NCBI RefSeq assembly: GCF_018129965.1 | Contig: NZ_JAFCKW010000005.1 | Coordinates: 62,001-126,000 of the forward strand | Length of the DNA: 64,000 nucleotides | Direction: 5' to 3' | Origin: Bradyrhizobium diazoefficiens | Lineage (GTDB): Bacteria > Pseudomonadota > Alphaproteobacteria > Rhizobiales > Xanthobacteraceae | Shown: in pieces, positions 1 to 64,000 of the stretch | Layout of the letters: each line of letters opens with the position of its first letter | Position numbering within the stretch: position 1 is the first letter of the stretch | The notes under the pieces: model-generated | The model's input: only the letters and a program-made list of their open reading frames with translations | The model's database searches: none | Told to the model about the DNA's origin: nothing | Translations under genes and position numbers: made by a program

Positions 1-103
1 CGAACCATAGACGACGGATTCCGTCAGCATTGGGGGTTGGTTTTTCGCAGCTGACCTCGATCGATCTTTCTTCGAGCAGACAATCTTCTGGGCTCCCGAG
101 GCC

Positions 104-634
104 GTGCCGACGATTGTGCCGGTCCGCCCGGCATTGCTCGTCGACTCTCGCACACACGTCAGGCTGGATCTGAACGAGCTGAACGAAAGCCAATTCCGGC
201 AAGGTCCGGATGGTTGGCACGCCGTATTATATTTGCGCAGCGTAGAACATCGTATTTGGTTCAAAGAAGCGCCGATCGTCGCCGCTACCTACACCGTCGA
301 ACTCCCGCTCGACCGTGACTTCGAATTCAGGGCGGATGCGAGCAGACGATTGTGGCGGGGGCTCAACGGCCGGCCCCAGGGAGCGCCTCCGCACGCGATC
401 TCAGCGCATCGCCGGCGGCGAATTGCGCTTGCCTTGCGTGCGTCGGATGCACGAAGCGACGGCGCCACTCATCGCGAAATCGCCGAAGTTCTGTTGCCCG
501 CCCAACGCATTCCCAAACGGGACTGGGGAACGCACGAGGTGCGGGATCGGATCAAACGCCTGGTCAAGACTGGATTCGCTCTTGTGCAGGGCGGCTACCG
601 CGCTTTGCTAAGACCGCCCTCCCGAAAAAAATAG
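104..634 (+). CDS. DUF2285 domain protein, N-terminus probably lost
   Basis: The C-terminal half (from about residue 100) matches the DUF2285 helix-turn-helix-like domain often found near tra/trb genes in Rhizobiales elements, where it probably acts in transcriptional control. The GTG at 104 is the first usual start, but the same frame is open back to a TAG at 8-10. The intervening codons read WFFAADLD and then IFWAPEA, which resembles the conserved part of this family before the DUF2285 domain. The gene therefore seems to have lost its normal start, or starts at an unusual codon. It lies on the same strand as the following small regulatory genes. Family assignment is from recognition of sequence style; a precise role is unknown. 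Confidence 0.65.
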   Translation: MPTIVPVRPALLVDSRTHVRLDLNELNESQFRQGPDGWHAVLYLRSVEHRIWFKEAPIVAATYTVELPLDRDFEFRADASRRLWRGLNGRPQGAPPHAISAHRRRRIALALRASDARSDGATHREIAEVLLPAQRIPKRDWGTHEVRDRIKRLVKTGFALVQGGYRALLRPPSRKK

Positions 635-766
635 ACCGTTTGTCAGGCGGGCGAAAATACACCCCCCAGTCTTCGCCCTCTCGCTTTGAGGTTTTCTTCC
701 GCCATGGTGTCCGCCGACGCGCCGGCGATTTCGTCGGTACTCCAGACCATCACGGGGCTCTTCCGC

Positions 767-1045
767 ATGCCCGATTCGAACACGGAATCACCGCAGCGAT
801 ATTTGCGCACGTCCGAAGCCGCACGCCATCTCACCTTGTCTCCCCGCACGTTGGAGAAGCATCGAATATACGGCACCGGTCCGGAATATCACAAGATCGG
901 CGGCCGCGTCGTCTACACCGAAGAAGACCTGAACGCGTGGGCCAAGCTAGGCAAAAAGAAATCGACCTCCGATCCAGGTGCTGGCACCGTTCTCCCAGCA
1001 AAACGGCACGCCGCCATCCCTTATGCGGGAAAAGAGCGGCGCTGA
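767..1045 (+). CDS. Helix-turn-helix DNA-binding protein (AlpA/MerR-like)
   Basis: A 92-residue protein with a winged helix-turn-helix of the excisionase/AlpA type: YLRTSEAARHLTLSPRTLEKH, then a short wing ending in GGRVVYTEEDLNAW. Proteins of this type are common just upstream of DUF2840 and traF in integrative conjugative elements and probably regulate transfer or excision. I chose ATG 767 because a GGGG stretch lies about 10 bases upstream and homology-like sequence starts there; a longer in-frame ORF from 686 adds residues without a recognisable domain. It ends 3 bases before the DUF2840 gene, so the two are likely co-transcribed. Confidence 0.8.
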   Translation: MPDSNTESPQRYLRTSEAARHLTLSPRTLEKHRIYGTGPEYHKIGGRVVYTEEDLNAWAKLGKKKSTSDPGAGTVLPAKRHAAIPYAGKERR

Positions 1046-1048
1046 TCC

Positions 1049-1561
1049 ATGAAGAGGCAAGCCTACACCCCCGAGAGCCATTCAAGGGAAGAGGTCTCGA
1101 GCAGCCTCACGACGGTCGAACTCCTGTGGCTCGCAAAACGAATCGAAAACCGCGTTCGGTTCGGTCGTCCCGTTTCGGAGAGGATTCTGGACGGCAACCG
1201 GCGTGTCCTATCGTTCGCTCCCGGCAGTATCTTCGCTTTCGTGCGTTGGACATCCAACGACTTCGGGACGGTCCTGTCCCGCATCGATATCTTGCGCGCA
1301 GCGATACCGGGACAGCGCTATTCGACCGTCCCCTGGATCACCCCGGGCGGTGAAAGTCTGTTGCGCCTATCCGGCTGGCCGAAGGTCGAACGGGTTCTGC
1401 AACTGATCGATGCGGTCGAGGCGCTCGATATCGATCCGGCCGACGCAGCACCGGATTATTGGCACCACGTTCATAACCGATTGTCGGTCAACGAAATACC
1501 TCGACCATACACCCGGTCCCGTCACCAGGCGTGGCTCCATCGGCGGAGAGCCACCTCATGA
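1049..1561 (+). CDS. DUF2840 family protein
   Basis: A 170-residue protein recognised as DUF2840 by its conserved blocks: VELLWLAKRIENRVRFGRP near residue 23, FVRWTSNDFGTVLSRIDI near 64, and a C-terminal DPADAAPDYWHHVHNRL with an HQAWL tail. DUF2840 proteins are almost always encoded next to traF in alphaproteobacterial conjugative elements; their biochemical role is not known. The stop codon overlaps the start of the following peptidase gene (ATGA at 1558-1561), so translation is probably coupled. Nothing suggests that it is broken. Confidence 0.85.
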   Translation: MKRQAYTPESHSREEVSSSLTTVELLWLAKRIENRVRFGRPVSERILDGNRRVLSFAPGSIFAFVRWTSNDFGTVLSRIDILRAAIPGQRYSTVPWITPGGESLLRLSGWPKVERVLQLIDAVEALDIDPADAAPDYWHHVHNRLSVNEIPRPYTRSRHQAWLHRRRATS

Positions 1562-2067
1562 GCGCTCGGTGTGCGACAGTTTTCACGACAATTGCAGCAG
1601 CTAGTCTCCTCCTCTCGACGCTCGGAGCGACAACACCGCTCTACATATGGAACGCATCAAACAGCGTTCCGATCGGCCTTTATCGCGTTCAACCTGCAAC
1701 ACAGTTAGCCGTTACCGAACTCGTGGCCGTACAGCCGCCCGATCTTCTCGCTGCCTTCCTTGATCTCAATGGCTACTTGCCGATCGGCGTCCCCATGCTC
1801 AAACGCGTGTTGGCGCTTCCCGGGCAAACGGTCTGCAGAAACGGCCTGACGATCGCTGTCGATGGCATCGACGTCGGAGACGCACGCGAACGCGACGGGC
1901 GAGGCCGTCCGCTTCCGGTCTGGCACGGATGCCGAATCGTTGCCGATGGTGATGTCTTTGTCATGAATTGGCAGTCCGCGTACTCGCTCGACGGTCGATA
2001 CTTCGGACCACTGCCTGCATCCGCCGTTATCGGCAGAGCGGTGCCTGTGTGGACTGACGAGGAGTGA
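1558..2067 (+). CDS. traF: TraF-like S26 family conjugal transfer peptidase
   Basis: A 169-residue membrane-anchored serine peptidase of the S26 (signal peptidase I) family. Relatives such as RP4 TraF mature and cyclise the TrbC pilin. An N-terminal hydrophobic segment (about residues 8-28) is followed by the catalytic Ser block NSVPIGLYRV and the Lys block PMLKRVLALPG, with the SLDGRYFGPLP box near the C-terminus. The ATG at 1558 overlaps the DUF2840 stop; a longer start at 1531 would run into that gene. Its likely substrate is the product of trbC at 12613. The GTGA overlap with the next gene indicates one operon. Confidence 0.88.
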   Translation: MSARCATVFTTIAAASLLLSTLGATTPLYIWNASNSVPIGLYRVQPATQLAVTELVAVQPPDLLAAFLDLNGYLPIGVPMLKRVLALPGQTVCRNGLTIAVDGIDVGDARERDGRGRPLPVWHGCRIVADGDVFVMNWQSAYSLDGRYFGPLPASAVIGRAVPVWTDEE

Positions 2068-2825
2068 GCATGCAGGACGTTGTCACTCCTTCGACTGACT
2101 TCAGCTCGTCCGAGCACACTCTGATCTTTCCTTACCGGGACAGTCCAAAGAATGCAGAATGTTCGCGCCGTCTGCAACGCAAGTGCCATACCCGTGCATG
2201 GGCACGCCAAACTGTGCGGCTCCGTTCGCTCGCAGCGATTGCACGCATCATCGTGGTGATCGCACCGCTTGTATGCCAGATGGCCGCCTCGACAGCCCTT
2301 GAGTTGGGCGCGCGCGCACAAACTGCGACACGTTACGAGCCCATCAATCGGTTCGCCGGATTCATCGCGCAAGCATCTACTCGCTTCGCCGTCCCGGCAA
2401 GCTGGATCCGCGCTGTGATGCAGGTTGAGAGCGGAGGAGATGAACGTGCGACATCGCCTCGTGGCGCAATGGGCTTGATGCAACTGATGCCTGGCACCTG
2501 GGTTGAACTCAGCGTTCGCTACGAACTTGGTTTGGATCCCTTCGATCCCAGCGACAACGTATTGGCCGGCGCGGCCTATCTCAAAGAAATGCACGCCCGC
2601 TTCGGATCGGTAGGCTTCCTTGCGGCCTACCACGCCGGTCCGGCGCGGTATGAACAGCACCTCACGACAGGAAAATCGCTTCCGCAGGATACCATCGCTT
2701 ACGTTGCGGCGGTCACCTCAGTGCTCGCCGAAGAGCAAGGCGAACTCACCGCAGTGCGCACCAGGCGTGCAGTTCCTTGGCGGGAGGCTCCACTGTTTAT
2801 CGACCGTGCGGATGCACGCAACTAA
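2064..2825 (+). CDS. Lytic transglycosylase (SLT domain), conjugation-associated
   Basis: A 253-residue protein whose C-terminal two thirds are an SLT-type lytic transglycosylase domain. The catalytic Glu is in VMQVESGGDERA, followed by the GAMGLMQLMPGTW signature and the AAYHAGP box. A hydrophobic segment at about residues 60-77 probably carries it to the periplasm. Such enzymes (VirB1/TrbN-like) open peptidoglycan so the type IV secretion channel can be built. The GTG at 2064 overlaps the traF stop; ATG 2070 is an alternative that removes only two residues. The N-terminal 60 residues have no recognised domain. Confidence 0.85.
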   Translation: MSMQDVVTPSTDFSSSEHTLIFPYRDSPKNAECSRRLQRKCHTRAWARQTVRLRSLAAIARIIVVIAPLVCQMAASTALELGARAQTATRYEPINRFAGFIAQASTRFAVPASWIRAVMQVESGGDERATSPRGAMGLMQLMPGTWVELSVRYELGLDPFDPSDNVLAGAAYLKEMHARFGSVGFLAAYHAGPARYEQHLTTGKSLPQDTIAYVAAVTSVLAEEQGELTAVRTRRAVPWREAPLFIDRADARN

Positions 2826-3104
2826 ACGAAGCGTGCGCATCCGCCATGGAGCGACATCGCAAATCATCGGTCAGCTCACGGCAGGTCTTCCGCGCCGAAC
2901 TGACGTCTGCCCGGGCTGTCCCATGACCGTTAAGCAAGGATCTTCTGCAATGACCGCAATTGCATTCTGTCCCAAGCCGCTGAGAGCCCTGGGAGCTTAA
3001 GAATCGGAAATTGGGCGCTGAGGAGGAGCGGTAACCGTCCGGCGGTCTGCACATCGGGCGGCTCTTGACATGAATCGTCAGTTTCGACGCTCGCGGGCGA
3101 CTTC

Positions 3105-3329
3105 TTACCTCGGAGAAGGCTCAGCAATTGGAGCCTCCGCTTTCTCGATCACGGCTTCGGCACGCGCTATCGCGGCCCTGAGCTCATCGCTCTTCCATTC
3201 ATCAACCGCATGGCCATCGTCGAATGATCGATCGTTGGTTTCACGCGCGCGTGCGACCAGCTCCCGAAGCGCGGCAATGGCTTCGGCAAGCAGCTTGTCA
3301 TCACCTTCGTTTCGGGAAGACGGCGTCAT
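3105..3329 (-). CDS. Small hypothetical protein, charged helical
   Basis: A 74-residue reading frame on the strand opposite to the tra genes. The ATG at 3329 has AGGGA about 9 bases upstream, which favours it over the longer start at 3353. The protein is rich in Ala, Glu and Arg (for example AEAIAALRELVARARE and ELRAAIARAEAVIEKAEA) and should be mostly helical, perhaps coiled coil. I recognise no family. It lies in the gap between the transglycosylase and relaxase genes and could be unrelated to transfer. Composition and ribosome binding site are the only support. Confidence 0.4.
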   Translation of the reverse strand: MTPSSRNEGDDKLLAEAIAALRELVARARETNDRSFDDGHAVDEWKSDELRAAIARAEAVIEKAEAPIAEPSPR

Positions 3330-3353
3330 TTCTTTATCCCTGTCGCATCGCAA

Positions 3354-3776
3354 CTATGGACCATCAGGCAGTATGGTTGCAACAGACGTCAATCGCGATT
3401 GCGCTCTGCCTGGTCTTCGCTGTTTGGTTGGAGAGTGTCTTAGCTGAGGAGCGACCGAGGAGGGCAAGGAGGGCAAGGAGGGCAAGATAAAGCGAACTGG
3501 CGTTCGCGAACTCGCCGCTCGTCAGCGATCGCGAAGCCTTTGTCTGCACATTGGTTTTTAAAAACGCGACGACTGGCGCTCAGACCACGTTTAGCCCAGG
3601 CCGGCTGGCGCCGTTCAAGCTTTCCGAGCAATTTCAATACGCCAGCCGATGGCGCTCGCCGACTTCATTTTAAGGTCCCCGCATTTTGTTTCGATCTCGT
3701 GCGCGTGGTTACGATTTTATGCGATCGACCCGTCGCAGCTCTTGCGCGAGGCGCAAGCGATGAGGATCGTCGGTTC
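3354..3776. other. Non-coding stretch upstream of the relaxase, candidate oriT region
   Basis: About 420 bases without a convincing gene. It holds the 9-bp tandem repeat at 3459 and a small inverted repeat GCGAAC/GTTCGC at 3492-3507 with a 4-base spacer, which overlaps the palindrome TTCGCGAA at 3503-3510. Transfer origins of VirD2-type relaxases usually lie next to the relaxase gene, so this is the best place in the window for oriT. I cannot identify a nick site. Confidence 0.3.
3459..3485 (+). repeat. Three tandem copies of a 9-bp repeat
   Basis: The unit GGAGGGCAA occurs three times head to tail without mismatch. It lies in the non-coding stretch upstream of the relaxase gene. Short direct repeats occur near transfer origins, but this repeat has no other support as a nick-region element. 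Confidence 0.8.
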
Positions 3777-5912
3777 ATGGCGCAAGATCAAGGCGACGAT
3801 TTTCATGTGCGGCCTGGGCGCGTGGGCAGTCGCGGGACCCGGATCAATCCACGGGGCGACCTTCGGTCCCAGCCGTTCCTGAAGCAGGTACAGGTGGCCG
3901 TGAGGAGGGCCGGCGGTGACCCAAATAGGATTGGCCGCGAGCCTGGTCCCGGTGCCGGACGCGAGAGAGGGTTAAGCGGCCGGTTCAACGCGCGGGGACG
4001 CGGTGCAAAAGTTGTTCCTTTGTTTCTTCGTGAGGGGCGCGACGGTGGGTGGCAGCAGGACTCTAGCGGACGCTTCCGGTCACGTCGCGTCGCTGTCAAG
4101 GTGAGGATCATCAAGCTCAATCCGCAGGGAAAGAAGCAGCAGCATGGCGCTGCGAGGGCGAAGGCGGCGAGCAAGTCGGTCGATGCCCACCTTCGCTACC
4201 TTGAACGCGATGGGGTCGATCGGGACGGGCAGAGAGGGAAGGCCTATGCGGCTCTTGAGAACGAAGCTGACGGCAAAGCCTTTGTCGAGCGGAGTCGAGA
4301 TGATCGGCATCAGTTCCGTTTTATCGTGGCGCCCGAAGACTCCAATGAAATGACCGATCTGAGAGGCTTCACGCGCGACCTTATGCGGCAGGTGGAGAAG
4401 GACCTGGAAACGCGCCTCGACTGGATCGCGATCGATCACTACAACACCGGCCATCCCCATACCCACATCATCGTCCGCGGGGTGCTGGATCAAGGTGGTA
4501 TCCTCAATATCGCCGGAGACTACATCGCCCATGGCATCCGTTATCGTGCTTCCGAACTGGTAACCCTGGAACTCGGACACCAGAGCGAGCTCGAACTTCA
4601 GGCCAAGTTGAAGACGGAGGTCGAGGCGGAGCGGTGGACCCGGCTCGACAAGATGCTCGTGACCGAGCAGCACGAGAGGGGAGTGATTGACCTGCGGCCG
4701 GGAGAAGGGGCGACCTATGCTTTTCGTGAGAACCGCGGGGCCATGATCGGCCGGGTGAAATTCTTGGAACGCTATGGCTTGTCGAGCGAGGTTGAGACCG
4801 GGCAATGGGTGATCCCGGATCGTGCCGAAGCCACCTTGAAGGAGCTCTCCGATCGCAATGATATCATCAAAACCATGCATCGGGCGCTTGCAGCCCACGG
4901 GCTAGAAGAAGAACGCGGGATCGACCAATATGTCCGCCACGGCGCTCGGCCGGACGAGAAGGTTGCAGGCCGGGTCCTGGCCAAAGGGTTGGCCGGCGAT
5001 GAGATGGGCGAGCGCGTCTATTTGGTGATCGACGGGGTCGACGGCCGTGTCCATCACGTTGAATTCTCTGATGGCTCGTATCTGAAGGATATTGGACGGG
5101 ACACGATCGTCGAGGTGGGTCCAGCCGCCTCCGGACCGCGAGCCGCCGATCGCAATATCGCGCTCAACACCGGCGAGAACGATGGAATCTACCGGCCGAG
5201 CCGGCACTTGGAACGCATCCGCCAGCAGTTCGAACGAGAGCTCAAGGATCCTGAGTCGTTTGTCCGCTCGCATGTCCGTAGGTTGGAGGCCTTGCGTCGC
5301 GCGGGACACGTCGAACGGATCGATGACGACCATTGGAAAATCCCCGGAGATATCCTAGAACGTGGTCAGGCCTACGATCGCACGAGAGGCGGTGATGGGC
5401 CGAGGATTAAGATCCTTTCGTCGGAAAAACTCGAGCGACAGATTGCAACTGAGGGCGCCACCTGGCTCGATCGTGAGCTGACGGCTCGCGAGCCTCAGGT
5501 TATCGCTGATTCTGGCTTCGGCCGGGACGTCAGTAACGCACTCCAACGCCGCACCGAGCGCCTCGTTGAAATGGGCTATGCCACCGTCAGAGAGGGCACG
5601 GTCCGGATTCCGTCCCATACCGTCGCAACTCTTGAGCAGCGGGAGGTGGATCGCGTCGGTCGTCAGATGGCTGCCGAGCGAGGCTTGACCTTCACGGCCA
5701 GCAAAACGGGCGATTATGTCAGTGGCCGTCTCACCGGTGTTGCCTCTCTTGCCAGCGGACGCTTTGCCATGATTGAAGATGGATTGGGTTTCCGGCTTGT
5801 GCCTTGGCAACCCATTCTCGAAAACCGCATCGGCCAATTTATGAGCGGCATTCAGCGAGACAGCGGCGGCATCGATTGGCACTTCGGAAGGAAACGCGGG
5901 TTGGGACTGTAA
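3777..5912 (+). CDS. VirD2-type relaxase with C-terminal DUF3363
   Basis: A 711-residue relaxase that nicks oriT and carries the transferred strand. A basic N-terminus (FRSRRVAVKVRIIKLNP) leads to the relaxase core, with a candidate catalytic Tyr141 in SVDAHLRYLERDG and the metal-binding His motif HYNTGHPHTHIIVRG (His226, 228, 230). The C-terminal half, with YLVIDGVDGRVHHVEF and a final GGIDWHFGRKRGLGL, is DUF3363, as in other Rhizobiales elements. I start it at ATG 3777, preceded by GAGG, because the open frame back to 3540 carries no domain-like sequence. The VirD4 coupling protein gene follows 200 bases downstream. Confidence 0.88.
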   Translation: MAQDQGDDFHVRPGRVGSRGTRINPRGDLRSQPFLKQVQVAVRRAGGDPNRIGREPGPGAGRERGLSGRFNARGRGAKVVPLFLREGRDGGWQQDSSGRFRSRRVAVKVRIIKLNPQGKKQQHGAARAKAASKSVDAHLRYLERDGVDRDGQRGKAYAALENEADGKAFVERSRDDRHQFRFIVAPEDSNEMTDLRGFTRDLMRQVEKDLETRLDWIAIDHYNTGHPHTHIIVRGVLDQGGILNIAGDYIAHGIRYRASELVTLELGHQSELELQAKLKTEVEAERWTRLDKMLVTEQHERGVIDLRPGEGATYAFRENRGAMIGRVKFLERYGLSSEVETGQWVIPDRAEATLKELSDRNDIIKTMHRALAAHGLEEERGIDQYVRHGARPDEKVAGRVLAKGLAGDEMGERVYLVIDGVDGRVHHVEFSDGSYLKDIGRDTIVEVGPAASGPRAADRNIALNTGENDGIYRPSRHLERIRQQFERELKDPESFVRSHVRRLEALRRAGHVERIDDDHWKIPGDILERGQAYDRTRGGDGPRIKILSSEKLERQIATEGATWLDRELTAREPQVIADSGFGRDVSNALQRRTERLVEMGYATVREGTVRIPSHTVATLEQREVDRVGRQMAAERGLTFTASKTGDYVSGRLTGVASLASGRFAMIEDGLGFRLVPWQPILENRIGQFMSGIQRDSGGIDWHFGRKRGLGL

Positions 5913-6117
5913 ATCCGGTTTTGAAAAATGCGAGCAGTCTAGCGGTTCATAGCCGTCAATGATGAGATCGTCTTGCTCCAGAACTTGACTGCCCTGTTTG
6001 ACACCTAGTCGCTGATCGGCCGCGAACGCTTGTCCGATTTCTACGCCAGGACCACATGTTCTACTACCGCAAGCGAATCCGTCTTGCAGTGTGCCGAGGA
6101 CTCCGCAACTTACGCTT

Positions 6118-8121
6118 ATGTCCTCGACCAGGGTCCTTTGGGGTCAAATTTGCGCTGCTCTCGGCATCGTGCTCGTCACGATGTGGGCGGCGACACAATG
6201 GGTTGCCTGGAAGCTAGGATTTCAGCCGCAGTTGGGGCCGCCTTGGTTTGTACTGATCGGTGGGCTACCCGTTTACTATCCACCAGCTTTTTTTTGGTGG
6301 TGGCTAGTCTATGACGTCTACGCGCCGAAAATATTCATGCAGGGCGCCTGCATCGCGGCGTCGGGCGGCACTCTCTCAATGCTGGTCGCCTTCGTTATGT
6401 CGATTTGGCGGGCGCGCGAGGCGAGGACGGCCGCGACCTACGGCTCGGCGCGTTGGGCTACAGCGTCTGAGGTCCGGACTGCGCAGCTGATGGGTCCCGA
6501 CGGCGTCGTGCTCGGCAGATTCGGACGCCCGTACCTGCGCCATAATGGACCAGAGCATGTGCTTTGTTTTGCGCCGACGCGGTCTGGCAAGGGCGTTGGC
6601 CTCGTCGTTCCAACCCTTCTGACCTGGCCGGGCAGCTGTATCGTTCACGACATCAAAGGGGAGAACTGGAATCTGACGTCGGGCTTCCGCGCCCTGCATG
6701 GCCGCGTACTGCTGTTTGACCCGACCAACCAAAGGTCTGCCGCCTATAATCCGCTGCTGGAGGTTCGCCGCGGGGAATGGGAGGTGCGCGACGTCCAGAA
6801 CATCGCGGACGTGCTCGTCGATCCCGAGGGCGCCTTAGAAAAGCGCAATCACTGGGAAAAGACGAGCCACTCCCTCCTGGTAGGCGCTATCCTTCATGTG
6901 CTTTACGCTGAGGAAGATAAGACTCTCGCTGGCGTCGCAAATTTTCTGTCCGACCCCAAGCGGACAATCGAAGCTACCCTAGACGCCATGATGACGACAT
7001 CGCATCTTGGCCGTTCCGGCCCACATCCTGTCATTGCTTCGGCCGCGCGCGAACTCCTCAACAAGAGCGAGAACGAGCGCTCTGGCGTATTGTCGACGGC
7101 AATGTCGTTCCTTGGCCTCTATCGCGATCCCGTCATCGCGCAGGTCACGCGACGAAGTGACTGGCGCATCATCGACCTAGTCGAAGGCAGGCAGCCGGCC
7201 TCGTTGTATCTGGTCGTGCCGCCGTCCGATATCAGCCGAACCAAGCCGCTGATCCGCCTGATCCTCAACCAGATCGGGCGGCGGTTGACAGAAAATCTCG
7301 ATGCTCAAAAGCACCGGCATCGGCTGCTATTGATGCTGGACGAGTTTCCCGCCCTGGGGAGGCTCGACTTCTTCGAATCGGCGCTGGCGTTTATGGCGGG
7401 TTATGGCCTGAAAAGCTTCCTGATCGCCCAATCCCTCAACCAGATCGAAAAGGCCTACGGTCCGAATAACTCGATCCTCGATAATTGCCACGTCCGCGTT
7501 TGCTTCGCGACCAATGACGAACGGACCGCCAGGCGGGTTTCGGATGCGCTCGGAATGGCGACAGAACTGCGCGCCATGAAAAACTACGCCGGTCACAGGC
7601 TTAGCCCGTGGTTGGGGCACCTGATGGTATCAAGACAAGAAACCGCCCGACCTTTGCTTACCCCAGGCGAAGTCATGCAATTGCCACCCGACGACGAATT
7701 GGTCCTGATTTCCGGTTGCTCGCCGATCCGGGCGAAGAAGGCGCGGTATTTCGAGGATGAGCGTTTCCGCGAACGCGTGATACCGCCTGCCAAACTCGGC
7801 GGCATCGCAGGAGCCGGCGATCGGCAAAATGACTGGAGCGGGCTCGATACGGCCACGGCCGTCGTCAAAGAAGTCGGTACAACGGACAGTCTCCGGAACG
7901 GCAAATCCGCTGACGATCACGCCAACAGCGGCATTCGGCGGGAACCTGAGCTGCTCCAGCATGAAGAGGTCATACCGGAGCGCGCTCCGGCGAGGCCGGA
8001 GTTCCAGTTCGCCGACGAAGAACCCGATGACGAGGTCCAGCGCGCAACCACCTTGAGAAGGCAAGCGGCCAACCTTGCGCGTCAAGCCGCGATGGATCCC
8101 AACGACGGTCTGGGCCTTTGA
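6118..8121 (+). CDS. traG: VirD4/TraG type IV coupling protein
   Basis: A 667-residue ATPase that delivers the relaxase-DNA complex to the mating channel. Two or three N-terminal membrane segments (about residues 8-30, 45-62 and 75-95) anchor it in the inner membrane. The Walker A motif APTRSGKGVG is at about residues 152-161 and Walker B LLLMLDEFPALG at about 403-414, followed by AQSLNQIEKAYG. The ATG at 6118 is preferred over GTG 6091 because the family starts with a short MSS-type leader before LWGQI. The C-terminal 80 residues are acidic and variable, as is usual. Length is normal for the family. Confidence 0.92.
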   Translation: MSSTRVLWGQICAALGIVLVTMWAATQWVAWKLGFQPQLGPPWFVLIGGLPVYYPPAFFWWWLVYDVYAPKIFMQGACIAASGGTLSMLVAFVMSIWRAREARTAATYGSARWATASEVRTAQLMGPDGVVLGRFGRPYLRHNGPEHVLCFAPTRSGKGVGLVVPTLLTWPGSCIVHDIKGENWNLTSGFRALHGRVLLFDPTNQRSAAYNPLLEVRRGEWEVRDVQNIADVLVDPEGALEKRNHWEKTSHSLLVGAILHVLYAEEDKTLAGVANFLSDPKRTIEATLDAMMTTSHLGRSGPHPVIASAARELLNKSENERSGVLSTAMSFLGLYRDPVIAQVTRRSDWRIIDLVEGRQPASLYLVVPPSDISRTKPLIRLILNQIGRRLTENLDAQKHRHRLLLMLDEFPALGRLDFFESALAFMAGYGLKSFLIAQSLNQIEKAYGPNNSILDNCHVRVCFATNDERTARRVSDALGMATELRAMKNYAGHRLSPWLGHLMVSRQETARPLLTPGEVMQLPPDDELVLISGCSPIRAKKARYFEDERFRERVIPPAKLGGIAGAGDRQNDWSGLDTATAVVKEVGTTDSLRNGKSADDHANSGIRREPELLQHEEVIPERAPARPEFQFADEEPDDEVQRATTLRRQAANLARQAAMDPNDGLGL

Positions 8122-8129
8122 GCTGAGCG

Positions 8130-8543
8130 ATGCGGACCAAGCATACATTTCGCCTGCCGCCCGAGCTTGCGAGGCAACTTGCCGACTATGCCGGTCGTAA
8201 GCGCCTGCATCAGGCATTCGTCGTCGAGACGGCGCTAACCTCCTTTCTGTCGCCGGATAGTTCCGAAAGAATGGAGGCGGCACTCGGGAAACGGCTGGAC
8301 CGGCTCACGCGCCAGGTCGAGCGCCTTGAACGTCATGTCACGATCTCCAATGAGGCGCTCGCCCTATTCGTGCGGTTCTGGTTGACTGCGACGTCACCTG
8401 TACCTGACGCCGCACTCCCCGCGGCGCAAGCCAAAGGCCGAGAACGCTACGAGCGGTTTGTCGAGGCTCTGGGAAAAAGGCTCGCCAAGGGCCAGAGTCT
8501 CGCAAAAGAGATATCGTTGGACGCCGAGCCGCAAGGCAAATAA
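8130..8543 (+). CDS. Ribbon-helix-helix (CopG-like) protein of the transfer region
   Basis: A 137-residue protein starting 8 bases after the coupling-protein gene. The N-terminus TFRLPPELARQLADYAG followed by a helix ending ETALTSFLS is a ribbon-helix-helix DNA-binding domain; residues 50-75 form a Leu/Arg-rich helix (LDRLTRQVERLERHV), probably a coiled coil. CopG-like proteins regularly sit between virD4 and trbB in these elements and may control the transfer operon. The next gene begins with a domain of the same kind and layout, suggesting an ancient duplication. Confidence 0.8.
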   Translation: MRTKHTFRLPPELARQLADYAGRKRLHQAFVVETALTSFLSPDSSERMEAALGKRLDRLTRQVERLERHVTISNEALALFVRFWLTATSPVPDAALPAAQAKGRERYERFVEALGKRLAKGQSLAKEISLDAEPQGK

Positions 8544-8967
8544 TCGAGCGAGGAAGCTTCGGCGCGATAGCGCTCGCCAATCATCCATTTTGCCACGCTA
8601 GACTACGTCCAGCATCGTTAGCCGTTCGAAAACAAAGCCGGCTGGGCTTCTTTCGCAAAAACGCTGGTCCGCTTGGCATCTCTCTATCGGATCGAAGGCT
8701 CTCAATAAGTTGGCGTCGAATTTGATGAAGGCGCGCCATAGGGTTTCGCGCGTCGTCCATGCGTTTGCCGTTGCGCCAAAGCTGAGTCCGGACAGCGCGA
8801 CTCCGCATCTTCTTTCTTTTTATACGCCAGCGTAGGGCAGGCAGATTTGCGCTGTTGAAGCCATGCTCCGCCTGTTCTTTCTGTAATTCCCGTGAGCTTG
8901 GTTCACCTCATCAATCGTGTCGCGACGCAGCGGTCTCGATCGTCGGGTCTTGGGGGACTATCCGAAA
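8544..8967. other. Intergenic stretch with no recognised gene
   Basis: About 420 bases between two ribbon-helix-helix genes. A 75-codon minus-strand frame (8581-8808) exists but has no ribosome binding site or family resemblance that I can support. A GGGGGAC at about 8952-8957 serves as ribosome binding site for the next gene. I see no clear promoter or repeat. Confidence 0.5.
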
Positions 8968-11022
8968 ATGCAACAGGTAGCCGAGGCGCAAGCCGATCGC
9001 CTTGAAGTTCGACCACAGCCCAGGCGAAAAACCTCGGAGCGTCGCAAAGTCACGGTTCGGCTGAGTGAAGGTGTCTGCGGTCGGCTCGACGTCGCAAGCG
9101 ACCGACCGGGTGTTGGCAAGAGCATGCTCGTTGAAGCCGCTCTTGAGCATTTCTTGAATCCCACGCCATCGGTCGAAGCATTGCTGCGCGAGTGTCTCGA
9201 CGGCATACACGCCAGATTCGACGACCTGGAACGCGACATGCGAATGATTAGCGAGACCGTCGCGCTGCACGCTCGCTATCATCTCACCGTTGTCCCGCCG
9301 CTTCCGGAGTCGCGACAACGCGAGGCGGTCGTTCTCGGCGACGAGCGCTTCAAGGTCTTGGCCGAGCAGGTCGATCGACGTGTTCGTCTCGGTCAGCCTC
9401 TCATGCAGGAGACCATCAATCACCTAAACTCCGCGGAACGGGAAGGACCAGGGCCGAGAACGGGCGAGCGATCTGGGCAAAATTCGGAGCGAGCCCGCAA
9501 GAATCCGAATGCCTTCCCTGGAGGCGTTGACCTCGAGCAGACGCCGCCCGCGTCAGCCAAGACGGCGCGTGGCAATCCGACCTTTGCCCAGCATCCGAAG
9601 GTGACGAGCCGGGCCAACACCTCCGATGAAGAGTTAAACCCGCGCGTCACACAAAATACCGATCCAAAATCAGCAACAGCGAGGTTGGAGGCTGCGAATG
9701 AGAAGCCGCTGTCAAAATGGCGGATGATCCTCTCTGTCTTTCTTCCCTTTGCTGCTGGCTATTATCTCTCTTTCCTGTTTCGAACGATCAATGCGTCGAT
9801 TTCGCCATTTCTGGTATCCGATTTTGGGCTCGGTGCGGCCGAAACGGGGTTGCTTGCGTCGGTCTATTTCCTTGTCTTTGCCGGCGCCCAGATCCCTATC
9901 GGCGTCCTACTTGATCGATACGGACCACGGCGAGTCCAGAGCGTCTTGCTGGTGATTGCGGTCGGCGGGACCTCACTGTTCGGTAATGCTGATAGTTTTG
10001 CTGAGCTTCTCGTCGGCCGCGCCATGATTGGGTTAGGTGTTGCCGCTTCATTGATGGCCGGGCTTAAAGCGATTGTCATGTGGTTTCCGAGAAATCGAGT
10101 GGCCTTCGTCAATGGCGGCATGATCATGTTGGGCTCGCTGGGAGCCGTCACGGCTACGGCGCCGACAGATTGGTTGCTGACTTGGTTGGGCTGGCGGAGC
10201 CTGTTCGAACTCCTGACCATCGCGACGCTAGTGGTCGCAGGCCTGATCTATTTTGCCGTGCCTGAATCTAACGAGGGTCCCAAACGCTCTGTTCCGTCTG
10301 GCAAACCGCTTACACTGCGCTCCATCTTTTCGGATCCGCGTTTTCTGAGAATTGCCCCTCTCTCCGCAACCTGCATCGGATCGTCCTGGGCGATGCATTC
10401 GTTGTGGGCTGCATCCTGGCTCGCTGACGTCGAAGGTTTCGACCGACAAGGCGTGATCAATCAGCTCTTCACGATGGCCATTGGAATCAGCCTAGGCGCA
10501 TTGCTGCTGGGAACACTGGCAGATCGTCTGCGCAAACGTGGTATAGCGACTGAAGTTCTATTGGCAGTGTTTGGCGCGCTATTCATGTTGGCCGAGCTCG
10601 CCCTGATTATGCGCTTGCCACTGCCATCGATCTTGCCCTGGTCCATCGTATCAGTTGTTGGAGCAGCTACCGTACTGAGCTATGCGATCATCGCGGACTA
10701 CTTTCCCGTCGAAATCGCCGCTCGTGCCAATGGCGCTCTGAATCTGTTGCATTTCGGTTGGGCATTCGCAGTTCAATACGGGATCGGACTGATCGTCAAC
10801 CAATGGACACAGCAAGACGGACATTATCCGTTAGACGCCTATCAGACTGCATTTAGCTTCGGTCTCGCGCTTCAGTTCGCTGCTCTGTTATGGTTCGCAG
10901 TACCTTGGCTCCGGAGCTTTGCCAGAGTCATCTTTGTTCCAGCGAATGGCCGGGCAGTACTCGCGCCTGCCGCGGTCGCCGAGGAATCTGTCCTTGAGCC
11001 GTCTCAAGGAATCGAATGGTAG
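8968..11022 (+). CDS. Ribbon-helix-helix domain fused to an MFS transporter
   Basis: A continuous 684-residue frame. Residues 1-175 look like a second CopG-type protein: a KVTVRLSEGVCGRLDVAS strand-helix, then a helix ending EAALEHFL, then ALHARYHLTVVPPLP, parallel to the preceding gene. About 75 polar residues follow. From about residue 250 the protein is a 12-helix major facilitator, with FAAGYYLSFLFRTINASISP, the MFS loop motif GVLLDRYGPRRVQ, and many hydrophobic segments to about residue 660. The transported substrate is unknown. ATG 8968 is chosen for its GGGGGAC site; GTG 8917 is an alternative. A DNA-binding domain on a transporter is unusual; a sequencing or stop-codon artefact cannot be excluded from sequence alone. 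Confidence 0.75.
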   Translation: MQQVAEAQADRLEVRPQPRRKTSERRKVTVRLSEGVCGRLDVASDRPGVGKSMLVEAALEHFLNPTPSVEALLRECLDGIHARFDDLERDMRMISETVALHARYHLTVVPPLPESRQREAVVLGDERFKVLAEQVDRRVRLGQPLMQETINHLNSAEREGPGPRTGERSGQNSERARKNPNAFPGGVDLEQTPPASAKTARGNPTFAQHPKVTSRANTSDEELNPRVTQNTDPKSATARLEAANEKPLSKWRMILSVFLPFAAGYYLSFLFRTINASISPFLVSDFGLGAAETGLLASVYFLVFAGAQIPIGVLLDRYGPRRVQSVLLVIAVGGTSLFGNADSFAELLVGRAMIGLGVAASLMAGLKAIVMWFPRNRVAFVNGGMIMLGSLGAVTATAPTDWLLTWLGWRSLFELLTIATLVVAGLIYFAVPESNEGPKRSVPSGKPLTLRSIFSDPRFLRIAPLSATCIGSSWAMHSLWAASWLADVEGFDRQGVINQLFTMAIGISLGALLLGTLADRLRKRGIATEVLLAVFGALFMLAELALIMRLPLPSILPWSIVSVVGAATVLSYAIIADYFPVEIAARANGALNLLHFGWAFAVQYGIGLIVNQWTQQDGHYPLDAYQTAFSFGLALQFAALLWFAVPWLRSFARVIFVPANGRAVLAPAAVAEESVLEPSQGIEW

Positions 11023-11087
11023 AACAGGAGCAAAACCTGCAATCTCGATTGCTGTTTATCGTCCGGAGACGTTGGCCCAGACGCTGA

Positions 11088-11396
11088 ATGCGGCAAAATG
11101 TTCGCCTTCAGGACCCCTGCGCGACCTTTGACCGGGCATGGTACGTCGAGCTTGAACCTGAATCGTCACCAGTTGTCGCCTTACGAAGTTGGAGACGACC
11201 AACTAAACCTCTTCTCCTTGAAGTTGAGGAAGCAAAGCGATTTCTGTTGCTTATAGCCCATTGTGGCTTTTCGTCCCAACGATGCCAGAGGTCCGGCTGC
11301 GCCGAGCTACGCCTGCGTGGACGTGCGCTGTGCGAGGCGCATTGGGGCTTTCCGTCCTATCCGACACGCGGACATCGGAGCAAGTCAAGCTCATGA
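11088..11396 (+). CDS. Possible small protein with a C-x4-C...C-x2-H motif
   Basis: A 102-codon frame in the 625-base gap before trbB. Its last third contains RCQRSGCAELRLRGRALCEAH, with Cys and His spacing typical of small zinc-binding knuckles. The start has no strong ribosome binding site and the codon use is less GC-rich than in the neighbours. It could be a remnant or a spurious frame; no function can be assigned. Confidence 0.3.
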   Translation: MRQNVRLQDPCATFDRAWYVELEPESSPVVALRSWRRPTKPLLLEVEEAKRFLLLIAHCGFSSQRCQRSGCAELRLRGRALCEAHWGFPSYPTRGHRSKSSS

Positions 11397-11647
11397 CGCC
11401 ACGCTGCGTGGTTGTTTGCTCAAGCAATAGACGCTAACCCATGGGGGAAGTGGTTCACGCGGTTCACATGCCGCGGTCCGTGCGGCGGAATCGTTACGCC
11501 AGAGTCTACGGTAGATCCCAACCTTTCTTTTCGTACGCCACGCTGCGAACAAGGTCAGCCACTTGTTGCGCGAAGCCGCTTTCTGCCTTTTCTAATCATC
11601 CCCATCCGAGGCCACCTGAAGTGTGCCTCGGCTCTTGGGGGACGGCG

Positions 11648-12616
11648 GTGGCAATCCATTCCTTTCAGTCGGAAGCGATCTCGCGTGGCGCGCGCATGCT
11701 GCGCACGGCGTTTGGACCGACGATCGCCCGCTTCCTCGAGGATCCGACCGTCGTTGAGGTGATGCTCAACCCGGATGGCCGGTTGTGGATCGACCGGCTA
11801 TCGAGCGGCTTGGCAGATACCGGAGAAATGCTGTCTGCCCCGGACGGAGAGCGCATCGTTCGATTGGTCGCGCATCACGTGGGTGCCGAAGTCCATGCGG
11901 CGAGCCCGCGCATCTCGGCCGAGTTGCCCGAGACGGGGGAACGTTTCGAGGGCCTGTTGCCGCCGGTGGTCGCGGCCCCAGCCTTTGCTATCCGCAAGCC
12001 GGCGGTCACCGTGTTCACTTTGGACGACTATGTCGCCGCCGGCATCATGTCGTCGGACCAAGCCAGCGCTTTGAAAGGCGCGGTCGAAACGCGCCAGAAT
12101 GTTCTTGTGGCTGGCGGAACTTCCAGCGGCAAGACGACGCTGACCAATGCGCTGCTGGCCGAGGTTGCCAAGACCTCCGATCGGGTCGTCCTTATCGAGG
12201 ACACCCGAGAGCTTCAGTGCAAGGCACCGAATCTCGTGGCGCTGCGCACGAAGGACGGCGTGATCTCGCTATCGGATTTGGTCCGCTCATCGCTGCGTCT
12301 TCGACCCGATCGCATTCCAATCGGGGAAGTGCGCGGTGCGGAGGCTCTCGACCTGCTCAAAGCCTGGGGCACCGGACATCCGGGTGGCATCGGCACCATC
12401 CATGCGGGCACCGCGCTCGGAGCATTGCGCCGGCTCGAGCAGCTGATCCAGGAAGCCGTCGTCACCGTCCCGCGTGCCCTGATTGCCGAAACCATCAACG
12501 TCATCGCCGTCCTTTCAGGGCGCGGCGCCGATCGCCGCCTGGCTGAACTCGCCAGTGTCGCAGGCCTCGGATCTTCCGGCGACTACAGCCTGACAGCAAT
12601 GGGGAGCAAGCCATGA
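11648..12616 (+). CDS. trbB: TrbB, VirB11-type secretion ATPase
   Basis: A 322-residue hexameric ATPase that energises assembly of the conjugative pilus and channel at the cytoplasmic face. The family start block [19 protein letters not shown] is at residues 12-30 and [14 protein letters not shown] follows. Walker A is GGTSSGKT (about 156-163), then [10 protein letters not shown] and the [21 protein letters not shown] box with GHPGG. GTG 11648 is preceded by GGGGGA at 5 bases and gives the normal family length; the longer frame from 11441 lacks family-like sequence. It is the first gene of a ten-gene trb operon in which most genes overlap by 1-4 bases. Confidence 0.93.
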
Positions 12617-12939
12617 ATGTTATTTCTTCCTCTGAGCGAAAGCTCGTTTCCATTGGTGTGTTGATCACCGCCTGTCTCGCGGTCAGTCCCGCGTTCGCCG
12701 CCGGCTCCAACATGCCATGGGAGCAGCCGCTCAACCAGATACTGCAATCGGTCGAAGGCCCGGTCGCCAAGATCATCGCGGTCATCATCATCATCACAAC
12801 CGGGCTATCGCTCGCGTTCGGCGACACGTCGGGTGGCTTTCGGCGGTTGATCCAGATCGTATTCGGTCTGTCGATCGCGTTCGCCGCGTCGAGTTTCTTC
12901 CTGTCGTTCTTCTCGTTTGGCGGCGGGGTGGTGATCTGA
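12613..12939 (+). CDS. trbC: TrbC, VirB2-type pilin subunit
   Basis: A 108-residue prepilin. Residues 1-33 form a signal peptide ending near AFAAGS. Two hydrophobic segments follow (about 55-75 and 85-105), with the polar loop GDTSGGF between them, which is the usual TrbC/VirB2 layout. It should be processed and possibly cyclised by the TraF-like peptidase at 1558 and polymerise into the pilus. The start overlaps the trbB stop (ATGA). Confidence 0.9.
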   Translation: MNVISSSERKLVSIGVLITACLAVSPAFAAGSNMPWEQPLNQILQSVEGPVAKIIAVIIIITTGLSLAFGDTSGGFRRLIQIVFGLSIAFAASSFFLSFFSFGGGVVI

Positions 12940-13202
12940 TGGATTCGCAGATCCCAGGCTTTGAGGCGCCCGTTCATCGCGCGCTGACCGAGCCGATCCT
13001 GATGGGCGGTGCGCCGCGCTCTATCGCGATTCTCAACGGTACGCTGGCCGCGGCGCTTGGCATTGGTCTGCGCCTCTGGATCGCCGGTCTTCTCCTTTGG
13101 TTTGTCGGCCACATGGCCGCCGTCTGGGCGGCCAAACGCGACTCTGAGTTCGTCGAGGTCGTTCGCCGACATCTCCGCATCCCCGGTCATCTCAACACGT
13201 GA
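12939..13202 (+). CDS. trbD: TrbD, VirB3-type inner-membrane protein
   Basis: An 87-residue protein with the family pattern: a polar N-terminus (PGFEAPVHRALTEPILMGGAPR), then one or two hydrophobic helices (about residues 30-65), and a basic tail AKRDSEFVEVVRRHLRI. VirB3-like proteins join the VirB4-type ATPase at the inner membrane. Start and stop overlap trbC (TGATG at 12937-12941) and trbE (GTGA). Confidence 0.9.
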   Translation: MDSQIPGFEAPVHRALTEPILMGGAPRSIAILNGTLAAALGIGLRLWIAGLLLWFVGHMAAVWAAKRDSEFVEVVRRHLRIPGHLNT

Positions 13203-13210
13203 GCACTCTC

Positions 13211-15652
13211 ATGATGAATCTCGCCGAATACCGACGTTCCAATACCCGACTTGCCGATTTTCTACCGTGGGCGGCTCTGGTCGACGATGGCATCGTCCTG
13301 AACAAGGATGGGTCGTTCCAGCGGACGGCAAAATTTCGGGGACCGGACCTTGACAGCGCCGTGCCGGCCGAACTCGTTGCCGTTGCGGGCCGTCTCAACA
13401 ACGCATTGCGGCGCCTGGAATCCGGCTGGGCGATCTTTGTCGAGGCGCAACGTCATTCGGCAGGAACCTATCCACCCGACACGTTCCCCGACGTGGCTTC
13501 CTCTCTGGTCGATGCTGAACGAAAAGCGCAGTTCGAGGAGGCCGGTACCCACTACGAGTCGAGCTATTTTCTGACATTTCTCTATCTGCCGCCGGCCGAA
13601 GGGACCGCGAAGGCGGAACGGCTGCTTTACGAGGGTAGCAACCGCACCGCCGACGCTGATGCGCGCGAGATTCTCCGCGGGTTTGTCGATCGTACCAGCC
13701 GCGTCCTGCAGCTCGTCGAAGGCTTCATGCCGGAATGCTCCTGGCTCGATGATGAAGAGACCCTCACTTATCTGCATTCGACGGTCTCGACGAAGCGGCA
13801 CCGGGTCAGGGTACCCGAAATTCCCATGTATCTCGACGCGCTGCTGGCAGATCAGCCGTTGGTCGGAGGCCTCGAGCCAATGCTCGGGTCATCCCATCTG
13901 CGCATCCTGACCATCGTCGGTTTTCCAACGGCGACGACGCCTGGGATTCTGGACGACCTGAACCGCCTTCCGTTCGCCTACCGTTGGTCGACGCGCGCCA
14001 TCATGCTCGACAAGACGGACGCAACAAAGCTCCTGACCCGGATCAGGCGGCAATGGTTCGCCAAGCGGAAATCGGTGGCCGCGATCCTCAAAGAGGTCAT
14101 GACCAATGAGGCTTCCGCACTTCTTGACACCGATGCCCACAACAAAGCCGTGGATGCCGACGCGGCGCTACAGGAATTGGGCTCTGACCAGATTGGAGAA
14201 GCATTCGTTACGGCGACAATCTCAGTGTGGGATGGCGATCCTGCCACTGCCGACGAGAAGCTCCGCCTCGTCGAAAAGGTGATCCAGGGTCGGGATTTCA
14301 CCTGCATGACGGAGACGGTCAATGCGGTCGAGGCTTGGCTCGGTAGCATCCCCGGACATGTCTACGCTAACGTCCGCCAGCCGCCGATCTCCACTTTGAA
14401 CCTGGCGCACATGATTCCGCTGTCCGCGGTATGGGCCGGGGAGGCGAGGGACCATCATTTCAAGGCCCCGCCTCTGTTTCTGGCCAAGACAGAAGGATCG
14501 ACTCCGTTTCGCTTCTCGCTCCACGTCGGCGATGTCGGACATACGCTGATCGTGGGACCAACCGGCGCCGGAAAATCCGTATTGCTGGCGCTGATGGCGC
14601 TGCAGTTTCGCCGCTATCCAAACGCCCAGATCTTCGCCTTTGACTTTGGTTGCTCCGTGCGTGCCGCCACCATCGCCATGGGTGGCGACTGGCATGACAT
14701 CGGCGGTGTGCTCTCGGGCGAATCGACGGAATTCGTGGAGCTTCAGCCGCTAGCCGCAATCGATGATTCATCCGAGCGTGCGTGGGCGGCCGACTGGATC
14801 GGCGCGATCCTTGGCCGCGAGAGAATCGAAGTCACGCCGGAAGCACGGGAGCATCTTTGGTCGGCATTGACCTCGTTGGCCTCCGCGCCAATTCCGGAGC
14901 GGACTTTGACCGGTCTTTGTGCTCTTCTGCAGTCGAATGTGCTCAAGCGCGCGCTCCAGCCCTACTGCCTCGGTGGGCCCTACGGCCAGCTTCTTGATGC
15001 CGAATTCGAGCGTCTTGGTGAAGGCTCCGTTCAGGTCTTTGAAACCGATGGATTGATTGGAACGGCAGTTGCGCCAGCCGTCCTTTCCTATCTTTTCCAT
15101 CGCATCGAGGGACGGTTTGACGGTCGGCCAACCCTGCTCGTCATTGATGAAGGGTGGCTGGCGCTTGATGACCGAGAGTTTGCTGGTCAACTGCGGGAAT
15201 GGCTGAAGACGCTTCGCAAGAAGAACGCCTCGGTCATTTTCGCAACCCAATCGCTTGCGGATATCGACGGATCGGCAATCGCGCCGACAATCATCGAGAG
15301 CTGTCCGACGCGAATTCTACTCCCAAACGACCGCGCCGTCGAACCACAGATCATGGCGATTTACCGGCGATTTGGGTTGAATGACCGCCAAATCGAGATC
15401 CTCGCTCGCGCCACCCCAAAGCGCGACTACTACTGCCAGTCACGTCGCGGCAATCGACTATTCGAGCTCGGTCTTGGCGAGGTCGCGCTCGCCTTTACTG
15501 CGACTTCCTCAAAGGCCGACCAACTCTTGATCGAACAGGTCCTTACCGATCATGGCCGCGACGGCTTCGTGTCCGGTTGGCTGAAGGCGCGCGACATCGC
15601 CTGGGCGACCGACCTCATTCCCCATCTGCCTGAGTTGGAGGCGCTCAAATGA
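13211..15652 (+). CDS. trbE: TrbE, VirB4-type secretion ATPase
   Basis: An 813-residue ATPase, the largest motor of the type IV secretion apparatus. The N-terminal domain begins MNLAEYRRSNTRLADFLPWA, the usual TrbE start. Walker A VGPTGAGKSVLL is at about residues 448-459 and Walker B LLVIDEGWLALDD near 642-654, followed by the LRKKNASVIFATQSLADI block. ATG 13211 matches the family better than the upstream GTG 13199 that overlaps trbD. The gene is intact and overlaps trbJ by 4 bases. Confidence 0.93.
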   Translation: MMNLAEYRRSNTRLADFLPWAALVDDGIVLNKDGSFQRTAKFRGPDLDSAVPAELVAVAGRLNNALRRLESGWAIFVEAQRHSAGTYPPDTFPDVASSLVDAERKAQFEEAGTHYESSYFLTFLYLPPAEGTAKAERLLYEGSNRTADADAREILRGFVDRTSRVLQLVEGFMPECSWLDDEETLTYLHSTVSTKRHRVRVPEIPMYLDALLADQPLVGGLEPMLGSSHLRILTIVGFPTATTPGILDDLNRLPFAYRWSTRAIMLDKTDATKLLTRIRRQWFAKRKSVAAILKEVMTNEASALLDTDAHNKAVDADAALQELGSDQIGEAFVTATISVWDGDPATADEKLRLVEKVIQGRDFTCMTETVNAVEAWLGSIPGHVYANVRQPPISTLNLAHMIPLSAVWAGEARDHHFKAPPLFLAKTEGSTPFRFSLHVGDVGHTLIVGPTGAGKSVLLALMALQFRRYPNAQIFAFDFGCSVRAATIAMGGDWHDIGGVLSGESTEFVELQPLAAIDDSSERAWAADWIGAILGRERIEVTPEAREHLWSALTSLASAPIPERTLTGLCALLQSNVLKRALQPYCLGGPYGQLLDAEFERLGEGSVQVFETDGLIGTAVAPAVLSYLFHRIEGRFDGRPTLLVIDEGWLALDDREFAGQLREWLKTLRKKNASVIFATQSLADIDGSAIAPTIIESCPTRILLPNDRAVEPQIMAIYRRFGLNDRQIEILARATPKRDYYCQSRRGNRLFELGLGEVALAFTATSSKADQLLIEQVLTDHGRDGFVSGWLKARDIAWATDLIPHLPELEALK

Positions 15653-16383
15653 ACCGCCTCCGCCGTCTCGCCTTCGCGAGCATTATCGCGATCACCGTCG
15701 CCGTCGACTTCAAGCCTTCTTCGGCACAGTTGGTTGTATTCGATCCCAACAATTATGCGCAGAACGTCCTGACTGCAGCTCGCGCCCTGCAGCAGATCAA
15801 CAACCAGATCGTCTCTCTACAAAATCAGGCGCAGATGCTGATTAACCAGGCAAGGAACCTGGCCACGTTGCCGTTCTCGTCGTTGCTGCAATTGGAGCAG
15901 TCGATCCTGCGGACCCAGCAGCTTCTCGCCCAGGCCCAGCGCATCGCCTACGACATCCAACAGATCGATCGTGCGTTCTCGACGACCTATGCACCCGCAT
16001 CATCCAGCGTCTCCGACCAGGCGTTGATCGCAAATGCTCAATCGCGTTGGCAGAACGCGATGTCGGGTTTCCAGGACGCCATGCGAACACAGGCCACGGT
16101 CGTTGGCAACCTCGATACCAACCGTACGCAGATGTCCGCGCTTGTCACCTCCAGTCAAGGGGCGACCGGTGCCTTGCAGGCAAGTCAAGCCGGCAATCAG
16201 CTCCTGGCGCTGGCGGCACAGCAACTCGCGGATCTCACCGCCGTCGTCGCGGCTCATGGGCGCGCACAAAATCTTGAATCAGCCCAGCATGCTGCCGCTC
16301 AGGACCAGGTCAGGGAGCAACTGCGCCGGTTCATCACCCCCAGCCAAGGCTATCAACCCACAACCGTGCAGATGTTTCACTGA
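15649..16383 (+). CDS. trbJ: TrbJ, VirB5-type periplasmic transfer protein
   Basis: A 244-residue secreted protein. A signal peptide covers about residues 1-26 (cleavage near SSAQ). The mature part is Gln- and Ala-rich helix (ALQQINNQIVSLQNQAQML, LAAQQLADLTAVVAAHGRA), as in TrbJ and VirB5, which form the tip or minor component of the pilus and take part in recipient contact. It overlaps trbE (ATGA) and trbK. Confidence 0.9.
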   Translation: MNRLRRLAFASIIAITVAVDFKPSSAQLVVFDPNNYAQNVLTAARALQQINNQIVSLQNQAQMLINQARNLATLPFSSLLQLEQSILRTQQLLAQAQRIAYDIQQIDRAFSTTYAPASSSVSDQALIANAQSRWQNAMSGFQDAMRTQATVVGNLDTNRTQMSALVTSSQGATGALQASQAGNQLLALAAQQLADLTAVVAAHGRAQNLESAQHAAAQDQVREQLRRFITPSQGYQPTTVQMFH

Positions 16384-16757
16384 TGAAGAAAACAAAGCTC
16401 GATAGATTGCCAATGGCAGCCGCCATGCTGCTGGTCATCCTGATTGTCGCGGCCTGCACAATTCGGCTGCGTGATGACGAAAACCAGACACCGCCCGCTA
16501 TACCCGCTGCCGAGACATCCGATCCGTTGGCGGCAAAGCTCGCGGAGTGCCGCTCAGTGACCTATGAGCAGAAGGACGCGCTGTCCGAATGCCGCAAGGC
16601 GTGGGCCGAGAAACGCCGGCAATTCCTCGCAAAGTCTCCATCTTCATCATCTGACAAAGGGGCCGCTCAGGGAGGCTCGTCATTGTTCGTACAGCCAAAG
16701 GACGAAGATCGCCTGCCGTCTGGCTACCCTTCGATTCAGCAGTCCGGGAAGGAGTAG
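16383..16757 (+). CDS. trbK: TrbK-like small lipoprotein
   Basis: A 124-residue protein with a hydrophobic N-terminus and a lipobox-like end (ILIVAAC, Cys about 25), so probably a lipoprotein of the inner or outer membrane. The conserved core LAAKLAECRSVTYEQKDALSECRKAWAEKR is typical of the alternative TrbK family between trbJ and trbL. In RP4 TrbK acts in entry exclusion; for this version the role is inferred from position. ATG 16383 shares a base with the trbJ stop; an in-frame Met about 10 codons later could also start it. Confidence 0.8.
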   Translation: MKKTKLDRLPMAAAMLLVILIVAACTIRLRDDENQTPPAIPAAETSDPLAAKLAECRSVTYEQKDALSECRKAWAEKRRQFLAKSPSSSSDKGAAQGGSSLFVQPKDEDRLPSGYPSIQQSGKE

Positions 16758-16760
16758 TCG

Positions 16761-17966
16761 ATGGCTGGTACTGGCATTATCGATCAGTTCCTGGAGACGT
16801 TCACCCGGTACATCGATTCCGGCTTTGGATTGCTCGGAGGCGAAGTCGGGTATCTAGCCACGACGCTGGCGGCAATCGATGTCACACTGGCCGGCCTGTT
16901 CTGGGCCTGGGGAGCGGATGAGGACATTCTCGCGCGTCTTGTCAGGAAGACCTTGTTTGTTGGTGTCTTCGCTTTCCTGATCGGCAACTGGAACAGTTTG
17001 GCGCGCGTCATCTTCGAGAGTTTTGCCGGTCTGGGTCTGAAAGCCTCAGGCACTGGTCTTTCCTCGGCTGATTTTTTGAGGCCCGGTAAGATTGCCCAGG
17101 TCGGGCTCGATGCTGGACGACCGCTCCTCAAGTCGATTTGGGGCATGATGGGCTATGTCGGGATTGTCGAGAACTTTGCGCAGATCGCGATTTTGCTATT
17201 TGCCTGGATCGTCGTGCTGCTGGCCTTCTTTATTCTGGCGGTTCAGCTCTTCATCACCCTCATCGAGTTCAAGCTGACGACACTCGCTGGTTTCGTGCTG
17301 ATTCCGTTCGGGCTGTTCGGGAAGACCGCTTTTGCCGCCGAGCGCGTGCTGGGCAACGTGATTTCGTCCGGGATCAAGGTTCTGGTGCTAGCCGTCATCG
17401 TCGGCATCGGATCGACGTTGTTTGCGCAATTCACTTCGGGCTTCGGTGGTAATCAGCCGACGATCGATCAAGCTATGGCGCTGGTGCTGGGAGCACTTTC
17501 CCTTCTCGGCCTTGGTATTTTCGGACCCGGCATTGCCAACGGCATTGTATCCGGCGGACCGCAACTCGGCGCCGGCGCTGCGGCCGGAACCGGCTTGGCC
17601 GCTGGAGGCGCCATCGTTGCAGGTGCGGGTCTCGCAGCCGGTGGCGTCGGACTAGCCGGTGGCGCGCTCCTGGGCGGCGCCCGCGGGGCAGCCACGGCCG
17701 CGAGCGGGACAGCAAGTGCCTACCGGGCAGGAGGCTTGAGCGGTGTCGCGAGCGCCGGCGGCTCGGCGATCACAAGTCCGTTGCGCCGAATGGCTGCGAG
17801 GTTTGCAAGCGGTTCGCCAACGGCAGATGCGCCTCCGGCCTGGGCGCGCCGCATGAAGCGTGCGCAGGCAGTCAACCAGGGCGTGTCTGCTGCCACACAC
17901 GCTGTCCGCAGCGGCGATAGCGCTGGTGGCGGAGCCTCGGTCGATCTGTCCGAGGGAGGGCAGTGA
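16761..17966 (+). CDS. trbL: TrbL, VirB6-type polytopic channel protein
   Basis: A 401-residue inner-membrane protein starting 3 bases after trbK with a strong GGAAGGAG site. About six hydrophobic segments lie between residues 30 and 260, including IAILLFAWIVVLLAFFILAV. The C-terminal part from about residue 265 is rich in Gly and Ala (AAGGAIVAGAGLAAGGVGLA), as usual in TrbL, and ends in a polar tail. It forms part of the inner-membrane translocation pore. Confidence 0.9.
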   Translation: MAGTGIIDQFLETFTRYIDSGFGLLGGEVGYLATTLAAIDVTLAGLFWAWGADEDILARLVRKTLFVGVFAFLIGNWNSLARVIFESFAGLGLKASGTGLSSADFLRPGKIAQVGLDAGRPLLKSIWGMMGYVGIVENFAQIAILLFAWIVVLLAFFILAVQLFITLIEFKLTTLAGFVLIPFGLFGKTAFAAERVLGNVISSGIKVLVLAVIVGIGSTLFAQFTSGFGGNQPTIDQAMALVLGALSLLGLGIFGPGIANGIVSGGPQLGAGAAAGTGLAAGGAIVAGAGLAAGGVGLAGGALLGGARGAATAASGTASAYRAGGLSGVASAGGSAITSPLRRMAARFASGSPTADAPPAWARRMKRAQAVNQGVSAATHAVRSGDSAGGGASVDLSEGGQ

Positions 17967-18646
17967 TGTTCAAGCGACCGTCCGTTCATTATGGCCGTAC
18001 GCCGGAACCGGTGACGCCCTACCAGAAGGCTGCGCAGGTTTGGGACGATCGCATCGGCTCGGCGCGAGTCCAGGCCCGGAATTGGCGCCTGATGGCATTT
18101 GGATCTCTTGCCCTCGCAGCTGGGCTTGCCGCCGGTCTCGTCTGGCAATCCACGCAAGGCACGATCACGCCGTGGGTCGTGGAAGTGGACCATCTCGGTC
18201 AGGCCGAGGCGGTCGCGCCTGCGAGTCCCTTCTATCAGCCGACCGATCCGCAAATTGCCTTTCATCTCGCGCGCTTCATTGAAGACGTCCGAGGGCTGCC
18301 GACCGATGCCATTGTGTTGCGTCAGGATTGGCTCCGCGCCTATGACTTCACGACTGATCGCGGAGCGGCGGCGCTGAACGATTATGCGCGGACAAATGAT
18401 CCCTTCGCCAAACTCGGCAGCACGCAGGTTGCGGTCGAAATCTCCAGCGTCATCCGCGCCTCGCCGGAAAGCTTTCGGATCGCGTGGACCGAACGCCGCT
18501 ACGATAGCGGCCAACTCGCCGCGACCGAGCGCTGGACCGCGATCCTGTCCGTCGTGATTGAAACGCCGCGCGATGCTGATCGCCTGCGCAAGAACCCGCT
18601 TGGGGTCTACATCAATTCCATCAACTGGTCGAAGGAGCTTGGCTAG
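17963..18646 (+). CDS. trbF: TrbF, VirB8-type assembly protein
   Basis: A 227-residue bitopic protein. The cytoplasmic start FKRPSVHYGRTPEPVTPYQKAAQVWDDR is the family signature; one membrane segment (about residues 42-60) is followed by a periplasmic VirB8 domain with the FRIAWTERRYDSGQL block. VirB8-type proteins nucleate assembly of the secretion channel. It overlaps trbL (ATGA) and shares one base with the trbG start. Confidence 0.9.
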   Translation: MMFKRPSVHYGRTPEPVTPYQKAAQVWDDRIGSARVQARNWRLMAFGSLALAAGLAAGLVWQSTQGTITPWVVEVDHLGQAEAVAPASPFYQPTDPQIAFHLARFIEDVRGLPTDAIVLRQDWLRAYDFTTDRGAAALNDYARTNDPFAKLGSTQVAVEISSVIRASPESFRIAWTERRYDSGQLAATERWTAILSVVIETPRDADRLRKNPLGVYINSINWSKELG

Positions 18647-19629
18647 TGAAAAAGCCTGCACCGTCGTCGGTTGGTCTAAAGCGCAACGGCACGTCCGTGT
18701 GTCTCGTCCTTCTTTTTACGGTCGCGCTCTCCGGCTGTACAACCTTCAAGCCACCACAGATCACTTACGATGACGAGGTGGCGCCGTCACCCGATCTGCC
18801 CCTGCCGGTGGATGACCACGCGCGTCCACTACACGTACCACCACCTTGGACACCGGCCCGCGGCGGTAAGAAGGGTGACGAAGAGGCAAAGGACCCGACC
18901 GATCGCATCGAGATGGCCAACGATGTCGCGCGGGTCCAGCCCCGGCGCGCGGGATACTACAATGCCGTCCAGGTCTTTCCCTATAGTCCCGGCGCGCTCT
19001 ATCAGGTCTATGCTTCACCAGGACAGATCACCGACATCGCACTCGAACCGGGCGAGCAATTGACAGGTTCGGGTCCGCTGGCCGCGGGCGATACTGTGCG
19101 CTGGATCGTCGGCGATACCGAAAGTGGCAACGGCGAGACCAGGCGCGTTCATATCATGGTGAAGCCGACGAGACCTGCCATCGAGACGAACCTTGTCGTC
19201 AACACGGATCGAAGAACCTACTTGATCGAACTCCGCTCTCGCCAAAGGCTGTACATGCCCTCGGTGGCCTGGTTCTACCCGGAAGACCGAGGTGGACGCT
19301 CCAAGCCTCTGCCTCTAACACCGTTCATCCCGGAGGTGAGTGAGCGCCGCTACCGCTATGTCATTGAAGGTGACAGCCCTCCCTGGCGGCCAGTGAACGC
19401 CTATGATGATGGCCGCAAGGTCTATATCGAGTTCTCACCCGGGATTGCGCAGGGCGAAATGCCGCCGCTGTTCGTGATCGGCCAGGACGGCAAGCCGGAG
19501 TTGGTGAACTATCGAGTCTACAGGAATGTCCTGATTGCCGACCGTCTGTTCGCCGCGGCCGAGCTGCGGCTCGGCGGAGAGAAACAGCAGAAGGTCCGAA
19601 TTGTCAGGAATGACGGGAGACGGCTGTGA
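18646..19629 (+). CDS. trbG: TrbG, VirB9-type outer-membrane complex lipoprotein
   Basis: A 327-residue protein that starts with GTG overlapping the trbF stop. The signal peptide ends in the lipobox ALSGC (Cys about 31). The mature protein has the VirB9/CagX domain with GALYQVYASPGQITDIALEPGE near residue 110 and the C-terminal SPPWRPVNAYDDGRKVYIEF block. Together with TrbI it forms the core complex spanning the envelope. Confidence 0.92.
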   Translation: MKKPAPSSVGLKRNGTSVCLVLLFTVALSGCTTFKPPQITYDDEVAPSPDLPLPVDDHARPLHVPPPWTPARGGKKGDEEAKDPTDRIEMANDVARVQPRRAGYYNAVQVFPYSPGALYQVYASPGQITDIALEPGEQLTGSGPLAAGDTVRWIVGDTESGNGETRRVHIMVKPTRPAIETNLVVNTDRRTYLIELRSRQRLYMPSVAWFYPEDRGGRSKPLPLTPFIPEVSERRYRYVIEGDSPPWRPVNAYDDGRKVYIEFSPGIAQGEMPPLFVIGQDGKPELVNYRVYRNVLIADRLFAAAELRLGGEKQQKVRIVRNDGRRL

Positions 19630-20822
19630 CGGACAATGGCGCAGGCGAGAGCACCAATCCTGTATCTGGAACAAGGCAATCACCTTCTGGTAACGCGCAG
19701 GTCTTGCGACTGGGTGCGGAGCGCCCAAGGATCACGCGAGTTTCCCGGAAAATCCTTGCGAGCGGCAGCGCCCTGGCATTGCTGCTGGTCTCCGGGGCCG
19801 TTCTGTGGGCGCTCAGGAGCAACCATTCGCACAATCCCGCCCCCGACGAACTCTACAGCACGGATCATCACAACGTCGCAGAGGGCCTGACGACGTTGCC
19901 AAAGGACTATGCTGTCATTGCCCGCAACGCCCCACAGCTCGGGCCACCATCGCCAAGTGATCTGGGACGCCCTATCCTTACGGCAGAAGGCCAATCAGGA
20001 CCGATCGGCCTTGATGCTGAACAACAGCGCGCCAACCAGGAAACCGAGGCCGCGCGCACCAGCAAGGTGTTTGCTTCGACCACTGCGCCCGTTACGCCGC
20101 CGCATGCCGCATCTCAGGAAACCGGTACCGGCACTGCGTCATCTTCAGATGAAACCTTCGCCCAGAACGGCCAAGATCGCAAACTATTGTTCGTCAATGC
20201 TCCTGTTGATCGACGGACGACAGCACCTGACAGGCTTTCACGTCCCGCTTCTCCCTTTGTCATCCAGGCAGGAACGATCATTCCGGCGGCCTTGATCACA
20301 GGCTTGCGCTCCGACCTGCCGGGACAAATCACTGCGCAAGTTACCGAGAACATTTTTGATTCGCCGACCGGCCGCGCCAAGCTTGTGCCGCAGGGCGCCA
20401 GATTGATAGGCATTTACGACAGCCAGATCGCATTCGGCCAATCGCGGGTGTTGCTGGTATGGACGCGTCTAATCATGCCGAACGGTCGCTCCATCGTGTT
20501 GGAACGTCAACAGGGAGCGGACGCGGGCGGATATTCCGGTCTCGAGGATGAGGTCGACAATCACTGGGTCGAGCTGTTCAAGGCTGCGATGCTGTCGACC
20601 ATCCTCGGCGTTGGAGCGGAGCTTGGGTCGGGTGCGGATACAGGTGGCAACACGGATATTATTCAGGCGTTCCGCTTGAGCGCAGCGAATTCGCTGAATC
20701 AGACCGGTCAACAGGTTGTTCGAAGAAACCTCAATATTCAACCCACACTGACGATCAAACGGGGATTTCCGGTGAGGGTGATCGTCAATCGCGATCTAGT
20801 GCTCGAACCCTACAAGGGGTAA
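19626..20822 (+). CDS. trbI: TrbI, VirB10-type channel protein
   Basis: A 398-residue protein anchored by one hydrophobic segment (about residues 42-62). A long variable periplasmic linker of about 130 residues follows, then the VirB10 beta-barrel domain beginning near FVIQAGTIIPAALITGLRSDLPG and including GARLIGIYDSQIAFGQSRVLLVWTRL. It bridges the two membranes in the secretion core. It starts with GTG overlapping the trbG stop. Its TAA overlaps the start of the DUF2274 remnant, so it is the last intact gene of the trb operon. Confidence 0.92.
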   Translation: MTDNGAGESTNPVSGTRQSPSGNAQVLRLGAERPRITRVSRKILASGSALALLLVSGAVLWALRSNHSHNPAPDELYSTDHHNVAEGLTTLPKDYAVIARNAPQLGPPSPSDLGRPILTAEGQSGPIGLDAEQQRANQETEAARTSKVFASTTAPVTPPHAASQETGTGTASSSDETFAQNGQDRKLLFVNAPVDRRTTAPDRLSRPASPFVIQAGTIIPAALITGLRSDLPGQITAQVTENIFDSPTGRAKLVPQGARLIGIYDSQIAFGQSRVLLVWTRLIMPNGRSIVLERQQGADAGGYSGLEDEVDNHWVELFKAAMLSTILGVGAELGSGADTGGNTDIIQAFRLSAANSLNQTGQQVVRRNLNIQPTLTIKRGFPVRVIVNRDLVLEPYKG

Positions 20823-21062
20823 TGCTTGTGACGAAGATTAGTGCCATTGAAGATGACAAGCCAGTGACCTTGTCGATTAAATTGCCCACCGGCATTCATC
20901 GCGACTTGATTGCCTACGCGAAATCCTCGCGCGCGACAGTGGCCAATCCGTGATGATCCGGCATAGCTGATCGCACCAATGTTGGCGCGTTTCATGGCGA
21001 CTGACCGCGGTTTTGCAAGATCCCGAAGGGCGTCTCACGGGGCCACCGGACCGAAGGGATAG
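20822..21062 (+). pseudogene. Frameshifted DUF2274 gene at the end of the trb operon
   Basis: The frame from ATG 20822 encodes 43 residues with the DUF2274 start (DDKPVTLSIKLPTGIHRDLIAYA) and stops at 20951. The missing C-terminal half is present in the +1 frame from 20955: DPA, then a TAG at 20964-20966, then LIAPMLARFMATDRGFA. So the gene has both a frameshift and a nonsense codon. Intact DUF2274 proteins of about 75-80 residues normally end this operon in related elements. The 3' end overlaps the converging LysR gene. Confidence 0.8.
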
Positions 21063-21991
21063 CGCTCGGCAAGTAACTTAAGGAGGTTTTGGAGGGCAGG
21101 ATTCTCGTTGTCCGCCCACCAGACCGCTGAAAAGCCGATGCGGCTTGGCCCCGTCCCGTCGCGCAACTCCCGATAGACCAGACCGGAAAAGTTGGCGCCA
21201 ATATCGGATTCCAGTACAAGACTGATGCCAAATCCCACTGCGATCAAGCTTTTGATGACCCCACGGCTCACATCATGACGTTCGATCCGTGGCCGATCAC
21301 CAGGGGAGGTCAGCTTTGCATTCAAGAGATCCTCAAGCTCGCGGCCTGGATCATATTGACTGAGCAGAACAGTCTGATCCCGCAGATCCGTCCAGTAAAT
21401 GACTTCGCGCGCGGCCAAAGGATGATCACTCGGCAGAACGACCAGAATCCGTTCACTCCAGAGTGGAGTGGTTTTGGTATCGAAGGCTTGCGGATCGCCG
21501 GTTATGATGCTCACGTCGATGACGCCGTTGCGGAGCGACGTTGCGAGCCGCGTTCTCGATCTCTCGACGGTTACAAGTTCGACCTGCGGGAATAGCTTTT
21601 TAAAATCGAGCAATGTCGCGCGCAGATTGCCTGCCGTCAGCGAAGTACAGAACCCGATGACGAGACGACCTGCTTCGCCAGATCCACTCGCTCTTGTCGA
21701 TGCGATCAGCGCCTCGATTTGTTCCAGTATCGAGCGCGTCATGCGCAGAAAGTGACGACCTGCTGGCGTTGCGCGAACGCCACCACTTGACCGCTCGAAG
21801 ATGACGACGCCAATCGAGTGCTCAAGTAGCTGGACAGAACGACTGAGTGTCGATTGCTTTATCGACAATGCATGGGCGGCTTGTCGAAAGCTCCCGTAAT
21901 CTGCTGCAGCGACTGCGTGTTGAAGTTGACTGAAGAGAACGGTTGAGCGTCGTCCCCCGACGGACAGGCCGGCAAAATTCGTATTGTCCAT
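21035..21991 (-). CDS. LysR-family transcriptional regulator
   Basis: A 318-residue LysR regulator. The helix-turn-helix lies at about residues 20-80 (AAADYGSFRQAAHALSIKQSTLSRSVQLLE, then IFERSSGGVRATPAG), and the effector domain extends to the C-terminus with GRLVIGFCTSLTAG at its start. LysR genes convergent with the end of trb operons are common in Rhizobiales elements and may belong to the transfer module. It could instead regulate the catabolic genes, but none of its expected T-N11-A sites is obvious there. No co-inducer can be predicted. Confidence 0.85.
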   Translation of the reverse strand: MDNTNFAGLSVGGRRSTVLFSQLQHAVAAADYGSFRQAAHALSIKQSTLSRSVQLLEHSIGVVIFERSSGGVRATPAGRHFLRMTRSILEQIEALIASTRASGSGEAGRLVIGFCTSLTAGNLRATLLDFKKLFPQVELVTVERSRTRLATSLRNGVIDVSIITGDPQAFDTKTTPLWSERILVVLPSDHPLAAREVIYWTDLRDQTVLLSQYDPGRELEDLLNAKLTSPGDRPRIERHDVSRGVIKSLIAVGFGISLVLESDIGANFSGLVYRELRDGTGPSRIGFSAVWWADNENPALQNLLKLLAERYPFGPVAP

Positions 21992-22075
21992 ATGAGCGAC
22001 ACCATCATGCTTAAGTTGCGCCGAGTTGGATCGTGTAAAACATTAAGACAATTTTTGGTTGTAAGATGATGCGGC

Positions 22076-22498
22076 TTACTCCGTGAGCAGCCGAGTCACG
22101 GCGCTCCAGACAAGGCAGAGTATTGCTCGAACCGGCAAATTTCGATGCGACCGTTTCTGGAAATCCACGAGCGTTGCCCGCAGATTCCTGGCGGAAATCG
22201 ATGTATAGAAGCCAAGGGACAGCCGTCCCGCTTCGCCACGGCCGACGTGGTGCGTGCTCTTCGCCAGCGAATCCATCTGTTCCAGGATTGATCGAGCAGT
22301 TCGGAGAAAATCTCGTCCAGCCATCGTTGCTCGCACCCCGCCGCTGGATCGCTCGAAGACGGTCATACCGAGTGAATGTTCGAGCTGGCTAATGCAACGG
22401 CTAAGCGTGGATTGCCGAAGCAACAATACTTCGGACGCGCGCCGAAAGCTCCCGTGACCCGCTGCTGCCACAGCGTATCGAATATTCTGCAGATCGAC
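22076..22498 (-). pseudogene. Truncated LysR-family regulator
   Basis: A LysR N-terminal domain closely related to the neighbouring intact regulator (SFRRASEVLLLRQSTLSRCISQLEHS, then VFERSSGGVRATMAG, then GEAGRLSLGFYTS). Similarity starts near 22498 (DLQNIRYAVAAAG), but the usual start codon is missing and only a GTG at 22471 inside the domain is available. After RNLRATLVDFQKR the frame diverges into unrelated sequence and ends at 22076, so about 180 residues of effector domain are gone. This is a remnant of a second paralogue and suggests deletion or rearrangement at the junction. Confidence 0.8.
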
Positions 22499-22590
22499 GT
22501 CGGACGTTCGATTACGACTAAGTGTTCTATGGGATTATGTTCGCTGACCATTCTTGCCACTACTGAACATTCGTGCCACTAGAGGACGCT

Positions 22591-23685
22591 TCAACTCACC
22601 CATTCTTGCGCGACGGCGGCCTCGTGCCTGCAGCGCTCGGGAGCCCCAAGAAGCTGCCGGTTGAACGCAATGCGCTTGAACCAGTAATGAAGGCCGAGCA
22701 GGTCCGTAAATCCCATGCCGCCATGAATCTCGGTCGCAAGCCGGGCGATTTCGCGTCCGGCATCGCCCAGGTGCGCCTTTGCCTGCAGCGCGGCAGCGCG
22801 CGCTTCCTCGGCAGGCCCGTCCTGAGCGTGAGCCGCGTACCAGACCAACGAGCGGCACGGCTCGAGCATGGTGATAATGTCGGCAAGCGTATGCTTGACG
22901 GCTTGAAACGAACCAATCACACGATTGAACTGAACCCGCTCTTTGGAATAGAGCAGCGCCTTGTCAAACATGGACTGCGCCGCCCCCAGCGTGTCGCCTG
23001 CGAGCATGACGCGACCTGCGTCGAGCACGGCGGTCGCCGCTGCCTTCGGGTCGTTGGCGGCACCAAGGATCGCAGCCCTCGCATCATGCAATACCAAAGC
23101 CGTTACCGGTCGCGTGCGATCCAAGCTGCGATGCGTGCTTACGCTGACACCGGGTTCCTCGACCGCAGCGAACAGGGCAGCACGGCCGTCACCCAAATAA
23201 ACGATGAAATGCGTCGCATCTCCGCCATCGAGCACACCCGTTATGCATCCGGACAGTTTATTTCCGTCAAGGCGGGCGACTGCTTCGCCGGTCTGGCCCG
23301 ACATGCCGGCGAACCCGACCCCGATCCGGACTTCGCCGCTTGCGATCCGCGGCAGCCATGCTTTTTGCTGGGCGCGGTCTCCACTTGCAATCAGGGTGAG
23401 GGGGGCCATGACCAGCGCAGCCGTGAATGGCGTTGGTGCTGCGTGATACCCGAGTGCCTCCGCGGCAACAGCTGCATCAAGCAGCGAGAGGCCCAGACCC
23501 CCAAAGTCCTCGGGGACCATGATGCCCATGATGCCTTGCTCGGCAAGGCCCGACCATAGTTCACCATCGAAGCCCAAGCCGCCCTCGGCAATCTCGCGCA
23601 ACTTGTTCATGGGCAGTCTTTCGTCCAGAAAGCCGCGCAAGGACTCCGTGAGCATTAATTGCTCTTCGCTGAGACCGAACTCCAT
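22591..23685 (-). CDS. Acyl-CoA dehydrogenase subunit, apparently without catalytic base
   Basis: A 364-residue acyl-CoA dehydrogenase fold protein of the short FadE type (EFGLSEEQLMLTESLRGFLDERL start, SKERVQFNRVIGSFQAVKH, then EIHGGMGFTDLLGLHYWFKR). The Glu used as base by most family members is not seen at either known place: the isovaleryl-type position reads DAGRVMLAGD and the MCAD-type loop reads FKRIAFNRQLLG. It is translated from the stop codon of the next dehydrogenase (overlap at 23688-23691; ATG 23685 has AGAGGG upstream). The pair resembles heterotetrameric FadE pairs such as ChsE1-ChsE2, in which one subunit is structural. Confidence 0.85.
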   Translation of the reverse strand: MEFGLSEEQLMLTESLRGFLDERLPMNKLREIAEGGLGFDGELWSGLAEQGIMGIMVPEDFGGLGLSLLDAAVAAEALGYHAAPTPFTAALVMAPLTLIASGDRAQQKAWLPRIASGEVRIGVGFAGMSGQTGEAVARLDGNKLSGCITGVLDGGDATHFIVYLGDGRAALFAAVEEPGVSVSTHRSLDRTRPVTALVLHDARAAILGAANDPKAAATAVLDAGRVMLAGDTLGAAQSMFDKALLYSKERVQFNRVIGSFQAVKHTLADIITMLEPCRSLVWYAAHAQDGPAEEARAAALQAKAHLGDAGREIARLATEIHGGMGFTDLLGLHYWFKRIAFNRQLLGAPERCRHEAAVAQEWVS

Positions 23686-23687
23686 GC

Positions 23688-24905
23688 TCACCCTCTCACG
23701 GCTGGTGGGACGGACTTCGGCTCGCGCGGCAGGCCCAGCCCGCGCTCGCCGATGATGTTCTTCTGAATATTCGATGAGCCACCACCGATGATGAGGCCGA
23801 TGTCGTACATGTTATCGATTTGCCAGGTGGTGGCTTCGTCGTCTTCCGCCGCTTCGCCGACCGGTTCGTAAGCGAGGCCCGCCGCACCGAGCACGTCGAC
23901 GACCAGCGATGACAGCCGATACGCAATCATCGTCCCGTTCAACTTGACGATCAAGCGCTTGACCCCCGAATCCTCTCCCTTCGCCTGCTCGGTCATTAGT
24001 CGAAGACCGTGGTATTTCGAGGCCATCACCTCGCCCTGGAGTTTCAGCAAGCGCTCGCGATACTCGGGGATGTCGATGAATCGGCAGCCATCGAGCGTCG
24101 TTTTTTTCATCAATTCGACAGCCCTTGCCAGACGGTAGGTCAACTTGTTGGCGTCGCCGAGCAGCATCCGTTCGTACTTTAAGGTGACATTGGCGACATG
24201 CCAGCCGTCGCCGCGTCCCATCACAATCTGGTCGGTTGGCACGCGGACATCCGTGAAGAACGTCTCGTTGAACTCGGCGCGGCCGGTCATTGTGACCAAT
24301 GGGCGCACCTCAATGCCAGGCGCATTCATGGGGACAAGAAGATAGGACAGCCCATCGTGCTTGCTCTTGTCGGACTCTGTGCGACAAAGAAGGAACATCA
24401 TGTCGGCGTAATGGGCAGAACTCGTCCAGATTTTCTGGCCGTTGACGATGAATTGGCCGTCCTCGACACGGGCGCTGGTTTTGGCGGCGGCAAGGTCGGA
24501 GCCCGAACCGGGCTCCGAATAGCCCTGGCACCAAATGATGTCACCGCGGATGGTAGGCCCGATCCATCGAATGCACTGCTCCTTCGTTCCGACCTCGAGC
24601 AATGTCGGCACCAGCATGGAAATGCCCTGGTTCATGATGCCTGGAGACACGCCCGCGTTCGAGAACTCTTCGGCGATGATGGCCAGTTCCATGATGTCGA
24701 CCGGCAGGCCGAAGCCGCCATATTCGCTGGGAATGTTGCGCGAAAAATAGCCGCGCTCCAGCAGAAGCTTCTGCCAATCCAGGGCTCTCGCGTCAGGCCG
24801 CTTCCGTCCACCCCCCGTTTTCGGCGAAAGGTGGCCGTATTTCTTTACGAAGCCGCGCGCTTCCTCCTGGAGGGCGCGATGTCGGGCGCTGTAGCGGAGG
24901 TCCAT
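23688..24905 (-). CDS. Acyl-CoA dehydrogenase, catalytic partner subunit
   Basis: A 405-residue acyl-CoA dehydrogenase with IWCQGYSEPGSGSDLAA and the IVNGQKIWTSSAHYADMMF box for FAD and substrate binding. The likely base is Glu in LKYERMLLGD, the place used by isovaleryl- and long-chain acyl-CoA dehydrogenases. The MCAD-type loop (IGGGSSNIQKNI) has Gly instead. It is coupled to the subunit at 22591 and diverges from the thiolase-like gene at 25116. The palindrome at 24994 lies between them, so both arms are probably co-regulated. Together they would introduce the alpha,beta double bond of a branched or cyclic acyl-CoA. Confidence 0.88.
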   Translation of the reverse strand: MDLRYSARHRALQEEARGFVKKYGHLSPKTGGGRKRPDARALDWQKLLLERGYFSRNIPSEYGGFGLPVDIMELAIIAEEFSNAGVSPGIMNQGISMLVPTLLEVGTKEQCIRWIGPTIRGDIIWCQGYSEPGSGSDLAAAKTSARVEDGQFIVNGQKIWTSSAHYADMMFLLCRTESDKSKHDGLSYLLVPMNAPGIEVRPLVTMTGRAEFNETFFTDVRVPTDQIVMGRGDGWHVANVTLKYERMLLGDANKLTYRLARAVELMKKTTLDGCRFIDIPEYRERLLKLQGEVMASKYHGLRLMTEQAKGEDSGVKRLIVKLNGTMIAYRLSSLVVDVLGAAGLAYEPVGEAAEDDEATTWQIDNMYDIGLIIGGGSSNIQKNIIGERGLGLPREPKSVPPAVRG

Positions 24906-24993
24906 AGAGATGCGCTTTCCCAGGCGCGGTTTGTGCCTGTTGCTCTACACGGAAAGGACGAGCCACGGTCGATTGACCGCGCTACGGATTAAA

Positions 24994-25009
24994 TCTAACA
25001 TCTGTTCGA
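24994..25009. promoter_or_regulatory. Operator palindrome, copy 1
   Basis: TCTAACATCTGTTCGA, between the divergent acyl-CoA dehydrogenase and thiolase-like genes. It is identical to copy 5 and differs by few bases from the other six copies. Arms CTAAC and GTT(A/C)G are separated by 4 bases, a layout typical of TetR-family sites. Confidence 0.75.
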
Positions 25010-25115
25010 AATAGTCGTGCCTTAGGTGACCGGCGTCAAGTAGAAAGCTTGAACGATTGTTCCTTCGTCACGGAAATCGTTCAGGCGTTGCGAGCCTCCG
25101 TGGGAGCTTTGCCTC

Positions 25116-26267
25116 ATGTCACTGAAAGAAAAGGCCGCCATCACTGGCGTGGGAGAGACCGAGTACACGCGCATGTCGGGCAAGAGCGTACTTGCGCTTC
25201 AGCTCGAGGCTTCGTTGAATGCGATTGCGGATGCGGGGCTCAGTCCCAAGGAAATCGACGGCATTATTCCATACTCGAACTCGCCGGTCGTAGCCGAAGA
25301 CTTCGTCACAAATTTCGGTATATCCGACCTGCGCTTTTCGGCCACTGCGCCGCTCGGCGGAGCCAGCTGCGTCGCGGCCATACAATGTGCGCTGCTGGCG
25401 ATCAGCGGCGGCGTCTGCAATCACGTGCTGATACCGATCGGGCGTAACGGCTCGTCCGCAGGCCGCATCGGCACGCGGGTTCAGCAAATGCCCCAGTTCA
25501 AGGTGGTGGGCGAGTACGAGATGCCGGTGGGCGCGATCGCCCCGGCACAACTCTATGCGCCGATGGCGCGTCGCCACATGGAGCTGTTCGGCACGACGAG
25601 TTTGCAGCTTGGCGAAATCGCGGTCTCTACCCGTCACAATGCCATTCTCAACGGCCATGGGATGATGACGAAGCCCCTGACGATCGAGGATCATCAGGCC
25701 TCTCGCATGATCTCCGATCCCTTGAGGCTCTATGACTGCAGCCTGGAAAGCGACGGCGGCGCGGCGATCGTGGTCAGCGGCGCAGACCGGGCAAGCGATC
25801 TTCGCAAGCCACCGGTTTACATCATGGGGGCCGCCGAGGGGCACCCGGATTCCCCGAGCGTCATCACGCAACGCCCGGATTTGACGCGGCTTGGAATCGC
25901 CAAGGCGGCGCCCAAGGCCTTCGCCATGGCCGGCGTGTCGCCCGGGGATATCGACGTGGCCGAGATCTACGACTGCTTCACCTACATCGTTCTGTGTCAG
26001 CTCGAAGACCTCGGCTTTTGCAAGAAAGGCGAGGGCGGCCCGTTTGTCGCGAGCGGAGCCATTCGGCTTGGCGGAAAATTGCCGGTCAACACCCACGGCG
26101 GCCTGCTTTCTCAGGCGCATATGGTCGGCATGAACCATATTGTCGAACTTGTCCGTCAACTCAGGGGCGAAGCCGGCAAGGCCCAGGTCAAGGGCGCCGG
26201 GATCGGCCTGGTGACGGGTTACGGCGACATGGGCGACGGGTCCGTCGCGATCATGCGTAGGGGGTGA
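25116..26267 (+). CDS. Thiolase-like protein (SCP-x/Ltp2 type), possible retro-aldolase
   Basis: A 383-residue member of the thiolase superfamily, lipid-transfer-protein branch (AAITGVGETEYTRMSG start; DCSLESDGGAAIVVSG; AEIYDCFTY; PVNTHGGLLSQAHM with the conserved His). At the place of the thiolase nucleophile Cys the sequence reads PLGGASCVAAI, so the canonical Cys is not clearly kept, and the C-terminal CxG loop reads TGYGDMGDG. With the DUF35 protein encoded next, it resembles Ltp2-DUF35 pairs that split beta-hydroxyacyl-CoAs of branched chains by retro-aldol cleavage. A plain thiolase remains possible. Confidence 0.8.
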   Translation: MSLKEKAAITGVGETEYTRMSGKSVLALQLEASLNAIADAGLSPKEIDGIIPYSNSPVVAEDFVTNFGISDLRFSATAPLGGASCVAAIQCALLAISGGVCNHVLIPIGRNGSSAGRIGTRVQQMPQFKVVGEYEMPVGAIAPAQLYAPMARRHMELFGTTSLQLGEIAVSTRHNAILNGHGMMTKPLTIEDHQASRMISDPLRLYDCSLESDGGAAIVVSGADRASDLRKPPVYIMGAAEGHPDSPSVITQRPDLTRLGIAKAAPKAFAMAGVSPGDIDVAEIYDCFTYIVLCQLEDLGFCKKGEGGPFVASGAIRLGGKLPVNTHGGLLSQAHMVGMNHIVELVRQLRGEAGKAQVKGAGIGLVTGYGDMGDGSVAIMRRG

Positions 26268-26689
26268 GCGCCATGACCGCCGAGGCCTACCTCAAGCCCG
26301 TTCCCGAGCCGACCCATGAGTCCCGGCCTTATTGGCATGGACTGAAAAGCGGACGGCTGCTGCTTCAGAAATGCGGGCAATGCGGCAAGATCCGTCACTA
26401 TCCGCGACCGGTTTGCGACGCCTGTTATTCGTTCGAGGTGAACTGGATTGAGGCCTCCGGCCGGGGAACGGTCCATAGCTGGACGATCACCCATCACGCC
26501 TTCAATCCCGGATTCAAGCTCGAAGTCCCGTACATCCTGGTGACTGTCGACCTCGACGAAGGCGTGCGGATGCAAGTCCCCCTGCGCGGCGCCGGAGCGG
26601 CCGACGTCAAACTCGGACTGCCGGTTCGCATCATTTTCGAACAGGCCAGGCCCGACCTGGTGACTCCCGCCTGCGTAATCGCCTCGTGA
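26264..26689 (+). CDS. DUF35 (zinc ribbon/OB-fold) partner of the thiolase-like protein
   Basis: A protein of about 138 residues with an N-terminal zinc ribbon (KCGQCGKIRHYPRPVCDAC, two CxxC pairs) and an OB-fold with GRGTVHSWTITHHAFNPGF and LVTVDLDEGVRM. DUF35 proteins bind acyl-CoA enzymes of the thiolase/aldolase class and are needed for their activity or stability. It overlaps the upstream gene by 4 bases (GTG 26264); ATG 26273, spaced better from GGGGG, is probably the true start. Confidence 0.85.
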   Translation: MSAMTAEAYLKPVPEPTHESRPYWHGLKSGRLLLQKCGQCGKIRHYPRPVCDACYSFEVNWIEASGRGTVHSWTITHHAFNPGFKLEVPYILVTVDLDEGVRMQVPLRGAGAADVKLGLPVRIIFEQARPDLVTPACVIAS

Positions 26690-26716
26690 CCATCTCCTAA
26701 CCGGACCGGCATCAGC

Positions 26717-27577
26717 ATGACCATCGACGTTGACGCGCTACGCAAGCATATCGGGACGAAAATCGTCGAGCAGGATGTCGCCACCCAGGCCCCGCTCCGG
26801 GGACTCGCGGTGACCTTCGATCGGGAGGAGCGAATTCCCGCAACCGGGGAAGCGATCCCGCCCGGGTGGCATCTGGTGTATTTCGCGGCTCTGTCGCCCA
26901 AGGCGAGCCTCGGCGACGATGGATTGCCGACATCTGGCGGCGTTCTGCCGCCGATGCCGTTTCCACGGCGCATGTATGCGGGAACCGAACTGAGCTTCCA
27001 CGATCCGCTTCGCGTCGGCGATGCGCTGACGCGCGAGACCGAGTGCAGCGATATCTCGCTGCGGTCGGGGGCTACGGGCACATTGATCTTCGCAACCCAG
27101 ACCCGCCGCATTTTCACGCCGCGCGGGCTCGCGCTCGTAGAACAGAGCCACACCGTGTTCCGCGAAGAAGTGAAGCCTGGAGAGAAGAGCGCCACACCGA
27201 AAAGGAACAAGCCGCCAGCCGATACACCGTGGCGCCGGGCGATTACGACGGACCCGGTTTCCTTGTTCCGCTATTCCGCGCTGACTTTCAACCCGCACCG
27301 CATTCATTACGACCGGGACTATGCGATGCGCGTCGAAGGTTATCCCGGCCTTGTCGTGCATGGACCCTACTCGCAGCAGTGCCTGATCGACCTTGCGCGC
27401 GATCACGCTCCGGAAAAAACGCTAAAATCGTTTACGCAGCGCGCCCGTGCACCACTGTTCGACACGGCGCCTTTCAGCGTCGTTGGCCGCGCCGTTGACG
27501 GCGAAAAAGGAGCGGAGCTGTGGGCCCTCACACCGGAGGGAACCATCGCCATGGAAGTCACAATACGATACGCGTGA
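26717..27577 (+). CDS. MaoC-type enoyl-CoA hydratase with FAS1-like dehydratase domain
   Basis: A 286-residue double-hotdog protein. Residues 1-150 form the FAS1-like dehydratase domain (GWHLVYFAALSPKASLG, MPFPRRMYAGTELSFHDPLRVGDALT). Residues 170-286 hold the hydratase motif SALTFNPHRIHYDRDYAMRVEGYPGLVVHGP, with the Asn-His pair of the MaoC active site. Relatives hydrate mesaconyl-C4-CoA, itaconyl-CoA or long branched enoyl-CoAs. Here it would hydrate the product of the dehydrogenase pair at 22591/23688 before cleavage by the thiolase-like enzyme. It starts 27 bases after the DUF35 gene. Confidence 0.85.
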   Translation: MTIDVDALRKHIGTKIVEQDVATQAPLRGLAVTFDREERIPATGEAIPPGWHLVYFAALSPKASLGDDGLPTSGGVLPPMPFPRRMYAGTELSFHDPLRVGDALTRETECSDISLRSGATGTLIFATQTRRIFTPRGLALVEQSHTVFREEVKPGEKSATPKRNKPPADTPWRRAITTDPVSLFRYSALTFNPHRIHYDRDYAMRVEGYPGLVVHGPYSQQCLIDLARDHAPEKTLKSFTQRARAPLFDTAPFSVVGRAVDGEKGAELWALTPEGTIAMEVTIRYA

Positions 27578-27851
27578 GAACAATGGTTAATGCAAAAGTT
27601 GTTTTGACGGATATCAATGATTGTGGCCAATCCTCGCTTCTGTGTAAGCAGTTATGCCCCGAAGCGCGCGTTAGCTTAAAGAAGCTCCGCCGCAAAGCCG
27701 ATGATGTTTAAGCAGCCATGTGGGTTGACTTCACGATAGACGATCTGGCGATCCTTCAGGCTCAGCTACGGCTGCTCATGGCGCAACCCGCGAGTGTAGA
27801 TCGTGCGGCCGACGAGTGGGATCAAAAGAGCGCGGGACGGGCAATTTGAGA

Positions 27852-28712
27852 ATGATCGCTTCTAGGGTTGGCAAAATTGCAACGTTGACGTCGGACAACG
27901 TGAATAGCGGCGCTCCGCTTCTGCATTTCGCACATGCGACCGGCTTCAATGCGGAAACGTATCGACGCTTGCTGGAGCAGCTATCAGCAAGATTCCGTGT
28001 CGTCGCGTCCGACGCGCGTGGACATGGACGCACCACATTGCCAGCAATTCCGGAAAGGCTAACAAGTTGGGAGACCTATGAATCGGACCTTGAGGAGCTT
28101 CTTGGCGTTTACAAGGAGCCTGCCTTCCTCGTGGGTCATTCGATCGGTGCAACCGTCAGTGTGATGCTGGCGGCCCGACGGCCAGACTTGGTGCTCGGTG
28201 TGGGCCTGCTCGAGCCGTCATTTGTCCCATTCGAGAGGGCGTATCGAGTTGCGAGCGAGCGGCGGGAGGGGCGCATCGTGGATTTCGATATTGCAATCCA
28301 GGCGCGCAAGCGCCGATCGACATGGGCGTCCCTGCCGGAGATTCGCGAGTCTTATGCAAAGAAAGCAATGTTCGCCACCTGGCAAGACGGATTTCTTGAA
28401 GATTATCTTGAGGGCGGGTTGGTGTTTCTAGCAAACGATCAAATCCGGTTAGCATGTGATCCATCCTGGGAAGCTGCAACCTTCCAGGCCGCGACGACCG
28501 ATTTTTGGGACATTCTTCCTCGCTACAAAGGCAAGTTATTGTTGGCCTACGGCTCGCGATTTAGCACTGTAAGTGATGCCGATGCGAAGAAGATTGTCGA
28601 ACTTGCACCTCAAACTCGCGTATTCAATTTTCAGGAGAATAGCCATTTTCTTCCAATGGAACGGCCACAAGCACTATCTCGGCTGATTATGAGTGAGTTT
28701 GATAATTCCTAG
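27852..28712 (+). CDS. Alpha/beta hydrolase
   Basis: A 286-residue alpha/beta hydrolase. FAHATGFNAETY forms the oxyanion region, DARGHGRT follows, the nucleophile is Ser97 in VGHSIGAT, and the His is in NSHFLPMERP near residue 266. It probably cleaves an ester or lactone and could act on the product of the Baeyer-Villiger enzyme encoded downstream. ATG 27852 is preferred; an in-frame GTG at 27816 adds 12 residues. A gap of about 270 bases separates it from the MaoC gene and no operator copy is seen, so it may not belong to the same operon. Confidence 0.8.
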   Translation: MIASRVGKIATLTSDNVNSGAPLLHFAHATGFNAETYRRLLEQLSARFRVVASDARGHGRTTLPAIPERLTSWETYESDLEELLGVYKEPAFLVGHSIGATVSVMLAARRPDLVLGVGLLEPSFVPFERAYRVASERREGRIVDFDIAIQARKRRSTWASLPEIRESYAKKAMFATWQDGFLEDYLEGGLVFLANDQIRLACDPSWEAATFQAATTDFWDILPRYKGKLLLAYGSRFSTVSDADAKKIVELAPQTRVFNFQENSHFLPMERPQALSRLIMSEFDNS

Positions 28713-28719
28713 CGTGGCT

Positions 28720-28768
28720 ATCGCCGCGGATCGATTGAGCGATTCTACTGTTGCGCCGGCGCGGCGAT
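28720..28768. repeat. Nine-base inverted repeat downstream of the hydrolase gene
   Basis: ATCGCCGCG at 28720-28728 and CGCGGCGAT at 28760-28768 are perfect complements, 31 bases apart, in the gap between the hydrolase gene and the convergent monooxygenase gene. It could form a stem that ends transcription, but there is no T-run. Confidence 0.35.
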
Positions 28769-28954
28769 TGCGATGAGGCCGTCCAACGTGATTGCGCGCG
28801 ACTGGATCGTGGCGCCAAGCATCGGTTGTTCAGCGGAAAACATGCGGCGCATTCCATTAGAAATCACGGAGATGACCCGGGAATCAATCGCGGAAAAGTG
28901 GACATTGACGATAACTGCTTCCAACCCACATAGCAGCCATGTGTTGATCACTCT

Positions 28955-30703
28955 TCAGACTACTGGGACACGTTTGGCGGCGACGGCGGCCGGTGAAATG
29001 ACGTCGATATCGATCGGCACACGCCAGCGTTCGGTGTAGCGCACCTGCGGCGGCGCGTTGCTGGCTGGCGCGCCTTCCAGCACAAAGCCATCGAAGCCGC
29101 CGCTCATGACCTCGTTGCATTTCTGCACATAGACGGGGAATCCGCCGATATAGGGCATGAAGACGCGCGGCCGGCCGGGGATGTTGGCGCCGACATACCA
29201 GGAACTGCAGGTCGACCGCAGCGAGACCGTCGATACGTCGTTGACGTGCTCGACCCAGGCGTCCTCATCTTTCAGAACGGGCTCGATGGTCGCGGCCCCG
29301 ACGTCGCGCAGGTGGGCCATGCAGTCCGCCAGCCAGTCGACATGCTGCTCGATCGCCTGGATCATGCTGGCGAGCACCGAGGGGCTGCCGGGACCGGTGA
29401 TCGTGAACAGATTCGGGAAGCCTGCCGATGCGATACCGAGATAGGCGCGGGGGCCCGCCCGCCATTTCTCGGCCAGCGTCAGGCCGTTGCGGCCGGTGAT
29501 CCTGATTTTGTCGAACGATCCCGTCATCGCGGCAAAGCCGGTGGCGCAGACGACGGCGTCCAGTCCGTACTCGACACCGTCGACCTCGATGCCATCGGCG
29601 GTGAAGCGCTCGATCGGCGTCCGGGACACGTCGACCAGCTTGACGTGAGGCAAATTGTACGTCTCGAAGTAGCCGGTATCGACGCAGAGCCGCTTGCAGC
29701 CGAACACATTGTCCGGGGACAGCAGGTCCGCCGTCGCCGGGTCTTTCACGATGCTGCGGATCTTGCGCCGGGCGAAGTCGGCGATGGTGTCGTTGGCGGC
29801 CGTTTCGAACAGAAGATCGCCGTAGGCGCCGAGAAAGGGCAGACCGCCGCGGGCCCAGGCTTCCTCGTACTGCTGTTCACGCTCTTCCGGGCTCGCTTCC
29901 AGCGCCGGCCTGGTGTTGAAAGGAAAATAGAAGCCGGTCGGGCGGCCGCGCGCCTTTGCCCGCAGCGCCGGATACTCGGCCTTGGCCGCCTTCAGGTATT
30001 CCGGCGTCAGTTCCTCGTTCCGGGCCGGCACCGACCAGGTCGCGGTGCGCTGGAATACCGTGAGGCTTGCGGCCTGCTGCGCGATGATCGGAATCGACTG
30101 GATTGCCGAGGAGCCGGTCCCGATGACGCCGACACGCAGTCCGGTGAAGTCGACACCCTCCTGCGGCCATTCGCCGGTGTGATAGATCGGTCCGCGAAAG
30201 TCCTCGAGACCCCTGAAGCTCGGCCGGTTCGGCGCCGACAGGCAGCCGACGGCCATGATGCAGAACCTCGCCAAAACCCTGTCGCCGCGGTCGGTCTCGA
30301 TCAGCCAGCATTTGGCGTCTTCATCGAACGTTGCCGCGGTGACGCGCGTGTCGAACACGATATCCCGGCGCAGGTCGAAACGATCGGCAACGTGGTTGGC
30401 GTAGGAAAGGATCTCGGCCTGCGGCGCGTATTTCTCCGACCAGTTCCACTCCTGGTCCAGCTCCTCGGAGAAGGAGAATGAGTACTGCATACTCTCGACG
30501 TCGCAGCGTGCACCTGGATAGCGGTTCCAATACCAGGTGCCACCCACGCCACTGCCGGCCTCGAAGACCCGTGCCGAAAAGCTAAGCCCGCGCAGGCGAT
30601 GCAGCATGTACATCCCCGCAAAGCCCGCACCCACGATAACAGCGTCGAAAACTGTTCCCATTTCGCCTGGGCGCTCTTGTCGCGTTGTGGTGTCGGCAAT
30701 CAT
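28955..30703 (-). CDS. Baeyer-Villiger monooxygenase (flavin, NADPH)
   Basis: A 582-residue type I Baeyer-Villiger monooxygenase of the cyclohexanone/steroid monooxygenase kind, inserting oxygen next to a ketone to give an ester or lactone. The FAD motif GAGFAG is at residues 25-30, the family fingerprint FRGPIYHTGEWP at 169-180 (F169, G171, H175, W179), and the second nucleotide motif GTGSSA at about 195. ATG 30703 has AGGAG upstream; an open frame to 30889 gives an N-terminus without homology. It is separated from the liv operon by a stem-loop at 30977. A cyclic ketone substrate fits the alicyclic theme but is not shown. Confidence 0.92.
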   Translation of the reverse strand: MIADTTTRQERPGEMGTVFDAVIVGAGFAGMYMLHRLRGLSFSARVFEAGSGVGGTWYWNRYPGARCDVESMQYSFSFSEELDQEWNWSEKYAPQAEILSYANHVADRFDLRRDIVFDTRVTAATFDEDAKCWLIETDRGDRVLARFCIMAVGCLSAPNRPSFRGLEDFRGPIYHTGEWPQEGVDFTGLRVGVIGTGSSAIQSIPIIAQQAASLTVFQRTATWSVPARNEELTPEYLKAAKAEYPALRAKARGRPTGFYFPFNTRPALEASPEEREQQYEEAWARGGLPFLGAYGDLLFETAANDTIADFARRKIRSIVKDPATADLLSPDNVFGCKRLCVDTGYFETYNLPHVKLVDVSRTPIERFTADGIEVDGVEYGLDAVVCATGFAAMTGSFDKIRITGRNGLTLAEKWRAGPRAYLGIASAGFPNLFTITGPGSPSVLASMIQAIEQHVDWLADCMAHLRDVGAATIEPVLKDEDAWVEHVNDVSTVSLRSTCSSWYVGANIPGRPRVFMPYIGGFPVYVQKCNEVMSGGFDGFVLEGAPASNAPPQVRYTERWRVPIDIDVISPAAVAAKRVPVV

Positions 30704-30976
30704 GGCTCGTGTCGTCTCCTTGCAGGTCGACGAAGCTAATCGAGATAAAGCTCTTTCTCCGCAGGCGCCAAAGGGTTCGCAAATAAAGCCTGAGAAATTC
30801 ATCTCGTACGCCGGCTCGCCTATTAATTCCTGATTTTTATATTTTGGTAGGCGGGCAGGGCAATGCACCAGTGGCCGAAGCTGGTACATGGCGGATCTAA
30901 ACGCAGAGCTGGCTAGCTATATGCCGCAGGCGGACGGCATCGGAGATATTTGCAATGGAATGGAATCAGCACCAAC

Positions 30977-31014
30977 CTGGCCGGCAACGTCGGTAAATCG
31001 ACTTTGCCGGCCAG
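30977..31014 (-). terminator. Strong stem-loop after livK
   Basis: CTGGCCGGCAA (30977-30987) and TTGCCGGCCAG (31004-31014) form a perfect 11-bp stem with a 16-base loop, 7 bases beyond the livK stop. No T-run follows on the minus strand, so it may be an atypical terminator or a 3' stabilising structure for the liv transcript. Confidence 0.55.
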
Positions 31015-31021
31015 AGGCAAT

Positions 31022-32269
31022 TCATTTTTGAGTTTCAGACTTGGCATAATCCGCCGACTGCTCTTTCACGACGCTCCAGACGTCGTCTTGAAAGCCGGCG
31101 ATCCAATCGGTTTGCGGGACCCATTTACCTCCGTCCCACATTTCAATGCGTGTCTTGCCGCCGCCGCCATGATCCTGTGCCGTGACTGTAATAGGTGCAA
31201 TCAGCCCGTTAGCATCGTAATTTTTCAGACTCTCAAGACCAGCCTTAATTTTGTCGGGTGTTAGCGGCCAACCGCCATTCTTGATCGCAAGGCGGGCGCC
31301 TTCGAATGCGATCGAGTAGATCGCAAGACCAGTGTTGTAGTAGACGTCCTCGGTAAATTTACGGTCACCGTTGCCTTTGCCTTTGTCGTAAAGCTCTTTG
31401 ATAATCTGCTGAACCAACGGCTGATTTGAGCCGCCGGCGACGTTGGTGCCGCGTTTCAATCCCTTAGCGACATCGGGCCCAATATTCTTGATGTCGACCT
31501 CGTTGAGCCAATTAACGGCGATATACTTTTCAATCGAGATCCCGTTGCGCTTCATCTCGCGCGACGCGATCACATGCATATTCGACAGGCTCCAGCTCAC
31601 AATCCAGTCCGGGTTGAGACGACGGATCTGCGTCCATGCCGAGGCCTGATCGTTGCCCGGCAGCGGATACGGCACGAGTTGCAACTCGAAACCTTCCTTC
31701 TGCGCCAGCGTCTTTAAGATGCCGATCGGTTCCTGTCCGAACGGATAATCGATATAAAAGAACGCGACCTTGACGCCCTTCAGAGTTCCGCCGGACTTCT
31801 GTTTGATGTATTCGATGTCATTGGCGGCCTGACCCCAGTAGGTCGGTCCGATCGGAAATACCCATTTGAACACGTTGCCATCGACCGCATCCCCGCGACC
31901 GACCAGTGACTGGATCAGGATGTTGCCATCCTTCATGATGCGCGGAAGGACCGCGCGCGATACCGGCGTCGACAACATGTCGAACACCATCACGCCTTCG
32001 CGTTTCAGGCGTTCGTAGCATTCGATGCCGCGTTGCGGCTCGTTGCCATGGTCCTGAACGATCAGTTCGATCGGATGGCCTTCGAGACCGCCCTTCGCAT
32101 TGAGAAGGTCGGCATAGTCGCGCACAGCCTGGGCAATCTGCGGCGTGACGAACGTATAGGCTTTACTCAGGTCATAGCACAGAGCGAAGCGGACCGGATC
32201 GGCCGCGGCAGCAGGCACGACGTTGAACAACGCCAACGCTAGTCCGGCTAGTATAGATAGTAATTTCAT
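31022..32269 (-). CDS. ABC transporter substrate-binding protein (LivK/HAAT type)
   Basis: A 415-residue periplasmic binding protein of the branched-chain amino acid/aromatic acid family. The signal peptide (KLLSILAGLALALFNVVPAAAA) is cut near residue 23. The mature protein has AVRDYADLLNAKGGLEGHPIELI and an FFYIDYPFGQEP motif. Members of this family in photosynthetic and soil alphaproteobacteria often bind aromatic or alicyclic acids. The start has a strong GGGGAGGA site, suggesting high expression. It is the last gene of the liv operon. Confidence 0.88.
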   Translation of the reverse strand: MKLLSILAGLALALFNVVPAAAADPVRFALCYDLSKAYTFVTPQIAQAVRDYADLLNAKGGLEGHPIELIVQDHGNEPQRGIECYERLKREGVMVFDMLSTPVSRAVLPRIMKDGNILIQSLVGRGDAVDGNVFKWVFPIGPTYWGQAANDIEYIKQKSGGTLKGVKVAFFYIDYPFGQEPIGILKTLAQKEGFELQLVPYPLPGNDQASAWTQIRRLNPDWIVSWSLSNMHVIASREMKRNGISIEKYIAVNWLNEVDIKNIGPDVAKGLKRGTNVAGGSNQPLVQQIIKELYDKGKGNGDRKFTEDVYYNTGLAIYSIAFEGARLAIKNGGWPLTPDKIKAGLESLKNYDANGLIAPITVTAQDHGGGGKTRIEMWDGGKWVPQTDWIAGFQDDVWSVVKEQSADYAKSETQK

Positions 32270-32356
32270 TTTACCGATCCTCCCCTGGTTGACTGAGTGA
32301 ACTGAGCAAATTTTAATGATTCCAGCTTTTATCGAACGGCGTACATCTGGCGATCG

Positions 32357-33163
32357 TCAGGTCAGCCAACGTTTCCGCCGGCTATAATGTTTGATGTCGC
32401 GAAAGTTCTTGTTTTCCGCGCCTCCCAGGTAGAACTCCTGAATGTCGGGATTTTTCTTCAATGCAGCCGCACTGTCGTGCATCACGATGCGGCCGCTTTC
32501 GATGAGATAGCCGTGGGAGACAATTTCGAGCGCGGCAATGGCGTTCTGCTCAACCAGCAATATCGAAAGTCCTTCATCGCGGTTGATGCGGCCGAGGATC
32601 TGGAAGATTTCAGCGACAAGAAAAGGAGCCAGTCCCAGGCTGGGTTCGTCGAGCATCAATAGTTTTGGCTGGGTCATCAAAGCACGGCCGATTGCGAGCA
32701 TTTGCTGTTCGCCGCCGGAGAGATAACCCGACGCGACGGTCCGGCGCTCGTGCAGACGTGGGAAATAACTGTAAACCCGGTCCTTGTTGCGGTTCATGTC
32801 CTGGCGGCTATGCAACGCCGAAGCCGCGATCAAGTTTTCGTCGGGCGTGAGATGTTCGAACACCCGGCGCCCTTCGAGCACGTGGGCGATCCCCAGCTTG
32901 ACGCGGTCCTGCGGCATCAGGCCGCCAATGCTTTGGCCGCGGAACTGCAATTCGCCCCGCCGCACCTCACCCCGCTCGGCCGTGAGCAAACCGCTGATCG
33001 ATTTCAGCGTCGTACTCTTTCCCGCGCCATTGGCGCCGAGCAGGGCCACCATTCCGCCCTCGGGCACATCGATCGAAACACCCTTGATCGCAAGTGAGAC
33101 GTGGTCGTAGACGACCTCAATATTGTTGAGGGACAGTATCTTAGCGGTAATCGGTGCGTTCAT
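32357..33163 (-). CDS. livF: ABC transporter ATPase, LivF type
   Basis: A 268-residue ATPase with Walker A GANGAGKST, the signature LSGGEQQM, Walker B LLMLDEP and the H-loop region near the end. The moderate length and YDHVSLAIKGVSIDVPEGGM start identify the LivF branch. ATG 33163 is chosen because homology begins at NAPITAKILSLNN; an upstream start at 33208 would overlap livM. It works with LivG and the LivH/LivM permeases. Confidence 0.9.
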   Translation of the reverse strand: MNAPITAKILSLNNIEVVYDHVSLAIKGVSIDVPEGGMVALLGANGAGKSTTLKSISGLLTAERGEVRRGELQFRGQSIGGLMPQDRVKLGIAHVLEGRRVFEHLTPDENLIAASALHSRQDMNRNKDRVYSYFPRLHERRTVASGYLSGGEQQMLAIGRALMTQPKLLMLDEPSLGLAPFLVAEIFQILGRINRDEGLSILLVEQNAIAALEIVSHGYLIESGRIVMHDSAAALKKNPDIQEFYLGGAENKNFRDIKHYSRRKRWLT

Positions 33164-33180
33164 GGCGTTCGTGCTTCCCG

Positions 33181-34254
33181 CTATTTCTTCGTGTAGCCGA
33201 AAGGCCATACCAGAAGATAGTCCCGAATGTTGTTGTAGATCTTCCCAAGCCCCAGCGGTTCAATCAGGAGAAACCCGATAATAAGCGCGCCATAGAAAGC
33301 TTGGGGTAGATGAGCCAGAGTTTCGATACCTAGCGAGAACCCGAACTTGGTCGTCGCCCAGGAGATGAAACTGTTCATCACGCCCGGCATCAGCAGAATG
33401 AACGCGGCGCCGAAATAACTGCCGATGATGCTGCCCAACCCGCCCACGATGACCATCGCCAACGCCTGAATTGAGACGTCGACGGAAAACTGCTCGGGGG
33501 TTACGGCATGGTAAAATGTACCGATCAGGATGGCTCCGCTCACGCCACCGATGAACGAGGATGTCGCGAACGCCACCAGTTTGAAGTAGAAGCTGTTCAC
33601 GCCGATGACCGCGGCTGCGTAATCTTTCTCCCGAACAGCGACCAGAGCGCGGCCGAGCGCGGTGCGCCGCAGATTGAGCATGAAGGACGTAACCAGCACG
33701 CACCAGACGAGGGCGACGTAATAGAGTCCTGCATCGGAGGTGACAGCCCGACCCAGCAGGCGGATGTCAGGTGCCTGCAACGTGGCCTGTGTACCACCGC
33801 TGATCGCGGGCACGTGCGAAATCGTCCAATCCATCACGAACTGCAAGGCAAGCGTGCTGAGCGCCAAATATAGGCCTTTCACTCGCAGTGCGGCAAAAGC
33901 GAACACACTTCCGATAACCGATGCTGTTATTCCCGCGAGGACGATGGCAATCTCCCATGGTATGCCTGCCCTGGTGGCATGAACCGCAGCGTAGGCGCCG
34001 ATTCCCATCACCGCTGCGTAGCCTAGATGAAATTGCCCCGCCCATCCGAGGATCAAATTGAGACCGAGCGCGCCCGCAGTCCAGATAAGCCAAGGCAGCA
34101 AATAACTGCTGAGATAAAGCGTGTTCATGTAGATCGGCGCGGCCAGCGCCAGCAACAGCAGAATACCGATCATCCATCGATCGGCAGGGATCGGAAATAG
34201 CGCGCGGTCGGCGCTATAATCCGCATGAAAAATCCCGGCTTGACGGAATAGCAT
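33181..34254 (-). CDS. livM: ABC transporter permease, LivM type
   Basis: A 357-residue permease with about nine or ten hydrophobic segments and the LivM signatures LGLNLILGWAGQFHLGYAAVMGIGAY and the cytoplasmic coupling loop ALGRALVAVREKDYAAAVIGV. The start follows the livH stop by 4 bases. It forms the membrane pore with LivH. Confidence 0.9.
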   Translation of the reverse strand: MLFRQAGIFHADYSADRALFPIPADRWMIGILLLLALAAPIYMNTLYLSSYLLPWLIWTAGALGLNLILGWAGQFHLGYAAVMGIGAYAAVHATRAGIPWEIAIVLAGITASVIGSVFAFAALRVKGLYLALSTLALQFVMDWTISHVPAISGGTQATLQAPDIRLLGRAVTSDAGLYYVALVWCVLVTSFMLNLRRTALGRALVAVREKDYAAAVIGVNSFYFKLVAFATSSFIGGVSGAILIGTFYHAVTPEQFSVDVSIQALAMVIVGGLGSIIGSYFGAAFILLMPGVMNSFISWATTKFGFSLGIETLAHLPQAFYGALIIGFLLIEPLGLGKIYNNIRDYLLVWPFGYTKK

Positions 34255-34258
34255 GTTC

Positions 34259-35146
34259 CTAAACCCTCTCGATGTCGTGGCGACCGAAAAGTCCGTGCGG
34301 TCGGATCAAGATGGTCAGGATCAGCATTGCCGCATCGACAAGATCGCGACTCGCGCCACCCAGCAGGGGGTCGAGAACGCTGGATGCAATTCCCTCGACG
34401 ACGCCGAGCAGGACGCCGGCGAGCAACGCGCCTCCTATACTGTCCAGTCCGCCCAAAACGGCTACGGTCACGCCCTTGAGCAGCAGTTGCGCGAGCGATT
34501 GATCGACGCCCTGTACCGAACTCCAGAGCACACCGGCAATCGTCGCGACCACCGCCGACATGGCCCAAGACAGCGCGACGCCGCGCTCGACCGAAATGCC
34601 GACCGACCAGGCCGCCGTATAATCATCGGAAATCGCACGCAAAACCACACCCACCCGGCTCCGGAAGAACATCACGAAAAAACCGAACATCGCAATTGTG
34701 ACCACCGCTCCAAAAGCGTAAGCGCGATTGATCAATAATGGACCGAGAAAAAGCGGGGCATCGCTGATGCCCAGATTCATGGGGCGCGTGGTACCGCCCC
34801 AAATGGTCATCGAGCCGGCTCGCAGGAAAATCTCCAGGCCAAGCGTCATCATCAGGATCATGATGATGGGGCGGCCGGCGAGGCGCCGCAGCGCCACCCG
34901 TTCGATGGCCAACCCGATGATAAACATTGTTATGATCGCCAGCGAAATCGCCGCCCAGATCGGTGCGCCCGCGCTGTTGGCGAATGCGAGCACGACATAG
35001 GCGGCCAGCATCGTCATCGAGCCCTGTGCAAGATTGGGCACCGATGACGATTTGTAGATCAGGACAATTCCCATCGCGACAAGTGAATACATCAAGCCAA
35101 TAAGCGCGCCGTTGGCAGCAGATTCCATCAACGATATCGCGTCCAT
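34259..35146 (-). CDS. livH: ABC transporter permease, LivH type
   Basis: A 295-residue permease with about eight membrane helices. LivH signatures are NGALIGLMYSLVAMGIVLIYK, NLAQGSM and the final AMLILTILIRPHGLFGRH. The start has an AGGAGG site and lies 3 bases after the CoA ligase stop, so transport and activation genes are translated together. Confidence 0.9.
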   Translation of the reverse strand: MDAISLMESAANGALIGLMYSLVAMGIVLIYKSSSVPNLAQGSMTMLAAYVVLAFANSAGAPIWAAISLAIITMFIIGLAIERVALRRLAGRPIIMILMMTLGLEIFLRAGSMTIWGGTTRPMNLGISDAPLFLGPLLINRAYAFGAVVTIAMFGFFVMFFRSRVGVVLRAISDDYTAAWSVGISVERGVALSWAMSAVVATIAGVLWSSVQGVDQSLAQLLLKGVTVAVLGGLDSIGGALLAGVLLGVVEGIASSVLDPLLGGASRDLVDAAMLILTILIRPHGLFGRHDIERV

Positions 35147-35149
35147 GCT

Positions 35150-37075
35150 TCAGGCCTCCTGTACCGACAGTGTGCGTTCGATGACGCCGACTTCGCCTGA
35201 CTCGTAGCTGACCTTTGCTTTCATCAGCACTGTGTTTTCATGCCCGTAGATGGCGTCGATGATCGGTTTGTAGCGCTCCTCCACGACGTTACGGCGGATT
35301 TTCCGGGTTCTGGTGATTTCGCCGTCGTCGGCATCGAATTCCTTGTGCAGGCAGACGAATTTCCGCAACTGCAATCCGTGCGGCAGTGCACTGTTAACGT
35401 GCTTCACCGCGGCGGCGATCAGGGCGATGACCTGCGGCTTCTGCGACAGGTCGGCATAGGAGATGTAGGAAATGCCGCGCAGTTCGGCCCAAAGGCCGAC
35501 AGCTTCCTTGTCGATGCAAATGATGGCTGACAGCGTATCGCGGCCGCTTCCGAGTACCGCAGCATCCTTGATGTACGGACTGAACTTGAGCCGGTTCTCA
35601 ATATAGTTGGGAATATAGCGCTCGCCCTTCGCAGTGTGCACGACGTCCGACAGGCGCCCCAGCACCACGAGGTGCCCGTCAGGTTCGAGGTAACCGGCGT
35701 CTCCGGTGTGTAACCAGCCGTCTTCGAGGCTTTCGCGCGTGGCCTCGTCCTGTTTGAAATATCCGCTGAACACGCTGCCCGAGCGGACCAGGATTTCGCC
35801 GGCGTCGCTTATCCGGATATCGACGCCCGGCAGGGGTCGTCCGACGGTGTGGAGCCTTACCTCGTTGAGATCCTGGATGGCATTGTAGGCACTGGTTTCA
35901 GTCTGACCATAGAGTTGGCGCAGTTTGATGCCAAGCGCGCGGTAAAAGACGAACGTATCCTCGCCCATCGCTTCACCGCCGGTGAAGGCGCCACGCAGCC
36001 GGGTCAGGCCGAATTGGTCCTTGATCGGTCCATAGACCAGCCACTCGCCTATTGGGCTCAACAACCGCTGCTTGAGTGTCGGCTGACGGCCTTCGAGCTT
36101 GCGTTTTTCGGCTGAAATGGCCGACGCCATAAAAAACTTGTAGACCAGCTTCTTCAGCCACGAGGAGTCTTCCATGCGCACCTGGATGGTGGTCAACAGG
36201 TTGTCCCAGCTGCGCGGTGCGGCCAGATAGAAAGTCGGCGCAATCTCGCGCAGGTTTTGCAGCACGGTCTCCTGCCGCTCCGGAATATTGATCGTGAAGT
36301 GCAGTGCGATTCCGGCGCCCATCGTCACCGCGAAGTCGCCGACCCAGGCCATCGGCAGATAGGCCAGAATGCTCTCGCCGAACTGGAACGCTCCGCCTCG
36401 ATAGGCATTTCGAACGCCGGCCAACAGGTTACGATGCGACAGCACCACCCCCTTGGGCTTGCCGGTGCTCCCGGAGGAATGCACGAACACGGCCGGGCCC
36501 TCGGGCTGCGCGCGGGCGATCAGCTCGTTTCGGAGATTGGGGTTGCGGATGACTAGCTCCGCGCCCTTTGCCTGAAGCGTGTCCCATGAGATCAGGCCCG
36601 GATTGGCGTAAGCGGCCAGTCCACGCGGATCGTCGTAGATAATATGCTCGATCGTCGCGCCTTGCTCGCGCAGATCGAGTATTTTGTCCACTTGTTCCTG
36701 GTCTTCGGCCAGCGCGAAACGCGCGCCCGCCTCGTGAACGAAGTGGCGAATTTCATCGAGGGTTGCATCCGGAAACGCCGGCATTGCGTATCCGGCAAGC
36801 GCGCCGGCGGCCAGCATCCCGGCGTAAAGTCGAGGCCGGTTGTCGCCGAGCACCAGCATGACGTCGCCTGCCTTGAAAGCCAGTCCTTCGAGACCCGCGG
36901 CGCAGCAAAGTACGATATCAAACAGCTCCTGCCACGTCGTCTGCTTCCAGATGCCCTTGCTTTTCTCGCGCATCGCGACACGATCGGGAAAGACTTCGGC
37001 ATTCCGCGCCAGCACACGGATCAGCGTGGTATCGGTTTCGAAATTCCAGGCCAAGGCCGGTTCAGCGCGCGACAT
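35150..37075 (-). CDS. Long-chain-type acyl-CoA ligase embedded in the liv operon
   Basis: A 641-residue AMP-forming ligase of the FAA1/long-chain acyl-CoA synthetase group. The phosphate-binding loop is VFVHSSGSTGKPKGV, followed by AYLPMAWVGDF, the YGQTETSA motif and DGWLHTGDAGYL. It would activate the imported acid to its CoA thioester. Genes of this kind inside Liv cassettes are typical of aromatic and alicyclic acid uptake. ATG 37075 has GGGGG upstream; its first bases overlap the livG 3' end. Confidence 0.9.
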   Translation of the reverse strand: MSRAEPALAWNFETDTTLIRVLARNAEVFPDRVAMREKSKGIWKQTTWQELFDIVLCCAAGLEGLAFKAGDVMLVLGDNRPRLYAGMLAAGALAGYAMPAFPDATLDEIRHFVHEAGARFALAEDQEQVDKILDLREQGATIEHIIYDDPRGLAAYANPGLISWDTLQAKGAELVIRNPNLRNELIARAQPEGPAVFVHSSGSTGKPKGVVLSHRNLLAGVRNAYRGGAFQFGESILAYLPMAWVGDFAVTMGAGIALHFTINIPERQETVLQNLREIAPTFYLAAPRSWDNLLTTIQVRMEDSSWLKKLVYKFFMASAISAEKRKLEGRQPTLKQRLLSPIGEWLVYGPIKDQFGLTRLRGAFTGGEAMGEDTFVFYRALGIKLRQLYGQTETSAYNAIQDLNEVRLHTVGRPLPGVDIRISDAGEILVRSGSVFSGYFKQDEATRESLEDGWLHTGDAGYLEPDGHLVVLGRLSDVVHTAKGERYIPNYIENRLKFSPYIKDAAVLGSGRDTLSAIICIDKEAVGLWAELRGISYISYADLSQKPQVIALIAAAVKHVNSALPHGLQLRKFVCLHKEFDADDGEITRTRKIRRNVVEERYKPIIDAIYGHENTVLMKAKVSYESGEVGVIERTLSVQEA

Positions 37076-37862
37076 GCGCACCCCCGATGTATGCCTCGAC
37101 CACCCTTGGGTCGGCGACGACGTCGGCCGGCACGCCGCTGCCGATCATTTCGCCATAATTCAACGCCAGCATGCGATCGCAAATGCCCGTGATGACGTCC
37201 ATGTGGTGCTCAATCAGCAGCACGGTGACGTTGCGCTCATCGCGTGCATCCAGGATGAACCGCGCCATGTATTCCTTTTCTTCCTGGTTCATCCCCGCCA
37301 TCGGCTCGTCGAGGATCAGGAAGCTGGGCTCGGCGGCCAAGGCGCGCGCCAATTCGACCCGCTTCTTCAGGCCGATCGGAATCCCGTCGACCAATTCGTC
37401 GCGCACGCCTTCAAGCTGCAGAAAATCGATCACGTCTTCGACCGCGGCGCGGTTCAACGTCTCGTCGCTGCGGGCAAGCCACCAATAGAGCGCCGTACGT
37501 CCTACACTGGGTTTCATGTGAATGTGACGGCCCAGAAGGATGTTATCGAGTACGCTCATACCATTGAAGAGCGCCAGGTTCTGGAAGGTGCGGGCAACTC
37601 CCAACGTCGCGACATAGTGTGGCGCCAGGCCCGTGATGTCCCGGCCGTTCAGCAGAATGCGTCCACGCTGTGGCGGATAAAATCCGGTGATTGCGTTGGT
37701 GAGGGTGGTCTTGCCGCATCCGTTGGGGCCGACAAGGCCGAATATCTCGCCGCGCTCGATGCACATATCGATTCCGTTCAGCGCGACAATGCCGCTAAAG
37801 CGTCGCTCGACAGACCGGCATTCGAGTACTGGGGCGTCGCCGCCGCGATCCTTGAGGGTCAA
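37062..37862 (-). CDS. livG: ABC transporter ATPase, LivG type
   Basis: A 266-residue ATPase and first gene of the liv operon. Walker A is GPNGCGKTTL, the signature region reads IGLKKRVELARAL (degenerate LSGG, as in many LivG proteins), Walker B is FLILDEPMAGMN, and the C-terminus MLALNYGEMIGSGVPADVVADPRVVEAYIG is typical. The start appears to be TTG 37862, since an in-frame stop lies shortly upstream. The operator copy at 37914 is about 50 bases upstream of it. Confidence 0.9.
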   Translation of the reverse strand: MTLKDRGGDAPVLECRSVERRFSGIVALNGIDMCIERGEIFGLVGPNGCGKTTLTNAITGFYPPQRGRILLNGRDITGLAPHYVATLGVARTFQNLALFNGMSVLDNILLGRHIHMKPSVGRTALYWWLARSDETLNRAAVEDVIDFLQLEGVRDELVDGIPIGLKKRVELARALAAEPSFLILDEPMAGMNQEEKEYMARFILDARDERNVTVLLIEHHMDVITGICDRMLALNYGEMIGSGVPADVVADPRVVEAYIGGAHVAR

Positions 37863-37913
37863 CTTGAATCCCGTTTGAAGGTCAATCTGTTAAGAACACT
37901 TTCAGTTTCCAAA

Positions 37914-37929
37914 TCTAACGCCTGTTAGG
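37914..37929. promoter_or_regulatory. Operator palindrome, copy 2
   Basis: TCTAACGCCTGTTAGG, in the 124-base gap between the thioesterase and livG genes. Both arms match the consensus except for the last base. It would place the six-gene liv operon under the same repressor as the catabolic operons. Confidence 0.75.
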
Positions 37930-37986
37930 CATTTGGGCAACTGAAGAGTGTGGTGCGTTGCAATTGGCCAAACGACCGTACACGCC

Positions 37987-38409
37987 TCATTGTGCGAGAT
38001 ATGCGCCCCGCCCACTGGCTAAGAGAACTTGGCTAGTATCGGTCACGCGTACGTCGGCAGTGCTTATCCGGCGCCCCAGTTTGACCACCATGCCGCGAGC
38101 GAGAACTGTCCCGCGGGTGGCCGGCCGATGATAATCGACCCGAAGATCTGCCGTAGCACTTACAATAACCCCGGCTGCGCGAACGGCGTAAAGGCCTGTT
38201 AAATCGATCAGGGCTGCCAGGATTCCACCGTGAGTTGCTTCGATTGCAGTATTGGCAACAAATTCCTCGCGCCAAGGTAGAGAAATTTCGATTTGTTCAC
38301 GAGCGACCATGACGGCTTTCAATCCCAGCCACCGGTGGAACGGCGAAATCATCAACGCCTTTTGAAATTCAGCAATAGTCTCTTCGTTGCAGGATCCAGT
38401 CTCATTCAC
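37987..38409 (-). CDS. PaaI-type hotdog thioesterase
   Basis: A 140-residue single-hotdog protein of the PaaI group, with FVANTAIEATHGGILAALIDLTGLYA, where the HGG stretch and the following Asp match the active site, and the LRVDYHRPATRG strand. It probably hydrolyses CoA esters that stall in the pathway and so frees CoA. GTG 38409 is preceded by GGAG. It is the last gene of the long operon read leftwards from 48413. Confidence 0.85.
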   Translation of the reverse strand: MNETGSCNEETIAEFQKALMISPFHRWLGLKAVMVAREQIEISLPWREEFVANTAIEATHGGILAALIDLTGLYAVRAAGVIVSATADLRVDYHRPATRGTVLARGMVVKLGRRISTADVRVTDTSQVLLASGRGAYLAQ

Positions 38410-38526
38410 TCGTTCGCTCCTATGTATATTCTTTCAGCAATCAGGCACTGATCTGTCACTAGCTGCGGTCATTGGTTCATTCCTTCGACAAAGCTCTCAC
38501 AAAATGGGTCGACTTCGATTGCGGGG

Positions 38527-39399
38527 CTAATCGTCGCGTGTATCGCCATTACGTTGTGATATCTGCGGTTCTCGAAAGAAACTGACGACGGCTTCAGTAA
38601 ATGCATCATTTCGATCGCCAACGACCATATGACCCGCGCCGGCAATATCGGTGTACGTAGAGTGGGGAGCAAGTCGAAGAAACTCTTGCGCAGCATCCAC
38701 GCTTACCAAATTGCTTGATCCTCCACGTATCAGGTGAATCGGTAGCTTAAGTGTTTTGGCAGCGTCGGCCAGCCGGTTTTCGGACTGGCCCACTTTGCCA
38801 TTTGTCACAGAAGTTATGAAGCGTGGATCCCAATGCCAGCGAAGACGTCCGTCATCGCATCGTCTCAAATAGCGGTCGAGGCTCTCCGAGCCTTTCCGTT
38901 GCCGTCGATTTGGCAAATAGTTGGCGATCGCATCTGCGGCTTCATCGGTCGAGGCGAAACCGTCCGCCAAATGTGCCCTCATGAAATCCAGGACGTGCGC
39001 AACGCCGACCGGCTCCATATTTGGTGTAATATCTACAAGCGTAAGCGAAGTGAAGGATCCTGAGCGAAGTTCACCTTCGGCTATCAAGCCCGCCAGGCCG
39101 CCGAGGGAAGCGCCGACGAGAGCTGGTTTCTCGTCCAGTTGATCAGACATCGCAAGGAGATCCATCGCAAAGTCGTCGAGTTGGTAAGAGCCCGATGGCG
39201 ACCATGCACTTTCCCCGTGGCCACGCAAATCCATCGCAATTGCACTATATCCGGCCTGCATCAAGGCCCGTGCAGTTCGAGTCCACGCCAAGCGGGTCTG
39301 GCCCCCTCCGTGCGCCAGCAAAATCGGCGAACCCTCACCAAACACGTCGGCTACAATCGCGTGTCCCTGAGCCCCGCAAAAAATCTTCTGTTTTTTCAC
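38527..39399 (-). CDS. Alpha/beta hydrolase
   Basis: A 290-residue alpha/beta hydrolase with HGGGQTRLAW for the oxyanion region, MDLRGHGES, the nucleophile Ser98 in VGASLGGL, and the His in GAGHMVVGDRND. The Ala before the nucleophile is an uncommon but known variant. GTG 39399 has GAGGA 7 bases upstream and is preferred to the TTG at 39411. It could open a lactone or cleave a ring beta-diketone, but no specific substrate can be deduced. Its base composition seems somewhat less GC-rich than that of the carboxylase genes. Confidence 0.8.
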   Translation of the reverse strand: MKKQKIFCGAQGHAIVADVFGEGSPILLAHGGGQTRLAWTRTARALMQAGYSAIAMDLRGHGESAWSPSGSYQLDDFAMDLLAMSDQLDEKPALVGASLGGLAGLIAEGELRSGSFTSLTLVDITPNMEPVGVAHVLDFMRAHLADGFASTDEAADAIANYLPNRRQRKGSESLDRYLRRCDDGRLRWHWDPRFITSVTNGKVGQSENRLADAAKTLKLPIHLIRGGSSNLVSVDAAQEFLRLAPHSTYTDIAGAGHMVVGDRNDAFTEAVVSFFREPQISQRNGDTRDD

Positions 39400-39496
39400 T
39401 TGCGTCCTCAACTATCGTCACACCGCGCTCAAGTTGTTCCTTGTTGAAACGGCACCTCGAAATAACGCCCAACACCTGGCAATCGCCAAGTCCTCT

Positions 39497-41002
39497 CTAA
39501 GAGTTGTCGAATTTGACTGCGGCGCGATCGATTTCGCCCTTGTCGGTCTTCGGCAGTTGATCGACGAACACAATGTGCTTTGGCTTCTTGTAGCGTGCGA
39601 TCTTTCCGGCGACGAAGTCGATGAGCTCGTCGGCGGTGACATTCGCGCCAGTTCGGCGCACGCAGATCGCTTTGATGGCTTCGCTCCACTGGGGATCAGG
39701 CACGCCGATGACCACGACGTCGGCGATATCTGGATGTTGGAGAATCGCGTTTTCAACCTCCGCCGGGTAGACGTTCTCCCCACCCGTCTTGATCAGCTCT
39801 TTCTCGGGAGCACGGCCGGCATACCAGAGATAGCCATCGGCATCGAAATAGCCGATGTCGCCGGTGTGATGCCAGCCATTACGGAAGGTGTGGGCGGTAT
39901 CGGCGTCGTTATTCCAGTAGCCTTTAAAAACGGTGGGACCACGCACCACGATCTCGCCGGTTTGTCCGGTGGGCCTTGGCTTGTCGGCGCTGTCGACGAC
40001 CGTAATGGTGCGCCAGAACAGGGGGCGCCCAGCTGATCCTGGCCGGTTGCGGTAGGGCGACAGCGTTGCGAGGCCCGATGTCTCGGACTGTCCGAAGGCT
40101 GCCCAGAATACCGCGTGGGGGCAGGCTTTCTCGAAGCGTTCAATCGTCGCCGGGGTATCCAGTCCGGTCACAGCGCGCAACGTCTTCAATTCGTCGCCCT
40201 TGGCCTGATCCATCAGGCCCGCCAGCATCGGCGCGAACTCCGACATGACGGTCACCCTCTCGGCGGCAATGTCGCAAACCGCCTGTTGCGGGTCGAATTT
40301 CGAAGCGATGACGCTGGCGCCGCCAGCCTGCTGTACCGTCAGCATCAGGCCAAGGCCGGCGACGTGGAACAGCGGCAGCACACCAAGATTGACGTCGCGC
40401 TCGGTCAGGCTCCAGGCCTGCACCAGCGAGCTGTGCGCCGTTAGAAGGTTGGCTTGCGACAACAGCGCGCCGCGCGGCCGCCCGCCGACGGCGGCGGTGT
40501 GAATGATTACGAAGCCATCATCGGCGCTGAAGTTCACGTCAGACATCGACGCGTCCGAAGCCGCAAGATTTGCGAGCGGCGCAAACGGCGCAGTGTGCTT
40601 GCCGATGCCAAAATAGCTCCGGACCGAAGGTAGCGACGGTTTTAGAGCCGCGATAATCTCCTGGTATTCTGCCCCCGCCACAACCAGCACCGGCGCACCG
40701 TCGGCGAGGACGTAGCCGATTTCTTCGGCGTTGAGCCGGAAATTAACCGGCAGCAGGATCGCGCCGAGCCGTGCGACCGCTCCGATCACATCGATCATTT
40801 CGAGCGAGTTTTGCGAAAGGATGGCGACGCGGTCACCGGATTTTACGCCCTCGCGTGCTAGGCCCGCCGCCAGCCGCTCGACCCTTTTCAGATATTCACG
40901 ATGGGTGATGCGCTGGCCTTCAAAAACGAACGCGGTGCGGCCGGGAAAAAATTCCGCATTGCGGCGGTACACGTCGAGGAAAGTAAATTCTTTCAGGGGC
41001 AT
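39497..41002 (-). CDS. Acyl-CoA ligase (FadD-like)
   Basis: A 501-residue AMP-forming ligase. ATG 41002 has GAGGA 5 bases upstream. The usual P-loop (SGTTGxPKG) is altered here to IIHTAAVGGRPRGALLS, where the Ser/Thr-rich part is mostly replaced by Ala, Val and Gly; the rest is normal (AAFGQSETSG, GWHHTGDIGYFDADGYLWYAGR, GGENVYPAEVE, and LPKTDKGEIDR with the catalytic Lys). It is one of five ligases in the cluster. The altered loop may lower or change ATP handling, or the enzyme may have another role. Confidence 0.85.
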   Translation of the reverse strand: MPLKEFTFLDVYRRNAEFFPGRTAFVFEGQRITHREYLKRVERLAAGLAREGVKSGDRVAILSQNSLEMIDVIGAVARLGAILLPVNFRLNAEEIGYVLADGAPVLVVAGAEYQEIIAALKPSLPSVRSYFGIGKHTAPFAPLANLAASDASMSDVNFSADDGFVIIHTAAVGGRPRGALLSQANLLTAHSSLVQAWSLTERDVNLGVLPLFHVAGLGLMLTVQQAGGASVIASKFDPQQAVCDIAAERVTVMSEFAPMLAGLMDQAKGDELKTLRAVTGLDTPATIERFEKACPHAVFWAAFGQSETSGLATLSPYRNRPGSAGRPLFWRTITVVDSADKPRPTGQTGEIVVRGPTVFKGYWNNDADTAHTFRNGWHHTGDIGYFDADGYLWYAGRAPEKELIKTGGENVYPAEVENAILQHPDIADVVVIGVPDPQWSEAIKAICVRRTGANVTADELIDFVAGKIARYKKPKHIVFVDQLPKTDKGEIDRAAVKFDNS

Positions 41003-41090
41003 CGAGTCCTCGATGTTATGCACGATCTATCTACCGCAAAGTGCTCCACTCGAAGAAGGTCTTCGAAGCCGTCGCTCGCAGCGCGCTTTG

Positions 41091-41855
41091 TCAACTCTCG
41101 AATTTTGGCTCACGTTTTTCGAGAAAGGCAGCGATACCTTCCTGTGCGTCTCGATGCATGAATAGGAGCGGAAAACCATCGATGGCGTGCCGTATCTCAT
41201 CGCCACCGAGGCCGCGGTTGTAAAACGATTTGGCCATCTGCACCGCAAGCTTTGGTTTTGATGCAATTCGTTCGGCAAATGCCAGGGCGTCCGTGAGCAG
41301 ATCGCCGTGAGGAACCACACGTAGTACGAGGCCTAGTCTGAATGCCTCATCCGCGCTGATTGGATCGCCGAGGATACTCATTTCTTTGGCCTTGGCGCGG
41401 CCGACCATATCGTGCAGGCGTACAATCGCAAAACCGGGCAGTAGTCCGAGCTTGATCTCCGGTACCGCGAAGCGTGCGCGATCCGATGCGATGATAAAGT
41501 CTGAAGCGATCGCGAGTTCAAAGCCACCGCCGAACGCAATACCATTGACGGCAGAGATTACGGGTTTGCGGCAATTTTCCGGTGCCGCTAATACCGCCAA
41601 AGCCTCGATCATAAACTTGCGTACTTTGTCCGGATCAAAGTTGAAGCCGCTAATATCGGCGCCCGCGCAAAATGCCTTGTCCCCGTTGCCGGTGATGATG
41701 GCGACGCGGACGTTGTCGTCTGCATCCACTTTCTTCAGGCCATCCAGAATACCCTCACGGATGCCTGTGCTGAGTGCGTTAAGCTTGCCCGGCTCGTCCA
41801 GCGTAAGGATGGCGATCTTCCCTTTGGTTTCATAGTTGACGCTGCCTAGTCTCAT
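41091..41855 (-). CDS. Enoyl-CoA hydratase, BadK-like candidate
   Basis: A 254-residue crotonase with both catalytic Glu positions present: GIAFGGGFELAIASDF and VPEIKLGLLPGF. The oxyanion residues are in AFCAGADISGF. It would hydrate a ring enoyl-CoA such as cyclohex-1-ene-1-carboxyl-CoA, as BadK does. It lies directly next to the BadI-like gene (32 bases) with a GGGAG site before ATG 41855. General beta-oxidation of the opened chain is equally possible. Confidence 0.88.
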   Translation of the reverse strand: MRLGSVNYETKGKIAILTLDEPGKLNALSTGIREGILDGLKKVDADDNVRVAIITGNGDKAFCAGADISGFNFDPDKVRKFMIEALAVLAAPENCRKPVISAVNGIAFGGGFELAIASDFIIASDRARFAVPEIKLGLLPGFAIVRLHDMVGRAKAKEMSILGDPISADEAFRLGLVLRVVPHGDLLTDALAFAERIASKPKLAVQMAKSFYNRGLGGDEIRHAIDGFPLLFMHRDAQEGIAAFLEKREPKFES

Positions 41856-41887
41856 CGCAGTCTCCCTTACGTTATGGCGCCCTGTCT

Positions 41888-42670
41888 TTAGCGAAACGCG
41901 CTGAAATCCGGCTTGCGCTTCTCGAGGAATGCATTGGCGCCTTCCTGCTGTTCTTGTGTCGTGAAATAGGCGGGTGCGACCTCGCGGACGAGGTCATCCA
42001 TGTCGCGCTCCATGATCGGCGCCATGTGATAGTAGAATGAGCGCTTGAGAATCTTCAGGCAAGTGGGGCTCAAAGCCAGGAGTTCGTCGCAATACTTCCG
42101 CACCTCGACGTCAAGTTCGGCCATCGGAACGACGGAATTGGCCAGTCCCCAGTCGAGTGCCTGTTTGGCGGTGTAGCGTCGCGCCAGCATCCAGAGCTCT
42201 CGCGCGCGCTTGTGGCCAAGCACATTGGCGCTGTGCGAGACGATGTAGCCTCCGGCCGGGGAGCCGACACGTGGACCGTTCTGGCCAAAGATCGCATGCT
42301 CCGCGGCGATGGTGAAATCGCAGAAATAGGCGATGTGGTGTCCGCCGCCAATCGCGTAACCGTTGACACGCGCGATCACCGGTTTTGGGCATTCGACGAT
42401 GTGGCGGTTAAAGTTGAATTTCAGTCCTTCGAGCCCGCTCTTGCCGCCGGCATCCTTCTCCCAGTTGACGTCGCCGCCGACGCAGAACGCGCGCTCGCCG
42501 GAGCCGGTGAGGACGATGACGCCAACTTTCTTGTCTGCGGTTGCCTCGAGGATCAGCCGCTCCATCTCTACGATGTTATCGCCGGTAAAGGCGTTGAGGG
42601 TCTTTGGCCGATTGATGGTGACGGTCGCGACGTAGTCCTTGACGTCGTACATGATCTCTTTTTCGGACAC
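41888..42670 (-). CDS. BadI/MenB-like crotonase, possible ring-opening hydrolase
   Basis: A 260-residue crotonase of the MenB/BadI branch. The first Glu position is replaced as in that branch (GYAIGGGHHIAYFCDF) and IFGQNGPRVGSPAGGYIVSH follows. BadI hydrolyses 2-ketocyclohexanecarboxyl-CoA to pimelyl-CoA. In BadI and MenB, as I recall them, an Asp stands where this protein has Ala (GSVDPGYG versus GSPAGGYI). GTG 42670 is chosen because it has GGAG at proper spacing; ATG 42652 is possible. It sits between the BadK-like and BadH-like genes, which supports a ring-cleavage role. Confidence 0.82.
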   Translation of the reverse strand: MSEKEIMYDVKDYVATVTINRPKTLNAFTGDNIVEMERLILEATADKKVGVIVLTGSGERAFCVGGDVNWEKDAGGKSGLEGLKFNFNRHIVECPKPVIARVNGYAIGGGHHIAYFCDFTIAAEHAIFGQNGPRVGSPAGGYIVSHSANVLGHKRARELWMLARRYTAKQALDWGLANSVVPMAELDVEVRKYCDELLALSPTCLKILKRSFYYHMAPIMERDMDDLVREVAPAYFTTQEQQEGANAFLEKRKPDFSAFR

Positions 42671-42711
42671 GATGGAACTCCATTTTGTTTTGGCGAAATT
42701 AACGGCCGACC

Positions 42712-43506
42712 TCAGCCGATCATGGTGTATCCGCCTGACACCGACAGGACCTGGCCGGTGACATGACCTGCGGCGGCGGACGAGAGAAACACTGCGGCAT
42801 TGGCAATATCGTTTGGGCGACCCAGCTTGCGCAGCGGCAGCGCCTTGGCAACTTTCTCGAATTGCTCCGCCGTGAACATTGAGTCTGGTTTTGTCCACAT
42901 GCTGTTGGCGCCAACTTCTTCCGTATCCACGGGAACAGTGACGCCAGGACAAACGACGTTGCAGCGGATGCCATAGCGGCCGTTCTCTTTGGCAATGGTC
43001 TTCATGAAAGAATTAACGGCGGCCTTGACGCCACCATAGACCGCCTCGCGCGGCTCGCCCGAGCGGCTTGCGTCGGAACTGATCGACACGATAGCGCCGG
43101 CCCCCTTCGGAATCATGATATCGAGCGCACATTTGGTGCAGTTAAGCACGCCGACGTAGTTGATCTTGATGATCTTGTCCCAGAACTCGGGCGTTGTTTG
43201 TGTAAAGAACATCAGTTGATCCCAGCCGACGTTATTGACGAGCACGTCGACGGTGCCATGCTGGGCGGTAGCCGCCTCGAACATGGCTTTGACCTGATCG
43301 AAGTCGGTCACGTCGGTCTTGACGACCTGGACGCTGGCAGCGCCGTTCTTGCGCGCAAGTTCGGCAACCTTCTCGGCTTGCGCTTGGTCGAGATCGCCAA
43401 TCGTGATGTTGGCGCCCTCAACCGCAAACCCGAGTACGATGGCCCGGCCGATATTGGAGCCGCCGCCAGTGACGACGACCGATTTGCCCTTCAGATTGAA
43501 ATCCAT
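42712..43506 (-). CDS. Short-chain dehydrogenase, BadH-like
   Basis: A 264-residue NAD-dependent dehydrogenase. The cofactor motif TGGGSNIG is at residues 13-20, NNVG at 91-94, catalytic Ser about 143-144, Tyr157 and Lys161 (YGGVK), and the C-terminus ends GQVLSVSGGYTMIG. The pattern NNVGWDQLMFFTQT and ISSDASRSGEPREAVY strongly recalls BadH, which oxidises 2-hydroxycyclohexanecarboxyl-CoA. ATG 43506 has GGGAG 8 bases upstream. It belongs to the operon between the carboxylase and the BadI-like gene. Confidence 0.85.
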   Translation of the reverse strand: MDFNLKGKSVVVTGGGSNIGRAIVLGFAVEGANITIGDLDQAQAEKVAELARKNGAASVQVVKTDVTDFDQVKAMFEAATAQHGTVDVLVNNVGWDQLMFFTQTTPEFWDKIIKINYVGVLNCTKCALDIMIPKGAGAIVSISSDASRSGEPREAVYGGVKAAVNSFMKTIAKENGRYGIRCNVVCPGVTVPVDTEEVGANSMWTKPDSMFTAEQFEKVAKALPLRKLGRPNDIANAAVFLSSAAAGHVTGQVLSVSGGYTMIG

Positions 43507-43534
43507 ATTCGCCACTCCCTGTTCTGTCATTGAA

Positions 43535-45532
43535 TTATGGTTGCTGATCGACCTCCACCACCACTACAACCGCGTTGCGCTCGACGGTTTCGCCTGGCCG
43601 GCAGTTGACTGCCGTGACCACGCCATCGATTTCGCAATTGATCCGCAACTCCATCTTCATCGATTCCAGTACGGCTGCGACATCGCCCGCCTTGATCGTA
43701 TCGCCGACTGCGACGTTGACCTTCAGGATCATGCCCATCATGGGCGCACGCAGCTCGCCGCTGGTTTCGGCGACCGCGCTGATGTAGGTGAGATAGGGAA
43801 TAGCCGTCAGCGTATGGACGCCGCGGCGATCGTGGACGAAGATCGTCTGGTTTTCTTGATAAATGCGCACCGTCTCACGCCGCGCGCCGACAATCGCTGT
43901 GAAGGTGTCGTCTTTGAGCGGGATGAGTCTGACCGGTAGCTTCTCGTCGTTGACGCCGACAATCATCGAGCCGTCGGCCTTGAGCGGTGCGAATCGGATC
44001 TCCGCGCTTGCGCCCGCGGTTTCGAGGTGCAGGATCGGAATCGGTGACAATCCGTCGCCACCCGCGGCCATGTGCCATCCAGTCATTTCGCGCGACTGCC
44101 ACGGCCCCCTTGCGAGGGGCTGTCGTTGCCGGATCATCCAGAAGTAGGCGCCCAACGCCAACGCCTCGGCGTCCAAATCTTTTGCCTTGTCGACCAACTG
44201 GTCGATTTGCTCGTCGATCAGGCGTGTGTAAAAGGTGGCACTGCGCGTCGCTGGCAGGGCGAGCAAGCGCTTGAGAAATCCCTGATTGGTCGTAATTCCG
44301 AAAATCGAGGTCTCGTCGAGAGCCCGGTCGAGTTTGTCGAGCGCCTCATTGCGCGTTTCGGCGTGGGCGATGAGTTTTGCCAGCATCGAGTCGTAATACG
44401 GCGTGACTACCGACCCGCTTTCGACGCCCGTCTCGACGCGAACGCCGTCGGCGGGAAATTTGACGTAAGCGAGGTCTCCCGTGCAAGGGAGAAAATTATT
44501 TGCCGGATCCTCCGCACAGATGCGCACCTCGACGGCATGCCCGCTACATGTCACCGCATTTTGCGTAAACGGCAGCCCTTCTCCGGCGGCGATGCGGAGC
44601 ATCACCTCGACAATATCGATGCCGGTGACCATCTCGGTCACGGGGTGCTCGACCTGGAGACGTGGGTTTACTTCCAGAAAATAATAGGTGTCTCCGCTCA
44701 GGATGAATTCGACAGTGCCGACCCCGCGATAGTTCAGGCGCTTGCCGAGCCGCACCGCGTCGGCGGCCATTTTGTCGCGAAGCGTTGCGGCGAGATTGGC
44801 GGCAGGGGCTTCCTCGATGAGCTTCTGGTGACGGCGCTGCAGGGAACATTCACGCTCGAACAGGTGAAGCACGTTGCCTTTGCCATCGCCGGCGATCTGC
44901 ACTTCGATATGGCGCCCGCGTTCGACCAGTTTTTCGACGATCAGCCCGGGATAGCCGAACGAATTCTTCGCCTCACGCATGGCCGATTCGATCTCATTGG
45001 CAAGGCCATCGAGATCGGAAACGGCACGCATACCCTTGCCGCCGCCGCCGGCCGCCGCTTTCAGCATCACCGGAAGCCCGACTTCCTGCACGATCCGGGT
45101 GATCTCGGCGGCGTCCTCACTGGGCGTCTTGCTGCCGGGGATGATCGGCACGTCGGCCGCCTCAGCCTCCTTCTTGGCAGCGGCCTTGTCGCCGAGCCGT
45201 TCGATCACATCCGGTGTCGGCCCGATAAAAACCAGACCTGCCGCCTCGACTGCACGGGCGAACGTGGCATTCTCCGCGAGGAAGCCAAAGCCGGGATGGA
45301 TGGCCTGGGCGCCGGCCGCTTGCGCTGCGGCAATCACCGCATCGATCCGCAGGTAGCTGTCGGACGCGGCGGCGCCTCCAATCTCGATGGATTCGCCGAT
45401 CATCTTCACATGCAAGGCGTCGGCGTCGGCCGTGGAGTGAATGCCGGCAACCGCGACCCCGAGCCGATGGCAGGTTCGCGCGATCCGGCAGGCGATCTCG
45501 CCGCGATTGGCAATCAGGATTTTCTTGAACAC
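43535..45532 (-). CDS. Acyl-CoA carboxylase alpha subunit (biotin carboxylase and carrier)
   Basis: A 665-residue protein. Residues 1-450 are biotin carboxylase (KILIANRGEIACRIARTC start, AAAGGGGKGMR ATP loop, EVNPRLQVEHPVTE). A BT linker domain and a C-terminal biotin carrier follow, with the modified Lys at about 626 in ESMKMEL. It forms a propionyl-, methylcrotonyl- or geranyl-CoA carboxylase type complex with a beta subunit. GTG 45532 has AGAGGA upstream and lies 19 bases after the beta-subunit stop. It is the only biotin-carrying subunit in the window, yet there are two beta subunits. Confidence 0.93.
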   Translation of the reverse strand: MFKKILIANRGEIACRIARTCHRLGVAVAGIHSTADADALHVKMIGESIEIGGAAASDSYLRIDAVIAAAQAAGAQAIHPGFGFLAENATFARAVEAAGLVFIGPTPDVIERLGDKAAAKKEAEAADVPIIPGSKTPSEDAAEITRIVQEVGLPVMLKAAAGGGGKGMRAVSDLDGLANEIESAMREAKNSFGYPGLIVEKLVERGRHIEVQIAGDGKGNVLHLFERECSLQRRHQKLIEEAPAANLAATLRDKMAADAVRLGKRLNYRGVGTVEFILSGDTYYFLEVNPRLQVEHPVTEMVTGIDIVEVMLRIAAGEGLPFTQNAVTCSGHAVEVRICAEDPANNFLPCTGDLAYVKFPADGVRVETGVESGSVVTPYYDSMLAKLIAHAETRNEALDKLDRALDETSIFGITTNQGFLKRLLALPATRSATFYTRLIDEQIDQLVDKAKDLDAEALALGAYFWMIRQRQPLARGPWQSREMTGWHMAAGGDGLSPIPILHLETAGASAEIRFAPLKADGSMIVGVNDEKLPVRLIPLKDDTFTAIVGARRETVRIYQENQTIFVHDRRGVHTLTAIPYLTYISAVAETSGELRAPMMGMILKVNVAVGDTIKAGDVAAVLESMKMELRINCEIDGVVTAVNCRPGETVERNAVVVVVEVDQQP

Positions 45533-45551
45533 GGAACGATATCCTCTGTCA

Positions 45552-47168
45552 TCACATCCTGAACACGCCGAAGTCTGTTTCCTGCTGTGGCAGACGGCCG
45601 GCGAGATCAAGCAAGAGGGCCATCACGTCGCGGGTCTCGAGCGGATCGATCACCATGTCACACCAGGTGTTGCGTGCGAAGTTGTAGGCGTTCGCGAAAT
45701 CCTCAAAAGTCTTGCGAACCGGAGCGCGATAAGCCTCGCGCTCTTCGTCGGTCCAGTTCGTACCGTCGCGCTTGTGGATATCGTCCTTGACCATCGCGAG
45801 CGTGTTGGCGGCCTGATCCGGCCCCATGATCGCGGAGCGCCCGTGCGGCCACATCATCATCGCATGAGGTTTGAAGGCACGACCGCACATCGCCAGATAG
45901 CCGGCTCCGTAGGAATTCCCGATGATCAGCGTGTATTTCGGCACGTTGGCGCTGGCCATTGCGGTGATCATCTTGGCGCCGTGCTTGGCGATGCCGCCTT
46001 CTTCCGCCTCGCGCCCGACCATGAAGCCGGTGACATCGGCCATGAACAGCAGCGGGATATTGCGCTTGCAGCAGAGGTCGATGAAGTGGGTCGCCTTCAG
46101 CGCGCATTCGGAAAACAGCACGCCGTTGTTACAGAGAATCCCGATCTCGAAGCCCATTATGCGGCCAAAGCCGGTGATCAGCGTCTCGCCATATAGCGGC
46201 TTGAATTCGTGAAACTCGCTGCCATCGACCAGCCGCGCAACAATCTCTCGATTGTTGGTGGGAATACGCGGGTCCGTGCTGATCAGCCCATAAATATCCC
46301 TGGGGTCGAAGCGCGGCTCACGCGGTGGCGCCACGTTCCACCGTTGCATGGGAATGTCACCGAGATTGGCGACGATATCGCGGGTAATCGCGATCGCGTG
46401 GCTGTCGCTTTCCGCCAGATGGTCGGTGACGCCGCTGACGCGGCTATGCATTTCACCGCCGCCGAGGGCTTCGACGCCGACCTCTTCCTTGGTCGCGGCA
46501 TAGACCAGTTGCGGTCCGCCCAGGAACATGGCGCCCTGATTGCGGATGATGACGGTCTCGTCGCAGAGCGCCGGCATGTAAGCGCCGCCGGCGGTCGAGG
46601 GTCCGTGGACGATTGCGATCTGCGCGATACCCTCGCTCGACATCCGGATCTGGTTGTAAAAGATCGAGCCGAACTGCCCGTCGTCGGGAAAAATGTTGGG
46701 CTGGTCCGGCAGGTTGGCGCCGCCGGATTGCACCATGGTGACGCAGGGGAGGCGGTGTTGCCAGGCGAATTTCTGTGCGCGGACGTGCTTCTTGCAGGTG
46801 ATCCCGTAGTAGGTGCCGCCTTTGACCGTGGCGTCGTTGGCGATCAGCATGCAGGCGCGGCCCGACACCATTCCAACGCCGGTGACGATGCTGCCGCCGG
46901 GCGGCACGCCGTCATATATGCCTTCGCCCGCGAACTGGCAAAATTCGAGGAACGGCGAGCCGGGATCGAGCAGCGCAGCGATCCGTTCGCGAGGCAGTAA
47001 TTGCTTGCGCTCCTTGTGCAGCAGCCGCGCCCGTTCCGGACCGCCGACCATTGCAGCTGCGCGGCGCTCATGCAGATCGGCGATTCTCAAGCCGTAAGCG
47101 TCCCGGTTGCGGCGATACTCTTCGCTCGCAGCGGACACATCGGACTTCATGAGAGCCATTGCAGACAA
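45552..47168 (-). CDS. Acyl-CoA carboxylase beta subunit 1 (carboxyltransferase)
   Basis: A 538-residue carboxyltransferase with both crotonase-like halves: the acyl-CoA site in the first (GPSTAGGAYMPALCDE, GQFGSIFYNQIRMSS) and the carboxybiotin site in the second (GIAKHGAKMITAMASANVPKYTLIIGNSYGAGYLAM). It resembles methylcrotonyl/geranyl-CoA carboxylases, which act on beta-methyl-branched enoyl-CoAs. It is in one operon with the alpha subunit. An in-frame ATG three or six codons later may be used. Confidence 0.92.
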   Translation of the reverse strand: MSAMALMKSDVSAASEEYRRNRDAYGLRIADLHERRAAAMVGGPERARLLHKERKQLLPRERIAALLDPGSPFLEFCQFAGEGIYDGVPPGGSIVTGVGMVSGRACMLIANDATVKGGTYYGITCKKHVRAQKFAWQHRLPCVTMVQSGGANLPDQPNIFPDDGQFGSIFYNQIRMSSEGIAQIAIVHGPSTAGGAYMPALCDETVIIRNQGAMFLGGPQLVYAATKEEVGVEALGGGEMHSRVSGVTDHLAESDSHAIAITRDIVANLGDIPMQRWNVAPPREPRFDPRDIYGLISTDPRIPTNNREIVARLVDGSEFHEFKPLYGETLITGFGRIMGFEIGILCNNGVLFSECALKATHFIDLCCKRNIPLLFMADVTGFMVGREAEEGGIAKHGAKMITAMASANVPKYTLIIGNSYGAGYLAMCGRAFKPHAMMMWPHGRSAIMGPDQAANTLAMVKDDIHKRDGTNWTDEEREAYRAPVRKTFEDFANAYNFARNTWCDMVIDPLETRDVMALLLDLAGRLPQQETDFGVFRM

Positions 47169-47249
47169 CCTCGTTCTTTGGGGGGTGATCTCTGAATAAT
47201 TGAAGACGAATCGCCGGTAGAACCGCGCCTCACCGTTCCGGGTCTTGCT

Positions 47250-48413
47250 CTAATAACTGCGAGGCAAGCCCATCACGTGCTCGCCGATGTAGTTGAGGAT
47301 CATTTCGCGATTGAGCGGCGCGGTCTTCAACAGCCGCACCAGCGGATAGATATCGAAGATGCCGTACTCCTTGGTGAACCCGTTGCCGCCGAAGCATTGC
47401 AGCGCGGTGTCCACGGCCTTGATGCCGGCGTCGGCTGCGGCAAGTTTTGCCATGTTGGAGAATTCGCCGGCTTCGCGGCCCTGATCGAAGATCCAGGCGG
47501 CTTTTAGTGTCATCAGCGATGCCAGCTCAACATCGGTGCGGGCGCTGGCCAGGGGATGCTGCAAGCCCTGATAAGATCCGATCGGCACGTTGTTGAAAAC
47601 CCGCCGTTCCTTGGCGTATTCGACCGCGCGGTTCAGGGCATAGCGGCCGAGACCGCAGGAAATCGAACCGACGAGGATGCGTTCGGGGTTGAGGCTCTTG
47701 AACAGGATGCCGAATCCCTTGTCAACTTCGCCGACAATGTCCTCCGGCCCAAGATCGACGTCATCGAAGAAGACCTGCCATTGTGTTTCCGGCGCCGGAA
47801 TGCTCACCGGAATATATTGCTTCTCCACACCCTTGGCTTTCAGGTCGACCACAAACAGGGTGAAGCCATCGGTTTTCTTCTGAACCTCGGTATGCGCTGT
47901 CGTTCGCGTCACCACCAGCGCGTAATCCGCGCCATCGGCGTCGGTGATAAATGTCTTCTGACCGGTCAGCGCGAAGCGATTGCCACGCTTCTTTGCTATC
48001 GTGGAAGTACGAATCGTGTTGGTTCCTGCGTCAGGCTCGGTGATCGCGAAGCAAAAGCGCGTCTTGCCGCCACACGCATCGGGCAGATAGCGCAATTTCT
48101 GCGCTTCGCTGCCGTATTTGGCTATGAATCCCAAACTCATTGCCGCGCCGACGACGAGGTTTAGCAGTGGAATGCCATTGTTTGACAAGCCCTCAAGGAA
48201 CAGGTGCATCTCGACCATGCCTTGTCCCGAGCCGCCGTATTCCTCAGGCACCATCGTTCCGACGAAGCCATCCTCCGCAACCTTGCTGTAAAGGGCTTGG
48301 GGGAATACGTGCTTGTCGGCGCATTCCATCCAGTATTTGCGATCGAATTGCTTCGCAACCATATCGCCGTATTCGTAGATTTGCCGCTGCTCGTGCGTAA
48401 GATCAAAGTCCAT
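47250..48413 (-). CDS. Acyl-CoA dehydrogenase
   Basis: A 387-residue acyl-CoA dehydrogenase. Substrate and FAD regions are FCFAITEPDAGTNTIR and FALTGQKTFITDADGADYAL. The probable base is Glu in SLNPERILVGS, at the isovaleryl-type position; the MCAD loop reads LLKTAPLNREMI and has no Glu there. It is the first gene of a nine-gene minus-strand operon (dehydrogenase, carboxylase beta and alpha, BadH-, BadI-, BadK-like, ligase, hydrolase, thioesterase). Two operator copies lie about 160-190 bases upstream. Confidence 0.9.
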   Translation of the reverse strand: MDFDLTHEQRQIYEYGDMVAKQFDRKYWMECADKHVFPQALYSKVAEDGFVGTMVPEEYGGSGQGMVEMHLFLEGLSNNGIPLLNLVVGAAMSLGFIAKYGSEAQKLRYLPDACGGKTRFCFAITEPDAGTNTIRTSTIAKKRGNRFALTGQKTFITDADGADYALVVTRTTAHTEVQKKTDGFTLFVVDLKAKGVEKQYIPVSIPAPETQWQVFFDDVDLGPEDIVGEVDKGFGILFKSLNPERILVGSISCGLGRYALNRAVEYAKERRVFNNVPIGSYQGLQHPLASARTDVELASLMTLKAAWIFDQGREAGEFSNMAKLAAADAGIKAVDTALQCFGGNGFTKEYGIFDIYPLVRLLKTAPLNREMILNYIGEHVMGLPRSY

Positions 48414-48572
48414 GTCGGAACTCCGCCGCCGGCCGAAACCCGCGTTGTTCTAAGTTGAGAATTGGAAACCCTCTCGGGAACGCCGTCGAGTTTGTTGTTT
48501 GCGAGGCGGCCGGCTGTCGGTCGGCAGCATCAATTGCTTGCTATCTTTAGGCAGAAGCGGCTAGGATTTCAA

Positions 48573-48588
48573 CCTAACAATCGTTCGA
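48573..48588. promoter_or_regulatory. Operator palindrome, copy 3
   Basis: CCTAACAATCGTTCGA, between the divergent dehydrogenase and second carboxyltransferase genes. It is the left member of a tandem pair whose starts are 18 bases apart, so two repressor dimers could bind side by side. Confidence 0.75.
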
Positions 48589-48590
48589 AA

Positions 48591-48606
48591 ACGAACAAAT
48601 GTTAGA
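48591..48606. promoter_or_regulatory. Operator palindrome, copy 4
   Basis: ACGAACAAATGTTAGA, 2 bases after copy 3. It contains an ATG at 48599 that opens the carboxyltransferase frame, which argues that translation really starts downstream at 48677. Confidence 0.75.
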
Positions 48607-48676
48607 AAATAATGAAGACCGTCAAGCCCGCATTTATTGGCTTGCGATCAGTTTTGGGGACAGCCAATTGACCGCG

Positions 48677-50275
48677 ATGAAATCCGCTGTCGCGACCGGG
48701 TCGGACGAGTTCAAGCTCAATCGCGCGCATTATCTGGAACGGATCGCTGATCTTCAGAAGCGCCGAATGGATGCCAACCAAGGCGGTTCCGCCAAGGCTC
48801 GTGCCCTGCATAAATCGCGCGGACAGCTGCTGCCGCGCGAACGCATCGCGGCGCTGATCGATCCCGGTTCGCCGTTTCTCGAGTTCGGTCGCCTGGCGGG
48901 CGAGGGGATGTACGACGGCGTGCCGCCGGGCGCGACGATCATCACGGGCGTCGGACAGGTCTGCGGCCGCGGTTGCATGCTCATTGCCAACGACGCCACC
49001 GTGAAGGGCGGGACGCTGTTCGGCATGACAACGAAGAAGCATACCCGCGCCCAGTTGTTTGCGTGGCAACACCGGCTGCCCTGCATCACCATGGTGCAGT
49101 CAGGCGGTGGCTTCCTGCCGGACATTGCCAATATCTTTCCGGACGAAGGGCAGGCCGGATCGATCATGTACAATCAGGTAAAGATGTCGGCCGAGAATAT
49201 CGCGCAGATCGCCGTCGTTCACGGCCCGTCAACTGCGGGCGGCGCCTACATTCCGGCGCTGTGCGACGAGGTGGTGATCGTGCGCAATCAGGGGGCGATG
49301 TTTCTTGGCAGCCCGCAACTGGTATTTGCCGCGACCGGTGAGACCATCGAGGTCGAACCGCTCGGCGGCGCGGAGATGCACAGCCGGATCAGCGGCGTCA
49401 CCGACCATATCGCCGAGAATGACAGCCACGCGCTGGCGATCGTGCGCAACATCGTCGCCAACCTGGGAGAGCCGCCGCGATTGCGCTGGACGGTCGAGCA
49501 GGGTGAACCGCCTTGCCATGCGATCGAGGAAATCTATGGAATCGTCAGCGCCAACCGGCGCATCCCGACGGACAACCGGGAGATCGTCGCACGTCTCATC
49601 GACGGCAGCCGCTTTCAGGAGTTCAAGCATCTTCACGGCGAAACCATGATGTGCGGGTTCGCCCGCATCAATGGCTTTGAGATAGGCATTCTGGCCAACA
49701 ACGGCGTGCTGTTCTCGGAAAGCGCGATCAAGGGCGCGCACTTCATCCAATTATGCTGCAAGCGCGATATCCCGCTGCTGTTCCTGGTCGACGTCTCCGG
49801 CTTTATGGTCGGGTCCGCCGTCGAGCGGCAGGGCATCGCCAAGCATGGCGCCAAGTTCATGACTGCAATGGCGTGCGCCGACGTTCCGAAATACACCATC
49901 ATTACCGGCGGTTCATACGCGGCGGCCTATTTCGCAATGCTTGGCCGCGCGTTCAAACCGAACGCCACGCTGATGTGGCCGAGCGCCCACGCCGCCCTGA
50001 TGGGACCGGAGCAGGCGGCGACAACGCTCGCGATGGTGCGCGACAACATTCACCGGCGCGAGGGCACCTCCTGGACCGACGAGCAGCGCGAGGAATTCAA
50101 GCAACCGATCCGTAGGGATTTCGAGGCGTTCGCCGATCCCTACAATTTTGCCCGCAATCTATGGTGCGACATGGTGATCGACCCGGTCGAGACCCGCGAC
50201 GTCATGGCGCTGCTGCTGGATCTCGCCGGGCGGACGCCCGCGAAGAAAACGAAGTTCGGCGTATTCCGGATGTAG
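48677..50275 (+). CDS. Acyl-CoA carboxylase beta subunit 2 (carboxyltransferase)
   Basis: A 532-residue paralogue of the subunit at 45552, alike over its full length (YDGVPPGATIITGVGQVCG, GPSTAGGAYIPALCDEV, GIAKHGAKFMTAMACADVPKY, FGVFRM end), but on the other strand. Position-specific changes near the acyl-CoA site (GGGFLPDIANIFPDEGQAG versus GGANLPDQPNIFPDDGQFG) suggest another chain. I choose ATG 48677 because the longer start at 48599 lies inside an operator copy. It has no alpha subunit next to it and probably shares the one at 43535. Confidence 0.9.
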   Translation: MKSAVATGSDEFKLNRAHYLERIADLQKRRMDANQGGSAKARALHKSRGQLLPRERIAALIDPGSPFLEFGRLAGEGMYDGVPPGATIITGVGQVCGRGCMLIANDATVKGGTLFGMTTKKHTRAQLFAWQHRLPCITMVQSGGGFLPDIANIFPDEGQAGSIMYNQVKMSAENIAQIAVVHGPSTAGGAYIPALCDEVVIVRNQGAMFLGSPQLVFAATGETIEVEPLGGAEMHSRISGVTDHIAENDSHALAIVRNIVANLGEPPRLRWTVEQGEPPCHAIEEIYGIVSANRRIPTDNREIVARLIDGSRFQEFKHLHGETMMCGFARINGFEIGILANNGVLFSESAIKGAHFIQLCCKRDIPLLFLVDVSGFMVGSAVERQGIAKHGAKFMTAMACADVPKYTIITGGSYAAAYFAMLGRAFKPNATLMWPSAHAALMGPEQAATTLAMVRDNIHRREGTSWTDEQREEFKQPIRRDFEAFADPYNFARNLWCDMVIDPVETRDVMALLLDLAGRTPAKKTKFGVFRM

Positions 50276-50292
50276 CCAATGCGGGTCTTAAG

Positions 50293-50712
50293 TCAGGCCT
50301 TCCTGAAGCGGGGCAGTGTGATCTCGTCATTGACCTTTTCGCAGACGAGCATGACCTCCATGTCGAACACGACATCTTCGGGCTTGCCGCCGGTGTAGGT
50401 ACTGATTATCCGCGGTCCTTCTTCCAGATCGATCAGCAAGACAGCGTAAGGGGTATCGGCCTTGAATGCGGGGCCCGGTGCGCGGTGCACCACGCTGAAG
50501 GAATGAATCTTGCCGCGCCCGCTTGCCGGACGATGGGAGAGATTTTCGCCGCCGCACTGCCGGCACATCGCCTGCTGGTAGTATTGCACGTGGCCGCAAT
50601 CGGCGCAGTGCTGCAGTAGCAGCATGCCGTCGCGCAGGCCGTGCCACAAGGCGGCGGAATCCGCGTCGGGCACCGGCACCGGTTTCTTCATGGCGTCTTC
50701 GGACGAGATCAC
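50293..50712 (-). CDS. DUF35 protein, second copy
   Basis: A 139-residue zinc ribbon/OB-fold protein (HCADCGHVQYYQQAMCRQCG with two CxxC pairs; GRGKIHSFSVVHRAPGPAF; VLLIDLEEGPRI). GTG 50712 overlaps the stop of the thiolase-like gene; ATG 50691 is a possible start. It repeats the pairing seen at 25116-26689 and should be the obligate partner of the thiolase-like protein encoded immediately upstream. Confidence 0.85.
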   Translation of the reverse strand: MISSEDAMKKPVPVPDADSAALWHGLRDGMLLLQHCADCGHVQYYQQAMCRQCGGENLSHRPASGRGKIHSFSVVHRAPGPAFKADTPYAVLLIDLEEGPRIISTYTGGKPEDVVFDMEVMLVCEKVNDEITLPRFRKA

Positions 50713-51899
50713 AGCGTGTTCTCCGTTCCCAGGATGGTGGTGGCGTTAGTTGCAAAACCGGCACCGAGGCTGTGAACCAGCCCGAGCTCCGCACCCGGCA
50801 CCTGGCGTTCGCCGCACTGGCCGCGCAACTGCGCGATCACCTCATGAAAATGAAACAGCGATCCAGGTACTCCCGAATGCGCGAATGACAACAAGCCGCC
50901 GTGCGTGTTCGAAGGAATTTGTCCGCCATAGGTCATCTGTCCGTCTTCAACGAAGCGGCCGCCCTCGCCCTTGGGGCAGAAACCGAGATCTTCCAGCATC
51001 ATGATAACGGTACCGGTGAAGCAGTCGTATACGCCGGCAAGGTCCATATCTTTCGGGCCATATCCCGCCATCTCGTAAGCCCTGCGGCTCGACTCGACCG
51101 CGCCGGTGGTCGTCAGCGACGGCATCAGGAAAATATGTTCGTGGGTGTAACACTCGCCGCCGCCAAGAATGTAAATCGGGCTTTTGATGCCGAGCGCCTT
51201 GGCATGTTCGGCCGATGTCAGAATGAATGCCGCGCCGCCATCCGATATCAGCGAACAGTCAAGCTTGTGATACGGCGTCGTCACCATGCCTGAGCTTAGC
51301 ACGTCGTCCACCGTGATCGGGGTAGTCTGCTGCGCGCCGGGCGTGCGCATCGCGTGACGCCGCTGGACCACGGCGACTTCCGCCAACTGTTCCGGTGTGG
51401 TGCCGAAAGCCTTCATATGCCGGTGTGCCGTCATGGCAAAGGTGTTCGCGACAGGAATGCCGAACGGCATCTCGTATTGCTGATCACGGCTTTCCGTCAT
51501 CGAGCGCAGCGCCAGATCCGGCGTCAGGCCGGTCAGCAGGCTGTCGCCGCCGACCACGAGTACGACCTCGGCGAGGCCGCCATGAATGGCAGCGGCGCCA
51601 ATATTGAACATCGTCGCCGCCGTCGCGCCGGACACCTGAAGCGTGTTCGAAAAGGTCGGCTGAATACCTAAATACTCGCTGAACGCAACGCTGAAGCGAT
51701 GGAAGGGAGAAGCGAAGGCATGGCTCGACAGCACGCCGTCGATCTCGCTTTTCCCGATGCCGGCATCGGCCAGCGCCTTCTTCGCGGCGTCGGCGGCGAG
51801 CCATAACGGGCTCTTTCCCGGCACCTTGCCAACCGGCGACATCCCGATGCCGATTACCGCGACCTTGCCGCGTAGCGTTTGTTTACGAATGAAAGGCAT
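50709..51899 (-). CDS. Thiolase-like protein, second copy
   Basis: A 396-residue thiolase-superfamily protein of the SCP-x/Ltp branch (KVAVIGIGMSPVGKVPG start; DCSLISDGGAAFILTS; AGVYDCFTGTVI; IPSNTHGGLLSFAH with His). The nucleophile region reads LQVSGATAATMF, so the thiolase Cys is replaced. The C-terminal loop reads HSLGAGFATNA, also without Cys. It pairs with the DUF35 gene at 50293. An aldolase-type cleavage or a non-thiolytic role is more likely than thiolysis. It follows the nitroreductase gene by 30 bases. Confidence 0.82.
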   Translation of the reverse strand: MPFIRKQTLRGKVAVIGIGMSPVGKVPGKSPLWLAADAAKKALADAGIGKSEIDGVLSSHAFASPFHRFSVAFSEYLGIQPTFSNTLQVSGATAATMFNIGAAAIHGGLAEVVLVVGGDSLLTGLTPDLALRSMTESRDQQYEMPFGIPVANTFAMTAHRHMKAFGTTPEQLAEVAVVQRRHAMRTPGAQQTTPITVDDVLSSGMVTTPYHKLDCSLISDGGAAFILTSAEHAKALGIKSPIYILGGGECYTHEHIFLMPSLTTTGAVESSRRAYEMAGYGPKDMDLAGVYDCFTGTVIMMLEDLGFCPKGEGGRFVEDGQMTYGGQIPSNTHGGLLSFAHSGVPGSLFHFHEVIAQLRGQCGERQVPGAELGLVHSLGAGFATNATTILGTENTL

Positions 51900-51929
51900 T
51901 TGGTCTCCGCTCGGCGTTGTGCGTGAAGG

Positions 51930-52649
51930 TCAGCTTCCAGCCGTCGTGCGCGCCGAAGCGGCGCCCGTACTGCTGCCGGAGAATCCGAAGAACTTGGCGT
52001 AGGTGTCGACCGGCACCCGCTTGGTGACGAGCTTGTTTTCGGGCGCAGCCGTGTCCTCGTAACCCAGCGCCACGCCACAAATCAGGATTTCGGTGTCGTC
52101 AAACGAAAGTTGCTTGCGGATGATGTCGTGATACCAGGTGAACGCGGCCTGGCCACAGGTGTGCAGGCCATGACCGCGCGCGGCGAGCAGGATGTTCTGC
52201 AAGAACATACCCATGTCGATATAGCTGCCGGTGTTCAAGCGGCGGTCCATCGTCACGAAAAGTCCGACCGGGGCGTCGAAAAAAAGATAGTTGCGGTTCA
52301 TCTGCGATGCGCGCGCGGCAATGTCTTCGCGGGCAATACCAAGCTTTGCGTAAAGGTCGTAGCCGAGTTCGCGCCGGCGCCCGATATAGGGCTCGTGCCA
52401 TTCGGTCGGATAATACTCATATTCCGGCCGATGCTTGTCCGGTTCGGTTTCGGCAGCTTTCAGGATGTCCGCGCAGAGCCGATCCTTCACCTTGCCCGCG
52501 ATCGCGTAGACCTTCCACGGCTGGATGTTGTGGCCACTTGGCGCACGCGCCGAGACCTCAATGATTTTTCGCACGACCGGTTCCGGAACCGGCTTGGGAA
52601 GAAATCGCCTGACCGAGCGCCGCGTCAAAATGGCTTCTTCGACATTCAT
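51930..52649 (-). CDS. Nitroreductase-family flavoprotein
   Basis: A 239-residue FMN oxidoreductase of the nitroreductase fold. The FMN phosphate site is RRSVRRFLPKPVPEP near the start, ARAPSGHNIQPWKVYAI follows, and GVALGYED lies near the end. ATG 52649 has GGAGACGGAAAC upstream; the longer start at 52715 adds sequence without homology. Family members reduce nitro groups, quinones, enones or iodotyrosine; in this context reduction or oxidation of a cyclic enone intermediate is possible. It is co-transcribed with the ligase at 52737, downstream of operator copy 5. Confidence 0.85.
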   Translation of the reverse strand: MNVEEAILTRRSVRRFLPKPVPEPVVRKIIEVSARAPSGHNIQPWKVYAIAGKVKDRLCADILKAAETEPDKHRPEYEYYPTEWHEPYIGRRRELGYDLYAKLGIAREDIAARASQMNRNYLFFDAPVGLFVTMDRRLNTGSYIDMGMFLQNILLAARGHGLHTCGQAAFTWYHDIIRKQLSFDDTEILICGVALGYEDTAAPENKLVTKRVPVDTYAKFFGFSGSSTGAASARTTAGS

Positions 52650-52736
52650 GTTTCCGTCTCCGATTGCGGTGCCTTGCCGCGAGCAGTTTTCGTTCGACGA
52701 AAATTGCGACGCCAAGAGCTAATGGGCGTGTCCGTA

Positions 52737-54296
52737 TTAGCTGTTTACCCGTTGCCTTTCGCCCGCCAGCCTGGCTTCGAGCTCGTGGCGCTGAACCTTG
52801 CCGCTGGTGGACCGCGGAAATTCCGAAAAATCGATGAACCGGAACTGCCGGGGACATTTGTATCCGGCAAGATCGCGCCGGCACAGAGCAAGCAGGTCCG
52901 CCTCTGTGATCGTGGTGTCGCGGCGCGACACGAATGCCACGGGAACCTCACCCCATTTCACATCGAGAGCACGCACGACCGCGGCCTCGGTGATCCCTGC
53001 ATCACTCATCAAAACACGCTCGATCTCGGCTGGATAAACGTTTTCGCCGCCGGTCTTGATCATGTACTTGGCGCGATCGACGAAATCGAGCGAGCCGTCG
53101 TCATTGCGTCGAAACACGTCGCCCATGTGAAACCACCCGCCGCGAAAGTCGCGTGCGTTGGTATCATCAGCTTTCCAATAGCCGGAGAACAAAGTTGGGC
53201 TGCGAATAGCCAACTCTCCCGGTGCGCCAATCGGAACCTCCTTGTCGGCAGAATCGACGAGCTTGATGTCGCAGAACGCGCTTTGTTGCTTCGCCAGGCT
53301 GGCAGGTATTTCGCCTACCGGGATCAATGATCTGGTTGCCGGCGGCAAGCCGGTCTCGGTCGAACCAAAACTGTTGACGTAGGGAGCTCGCAGCAGGTCA
53401 GTGACCTCGGCGATGACATGCGGAGGGACCAGGTCGGCCATCGCGCCGCAAACACCAACGCCCTTTACGGTCGTGTTCCGCGCCTTGAAGCCGGCGATGA
53501 ATGCTTCAATCATGCCCGGGATCAAGACGAACCAGCCGATCCGATGGCGCTCCAAAGCAGACAATAACGGCTCGATCTGGAAGCCGTCGACCACGACGAC
53601 CGTTCCGCCACGCAAGAGTGTCGCGAGACTGTGGTCCGTGGATGCCATGTGAAACAGCGGCGCCCAGGCCACAAAGGTATCGCGATGCGAAATGTTCAGC
53701 TCGGAGCTGAACACCAGCGCCCGCATGATCATCGCCCGATGCGAAATGACGGCCCCTTTGGGCTGGCCGGTGGTCCCACTGGTGTAAAGGATCACCAGGC
53801 CGTCTTCGGACTCCGCTGCAATGGGCAGCGCATGACCGTTTTGTTCTTGCAATATATGCTCGTATTGCGGGCCGATCTTGATGATCTTGCGGTCCCCTAC
53901 GGGAGAAAGCTCGAAATCTCCGGCCAGTTCTTCTTCAATAATCAAGAGCTTCGGTGAAACCAGATCGATACAATAGGCGAGTTCCCGCTGCGACAATCGC
54001 CAGTTCAGGCAAGCCGTGATGACCCCGAGATTGGCGGCCGCCAGCTCTACTTCGAGATATTCCGGTCGGTTGCGTGAAAGCAATGCCACGCGGTCGCCTC
54101 GGCGAAGACCCTGGCTCGCCAGCATCGAGGTTGCGCGATGCACACGGTCGAGGAGTTGCCCATAGCTGACATGTCTTTCCTGGTATTCGATCGCCACCGA
54201 AGATTTATGGATCAGCGCTCTCGCGCGAAACAGCTCGCCAATCGTGGGACTGGCGCCCGCCCTCGTTGTCAGAGCTTTTTCGTGTGCGTCCGTCAC
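52737..54296 (-). CDS. Acyl-CoA ligase
   Basis: A 519-residue AMP-forming ligase. The P-loop VILYTSGTTGQPKGA is intact, followed by FGSTETGLPP, GGWFHMGDVFRRNDDGSLDFVDR, GGENVYPAEIER and the catalytic Lys in RSTSGKVQRHELE. GTG 54296 has GGAGGA 6 bases upstream, a near-ideal site; the frame to 54344 adds a non-homologous leader. It is the first gene of the operon ligase, nitroreductase, thiolase-like, DUF35, with an operator about 90 bases upstream. Confidence 0.9.
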   Translation of the reverse strand: MTDAHEKALTTRAGASPTIGELFRARALIHKSSVAIEYQERHVSYGQLLDRVHRATSMLASQGLRRGDRVALLSRNRPEYLEVELAAANLGVITACLNWRLSQRELAYCIDLVSPKLLIIEEELAGDFELSPVGDRKIIKIGPQYEHILQEQNGHALPIAAESEDGLVILYTSGTTGQPKGAVISHRAMIMRALVFSSELNISHRDTFVAWAPLFHMASTDHSLATLLRGGTVVVVDGFQIEPLLSALERHRIGWFVLIPGMIEAFIAGFKARNTTVKGVGVCGAMADLVPPHVIAEVTDLLRAPYVNSFGSTETGLPPATRSLIPVGEIPASLAKQQSAFCDIKLVDSADKEVPIGAPGELAIRSPTLFSGYWKADDTNARDFRGGWFHMGDVFRRNDDGSLDFVDRAKYMIKTGGENVYPAEIERVLMSDAGITEAAVVRALDVKWGEVPVAFVSRRDTTITEADLLALCRRDLAGYKCPRQFRFIDFSEFPRSTSGKVQRHELEARLAGERQRVNS

Positions 54297-54386
54297 GGCA
54301 AATCCTCCGAGTCTTGCTCTCGCCGCCCCTGACGACGGCCTCAACTGAAAGTATAAGCTTGCAGCCTTTCCCGATCGGTTTTAAAT

Positions 54387-54402
54387 TCTAACATCTGTTC
54401 GA
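54387..54402. promoter_or_regulatory. Operator palindrome, copy 5
   Basis: TCTAACATCTGTTCGA, identical to copy 1. It lies between the divergent ligase operon and the crotonase gene at 54537 and could silence both. Confidence 0.78.
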
Positions 54403-54536
54403 ATGAATTCATAGCAGGTTCGTGGCGAGGACGTATCGGAAAGCAGGAGAAATCTGCTGACTGCGATATGCATCGTCATCCCCTGTAAGATTTAACCCGA
54501 CCAAGCAAATCAACCAAGTGTCCAGAAGGGAAGCCG

Positions 54537-55346
54537 ATGTCCAATCGTTATGCTGCTTATACCAAATTGAAGCTCGACTATCCGTCCAAGCGGGTTCTCC
54601 GGCTCACATTCGACCGGCCCGAGACCTACAATTCGGTCGACGCCGAGACCCACACTCAGCTCACCAATATCTGGCGTGACATCAACGACGATCCGGATAT
54701 CAACGCGATCATCGTGACCGGAGCTGGCAAAGCCTTTTCGGCGGGGGGCGATTTCGAGCTGATCAAGAGTATTCTCGACAACCCGGTCGCACGGATGTCG
54801 ACCTGGAAGGAGGCCAAGGATCTCGTTTATAACGTTATCAATTGCAACAAGCCGATCATCTCGGCGATCAACGGCGTCGCCGTCGGTGCAGGTCTCGTCG
54901 TCGGAATCCTGGCCGATATCTCGATTTGTGGAAAGTCCGCGCGCATCGTCGATGGTCATACGCGGCTTGGCGTCGCGGCGGGCGATGTCGCTTGCATCAT
55001 CTGGCCGTTATTGTGCGGCCTTGCAAAAGCAAAGTACTACCTGCTGACCTGCAAGCCGCTGTCCGGCGAAGAAGCCGAGCGGATCGGTCTGGTGTCGCTA
55101 TGCGTCGAAGACGCGGACCTGCAGAGGATAGCAATCGAGACGGCCGAGGAGCTTTCCAACGGCGCGCAGAGCGCGATCCGTTGGACCAAGTACGCTCTTA
55201 ACAACTGGCTGCGTGTCAATGGTCCGCTGTTCGATACCTCGACCGCGCTTGAGATTTTGGGTTTCACCGGCGCGGAGGCGCGCGAGGGATTGGCGTCGCA
55301 TCTCGAAAAACGCAAGCCGGTGTTTCCACAGGATTGCCCGCTCTGA
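54537..55346 (+). CDS. Crotonase-family protein lacking both catalytic Glu
   Basis: A 269-residue crotonase fold protein with the oxyanion loop AFSAGGDFELIKS and the family C-terminus HLEKRKPVF. The two hydratase Glu positions are changed: GVAVGAGLVVGILADI has Val, and GHTRLGVAAGDVACIIWPLL has no Glu but an Asp four to five residues later. It is therefore probably not a simple hydratase; isomerase, hydrolase or decarboxylase activity is possible. It stands alone in its transcription unit, diverges from the ligase operon at copy 5, and ends at the stem-loop at 55370. Confidence 0.85.
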   Translation: MSNRYAAYTKLKLDYPSKRVLRLTFDRPETYNSVDAETHTQLTNIWRDINDDPDINAIIVTGAGKAFSAGGDFELIKSILDNPVARMSTWKEAKDLVYNVINCNKPIISAINGVAVGAGLVVGILADISICGKSARIVDGHTRLGVAAGDVACIIWPLLCGLAKAKYYLLTCKPLSGEEAERIGLVSLCVEDADLQRIAIETAEELSNGAQSAIRWTKYALNNWLRVNGPLFDTSTALEILGFTGAEAREGLASHLEKRKPVFPQDCPL

Positions 55347-55369
55347 TCCATGCGCGCGACGGTCATCTC

Positions 55370-55404
55370 AGAAGGGGGCCGGAATTTCACCCGGCCTTCT
55401 TCTT
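55370..55404 (+). terminator. Stem-loop terminator after the crotonase gene
   Basis: AGAAGG and CCGG pair with CCGG and CCTTCT around the loop AATTTCAC, with a three-G bulge; TCTT follows. It lies between convergent genes, 24 bases after the crotonase stop, and may serve both strands. Confidence 0.55.
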
Positions 55405-55425
55405 GCGGCAGCCGTTAGCCGAGAA

Positions 55426-57045
55426 TTATTTCATCGAATTAACGATCTCGCGAAGCCTGAATTTCTGCACTTTGCCGCTCGGCGTTTTCGGCAAGGCTTC
55501 GAGCACCTCAATGCGCTCCGGCCAGTAGTTCTTGGCTACAGCGTTCTCCGCCATATACGCCATCAAGTCAGCTAACGTCAGTAATGCTCCCTCGCGCAGC
55601 ACGACACAGGCACAGGCCCGCTCGCCCAAGCGTTCATCTGGCACTCCGACGATTGCGACTTCCCGGACGGCTGGATGGCGATACATCAGCTCTTCAATCT
55701 CGATCACGGGAACGTTCTCGCCGCCGCGGATGACGATGTCCTTGGTGCGCCCCGTGATACGAATGTAGCCGTCCTTGTCCTTGCGGGCGAGGTCGCCGGT
55801 CTCGAACCAGCCATCCTGATCGACGGCATAGAGATGCGGCCGCTTGAGGTAGCCCACAAAGGTGCCGGGGCCCCTCGCTTGTAGACGCCCCTCTTCATCG
55901 TGAGGCAGGACTTTGCCCCCGCCATCGACGATCCTGACTTCCATACCCTGGCTTGGGCAACCGTCGGTCTCGAAGACCTTTTCCGGTGGATCGTCGAGCT
56001 TGGTGGTCGTCACCAGCCCGTTTTCCGTCATCCCCCATCCCGAGACGATGTGCGCACCAAGATTCTGTGTGGCCTGGCGCACTAAGACACGAGGAATTGG
56101 GGCGCCTGCCGATACGAAAGTGCGCAGCGAACGCAGCGCTTCAGGCCGCCGCTCCGCCTCCGCAGTCAAATCCGCCAGAAACGGCGTCGACGCCATGGTC
56201 ATCGTCACGCCCTCTGTCTCGATGATGTCGACCGCCTTGGCCGGATTCCAGATGTCCTGAAGAACAACCCGCCCTCCCAGATACAGCGACAGAAGCAGGC
56301 CGACGAGAAAACCGGTCTGATGGGCCATCGGCGAGGCCATCAGCACGACATCGTTGGCTGTGAGACGGATGCGATCCTCAAAATATCGCACGCTGTTCAG
56401 CAACGTATTGCCCGTATGCATCACCCCCTTGGGCTCACCTGTTGTGCCCGACGTATAAAGCAATTGCACGACATCATCGGCCGAGGCAGCGGTCGCTGCC
56501 TCAACCCGCTTTCCCGGCGAATTCAGCACGGTCTCGAAGTCTCGATTGTCGCCCGAACCGATAATGACGACGTGCTCAAGTGTGGGCACCTTGGCCTTGA
56601 GGCGGTCCGCCATTGCGGCGTGATCGAAATCGCGAAATCGCTGTGGAACGATCAGCACGCGCGTCTCGGCCAAGGTCAGCATGAATTCCATTTCGCGATC
56701 GCGGAAAATTGGCATGATGGGATTTGTGACCGCGCCGATCCGCAGCAGTGCGAGGTGAAGAGCCATGAATTGCCACCAATTCGGCAACTGATACGACACC
56801 ACTTCGCCAGGCTTGACACCAAGCCGCAACAAATTAGCCGCGATTCGCTCGGCAGCTTGCTGCAGTTCGCCGTATGTCAGCGCCGTACGTCGGTTGGACG
56901 CAGCTTCGTAGCCAACAACCGCGAGCCGCCCTGGATCGTTTCTGGCATGCCTCGAAAAAAACTCGAGCAAGGTTTGATCGCTCCAGAATCCAGCGGCCCG
57001 CATCGCTTGCTTGCGTTGATCTGACAAGATCGGATCCATCGCCAT
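55426..57045 (-). CDS. Cyclohexanecarboxylate-CoA ligase-like (AliA-like)
   Basis: A 539-residue AMP-forming ligase. The N-terminus (LSDQRKQAMRAAGFWSDQTL, then VVSYQLPNWWQFMALHLALLRIGAVTNPIMPIFRDREMEF) is characteristic of the cyclohexanecarboxylate-CoA ligase group that includes AliA. The P-loop LLYTSGTTGEPKGV, GWGMTENG, GWFETGDLARKDKDGYIRITGR and the Lys in TPSGKVQKF are all present. It would activate an alicyclic carboxylic acid. ATG 57045 has AGGAGAGG 6 bases upstream. It is co-transcribed with the ligase at 57145. Confidence 0.88.
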   Translation of the reverse strand: MAMDPILSDQRKQAMRAAGFWSDQTLLEFFSRHARNDPGRLAVVGYEAASNRRTALTYGELQQAAERIAANLLRLGVKPGEVVSYQLPNWWQFMALHLALLRIGAVTNPIMPIFRDREMEFMLTLAETRVLIVPQRFRDFDHAAMADRLKAKVPTLEHVVIIGSGDNRDFETVLNSPGKRVEAATAASADDVVQLLYTSGTTGEPKGVMHTGNTLLNSVRYFEDRIRLTANDVVLMASPMAHQTGFLVGLLLSLYLGGRVVLQDIWNPAKAVDIIETEGVTMTMASTPFLADLTAEAERRPEALRSLRTFVSAGAPIPRVLVRQATQNLGAHIVSGWGMTENGLVTTTKLDDPPEKVFETDGCPSQGMEVRIVDGGGKVLPHDEEGRLQARGPGTFVGYLKRPHLYAVDQDGWFETGDLARKDKDGYIRITGRTKDIVIRGGENVPVIEIEELMYRHPAVREVAIVGVPDERLGERACACVVLREGALLTLADLMAYMAENAVAKNYWPERIEVLEALPKTPSGKVQKFRLREIVNSMK

Positions 57046-57144
57046 TGTACGCCTCTCCTTATGAAATCCTTGGAGCACCGAGGTCGGGGCCCAGGGAAAG
57101 GTCCGCTTCCATCTCGCCCGACAGCTCGCCATTTCCTTCGTGGT

Positions 57145-59112
57145 TTATGCGGCGCCAAGTTTCTCGCGGAGCCTGTCAACTGCTTCGGGATTGGCGAGTG
57201 CGGAAAGATCGCCGGGATCCTTGCTTTCGAACACTGCTCGCAGTACCCGGCGCATGATCTTCATGTTGCGGGTTCGAGGCAGATCATCTACAAAAATTAT
57301 CTTCTCCGGCCGGTACGATGCTCCCATGCCACTTACGATAGCGGATGAGAGCTCGTTGACAATTTCACTCTCGACGTTCGTACCTGGCATGAGCACGCAG
57401 GCACACACGATCGCCGAACCCTTTACCGGGTGCGGAATACCGAACACCGCCGCCTCGGAGACCTTGCCGGTGTCGATCAAAATGCCTTCGAGCTCGGACG
57501 GCCCGGTCCGCTTGCCTGAAATCTTGATGGTGTCGTCGGAGCGCCCGAGAATATAGTAAAGCCCATCATGTCCGCGCATCGCAAAATCGCCATGCACCCA
57601 CAGGCCGGGAAGCGTGCTCCAGTAGCTTTCGATATAGCGCGCATCGGCCTTCCACAAGCTCTTGGTCAACCCGATCGACGCATGGCGGAGCACCAGTTCG
57701 CCGACTTCGCCCGGTGGCAAACTTTTGCCGGACATATCTACGATGTCCGCGCCGACACCGAGCGCCGGACGGGAGAACGAACCGGGGTTCATCGGATGGT
57801 TCGGCGTCCCCGTGAAGATGCAACCTCCAACCTCGGTGCCGCCGGAAATGTTGATGATCGGAAGCTTTCTCTTGCAGACATACTCGAAGAACCATTGCCA
57901 CGGTGCGTTGGTCCATGCCTCGCCGCCCGACGCGGTCATACGCAGGCTCGACAGATCGTGGCGCTCGACGTCCTGCGTTCCATAGCGCATCAAACTACGG
58001 ACTATGGTGGGCGATACTCCGAGATAGCTGACGCGATGATCCTGGATCAGCCGCCAGAATCGTCCAGTGTCCGGAAAATCCGGCGTGCCTTCGGCGATCA
58101 GAAGGCTCGCGCCGGCGAAACTGGGAATACACGCGCACATCGCGCCGACCATCCAGCCCATGTCACTGAGGAAGAAAAAACGGTCCGACGATTTGAAATC
58201 GGCGCAGATGATCATGTCGCGTGTGACCATAGAACCGATGAAGCTGATATGGGTCCAAACGCAACCCTTCGGTTCGCCGGTAGTTCCGGAGGTGTACAGC
58301 AGAATCGCGGGATCTTCCGCATTCGTTTCGACGGTCGCGATCGAGCCTTCCGTGCCGAGAAAGATATCGTGCCACCAGTGATCGCGGCCCTCCCGCATCG
58401 GGGTTTCGATCTTAAGGCCATCGCGATCGATGACGATCACGTGCTGCACCGTGGGCGAAGATTCCAGCGCGACGTCGAGGATCGATTTGAGCGGTGACGG
58501 CACGCCGCGTCGCCAGGTCCCGCTCGCGGTGATGACGGCCTTGGCGCCGCCATGGTTAAGCCGGGTTTGTATGGGAGCTGGACCGAAGCCGGAGAACAGC
58601 GGCATCAGGATCGCGCCCAATTTCAGCACCGCGAAAAACGCGATAAAGGTTTCCGGCAGGTTCGGCAAATAGAGAGCGACCACATCGCCCTTACCGACGC
58701 CGAGATTACGCAGTCCCTGCGCAAGCCGTCCGACGCCGCGGTCCAATTCGCGATAGGTAAGCGCGCGCTGTTCGCGCTTGTCTTCACCCTCCCAGACCAA
58801 AAATGTCTGGTCCCATACGGGCGTGCTGCGATGCTTGTCGATGCAGTTCAGCACGACGTTGGTGGTCCCGCCGACGCACCAGCGTGCCCATGGCTGCCCG
58901 CGCGACAAATCCAACATCTGGTCGTAACTGCGATAGAATCGAACATCGCAGAACTTAAAGACTTCCTCCATTAGCCATGCCGGATCGGCCTCAGCCTTCG
59001 ACGCGAGGTGATCGTAATCGTCATATTCGGTTGCTCGCAGGAAAGCGGTCAGATTGCTTGCTGCAATTAGCTCCGGCGGAGGTGTCCATGCATAGGACGT
59101 TGGATTATTCAT
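57145..59112 (-). CDS. Acetyl-CoA-synthetase-like acyl-CoA ligase
   Basis: A 655-residue ligase with an Acs-type N-terminal domain (residues 30-110) and an intact P-loop ILLYTSGTTGEPKGC. GWMVGAMCAC, GGTEVGGCIFTG, GLWVHGDFAMRGHDGLYYILGR and the C-terminal LPRTRNMKIMRRVLR follow, where the Lys of the Acs acetylation site is kept but the preceding Gly is Met. The large first domain fits bulky or short branched acids rather than fatty acids. It is the first gene of its operon, with two operator copies upstream. Confidence 0.88.
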   Translation of the reverse strand: MNNPTSYAWTPPPELIAASNLTAFLRATEYDDYDHLASKAEADPAWLMEEVFKFCDVRFYRSYDQMLDLSRGQPWARWCVGGTTNVVLNCIDKHRSTPVWDQTFLVWEGEDKREQRALTYRELDRGVGRLAQGLRNLGVGKGDVVALYLPNLPETFIAFFAVLKLGAILMPLFSGFGPAPIQTRLNHGGAKAVITASGTWRRGVPSPLKSILDVALESSPTVQHVIVIDRDGLKIETPMREGRDHWWHDIFLGTEGSIATVETNAEDPAILLYTSGTTGEPKGCVWTHISFIGSMVTRDMIICADFKSSDRFFFLSDMGWMVGAMCACIPSFAGASLLIAEGTPDFPDTGRFWRLIQDHRVSYLGVSPTIVRSLMRYGTQDVERHDLSSLRMTASGGEAWTNAPWQWFFEYVCKRKLPIINISGGTEVGGCIFTGTPNHPMNPGSFSRPALGVGADIVDMSGKSLPPGEVGELVLRHASIGLTKSLWKADARYIESYWSTLPGLWVHGDFAMRGHDGLYYILGRSDDTIKISGKRTGPSELEGILIDTGKVSEAAVFGIPHPVKGSAIVCACVLMPGTNVESEIVNELSSAIVSGMGASYRPEKIIFVDDLPRTRNMKIMRRVLRAVFESKDPGDLSALANPEAVDRLREKLGAA

Positions 59113-59279
59113 CGACTACGTTCCCTGATTTGCAGTCAAGTTCAATTCGAGATTGACTTACCGGCCGATTAGGAACGCATGCCCGATCGAACACGAGACG
59201 GTGGACAGGCCCGCCCGATAAGCATGTGTCCAGCCTGGACGGCTAATGCTAACGCTCTCGTCTTGCGAGTTCAATCGAT

Positions 59280-59295
59280 TCTAACAATCGTTTGA
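59280..59295. promoter_or_regulatory. Operator palindrome, copy 6
   Basis: TCTAACAATCGTTTGA, about 170 bases upstream of the Acs-like ligase start and 100 bases from the transglutaminase-like gene. The right arm has TTTGA in place of TTMGA. Confidence 0.7.
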
Positions 59296-59374
59296 TAAAT
59301 CTATTCGTATGGAACAACAAATGAGGTATCCATCTTTGGGCGCCGGTCGCGACCCGATTTGACTTGCCTCAATT

Positions 59375-59390
59375 TCTAACGTCTGTTAGG
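59375..59390. promoter_or_regulatory. Operator palindrome, copy 7
   Basis: TCTAACGTCTGTTAGG. It ends 3 bases before the GTG start of the transglutaminase-like gene, so it covers the likely ribosome binding bases (TTAGGTGAG) and bound repressor would sit on the start of the message. Confidence 0.75.
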
Positions 59391-59393
59391 TGA

Positions 59394-60110
59394 GTGCAAG
59401 TACCAATCGAGGCGCAAGTGACAATCAACCCGGACCTCGCGGAATTTCTCGCTTCAACGCATTACGTGGATTGCGACTCACCTGCGATTAGAGAGTTTGT
59501 CTCGCGTGTGGCTGGCGACAAACAAGACCGGCCGGCCGCCGAGAAGGCAATCCTCCTATTTAACGCGGTACGAGACCAGATCAGATACGACCCCTACGCG
59601 GTGAGTTTGTCCGAAGCCGATTATCGCGCCAGCGAGATTCTCAAAATGCCTTCGGCGTTTTGTGTTCCGAAGGCAATATTGTTGACGGCCGCCATGCGCG
59701 CAGCGGGAATCCCCGCCGCGATCGGCTTTGCAGACGTTCGCAACCATCTGAATTCCCCCAAGCTGACGGAGTTAATGGGGACTGATCTCTTCATTTATCA
59801 CGGCTACGTCGCGCTTTGGCTCGATGGGAAGATGTTCAAAGTTACGCCCGCGTTCAACATGGAGCTATGTGAACGATTTGGAGTTCGACCTCTTATCTTC
59901 GACGGTACGGCCGACGCCTTGTTTCACGAGTTCGATACGAGCGATCATCGCCATATGGAGTATGTCAATGACCGAGGTTGGTTCGCCGACGCTCCGATAG
60001 GCAAGATGCTTGAGGACTTCCGCATTGCATATCCCGCGCTGGTGACATTGAATACTGGTGGTGTCTCAATAGATGACGCTGCCTTCGGAGCGCCTCAATC
60101 AGGGGAGTAG
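59394..60110 (+). CDS. Transglutaminase-like cysteine-peptidase-fold protein
   Basis: A 238-residue protein with the transglutaminase-like core: Cys90 in PSAFCVPKAILL and His136 in YHGYVALWLDG. The third position, usually Asp, is Thr151 in FKVTPAFN. A GWFADAP stretch closes the domain. No signal peptide is seen, so it is cytoplasmic. The GTG at 59394 is the first possible start because TGA lies just upstream. Its function among CoA-ester genes is unknown; amide or thioester hydrolysis of a conjugate, or protein processing, are possibilities. Regulation by copy 7 ties it to the catabolic regulon. Confidence 0.78.
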   Translation: MQVPIEAQVTINPDLAEFLASTHYVDCDSPAIREFVSRVAGDKQDRPAAEKAILLFNAVRDQIRYDPYAVSLSEADYRASEILKMPSAFCVPKAILLTAAMRAAGIPAAIGFADVRNHLNSPKLTELMGTDLFIYHGYVALWLDGKMFKVTPAFNMELCERFGVRPLIFDGTADALFHEFDTSDHRHMEYVNDRGWFADAPIGKMLEDFRIAYPALVTLNTGGVSIDDAAFGAPQSGE

Positions 60111-60290
60111 GCCGGAGCGAACGAAACCACGGGATCTGACTACCCGAACCCAGGTGCGAGCTGAATACGACACCCTGGGCGCGCAGTTTATCGATGGCGC
60201 GGTCGGCATCATCCATTTGGCCCAGCCCGAAAATCTACGCACGGCGGCACAGGTTTCGCCGAGAGATGGCAACGGCGGCGATAGGTACGC

Positions 60291-61481
60291 TCATTTTGAG
60301 GCATGCCGCAATTCGGAAGGCTGCTTGGCGTATTGAACAGCGACACGTCCGACCTTTTCGCGCGCGATGACAAGTTTCTGAATTTGTGCGGTCCCGTCAC
60401 CGATTTGTAGACCCATGACATCGAGGTAACGCTGATGAAACGGCAGATCGGTGGTGTAACCGTAGTGGCCGTGGGTCAGCAGGCACTGGTGGATGATCTC
60501 GCAGGTCACCTTCGGAACATACCATTTGCACATCGCAGCTTCCGCGGTGTGTGCAAGCCCGCGATCTCTGAGCGAAAGCGTATAGTAACAAAGCTGCCGC
60601 ATCATGGTGAGCTGGGTCTCAGCTTCCGCGAGCGGAAAGCTCACGCCTTGAAACTGCGCGATCGGCCGCTCGAAGGCGGTTCTTTCCGTCGAGTATTGCC
60701 ATGCTTCGTCGACCGACGCCTGCGCCGGTCCGATGCACTCAAGGCCGATCAAGGCACGGCTATAGTCGAAGCCCGACATGATTTTGGAGAAGCCCTTGTT
60801 CTCCTCTGCCATCAGGCACTCGGCCGGAATGAAGACGTCGTCGAAGAACACCGAGCCGCGACCGACAGGCTTAGTCCCGATATCGTCGAAGTGAGTACGC
60901 GTAATTCCGCTCTGCGCCAGATCGACAAAGAATGCGCTGACGCCACGTGCGCCGTCTTCGACCTTCCCAGTGCGCGCGAAGATGATTGCTGCGTCGCATT
61001 GATCCGAGAAGCTCATCGATGTCTTTTCACCGTTGAGGCGATAGCCATTTCCTGATTTTTCGGCTCGCAGAATAAGATTGGCCGCGTCCGAACCGCCCCG
61101 CGGCTCGGTCAGGCCGAGGCCGATGATCTTCTCACCGCGGGCCACCTGCGGAAGCCACTCCTGAGCGATTTCGGGCGAGGCGTGCTCTGCGAGCATCCCG
61201 CCGAGCAGTGACGCCAGGAGCTGGACGTAGCTGGCGTTGAAGTCTCCATAAGCGATCTGCTCGACAATAATGCCTGCCGTCACGCTGCTTTCGCCAAGGC
61301 CGCCGTATTTTTCCGGCAGATCGGCGCCGATCAGGCCGAGTGACCCCATTTGTTTCAGCATGGCACGATCGATGCGGTGTTCCCTTGCCCGCCTCTGATA
61401 GTGGGGGCCCAGCTTGTCCTTGGCGAAACGCTTCGCGGTTTCCTGGAAAGCCTGCTGCTGCTCGCTGAGTGCGTAATCCAT
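60291..61481 (-). CDS. Cyclohexanecarboxyl-CoA dehydrogenase-like (AliB-like)
   Basis: A 396-residue acyl-CoA dehydrogenase whose sequence style matches AliB (GDFNASYVQLLASLLGGMLAEHA, IGLGLTEPRGGSDAA, FDDIGTKPVGRGSVFFDDV, EAAMCKWYVPKVTCEIIHQCLLTHGHYGY). The MCAD base position holds Asp362 in IGDGTAQIQ where most family members have Glu. It would form the 1-ene from a ring carboxyl-CoA. ATG 61481 has GGGAGAGG upstream. It diverges from the fadH-like gene, with operator copy 8 between them. Confidence 0.88.
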   Translation of the reverse strand: MDYALSEQQQAFQETAKRFAKDKLGPHYQRRAREHRIDRAMLKQMGSLGLIGADLPEKYGGLGESSVTAGIIVEQIAYGDFNASYVQLLASLLGGMLAEHASPEIAQEWLPQVARGEKIIGLGLTEPRGGSDAANLILRAEKSGNGYRLNGEKTSMSFSDQCDAAIIFARTGKVEDGARGVSAFFVDLAQSGITRTHFDDIGTKPVGRGSVFFDDVFIPAECLMAEENKGFSKIMSGFDYSRALIGLECIGPAQASVDEAWQYSTERTAFERPIAQFQGVSFPLAEAETQLTMMRQLCYYTLSLRDRGLAHTAEAAMCKWYVPKVTCEIIHQCLLTHGHYGYTTDLPFHQRYLDVMGLQIGDGTAQIQKLVIAREKVGRVAVQYAKQPSELRHASK

Positions 61482-61524
61482 CGCGACCTCTCCCATCTAG
61501 GTGATCTTGAGTTCTTGCATTCAG

Positions 61525-61540
61525 TCTAACAACTGTTAGA
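61525..61540. promoter_or_regulatory. Operator palindrome, copy 8
   Basis: TCTAACAACTGTTAGA, the most symmetric copy: 7-base arms TCTAACA and TGTTAGA around a 2-base centre. On the plus strand TTGCAT at 61515-61520 and TAGAAA at 61537-61542 form a weak -35/-10 pair with a 16-base spacer, so the site would block the promoter directly. Confidence 0.8.
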
Positions 61541-61570
61541 AATTTAACAACCAGCCACGGAGCCAAGTCC

Positions 61571-63637
61571 ATGCTGACGCCAACCGATCCCGGAATACCG
61601 CTTTATCCTCATTTGCTATCTCCGCTGAAGGTCGGGCGAACCACGTTGCGTAACCGCATGATCATGGGGTCGATGCACACCCGCCTCGATATGGAGGAGA
61701 ACGGCGTGCACAAGATGGCGGTTTTCCTTGCCGAGCGCGCCAAGGGGGAGGTCGGACTCATCATCACCGGTGGCTATGCGCCCAACACCGCGGGTCTGAT
61801 CGAGCCTGGGGGACCGATGTTGACCGAACGTGCGCAAGCACTTGAACTTCGCCGCATCACCGATGCCGTTCATCAGCACGGCGGCAAAATCTGCATGCAG
61901 GTGCTGCATTCGGGCCGATATTCCAAGCAACAGGACTGCGTCGGTCCTTCCGACATCCCGACCCGCATCAATCGGTTTCCCCCGCGCGCGATGACTGGGG
62001 CAGAGATTGAACAGACGATCTCGGATTACGTGCGCTGCGCGCTGCTCGCCAAGGAGGCCGGGTTCGATGGCATTGAGATCATGGGGTCGGAAGGTTACCT
62101 CATCAATCAGTTCGCGGTGCTGCGAACCAACAACCGTACCGACGAGTGGGGCGGATCGGAGGAGAACCGCCATCGGCTCGCGGTGGAACTCGTCAAACGC
62201 TCGCGAAGCGCCACCGGCGACGACTTCATCATTGTCTACCGAATCTCGGCGTTGGACCTCGTCGAAGGAGGTGCAACCGGCGAGGAGATCGATCGGCTTG
62301 CCCAACGGGTCGAGGCCGCGGGCGCCGACATTCTCAACACCGGTATCGGCTGGCATGAAGCGCGCGTTCCCACGATCGCTTACGTCATTCCGCGCGGCGC
62401 ATGGCGTTTTGCGGCATCGCGTCTGAAGAAAGCGATCAGGATTCCGGTAGTGGCATCAAATCGCATTAATACGCCGGATACCGCAGAAGAAATTCTAGCG
62501 GCGGGGGATAGCGACCTAATATCGATGGCCCGCCCGATGCTGGCCGATCCGCACTTCGCCAGGAAGGTGCGGGAGGGCAACGCCGGCAAAATCAACATCT
62601 GCATTGCCTGCAATCAGGCCTGCCTCGACCTGATCTTTTCCGAGCGGACCGCGAGTTGCCTGGTTAATCCGCGTGCCTGCCGCGAGACTGAGTTTGAGGA
62701 CGGCCCGGCTCAGACCTCGCGCAGGATCGCAGTGATTGGCGCAGGCGCGGGCGGTCTCGCAGCTGCCGCGGAAGCCAGCCGACGCGGGCACAAGGTAACC
62801 CTGTTTGAGGCCGCTGATCGCATAGGCGGGCAACTCAACCTTGCCCGAGCAGTCCCGGGCAAGGTCGAGTTCGACGAAATGCTGAGTTATTACAGCGGCC
62901 AAATCGCCGATGGCGGCGTCGATCTCCGGCTGAATTCGGCGCCGGCGGTCATTGACCTGAAAGATGCACGGTTCGATGCCGTCGTTGTCGCCTGTGGTGT
63001 CCATCCTCGCGTCCCGGAGATTCAAGGCATCAATCATTCGAAGGTGATATTTTATAACGATCTATTGAGTGGCAAACGCCACGCGGGGCGGCGAGTGGCC
63101 ATCATCGGCGCTGGAGGTATCGGTTTCGATGTCGCGGAATACCTCTGCCATTCGCAGCCTGATGAACCGCCAAAATCACGGGCGATGGATATTCGTGAGT
63201 TTCAGCAGGAGTGGAATGTCGATGCCAGCCTTACGAAAGCTGGAGGGCTATCGGGCGATCCGCTGGCGCCAAAGCCAAGTCCGCGCGAAATTACGATGCT
63301 GCAGCGCAAGAAGACGCGGCCTGGCCTCGGTCTCGGCGTCTCGACGGGTTGGATCCTGCGTAGCAGTCTTGAAAAACGCGGAGTCAAGATTGTCGGAGGG
63401 GTGACCTATCAGCGAATCGATGATCTCGGGTTGCATTTCGTGGTCGACGGCGAGCCAAGTACGCTCGCCGTCGATACGATCGTAATTTGCGCCGGCCAAG
63501 TATCCAACCGCGACATGCTTGCCGAACTGCTCGAGACCGGAATCGAGACGCATGTCATCGGCGGCGCCAAGGAAGCTTTCGAACTCGACGCGATGCGCGC
63601 GGTCGAGGAGGGCGCGCGGATCGCGCAAGCGCTTTGA
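61571..63637 (+). CDS. FadH-type 2,4-dienoyl-CoA reductase/NADH:flavin oxidoreductase
   Basis: A 688-residue iron-sulfur flavoprotein. Residues 1-330 form the FMN TIM barrel (old yellow enzyme type; QVLHSGRYSKQ, GFDGIEIMGSEGYLINQF). The 4Fe-4S cysteines are C344, C347, C351 and C363 (CIACNQACLDLIF, then SCLVNP). The C-terminal half binds FAD and NAD(P)H (VIGAGAGGLAAAAEA, AIIGAGGIGFDVAEYL). It reduces conjugated dienoyl-CoAs or enones, which fits unsaturated terpenoid or ring intermediates. It starts 90 bases from the AliB-like gene, downstream of copy 8. Confidence 0.92.
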   Translation: MLTPTDPGIPLYPHLLSPLKVGRTTLRNRMIMGSMHTRLDMEENGVHKMAVFLAERAKGEVGLIITGGYAPNTAGLIEPGGPMLTERAQALELRRITDAVHQHGGKICMQVLHSGRYSKQQDCVGPSDIPTRINRFPPRAMTGAEIEQTISDYVRCALLAKEAGFDGIEIMGSEGYLINQFAVLRTNNRTDEWGGSEENRHRLAVELVKRSRSATGDDFIIVYRISALDLVEGGATGEEIDRLAQRVEAAGADILNTGIGWHEARVPTIAYVIPRGAWRFAASRLKKAIRIPVVASNRINTPDTAEEILAAGDSDLISMARPMLADPHFARKVREGNAGKINICIACNQACLDLIFSERTASCLVNPRACRETEFEDGPAQTSRRIAVIGAGAGGLAAAAEASRRGHKVTLFEAADRIGGQLNLARAVPGKVEFDEMLSYYSGQIADGGVDLRLNSAPAVIDLKDARFDAVVVACGVHPRVPEIQGINHSKVIFYNDLLSGKRHAGRRVAIIGAGGIGFDVAEYLCHSQPDEPPKSRAMDIREFQQEWNVDASLTKAGGLSGDPLAPKPSPREITMLQRKKTRPGLGLGVSTGWILRSSLEKRGVKIVGGVTYQRIDDLGLHFVVDGEPSTLAVDTIVICAGQVSNRDMLAELLETGIETHVIGGAKEAFELDAMRAVEEGARIAQAL

Positions 63638-63655
63638 AGGGGGTGGGAGCCTGAG

Positions 63656-64000
63656 ATGAGTTCGCAAAGTAGCCGGCCGAGTTACGGGTTCACCGACGAC
63701 GAGCTCTCCACGATCCCGACAGTGTACCGACCCGATCTGTTCGCCGGCCAGACCATCATCGTCAGCGGCGCGGGGAGCGGACTCGGGAAGGCGATCGCAT
63801 TCCTGTTTGCGAGGCTTGGCGCCAATCTGGCAATCTGCGGGCGCGATGCTGAGAAGCTCGCCCGCGTCATACCGGTTCTAGAGGGCCTCGGCGCCCGCGT
63901 CTTCAGCAGAAGTCTCACGATCCGCGATCCCGATCAAGTCAACGAATTCGTCAAAGACGTCTGGGATCATTTCGGCCGTCTCGATGTGATGGTCAACAAT
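63656..64000 (+). CDS. Short-chain dehydrogenase, cut by the window end
   Basis: The first 115 codons of an NAD(P)-dependent short-chain dehydrogenase. After a 32-residue leader comes TIIVSGAGSGLGKAIAFLFARLGANLAICGRD with the TGxxxGxG-type motif, here SGAGSGLG, and the visible end is LDVMVNN, the NNxG strand. ATG 63656 has GGGAG upstream and lies 18 bases after the fadH-like stop, so both are probably in one operon. Leader and motif resemble 2,4-dienoyl-CoA reductase-like dehydrogenases, but the active-site Tyr and Lys lie outside the window. Confidence 0.85.
   Translation, partial: MSSQSSRPSYGFTDDELSTIPTVYRPDLFAGQTIIVSGAGSGLGKAIAFLFARLGANLAICGRDAEKLARVIPVLEGLGARVFSRSLTIRDPDQVNEFVKDVWDHFGRLDVMVNN

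Follow-up and report, generated by a model that had tools for sequence, protein, structure and literature searches.

The closest described counterparts of the locus analyzed here are aldolases that combine a thiolase-fold protein with a DUF35 partner. In the igr-type Ltp2-ChsH2 aldolase (Thermomonospora curvata, 6ok1; igr operon of Mycobacterium tuberculosis), DUF35 is fused to a hydratase (ChsH2), and the catalytic residues include Tyr294 of a YDHF motif and a second tyrosine, Tyr344. In the Sal-Shy aldolase of Comamonas testosteroni (9myr), where Shy is the DUF35 protein, the excerpt cited here describes a catalytic Tyr-Cys dyad in CtSal (PMC12329534). A proteobacterial igr-like set, ORF40-44 of C. 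testosteroni TA441, has also been demonstrated by gene disruption and, in the cited sections of that report, comprises a dehydrogenase pair, a hydratase, an aldolase, and DUF35, with an Ltp2 that is 61-64% identical to actinobacterial Ltp2 (PMC12502768, Table 2). Igr-like modules outside mycobacteria are therefore already on record, and the novelty that a sequence-only reading of our locus had tacitly assumed does not stand.

We examined a 64,000-nucleotide stretch of the Bradyrhizobium diazoefficiens genome (the window). As the sequence-only reading had described, a pair of acyl-CoA dehydrogenase genes on the minus strand diverges from genes for a thiolase-like protein, DUF35, and a hydratase on the plus strand. 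The pair encodes a small subunit (ACADs, 366 aa, 22591..23691; assigned by Pfam, PDB match, and a motif table) and a large subunit (ACADl, 405 aa, 23688..24905; domain, family, and PDB matches and the motif table), and the two genes overlap by 4 bp. THL1 (383 aa, 25116..26267), our thiolase-fold retro-aldolase candidate, overlaps by 4 bp with the gene for the DUF35 partner (141 aa, 26264..26689), which is indeed a separate protein and carries a C-x2-C-x10-C-x2-C zinc ribbon and an OB fold. The two-domain hydratase that had been claimed is HTD2 (286 aa, 26717..27577), with two fused hotdog halves in one ORF. A LysR-type regulator (21035..21991, minus strand; domain/family match) is a candidate local regulator. 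The window and igr gene sets both include a hydratase and a dehydrogenase pair, which in the window is predicted to be heteromeric, and the C4 zinc ribbon is common to the window DUF35 and the Ltp2-ChsH2 system, whereas the DUF35 of Sal-Shy has a C3H1 ribbon. The gene arrangement differs: DUF35 is fused to the hydratase in igr and, within a steroid cluster, to MaoC in TA441 (cited sections of PMC12502768), whereas the window has a free DUF35, a fused HTD2-type hydratase, no recognized steroid genes in the neighborhood of the module, and, set against Sal-Shy, no fused MaoC-DUF35 protein.

The shared operator proposed for the divergent genes did not hold up. The sole candidate found, an inverted repeat in the sequence at 25050..25083 (TGAACGATT-N16-AATCGTTCA), adjoins THL1 instead of lying mid-intergenic, and its pattern has a single occurrence genome-wide. 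Such a repeat is near chance: when the bases of the intergenic region were shuffled 2000 times, a perfect 9-bp inverted repeat with a gap of at most 40 arose in 53 shuffles, and in the window as a whole such repeats occur 0.08 times per 213 bp. In L098, a relative of 96% identity, a mutation has broken one arm, and the corresponding region of B. campsiandrae (L177) lacks the repeat.

THL1 lacks the thiolase nucleophile. We fixed the position of this cysteine by alignment with two thiolases, and in THL1 it is occupied by Gly82. Gly82, Tyr285, and His335 are present in all 87 aligned proteins of the THL1 clade and Cys287 in 86 of them; the motif is YDCF in 86 and YDGF in the remaining one. Across the tree set, all 49 rows besides the two thiolases have YDxF or YDxY at the HDxF position. 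The modeled fold of THL1 was matched best by the Ltp2 aldolase (6ok1, Z 51.4) and the Sal aldolase (9myr, 48.5), with the thiolases 7yvy (45.1) and ThlA1 (4dd5, 32.8) ranking below both; the loop at 329-333, directly before His335, has a pLDDT below 50. In the tree, the THL1 clade is well supported and sister to the Ltp2 group (joining node 100/99), which consists of TcLtp2 and four unassayed proteins (support 98/85), and CtSal pairs with P_L036 outside both. Going by record titles, the THL1 clade is spread over several bacterial phyla. Because the thiolase cysteine is missing, the active-site set is kept, and the fold and the tree both relate THL1 to known aldolases (Ltp2 and Sal by fold), THL1 is likely to catalyze retro-aldol cleavage and unlikely to carry out thiolysis; from sequence and model, we infer with considerable confidence that the former is the reaction of THL1-DUF35.

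THL1 nonetheless differs from each of the named families. It shares with Ltp2 the tyrosine of the YDxF motif and the glycine at the thiolase-cysteine position, but it belongs to a sister clade in which YDHF is changed to YDCF and Tyr344 to His335. Tyr285 and Cys287 of THL1 have the spacing of the Tyr-x-Cys dyad described for Sal in the cited excerpt (PMC12329534), and Sal likewise has a DUF35 partner, but Sal has YDCY (the fourth residue is Phe in THL1) and Gln352 where THL1 has His335, and THL1 does not group with CtSal in the tree. The nucleophile cysteine and the HDxF motif of the SCP2 or archaeal thiolase types are both missing (Gly82 and YDCF). Supported are the igr-like order of steps put forward in the earlier reading, in which a putatively heteromeric dehydrogenase and a hydratase precede a thiolase-fold aldolase that works with DUF35, together with the lost cysteine and the best fold matches to Ltp2 and Sal. 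The likeness to igr extends to this order of chemistry and not to igr or Ltp2 membership, given the sister clade, YDCF, His335, the free DUF35, and a different hydratase.

The sequences of the dehydrogenase pair fit a heteromer with a shared active site. In the motif table, complementary half-sites are found in 10 of 10 pairs: the catalytic-type glutamate (motif YER) is in ACADl only, and ACADs lacks it and keeps the FAD-contact motifs. Pfam detected no middle domain in ACADs. Since the glutamate is present in the large subunit alone, two independent homotetramers are disfavored. The best PDB matches are 6wy8_A (Tcur3481) for ACADs and 4x28_A and 6wy8_B for ACADl, structures that we take to be steroid dehydrogenase heteromers; ACADl is also PimC-like, at 211 bits against a cut-off of 624. 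HTD2 is nearest to itaconyl-CoA hydratase (8huc/8khg, E about 1e-48), an enzyme whose product bears a tertiary beta-hydroxyl. The match to this itaconyl/mesaconyl-CoA hydratase type covers residues 17-271 and both hotdog halves, which correspond to two separate proteins in a Reyranella locus (L112).

From public genomes we fetched the loci of the best 80 of 580 confirmed THL1 relatives. DUF35 lies directly 3' of THL1 in 78 of these 80 loci, and a contig end cuts one of the other two (L168). The dehydrogenase pair, THL1, and DUF35 occur together in five of the 80 fetched stretches (L098, L100, L112, L119, and L177) and on five of the nine plasmid loci examined. Because DUF35 so regularly adjoins THL1 and the wider set recurs, the module is not a product of chance. 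On five sphingomonad plasmids, by annotation, a single gene string comprises THL1, DUF35, ACADl, ACADs, a CoA ligase, an NAD(P)/FAD oxidoreductase, and an alpha/beta hydrolase, along with a P450; no gene in these strings is annotated as an HTD2-type hydratase. HTD2 (at least 45% identity) sits beside THL1 in only four of the best 80 loci, and relatives of 58-61% are also located away from THL1. The dehydrogenase pair is absent from 75 of the 80 fetched stretches (many contigs are short), and the neighbors of THL1 at sampled loci differ, among them MaoC-type hydratases, CoA-transferases, an amidase, and tripartite-carrier binding proteins; the clade may therefore serve several substrates.

Beside the module, the window encodes a Baeyer-Villiger monooxygenase (28955..30889, minus strand; PDB homology from about residue 70-80 onward). 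Among PDB entries it matches steroid monooxygenase best (4ap1/4ap3, 641 bits) and phenylacetone monooxygenase next (618 bits), and it scores 289 bits against NCBIfam PtlE (cut-off 1100). Within the fetched stretches, three of six independent loci with the dehydrogenase pair have a monooxygenase (the other three, L100, L119, and L177, have no match), compared with four of the 75 remaining THL1 loci (post hoc Fisher test, p 0.007). In three of the five sphingomonad plasmids, the oxidoreductase was verified as a relative of the window monooxygenase. Between groups (window, L112, and these three sphingomonads), the monooxygenases are only 36-43% alike, so they need not share one ketone. ABH1 (27816..28712, plus strand; domain/family match), an alpha/beta hydrolase, is a possible lactone or ester hydrolase; blastp (E 1e-5) did not match it to the hydrolase that neighbors the sphingomonad monooxygenase. 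A thioesterase (37987-38409) and another alpha/beta hydrolase (38527-39411), both on the minus strand, form a pair (37987..39411) that recurs in Sphingobium pF2 (53% and 51%).

Further minus-strand genes encode an ABC importer of the kind that takes up branched-chain amino acids (binding protein, permeases, and ATPases; 31022..37862) with an embedded CoA ligase (35150-37081), a MenB/BadI-like hydrolase candidate (41888-42952; domain from about residue 97), and a BadH-like dehydrogenase (42712-43530; BadH model 221 bits, cut-off 431). The hydrolase candidate is below cut-off with both the BadI (254/468 bits) and MenB-type (269/380) models, and a much stronger BadI match (451.5 bits) lies elsewhere in the genome, on contig C12. 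The cluster also holds two carboxyltransferases and a biotin carboxylase. Importer matches adjoin the module in L177 and recur on a single Reyranella contig that has the module, further monooxygenases, CoA ligases, and BadH/BadI-like genes, and hence much of the window's non-steroid neighborhood.

This neighborhood bears on what the module acts upon. A true igr-type steroid module, with an Ltp2-family aldolase splitting a propionyl unit off a C22 steroid acid, would agree with the sister position to the Ltp2 group, the top fold match to 6ok1, and the steroid enzymes nearest to the dehydrogenases and the monooxygenase, as well as with two sub-threshold matches, a reductase (61571-63637) to BaiCD (384 bits, cut-off 825) and a CoA ligase to CasG (246 bits, cut-off 750). 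We consider it improbable, with YDCF and His335 in place of YDHF and Tyr344, a free DUF35, and BadH/BadI-like, carboxylase, and importer genes as neighbors. HsaD, the sole steroid marker searched, reached at best 78.7/400 bits in this genome, which scored 100% complete; the control genomes likewise had no match over cut-off and so gave no positive control. Given no HsaD over cut-off and these neighbors, a steroid appears unlikely as substrate; the monooxygenase, BadH/BadI-like enzymes, CoA ligases, and importer point away from it.

The monooxygenase would also suit the shortening of 3-methyl-branched acyclic chains, the aldolase yielding a methyl ketone and the monooxygenase an acetate ester: steroid and phenylacetone monooxygenases, its nearest relatives, both use methyl ketones, and the cluster also includes the carboxyltransferases and biotin carboxylase. 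However, carboxylase routes would make an aldolase superfluous and the BadH/BadI-like genes suggest rings, which leaves this reading unlikely. That THL1-DUF35 is a thiolase or acyltransferase is what public records imply, where relatives are named thiolase, transporter, or acetyl-CoA acetyltransferase, and His335 is the residue that thiolases retain at their catalytic histidine position. With a nucleophile-position cysteine in none of the 87 clade proteins and HDxF replaced in every tree row but those of the two thiolases, such an activity is very improbable.

The sequences establish the gene parts, the absence of the thiolase cysteine, the conservation of the active-site set, and the half-sites. 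Building on these, we suggest that the locus probably encodes a CoA-ester pathway in which a side chain is removed by retro-aldol cleavage where thiolysis fails. An ACADl-ACADs heteromer, with one FAD and one catalytic glutamate per pair, would form a 2-enoyl-CoA, and HTD2 would hydrate it to a beta-hydroxyacyl-CoA whose OH is probably tertiary and carried by a ring carbon or a methyl-branched one. The THL1-DUF35 complex would then cut the C-C bond, releasing a ketone together with either acetyl-CoA or propionyl-CoA. In this step Tyr285 would serve as the base and Cys287 as the acid, as in Sal, and His335 would stand where Ltp2 has Tyr344. The neighboring Baeyer-Villiger monooxygenase would convert the ketone to a lactone or ester, and a hydrolase would open the product. 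We lean slightly toward a ketone as the released product; alicyclic or terpenoid acids, not steroids, are a substrate class that we hold at just short of an even call, and hand-over of the ketone to the monooxygenase is possible but somewhat doubtful. It is a tentative and rather unlikely extension that THL1-DUF35 founds a separate non-steroid aldolase clade, freeing ring or methyl ketones from tertiary 3-hydroxyacyl-CoAs for a Baeyer-Villiger monooxygenase.

Acids with branches or rings (terpenoids, alkylcycloalkanes, and naphthenic acids) block ordinary beta-oxidation, and to our knowledge the genes for the step that frees a ring ketone are poorly known. If our proposal is correct, a family filed as 'thiolase', 'transporter', or 'lipid-transfer protein' would be an aldolase family, the THL1 clade would be aldolases with an active-site set of their own, and a relay of dehydrogenation, hydration, retro-aldol cleavage, and Baeyer-Villiger oxidation would become readable from genomes.

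Other degradation systems resemble the window in part. In Castellaniella defragrans, the mrc genes for cleavage of monoterpene rings include a BadH/BadI-like pair and an acyl-CoA dehydrogenase, gene types that the window has too, but, within the part of the report cited, no DUF35 aldolase or monooxygenase (PMC4109377). IpfD/IpfE, like THL1-DUF35, combine a thiolase-fold protein with DUF35; they fall in another clade, with YDAF and a tyrosine at the His335 position in the tree alignment. These are presumably the ibuprofen degradation genes of pIBU218, which we located through the gene order ipfABDEF. In the ibuprofen pathway, a propionyl side chain is reportedly split off beside a ring C-OH, and the OH comes from a dioxygenase, whereas the window has a dehydrogenase and a hydratase. 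In cyclohexylacetate degradation by Arthrobacter CA1, a (1-hydroxycyclohexan-1-yl)acetyl-CoA lyase (EC 4.1.3.35) is said to release cyclohexanone; we know of no gene for this lyase, and a literature search by its name gave no match. The order reported for that strain, dehydrogenation, hydration, release of a cyclic ketone and acetyl-CoA, and then a Baeyer-Villiger step, matches the order predicted here, and if THL1-DUF35 does found a separate clade, it may be the missing gene for cyclohexylacetate-type lyases.

ORF and domain calls place all five genes of the module where the sequence-only reading had located them: the small (ACADs, 22591-23691(-)) and large (ACADl, 23688-24905(-)) acyl-CoA dehydrogenase subunits, a thiolase-fold protein (THL1, 25116-26267(+)), its DUF35 partner (26264-26689(+)), and a two-hotdog hydratase (HTD2, 26717-27577(+)). 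The dehydrogenase genes overlap each other by 4 bp, as do those of THL1 and DUF35. In Pfam/NCBIfam, THL1 matched Thiolase_C_1, the DUF35 partner zf-ChsH2 and OB_ChsH2_C, and HTD2 a FAS1_DH-type hydratase; the dehydrogenases scored with the PimC, PimD, and IpdE2 models, all far below their cut-offs. The 210-bp divergent gap between ACADl and THL1 contains one inverted repeat, near THL1. A shared operator had been proposed here, and we rejected it because this repeat is not kept in the nearest relatives. A 131-aa LysR fragment (22076-22471(-)), in which the HTH domain alone was detected, adjoins an intact LysR gene (21035-21991) and looks like a decayed tandem copy.

We examined the THL1 active site in an 87-row alignment of the window protein, six copies from plasmids, and matches from the loci of the best 80 of 580 relatives, of which one is incomplete. 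Gly82 at the position of the thiolase nucleophile, Tyr285 at that of the HDxF histidine, and His335 are present in every row, and Cys287 in 86 of the 87. According to an excerpt of PMC12329534, the Ltp2 aldolase of Thermomonospora curvata (TcLtp2) employs Tyr294 of YDHF and Tyr344 in catalysis, and the Sal aldolase of Comamonas testosteroni (CtSal) employs Tyr302 and Cys304 of YDCY, with Gln352 replacing Tyr344. Set against these residues, Tyr285/Cys287/His335 is therefore a third combination, in which the Tyr-Cys dyad of Sal is kept but joined to a thiolase-type histidine, His335. Judged by its sequence, THL1 is aldolase-like rather than thiolase-like, and motifs and relatives suggest that it forms a complex with DUF35. 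The AlphaFold model of THL1 (mean pLDDT 82.9, pTM 0.87; residues 114-123, 127-142, and 329-333 below 50) matched TcLtp2 best (6ok1; Z 51.4, rmsd 1.7 over 356 residues), followed by CtSal (9myr, Z 48.5), 4u4e (47.5), and the thiolase 7yvy (45.1).

In a 51-row tree that included two thiolases, the 19 THL1 rows (support 100/99) are sister to a group of TcLtp2, a pIBU218 protein, and three further proteins; neither CtSal nor the IpfD candidate belongs to either group. All 49 non-thiolase rows have the tyrosine of YDxF/YDxY and a glycine in place of the thiolase cysteine, hence loss of the cysteine characterizes the wider family rather than the THL1 clade in particular. Public names such as thiolase or acetyltransferase may be wrong for much of this family. 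On the ibuprofen plasmid pIBU218, an Ltp2-like gene and a DUF35 gene (939-2093 and 2120-2503) lie apart from IpfD/IpfE, and the Ltp2-like protein has YDHF plus Tyr and is sister to TcLtp2 (100/99). Next to Ltp2 are also the YDCF-plus-Tyr rows of three loci from the order to which the window belongs (L009-L011), whose THL1 relatives (45-48%) lie beside DUF35 and an SDR; neither the dehydrogenase pair nor HTD2 occurs in the stretches fetched for them. One further protein from this order (L036), which carries YDCY plus Gln, joins CtSal with 100/99 support; the order therefore probably has Sal-type aldolases as well.

Among the matches listed from named genomes, the closest THL1 (96% identical) comes from a MAG labeled Bradyrhizobium sp. 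(L098), and the next are those of B. campsiandrae (84%) and Pseudoroseomonas rhizosphaerae (83%); the window itself most probably belongs to Bradyrhizobium. The 7.13-Mb genome holds seven DUF35 matches and at least nine THL1-like matches; the module's pair is therefore one among several. A second thiolase-like/DUF35 pair lies in the window at 50293-51899(-), near CoA ligase and nitroreductase genes, and its thiolase-like protein likewise has YDCF and no thiolase cysteine. The window is part of a 410-kb contig, and type IV secretion genes (11441-20822(+); T2SSE-type ATPase, TraG/CagE-type, and CagX) stand directly upstream of the catabolic cluster, possibly marking a mobile element or plasmid.

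For the dehydrogenases, we compared ten pairs (the window, four genome loci, and five sphingomonad plasmids). In all ten, a catalytic-type Glu sits in (Y/H)ER of the large subunit and is missing at that place from the small subunit, which retains R-x-QF...SFQ and HGGMGFT motifs; no EGT-type motif was seen at the C-terminal position of either subunit. The complementary distribution of these motifs favors one active site shared per pair, and a heteromer is likewise suggested by motifs and relatives. The nearest structures are the steroid heteromers 4x28 and 6wy8. HTD2 (286 aa) is a fusion of proteins split elsewhere, as two small proteins encoded side by side downstream of DUF35 in Reyranella (L112) correspond to its N and C halves. 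Among solved structures, HTD2 is most closely related to itaconyl-CoA hydratase, a class whose product is a tertiary beta-hydroxyacyl-CoA that thiolysis cannot cleave. HTD2 is beside THL1 in only 4 of the 80 loci (best 80 of 580 relatives). As a module marker, HTD2 was ruled out because relatives with 58-61% identity (L082-L086) have no THL1 in the stretches fetched.

The module's neighbors in the window include an alpha/beta hydrolase, a Baeyer-Villiger monooxygenase, a branched-chain-type importer, CoA ligases, BadH-like and MenB/BadI-like enzymes, acyl-CoA carboxylase subunits, more dehydrogenases, and an OYE-type reductase that scored below the BaiCD and mycofactocin-OYE cut-offs. The monooxygenase (28955-30889(-), 644 aa) is closest to steroid and phenylacetone monooxygenases; its homology begins near residue 70-80, and it may have a misplaced start codon or an N-terminal extension. 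The BadI-like ORF (41888-42952) overlaps the BadH-like gene (42712-43530) by 241 bases, and its true start is probably further downstream, since the domain starts near residue 97. HsaD is a marker of steroid ring degradation, and a search of the genome, run without a positive control, gave no HsaD match above cut-off.

Related neighborhoods recur in other genomes. Monooxygenases flank the module on a Reyranella contig (134,868 bases), which also carries genes 32-84% identical to those for the importer, the ligases, the hydrolase, and the BadH-like and BadI-like enzymes. By annotation, all five sphingomonad plasmids carry an NMO-family gene, THL1, DUF35, ACADl, ACADs, a CoA ligase, an NAD(P)/FAD oxidoreductase, and an alpha/beta hydrolase, accompanied by a P450 and ferredoxin. 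Compared in three of the five plasmids, the oxidoreductase is related at 38-39% to the monooxygenase of the window, and the one sphingomonad P450 tested, from Sphingobium pF2, is closest to CYP153A7. In B. campsiandrae, the module lies beside genes for a ligase, for an NMO-family protein, and for a P450 that most resembles P450cin. Of the 6 independent THL1 loci that carry the dehydrogenase pair, 3 had a monooxygenase in the fetched stretch, versus 4 of the 75 that lack the pair (Fisher p 0.007, post hoc, at thresholds of 38% identity and half the query set after the loci were seen). This count takes contigs as found, truncated ones included, treats the five sphingomonad plasmids as one locus and the window and L098 as another, and leaves out three actinobacterial plasmid loci (L078, L079, and L081).

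An igr-like set in Proteobacteria is already published, for C. testosteroni (excerpt of PMC12502768), as are thiolase-fold aldolases with DUF35. Keyword searches of open-licence papers did not find the THL1 clade, its active-site set, or its monooxygenase link in print. The same literature gave nothing on point for a cyclohexylacetate lyase link, for alkylcyclohexanes, or for Baeyer-Villiger oxidation paired with retro-aldol cleavage, and nothing for itaconyl-CoA hydratase with MaoC or for monooxygenase, dehydrogenase, aldolase, and lipid-transfer genes together. The most economical model is that an alicyclic or terpenoid acyl-CoA would be dehydrogenated, then hydrated, and then cleaved by a retro-aldol reaction, whose ketone would become a substrate of the neighboring monooxygenase. 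A comparable route, yielding a ketone for a monooxygenase, reportedly operates in cyclohexylacetate degradation by Arthrobacter CA1; we know of no gene for its lyase. The aldolase reaction is the firmer part of our reading, and the likeness of the module to the Arthrobacter CA1 route is a lead.
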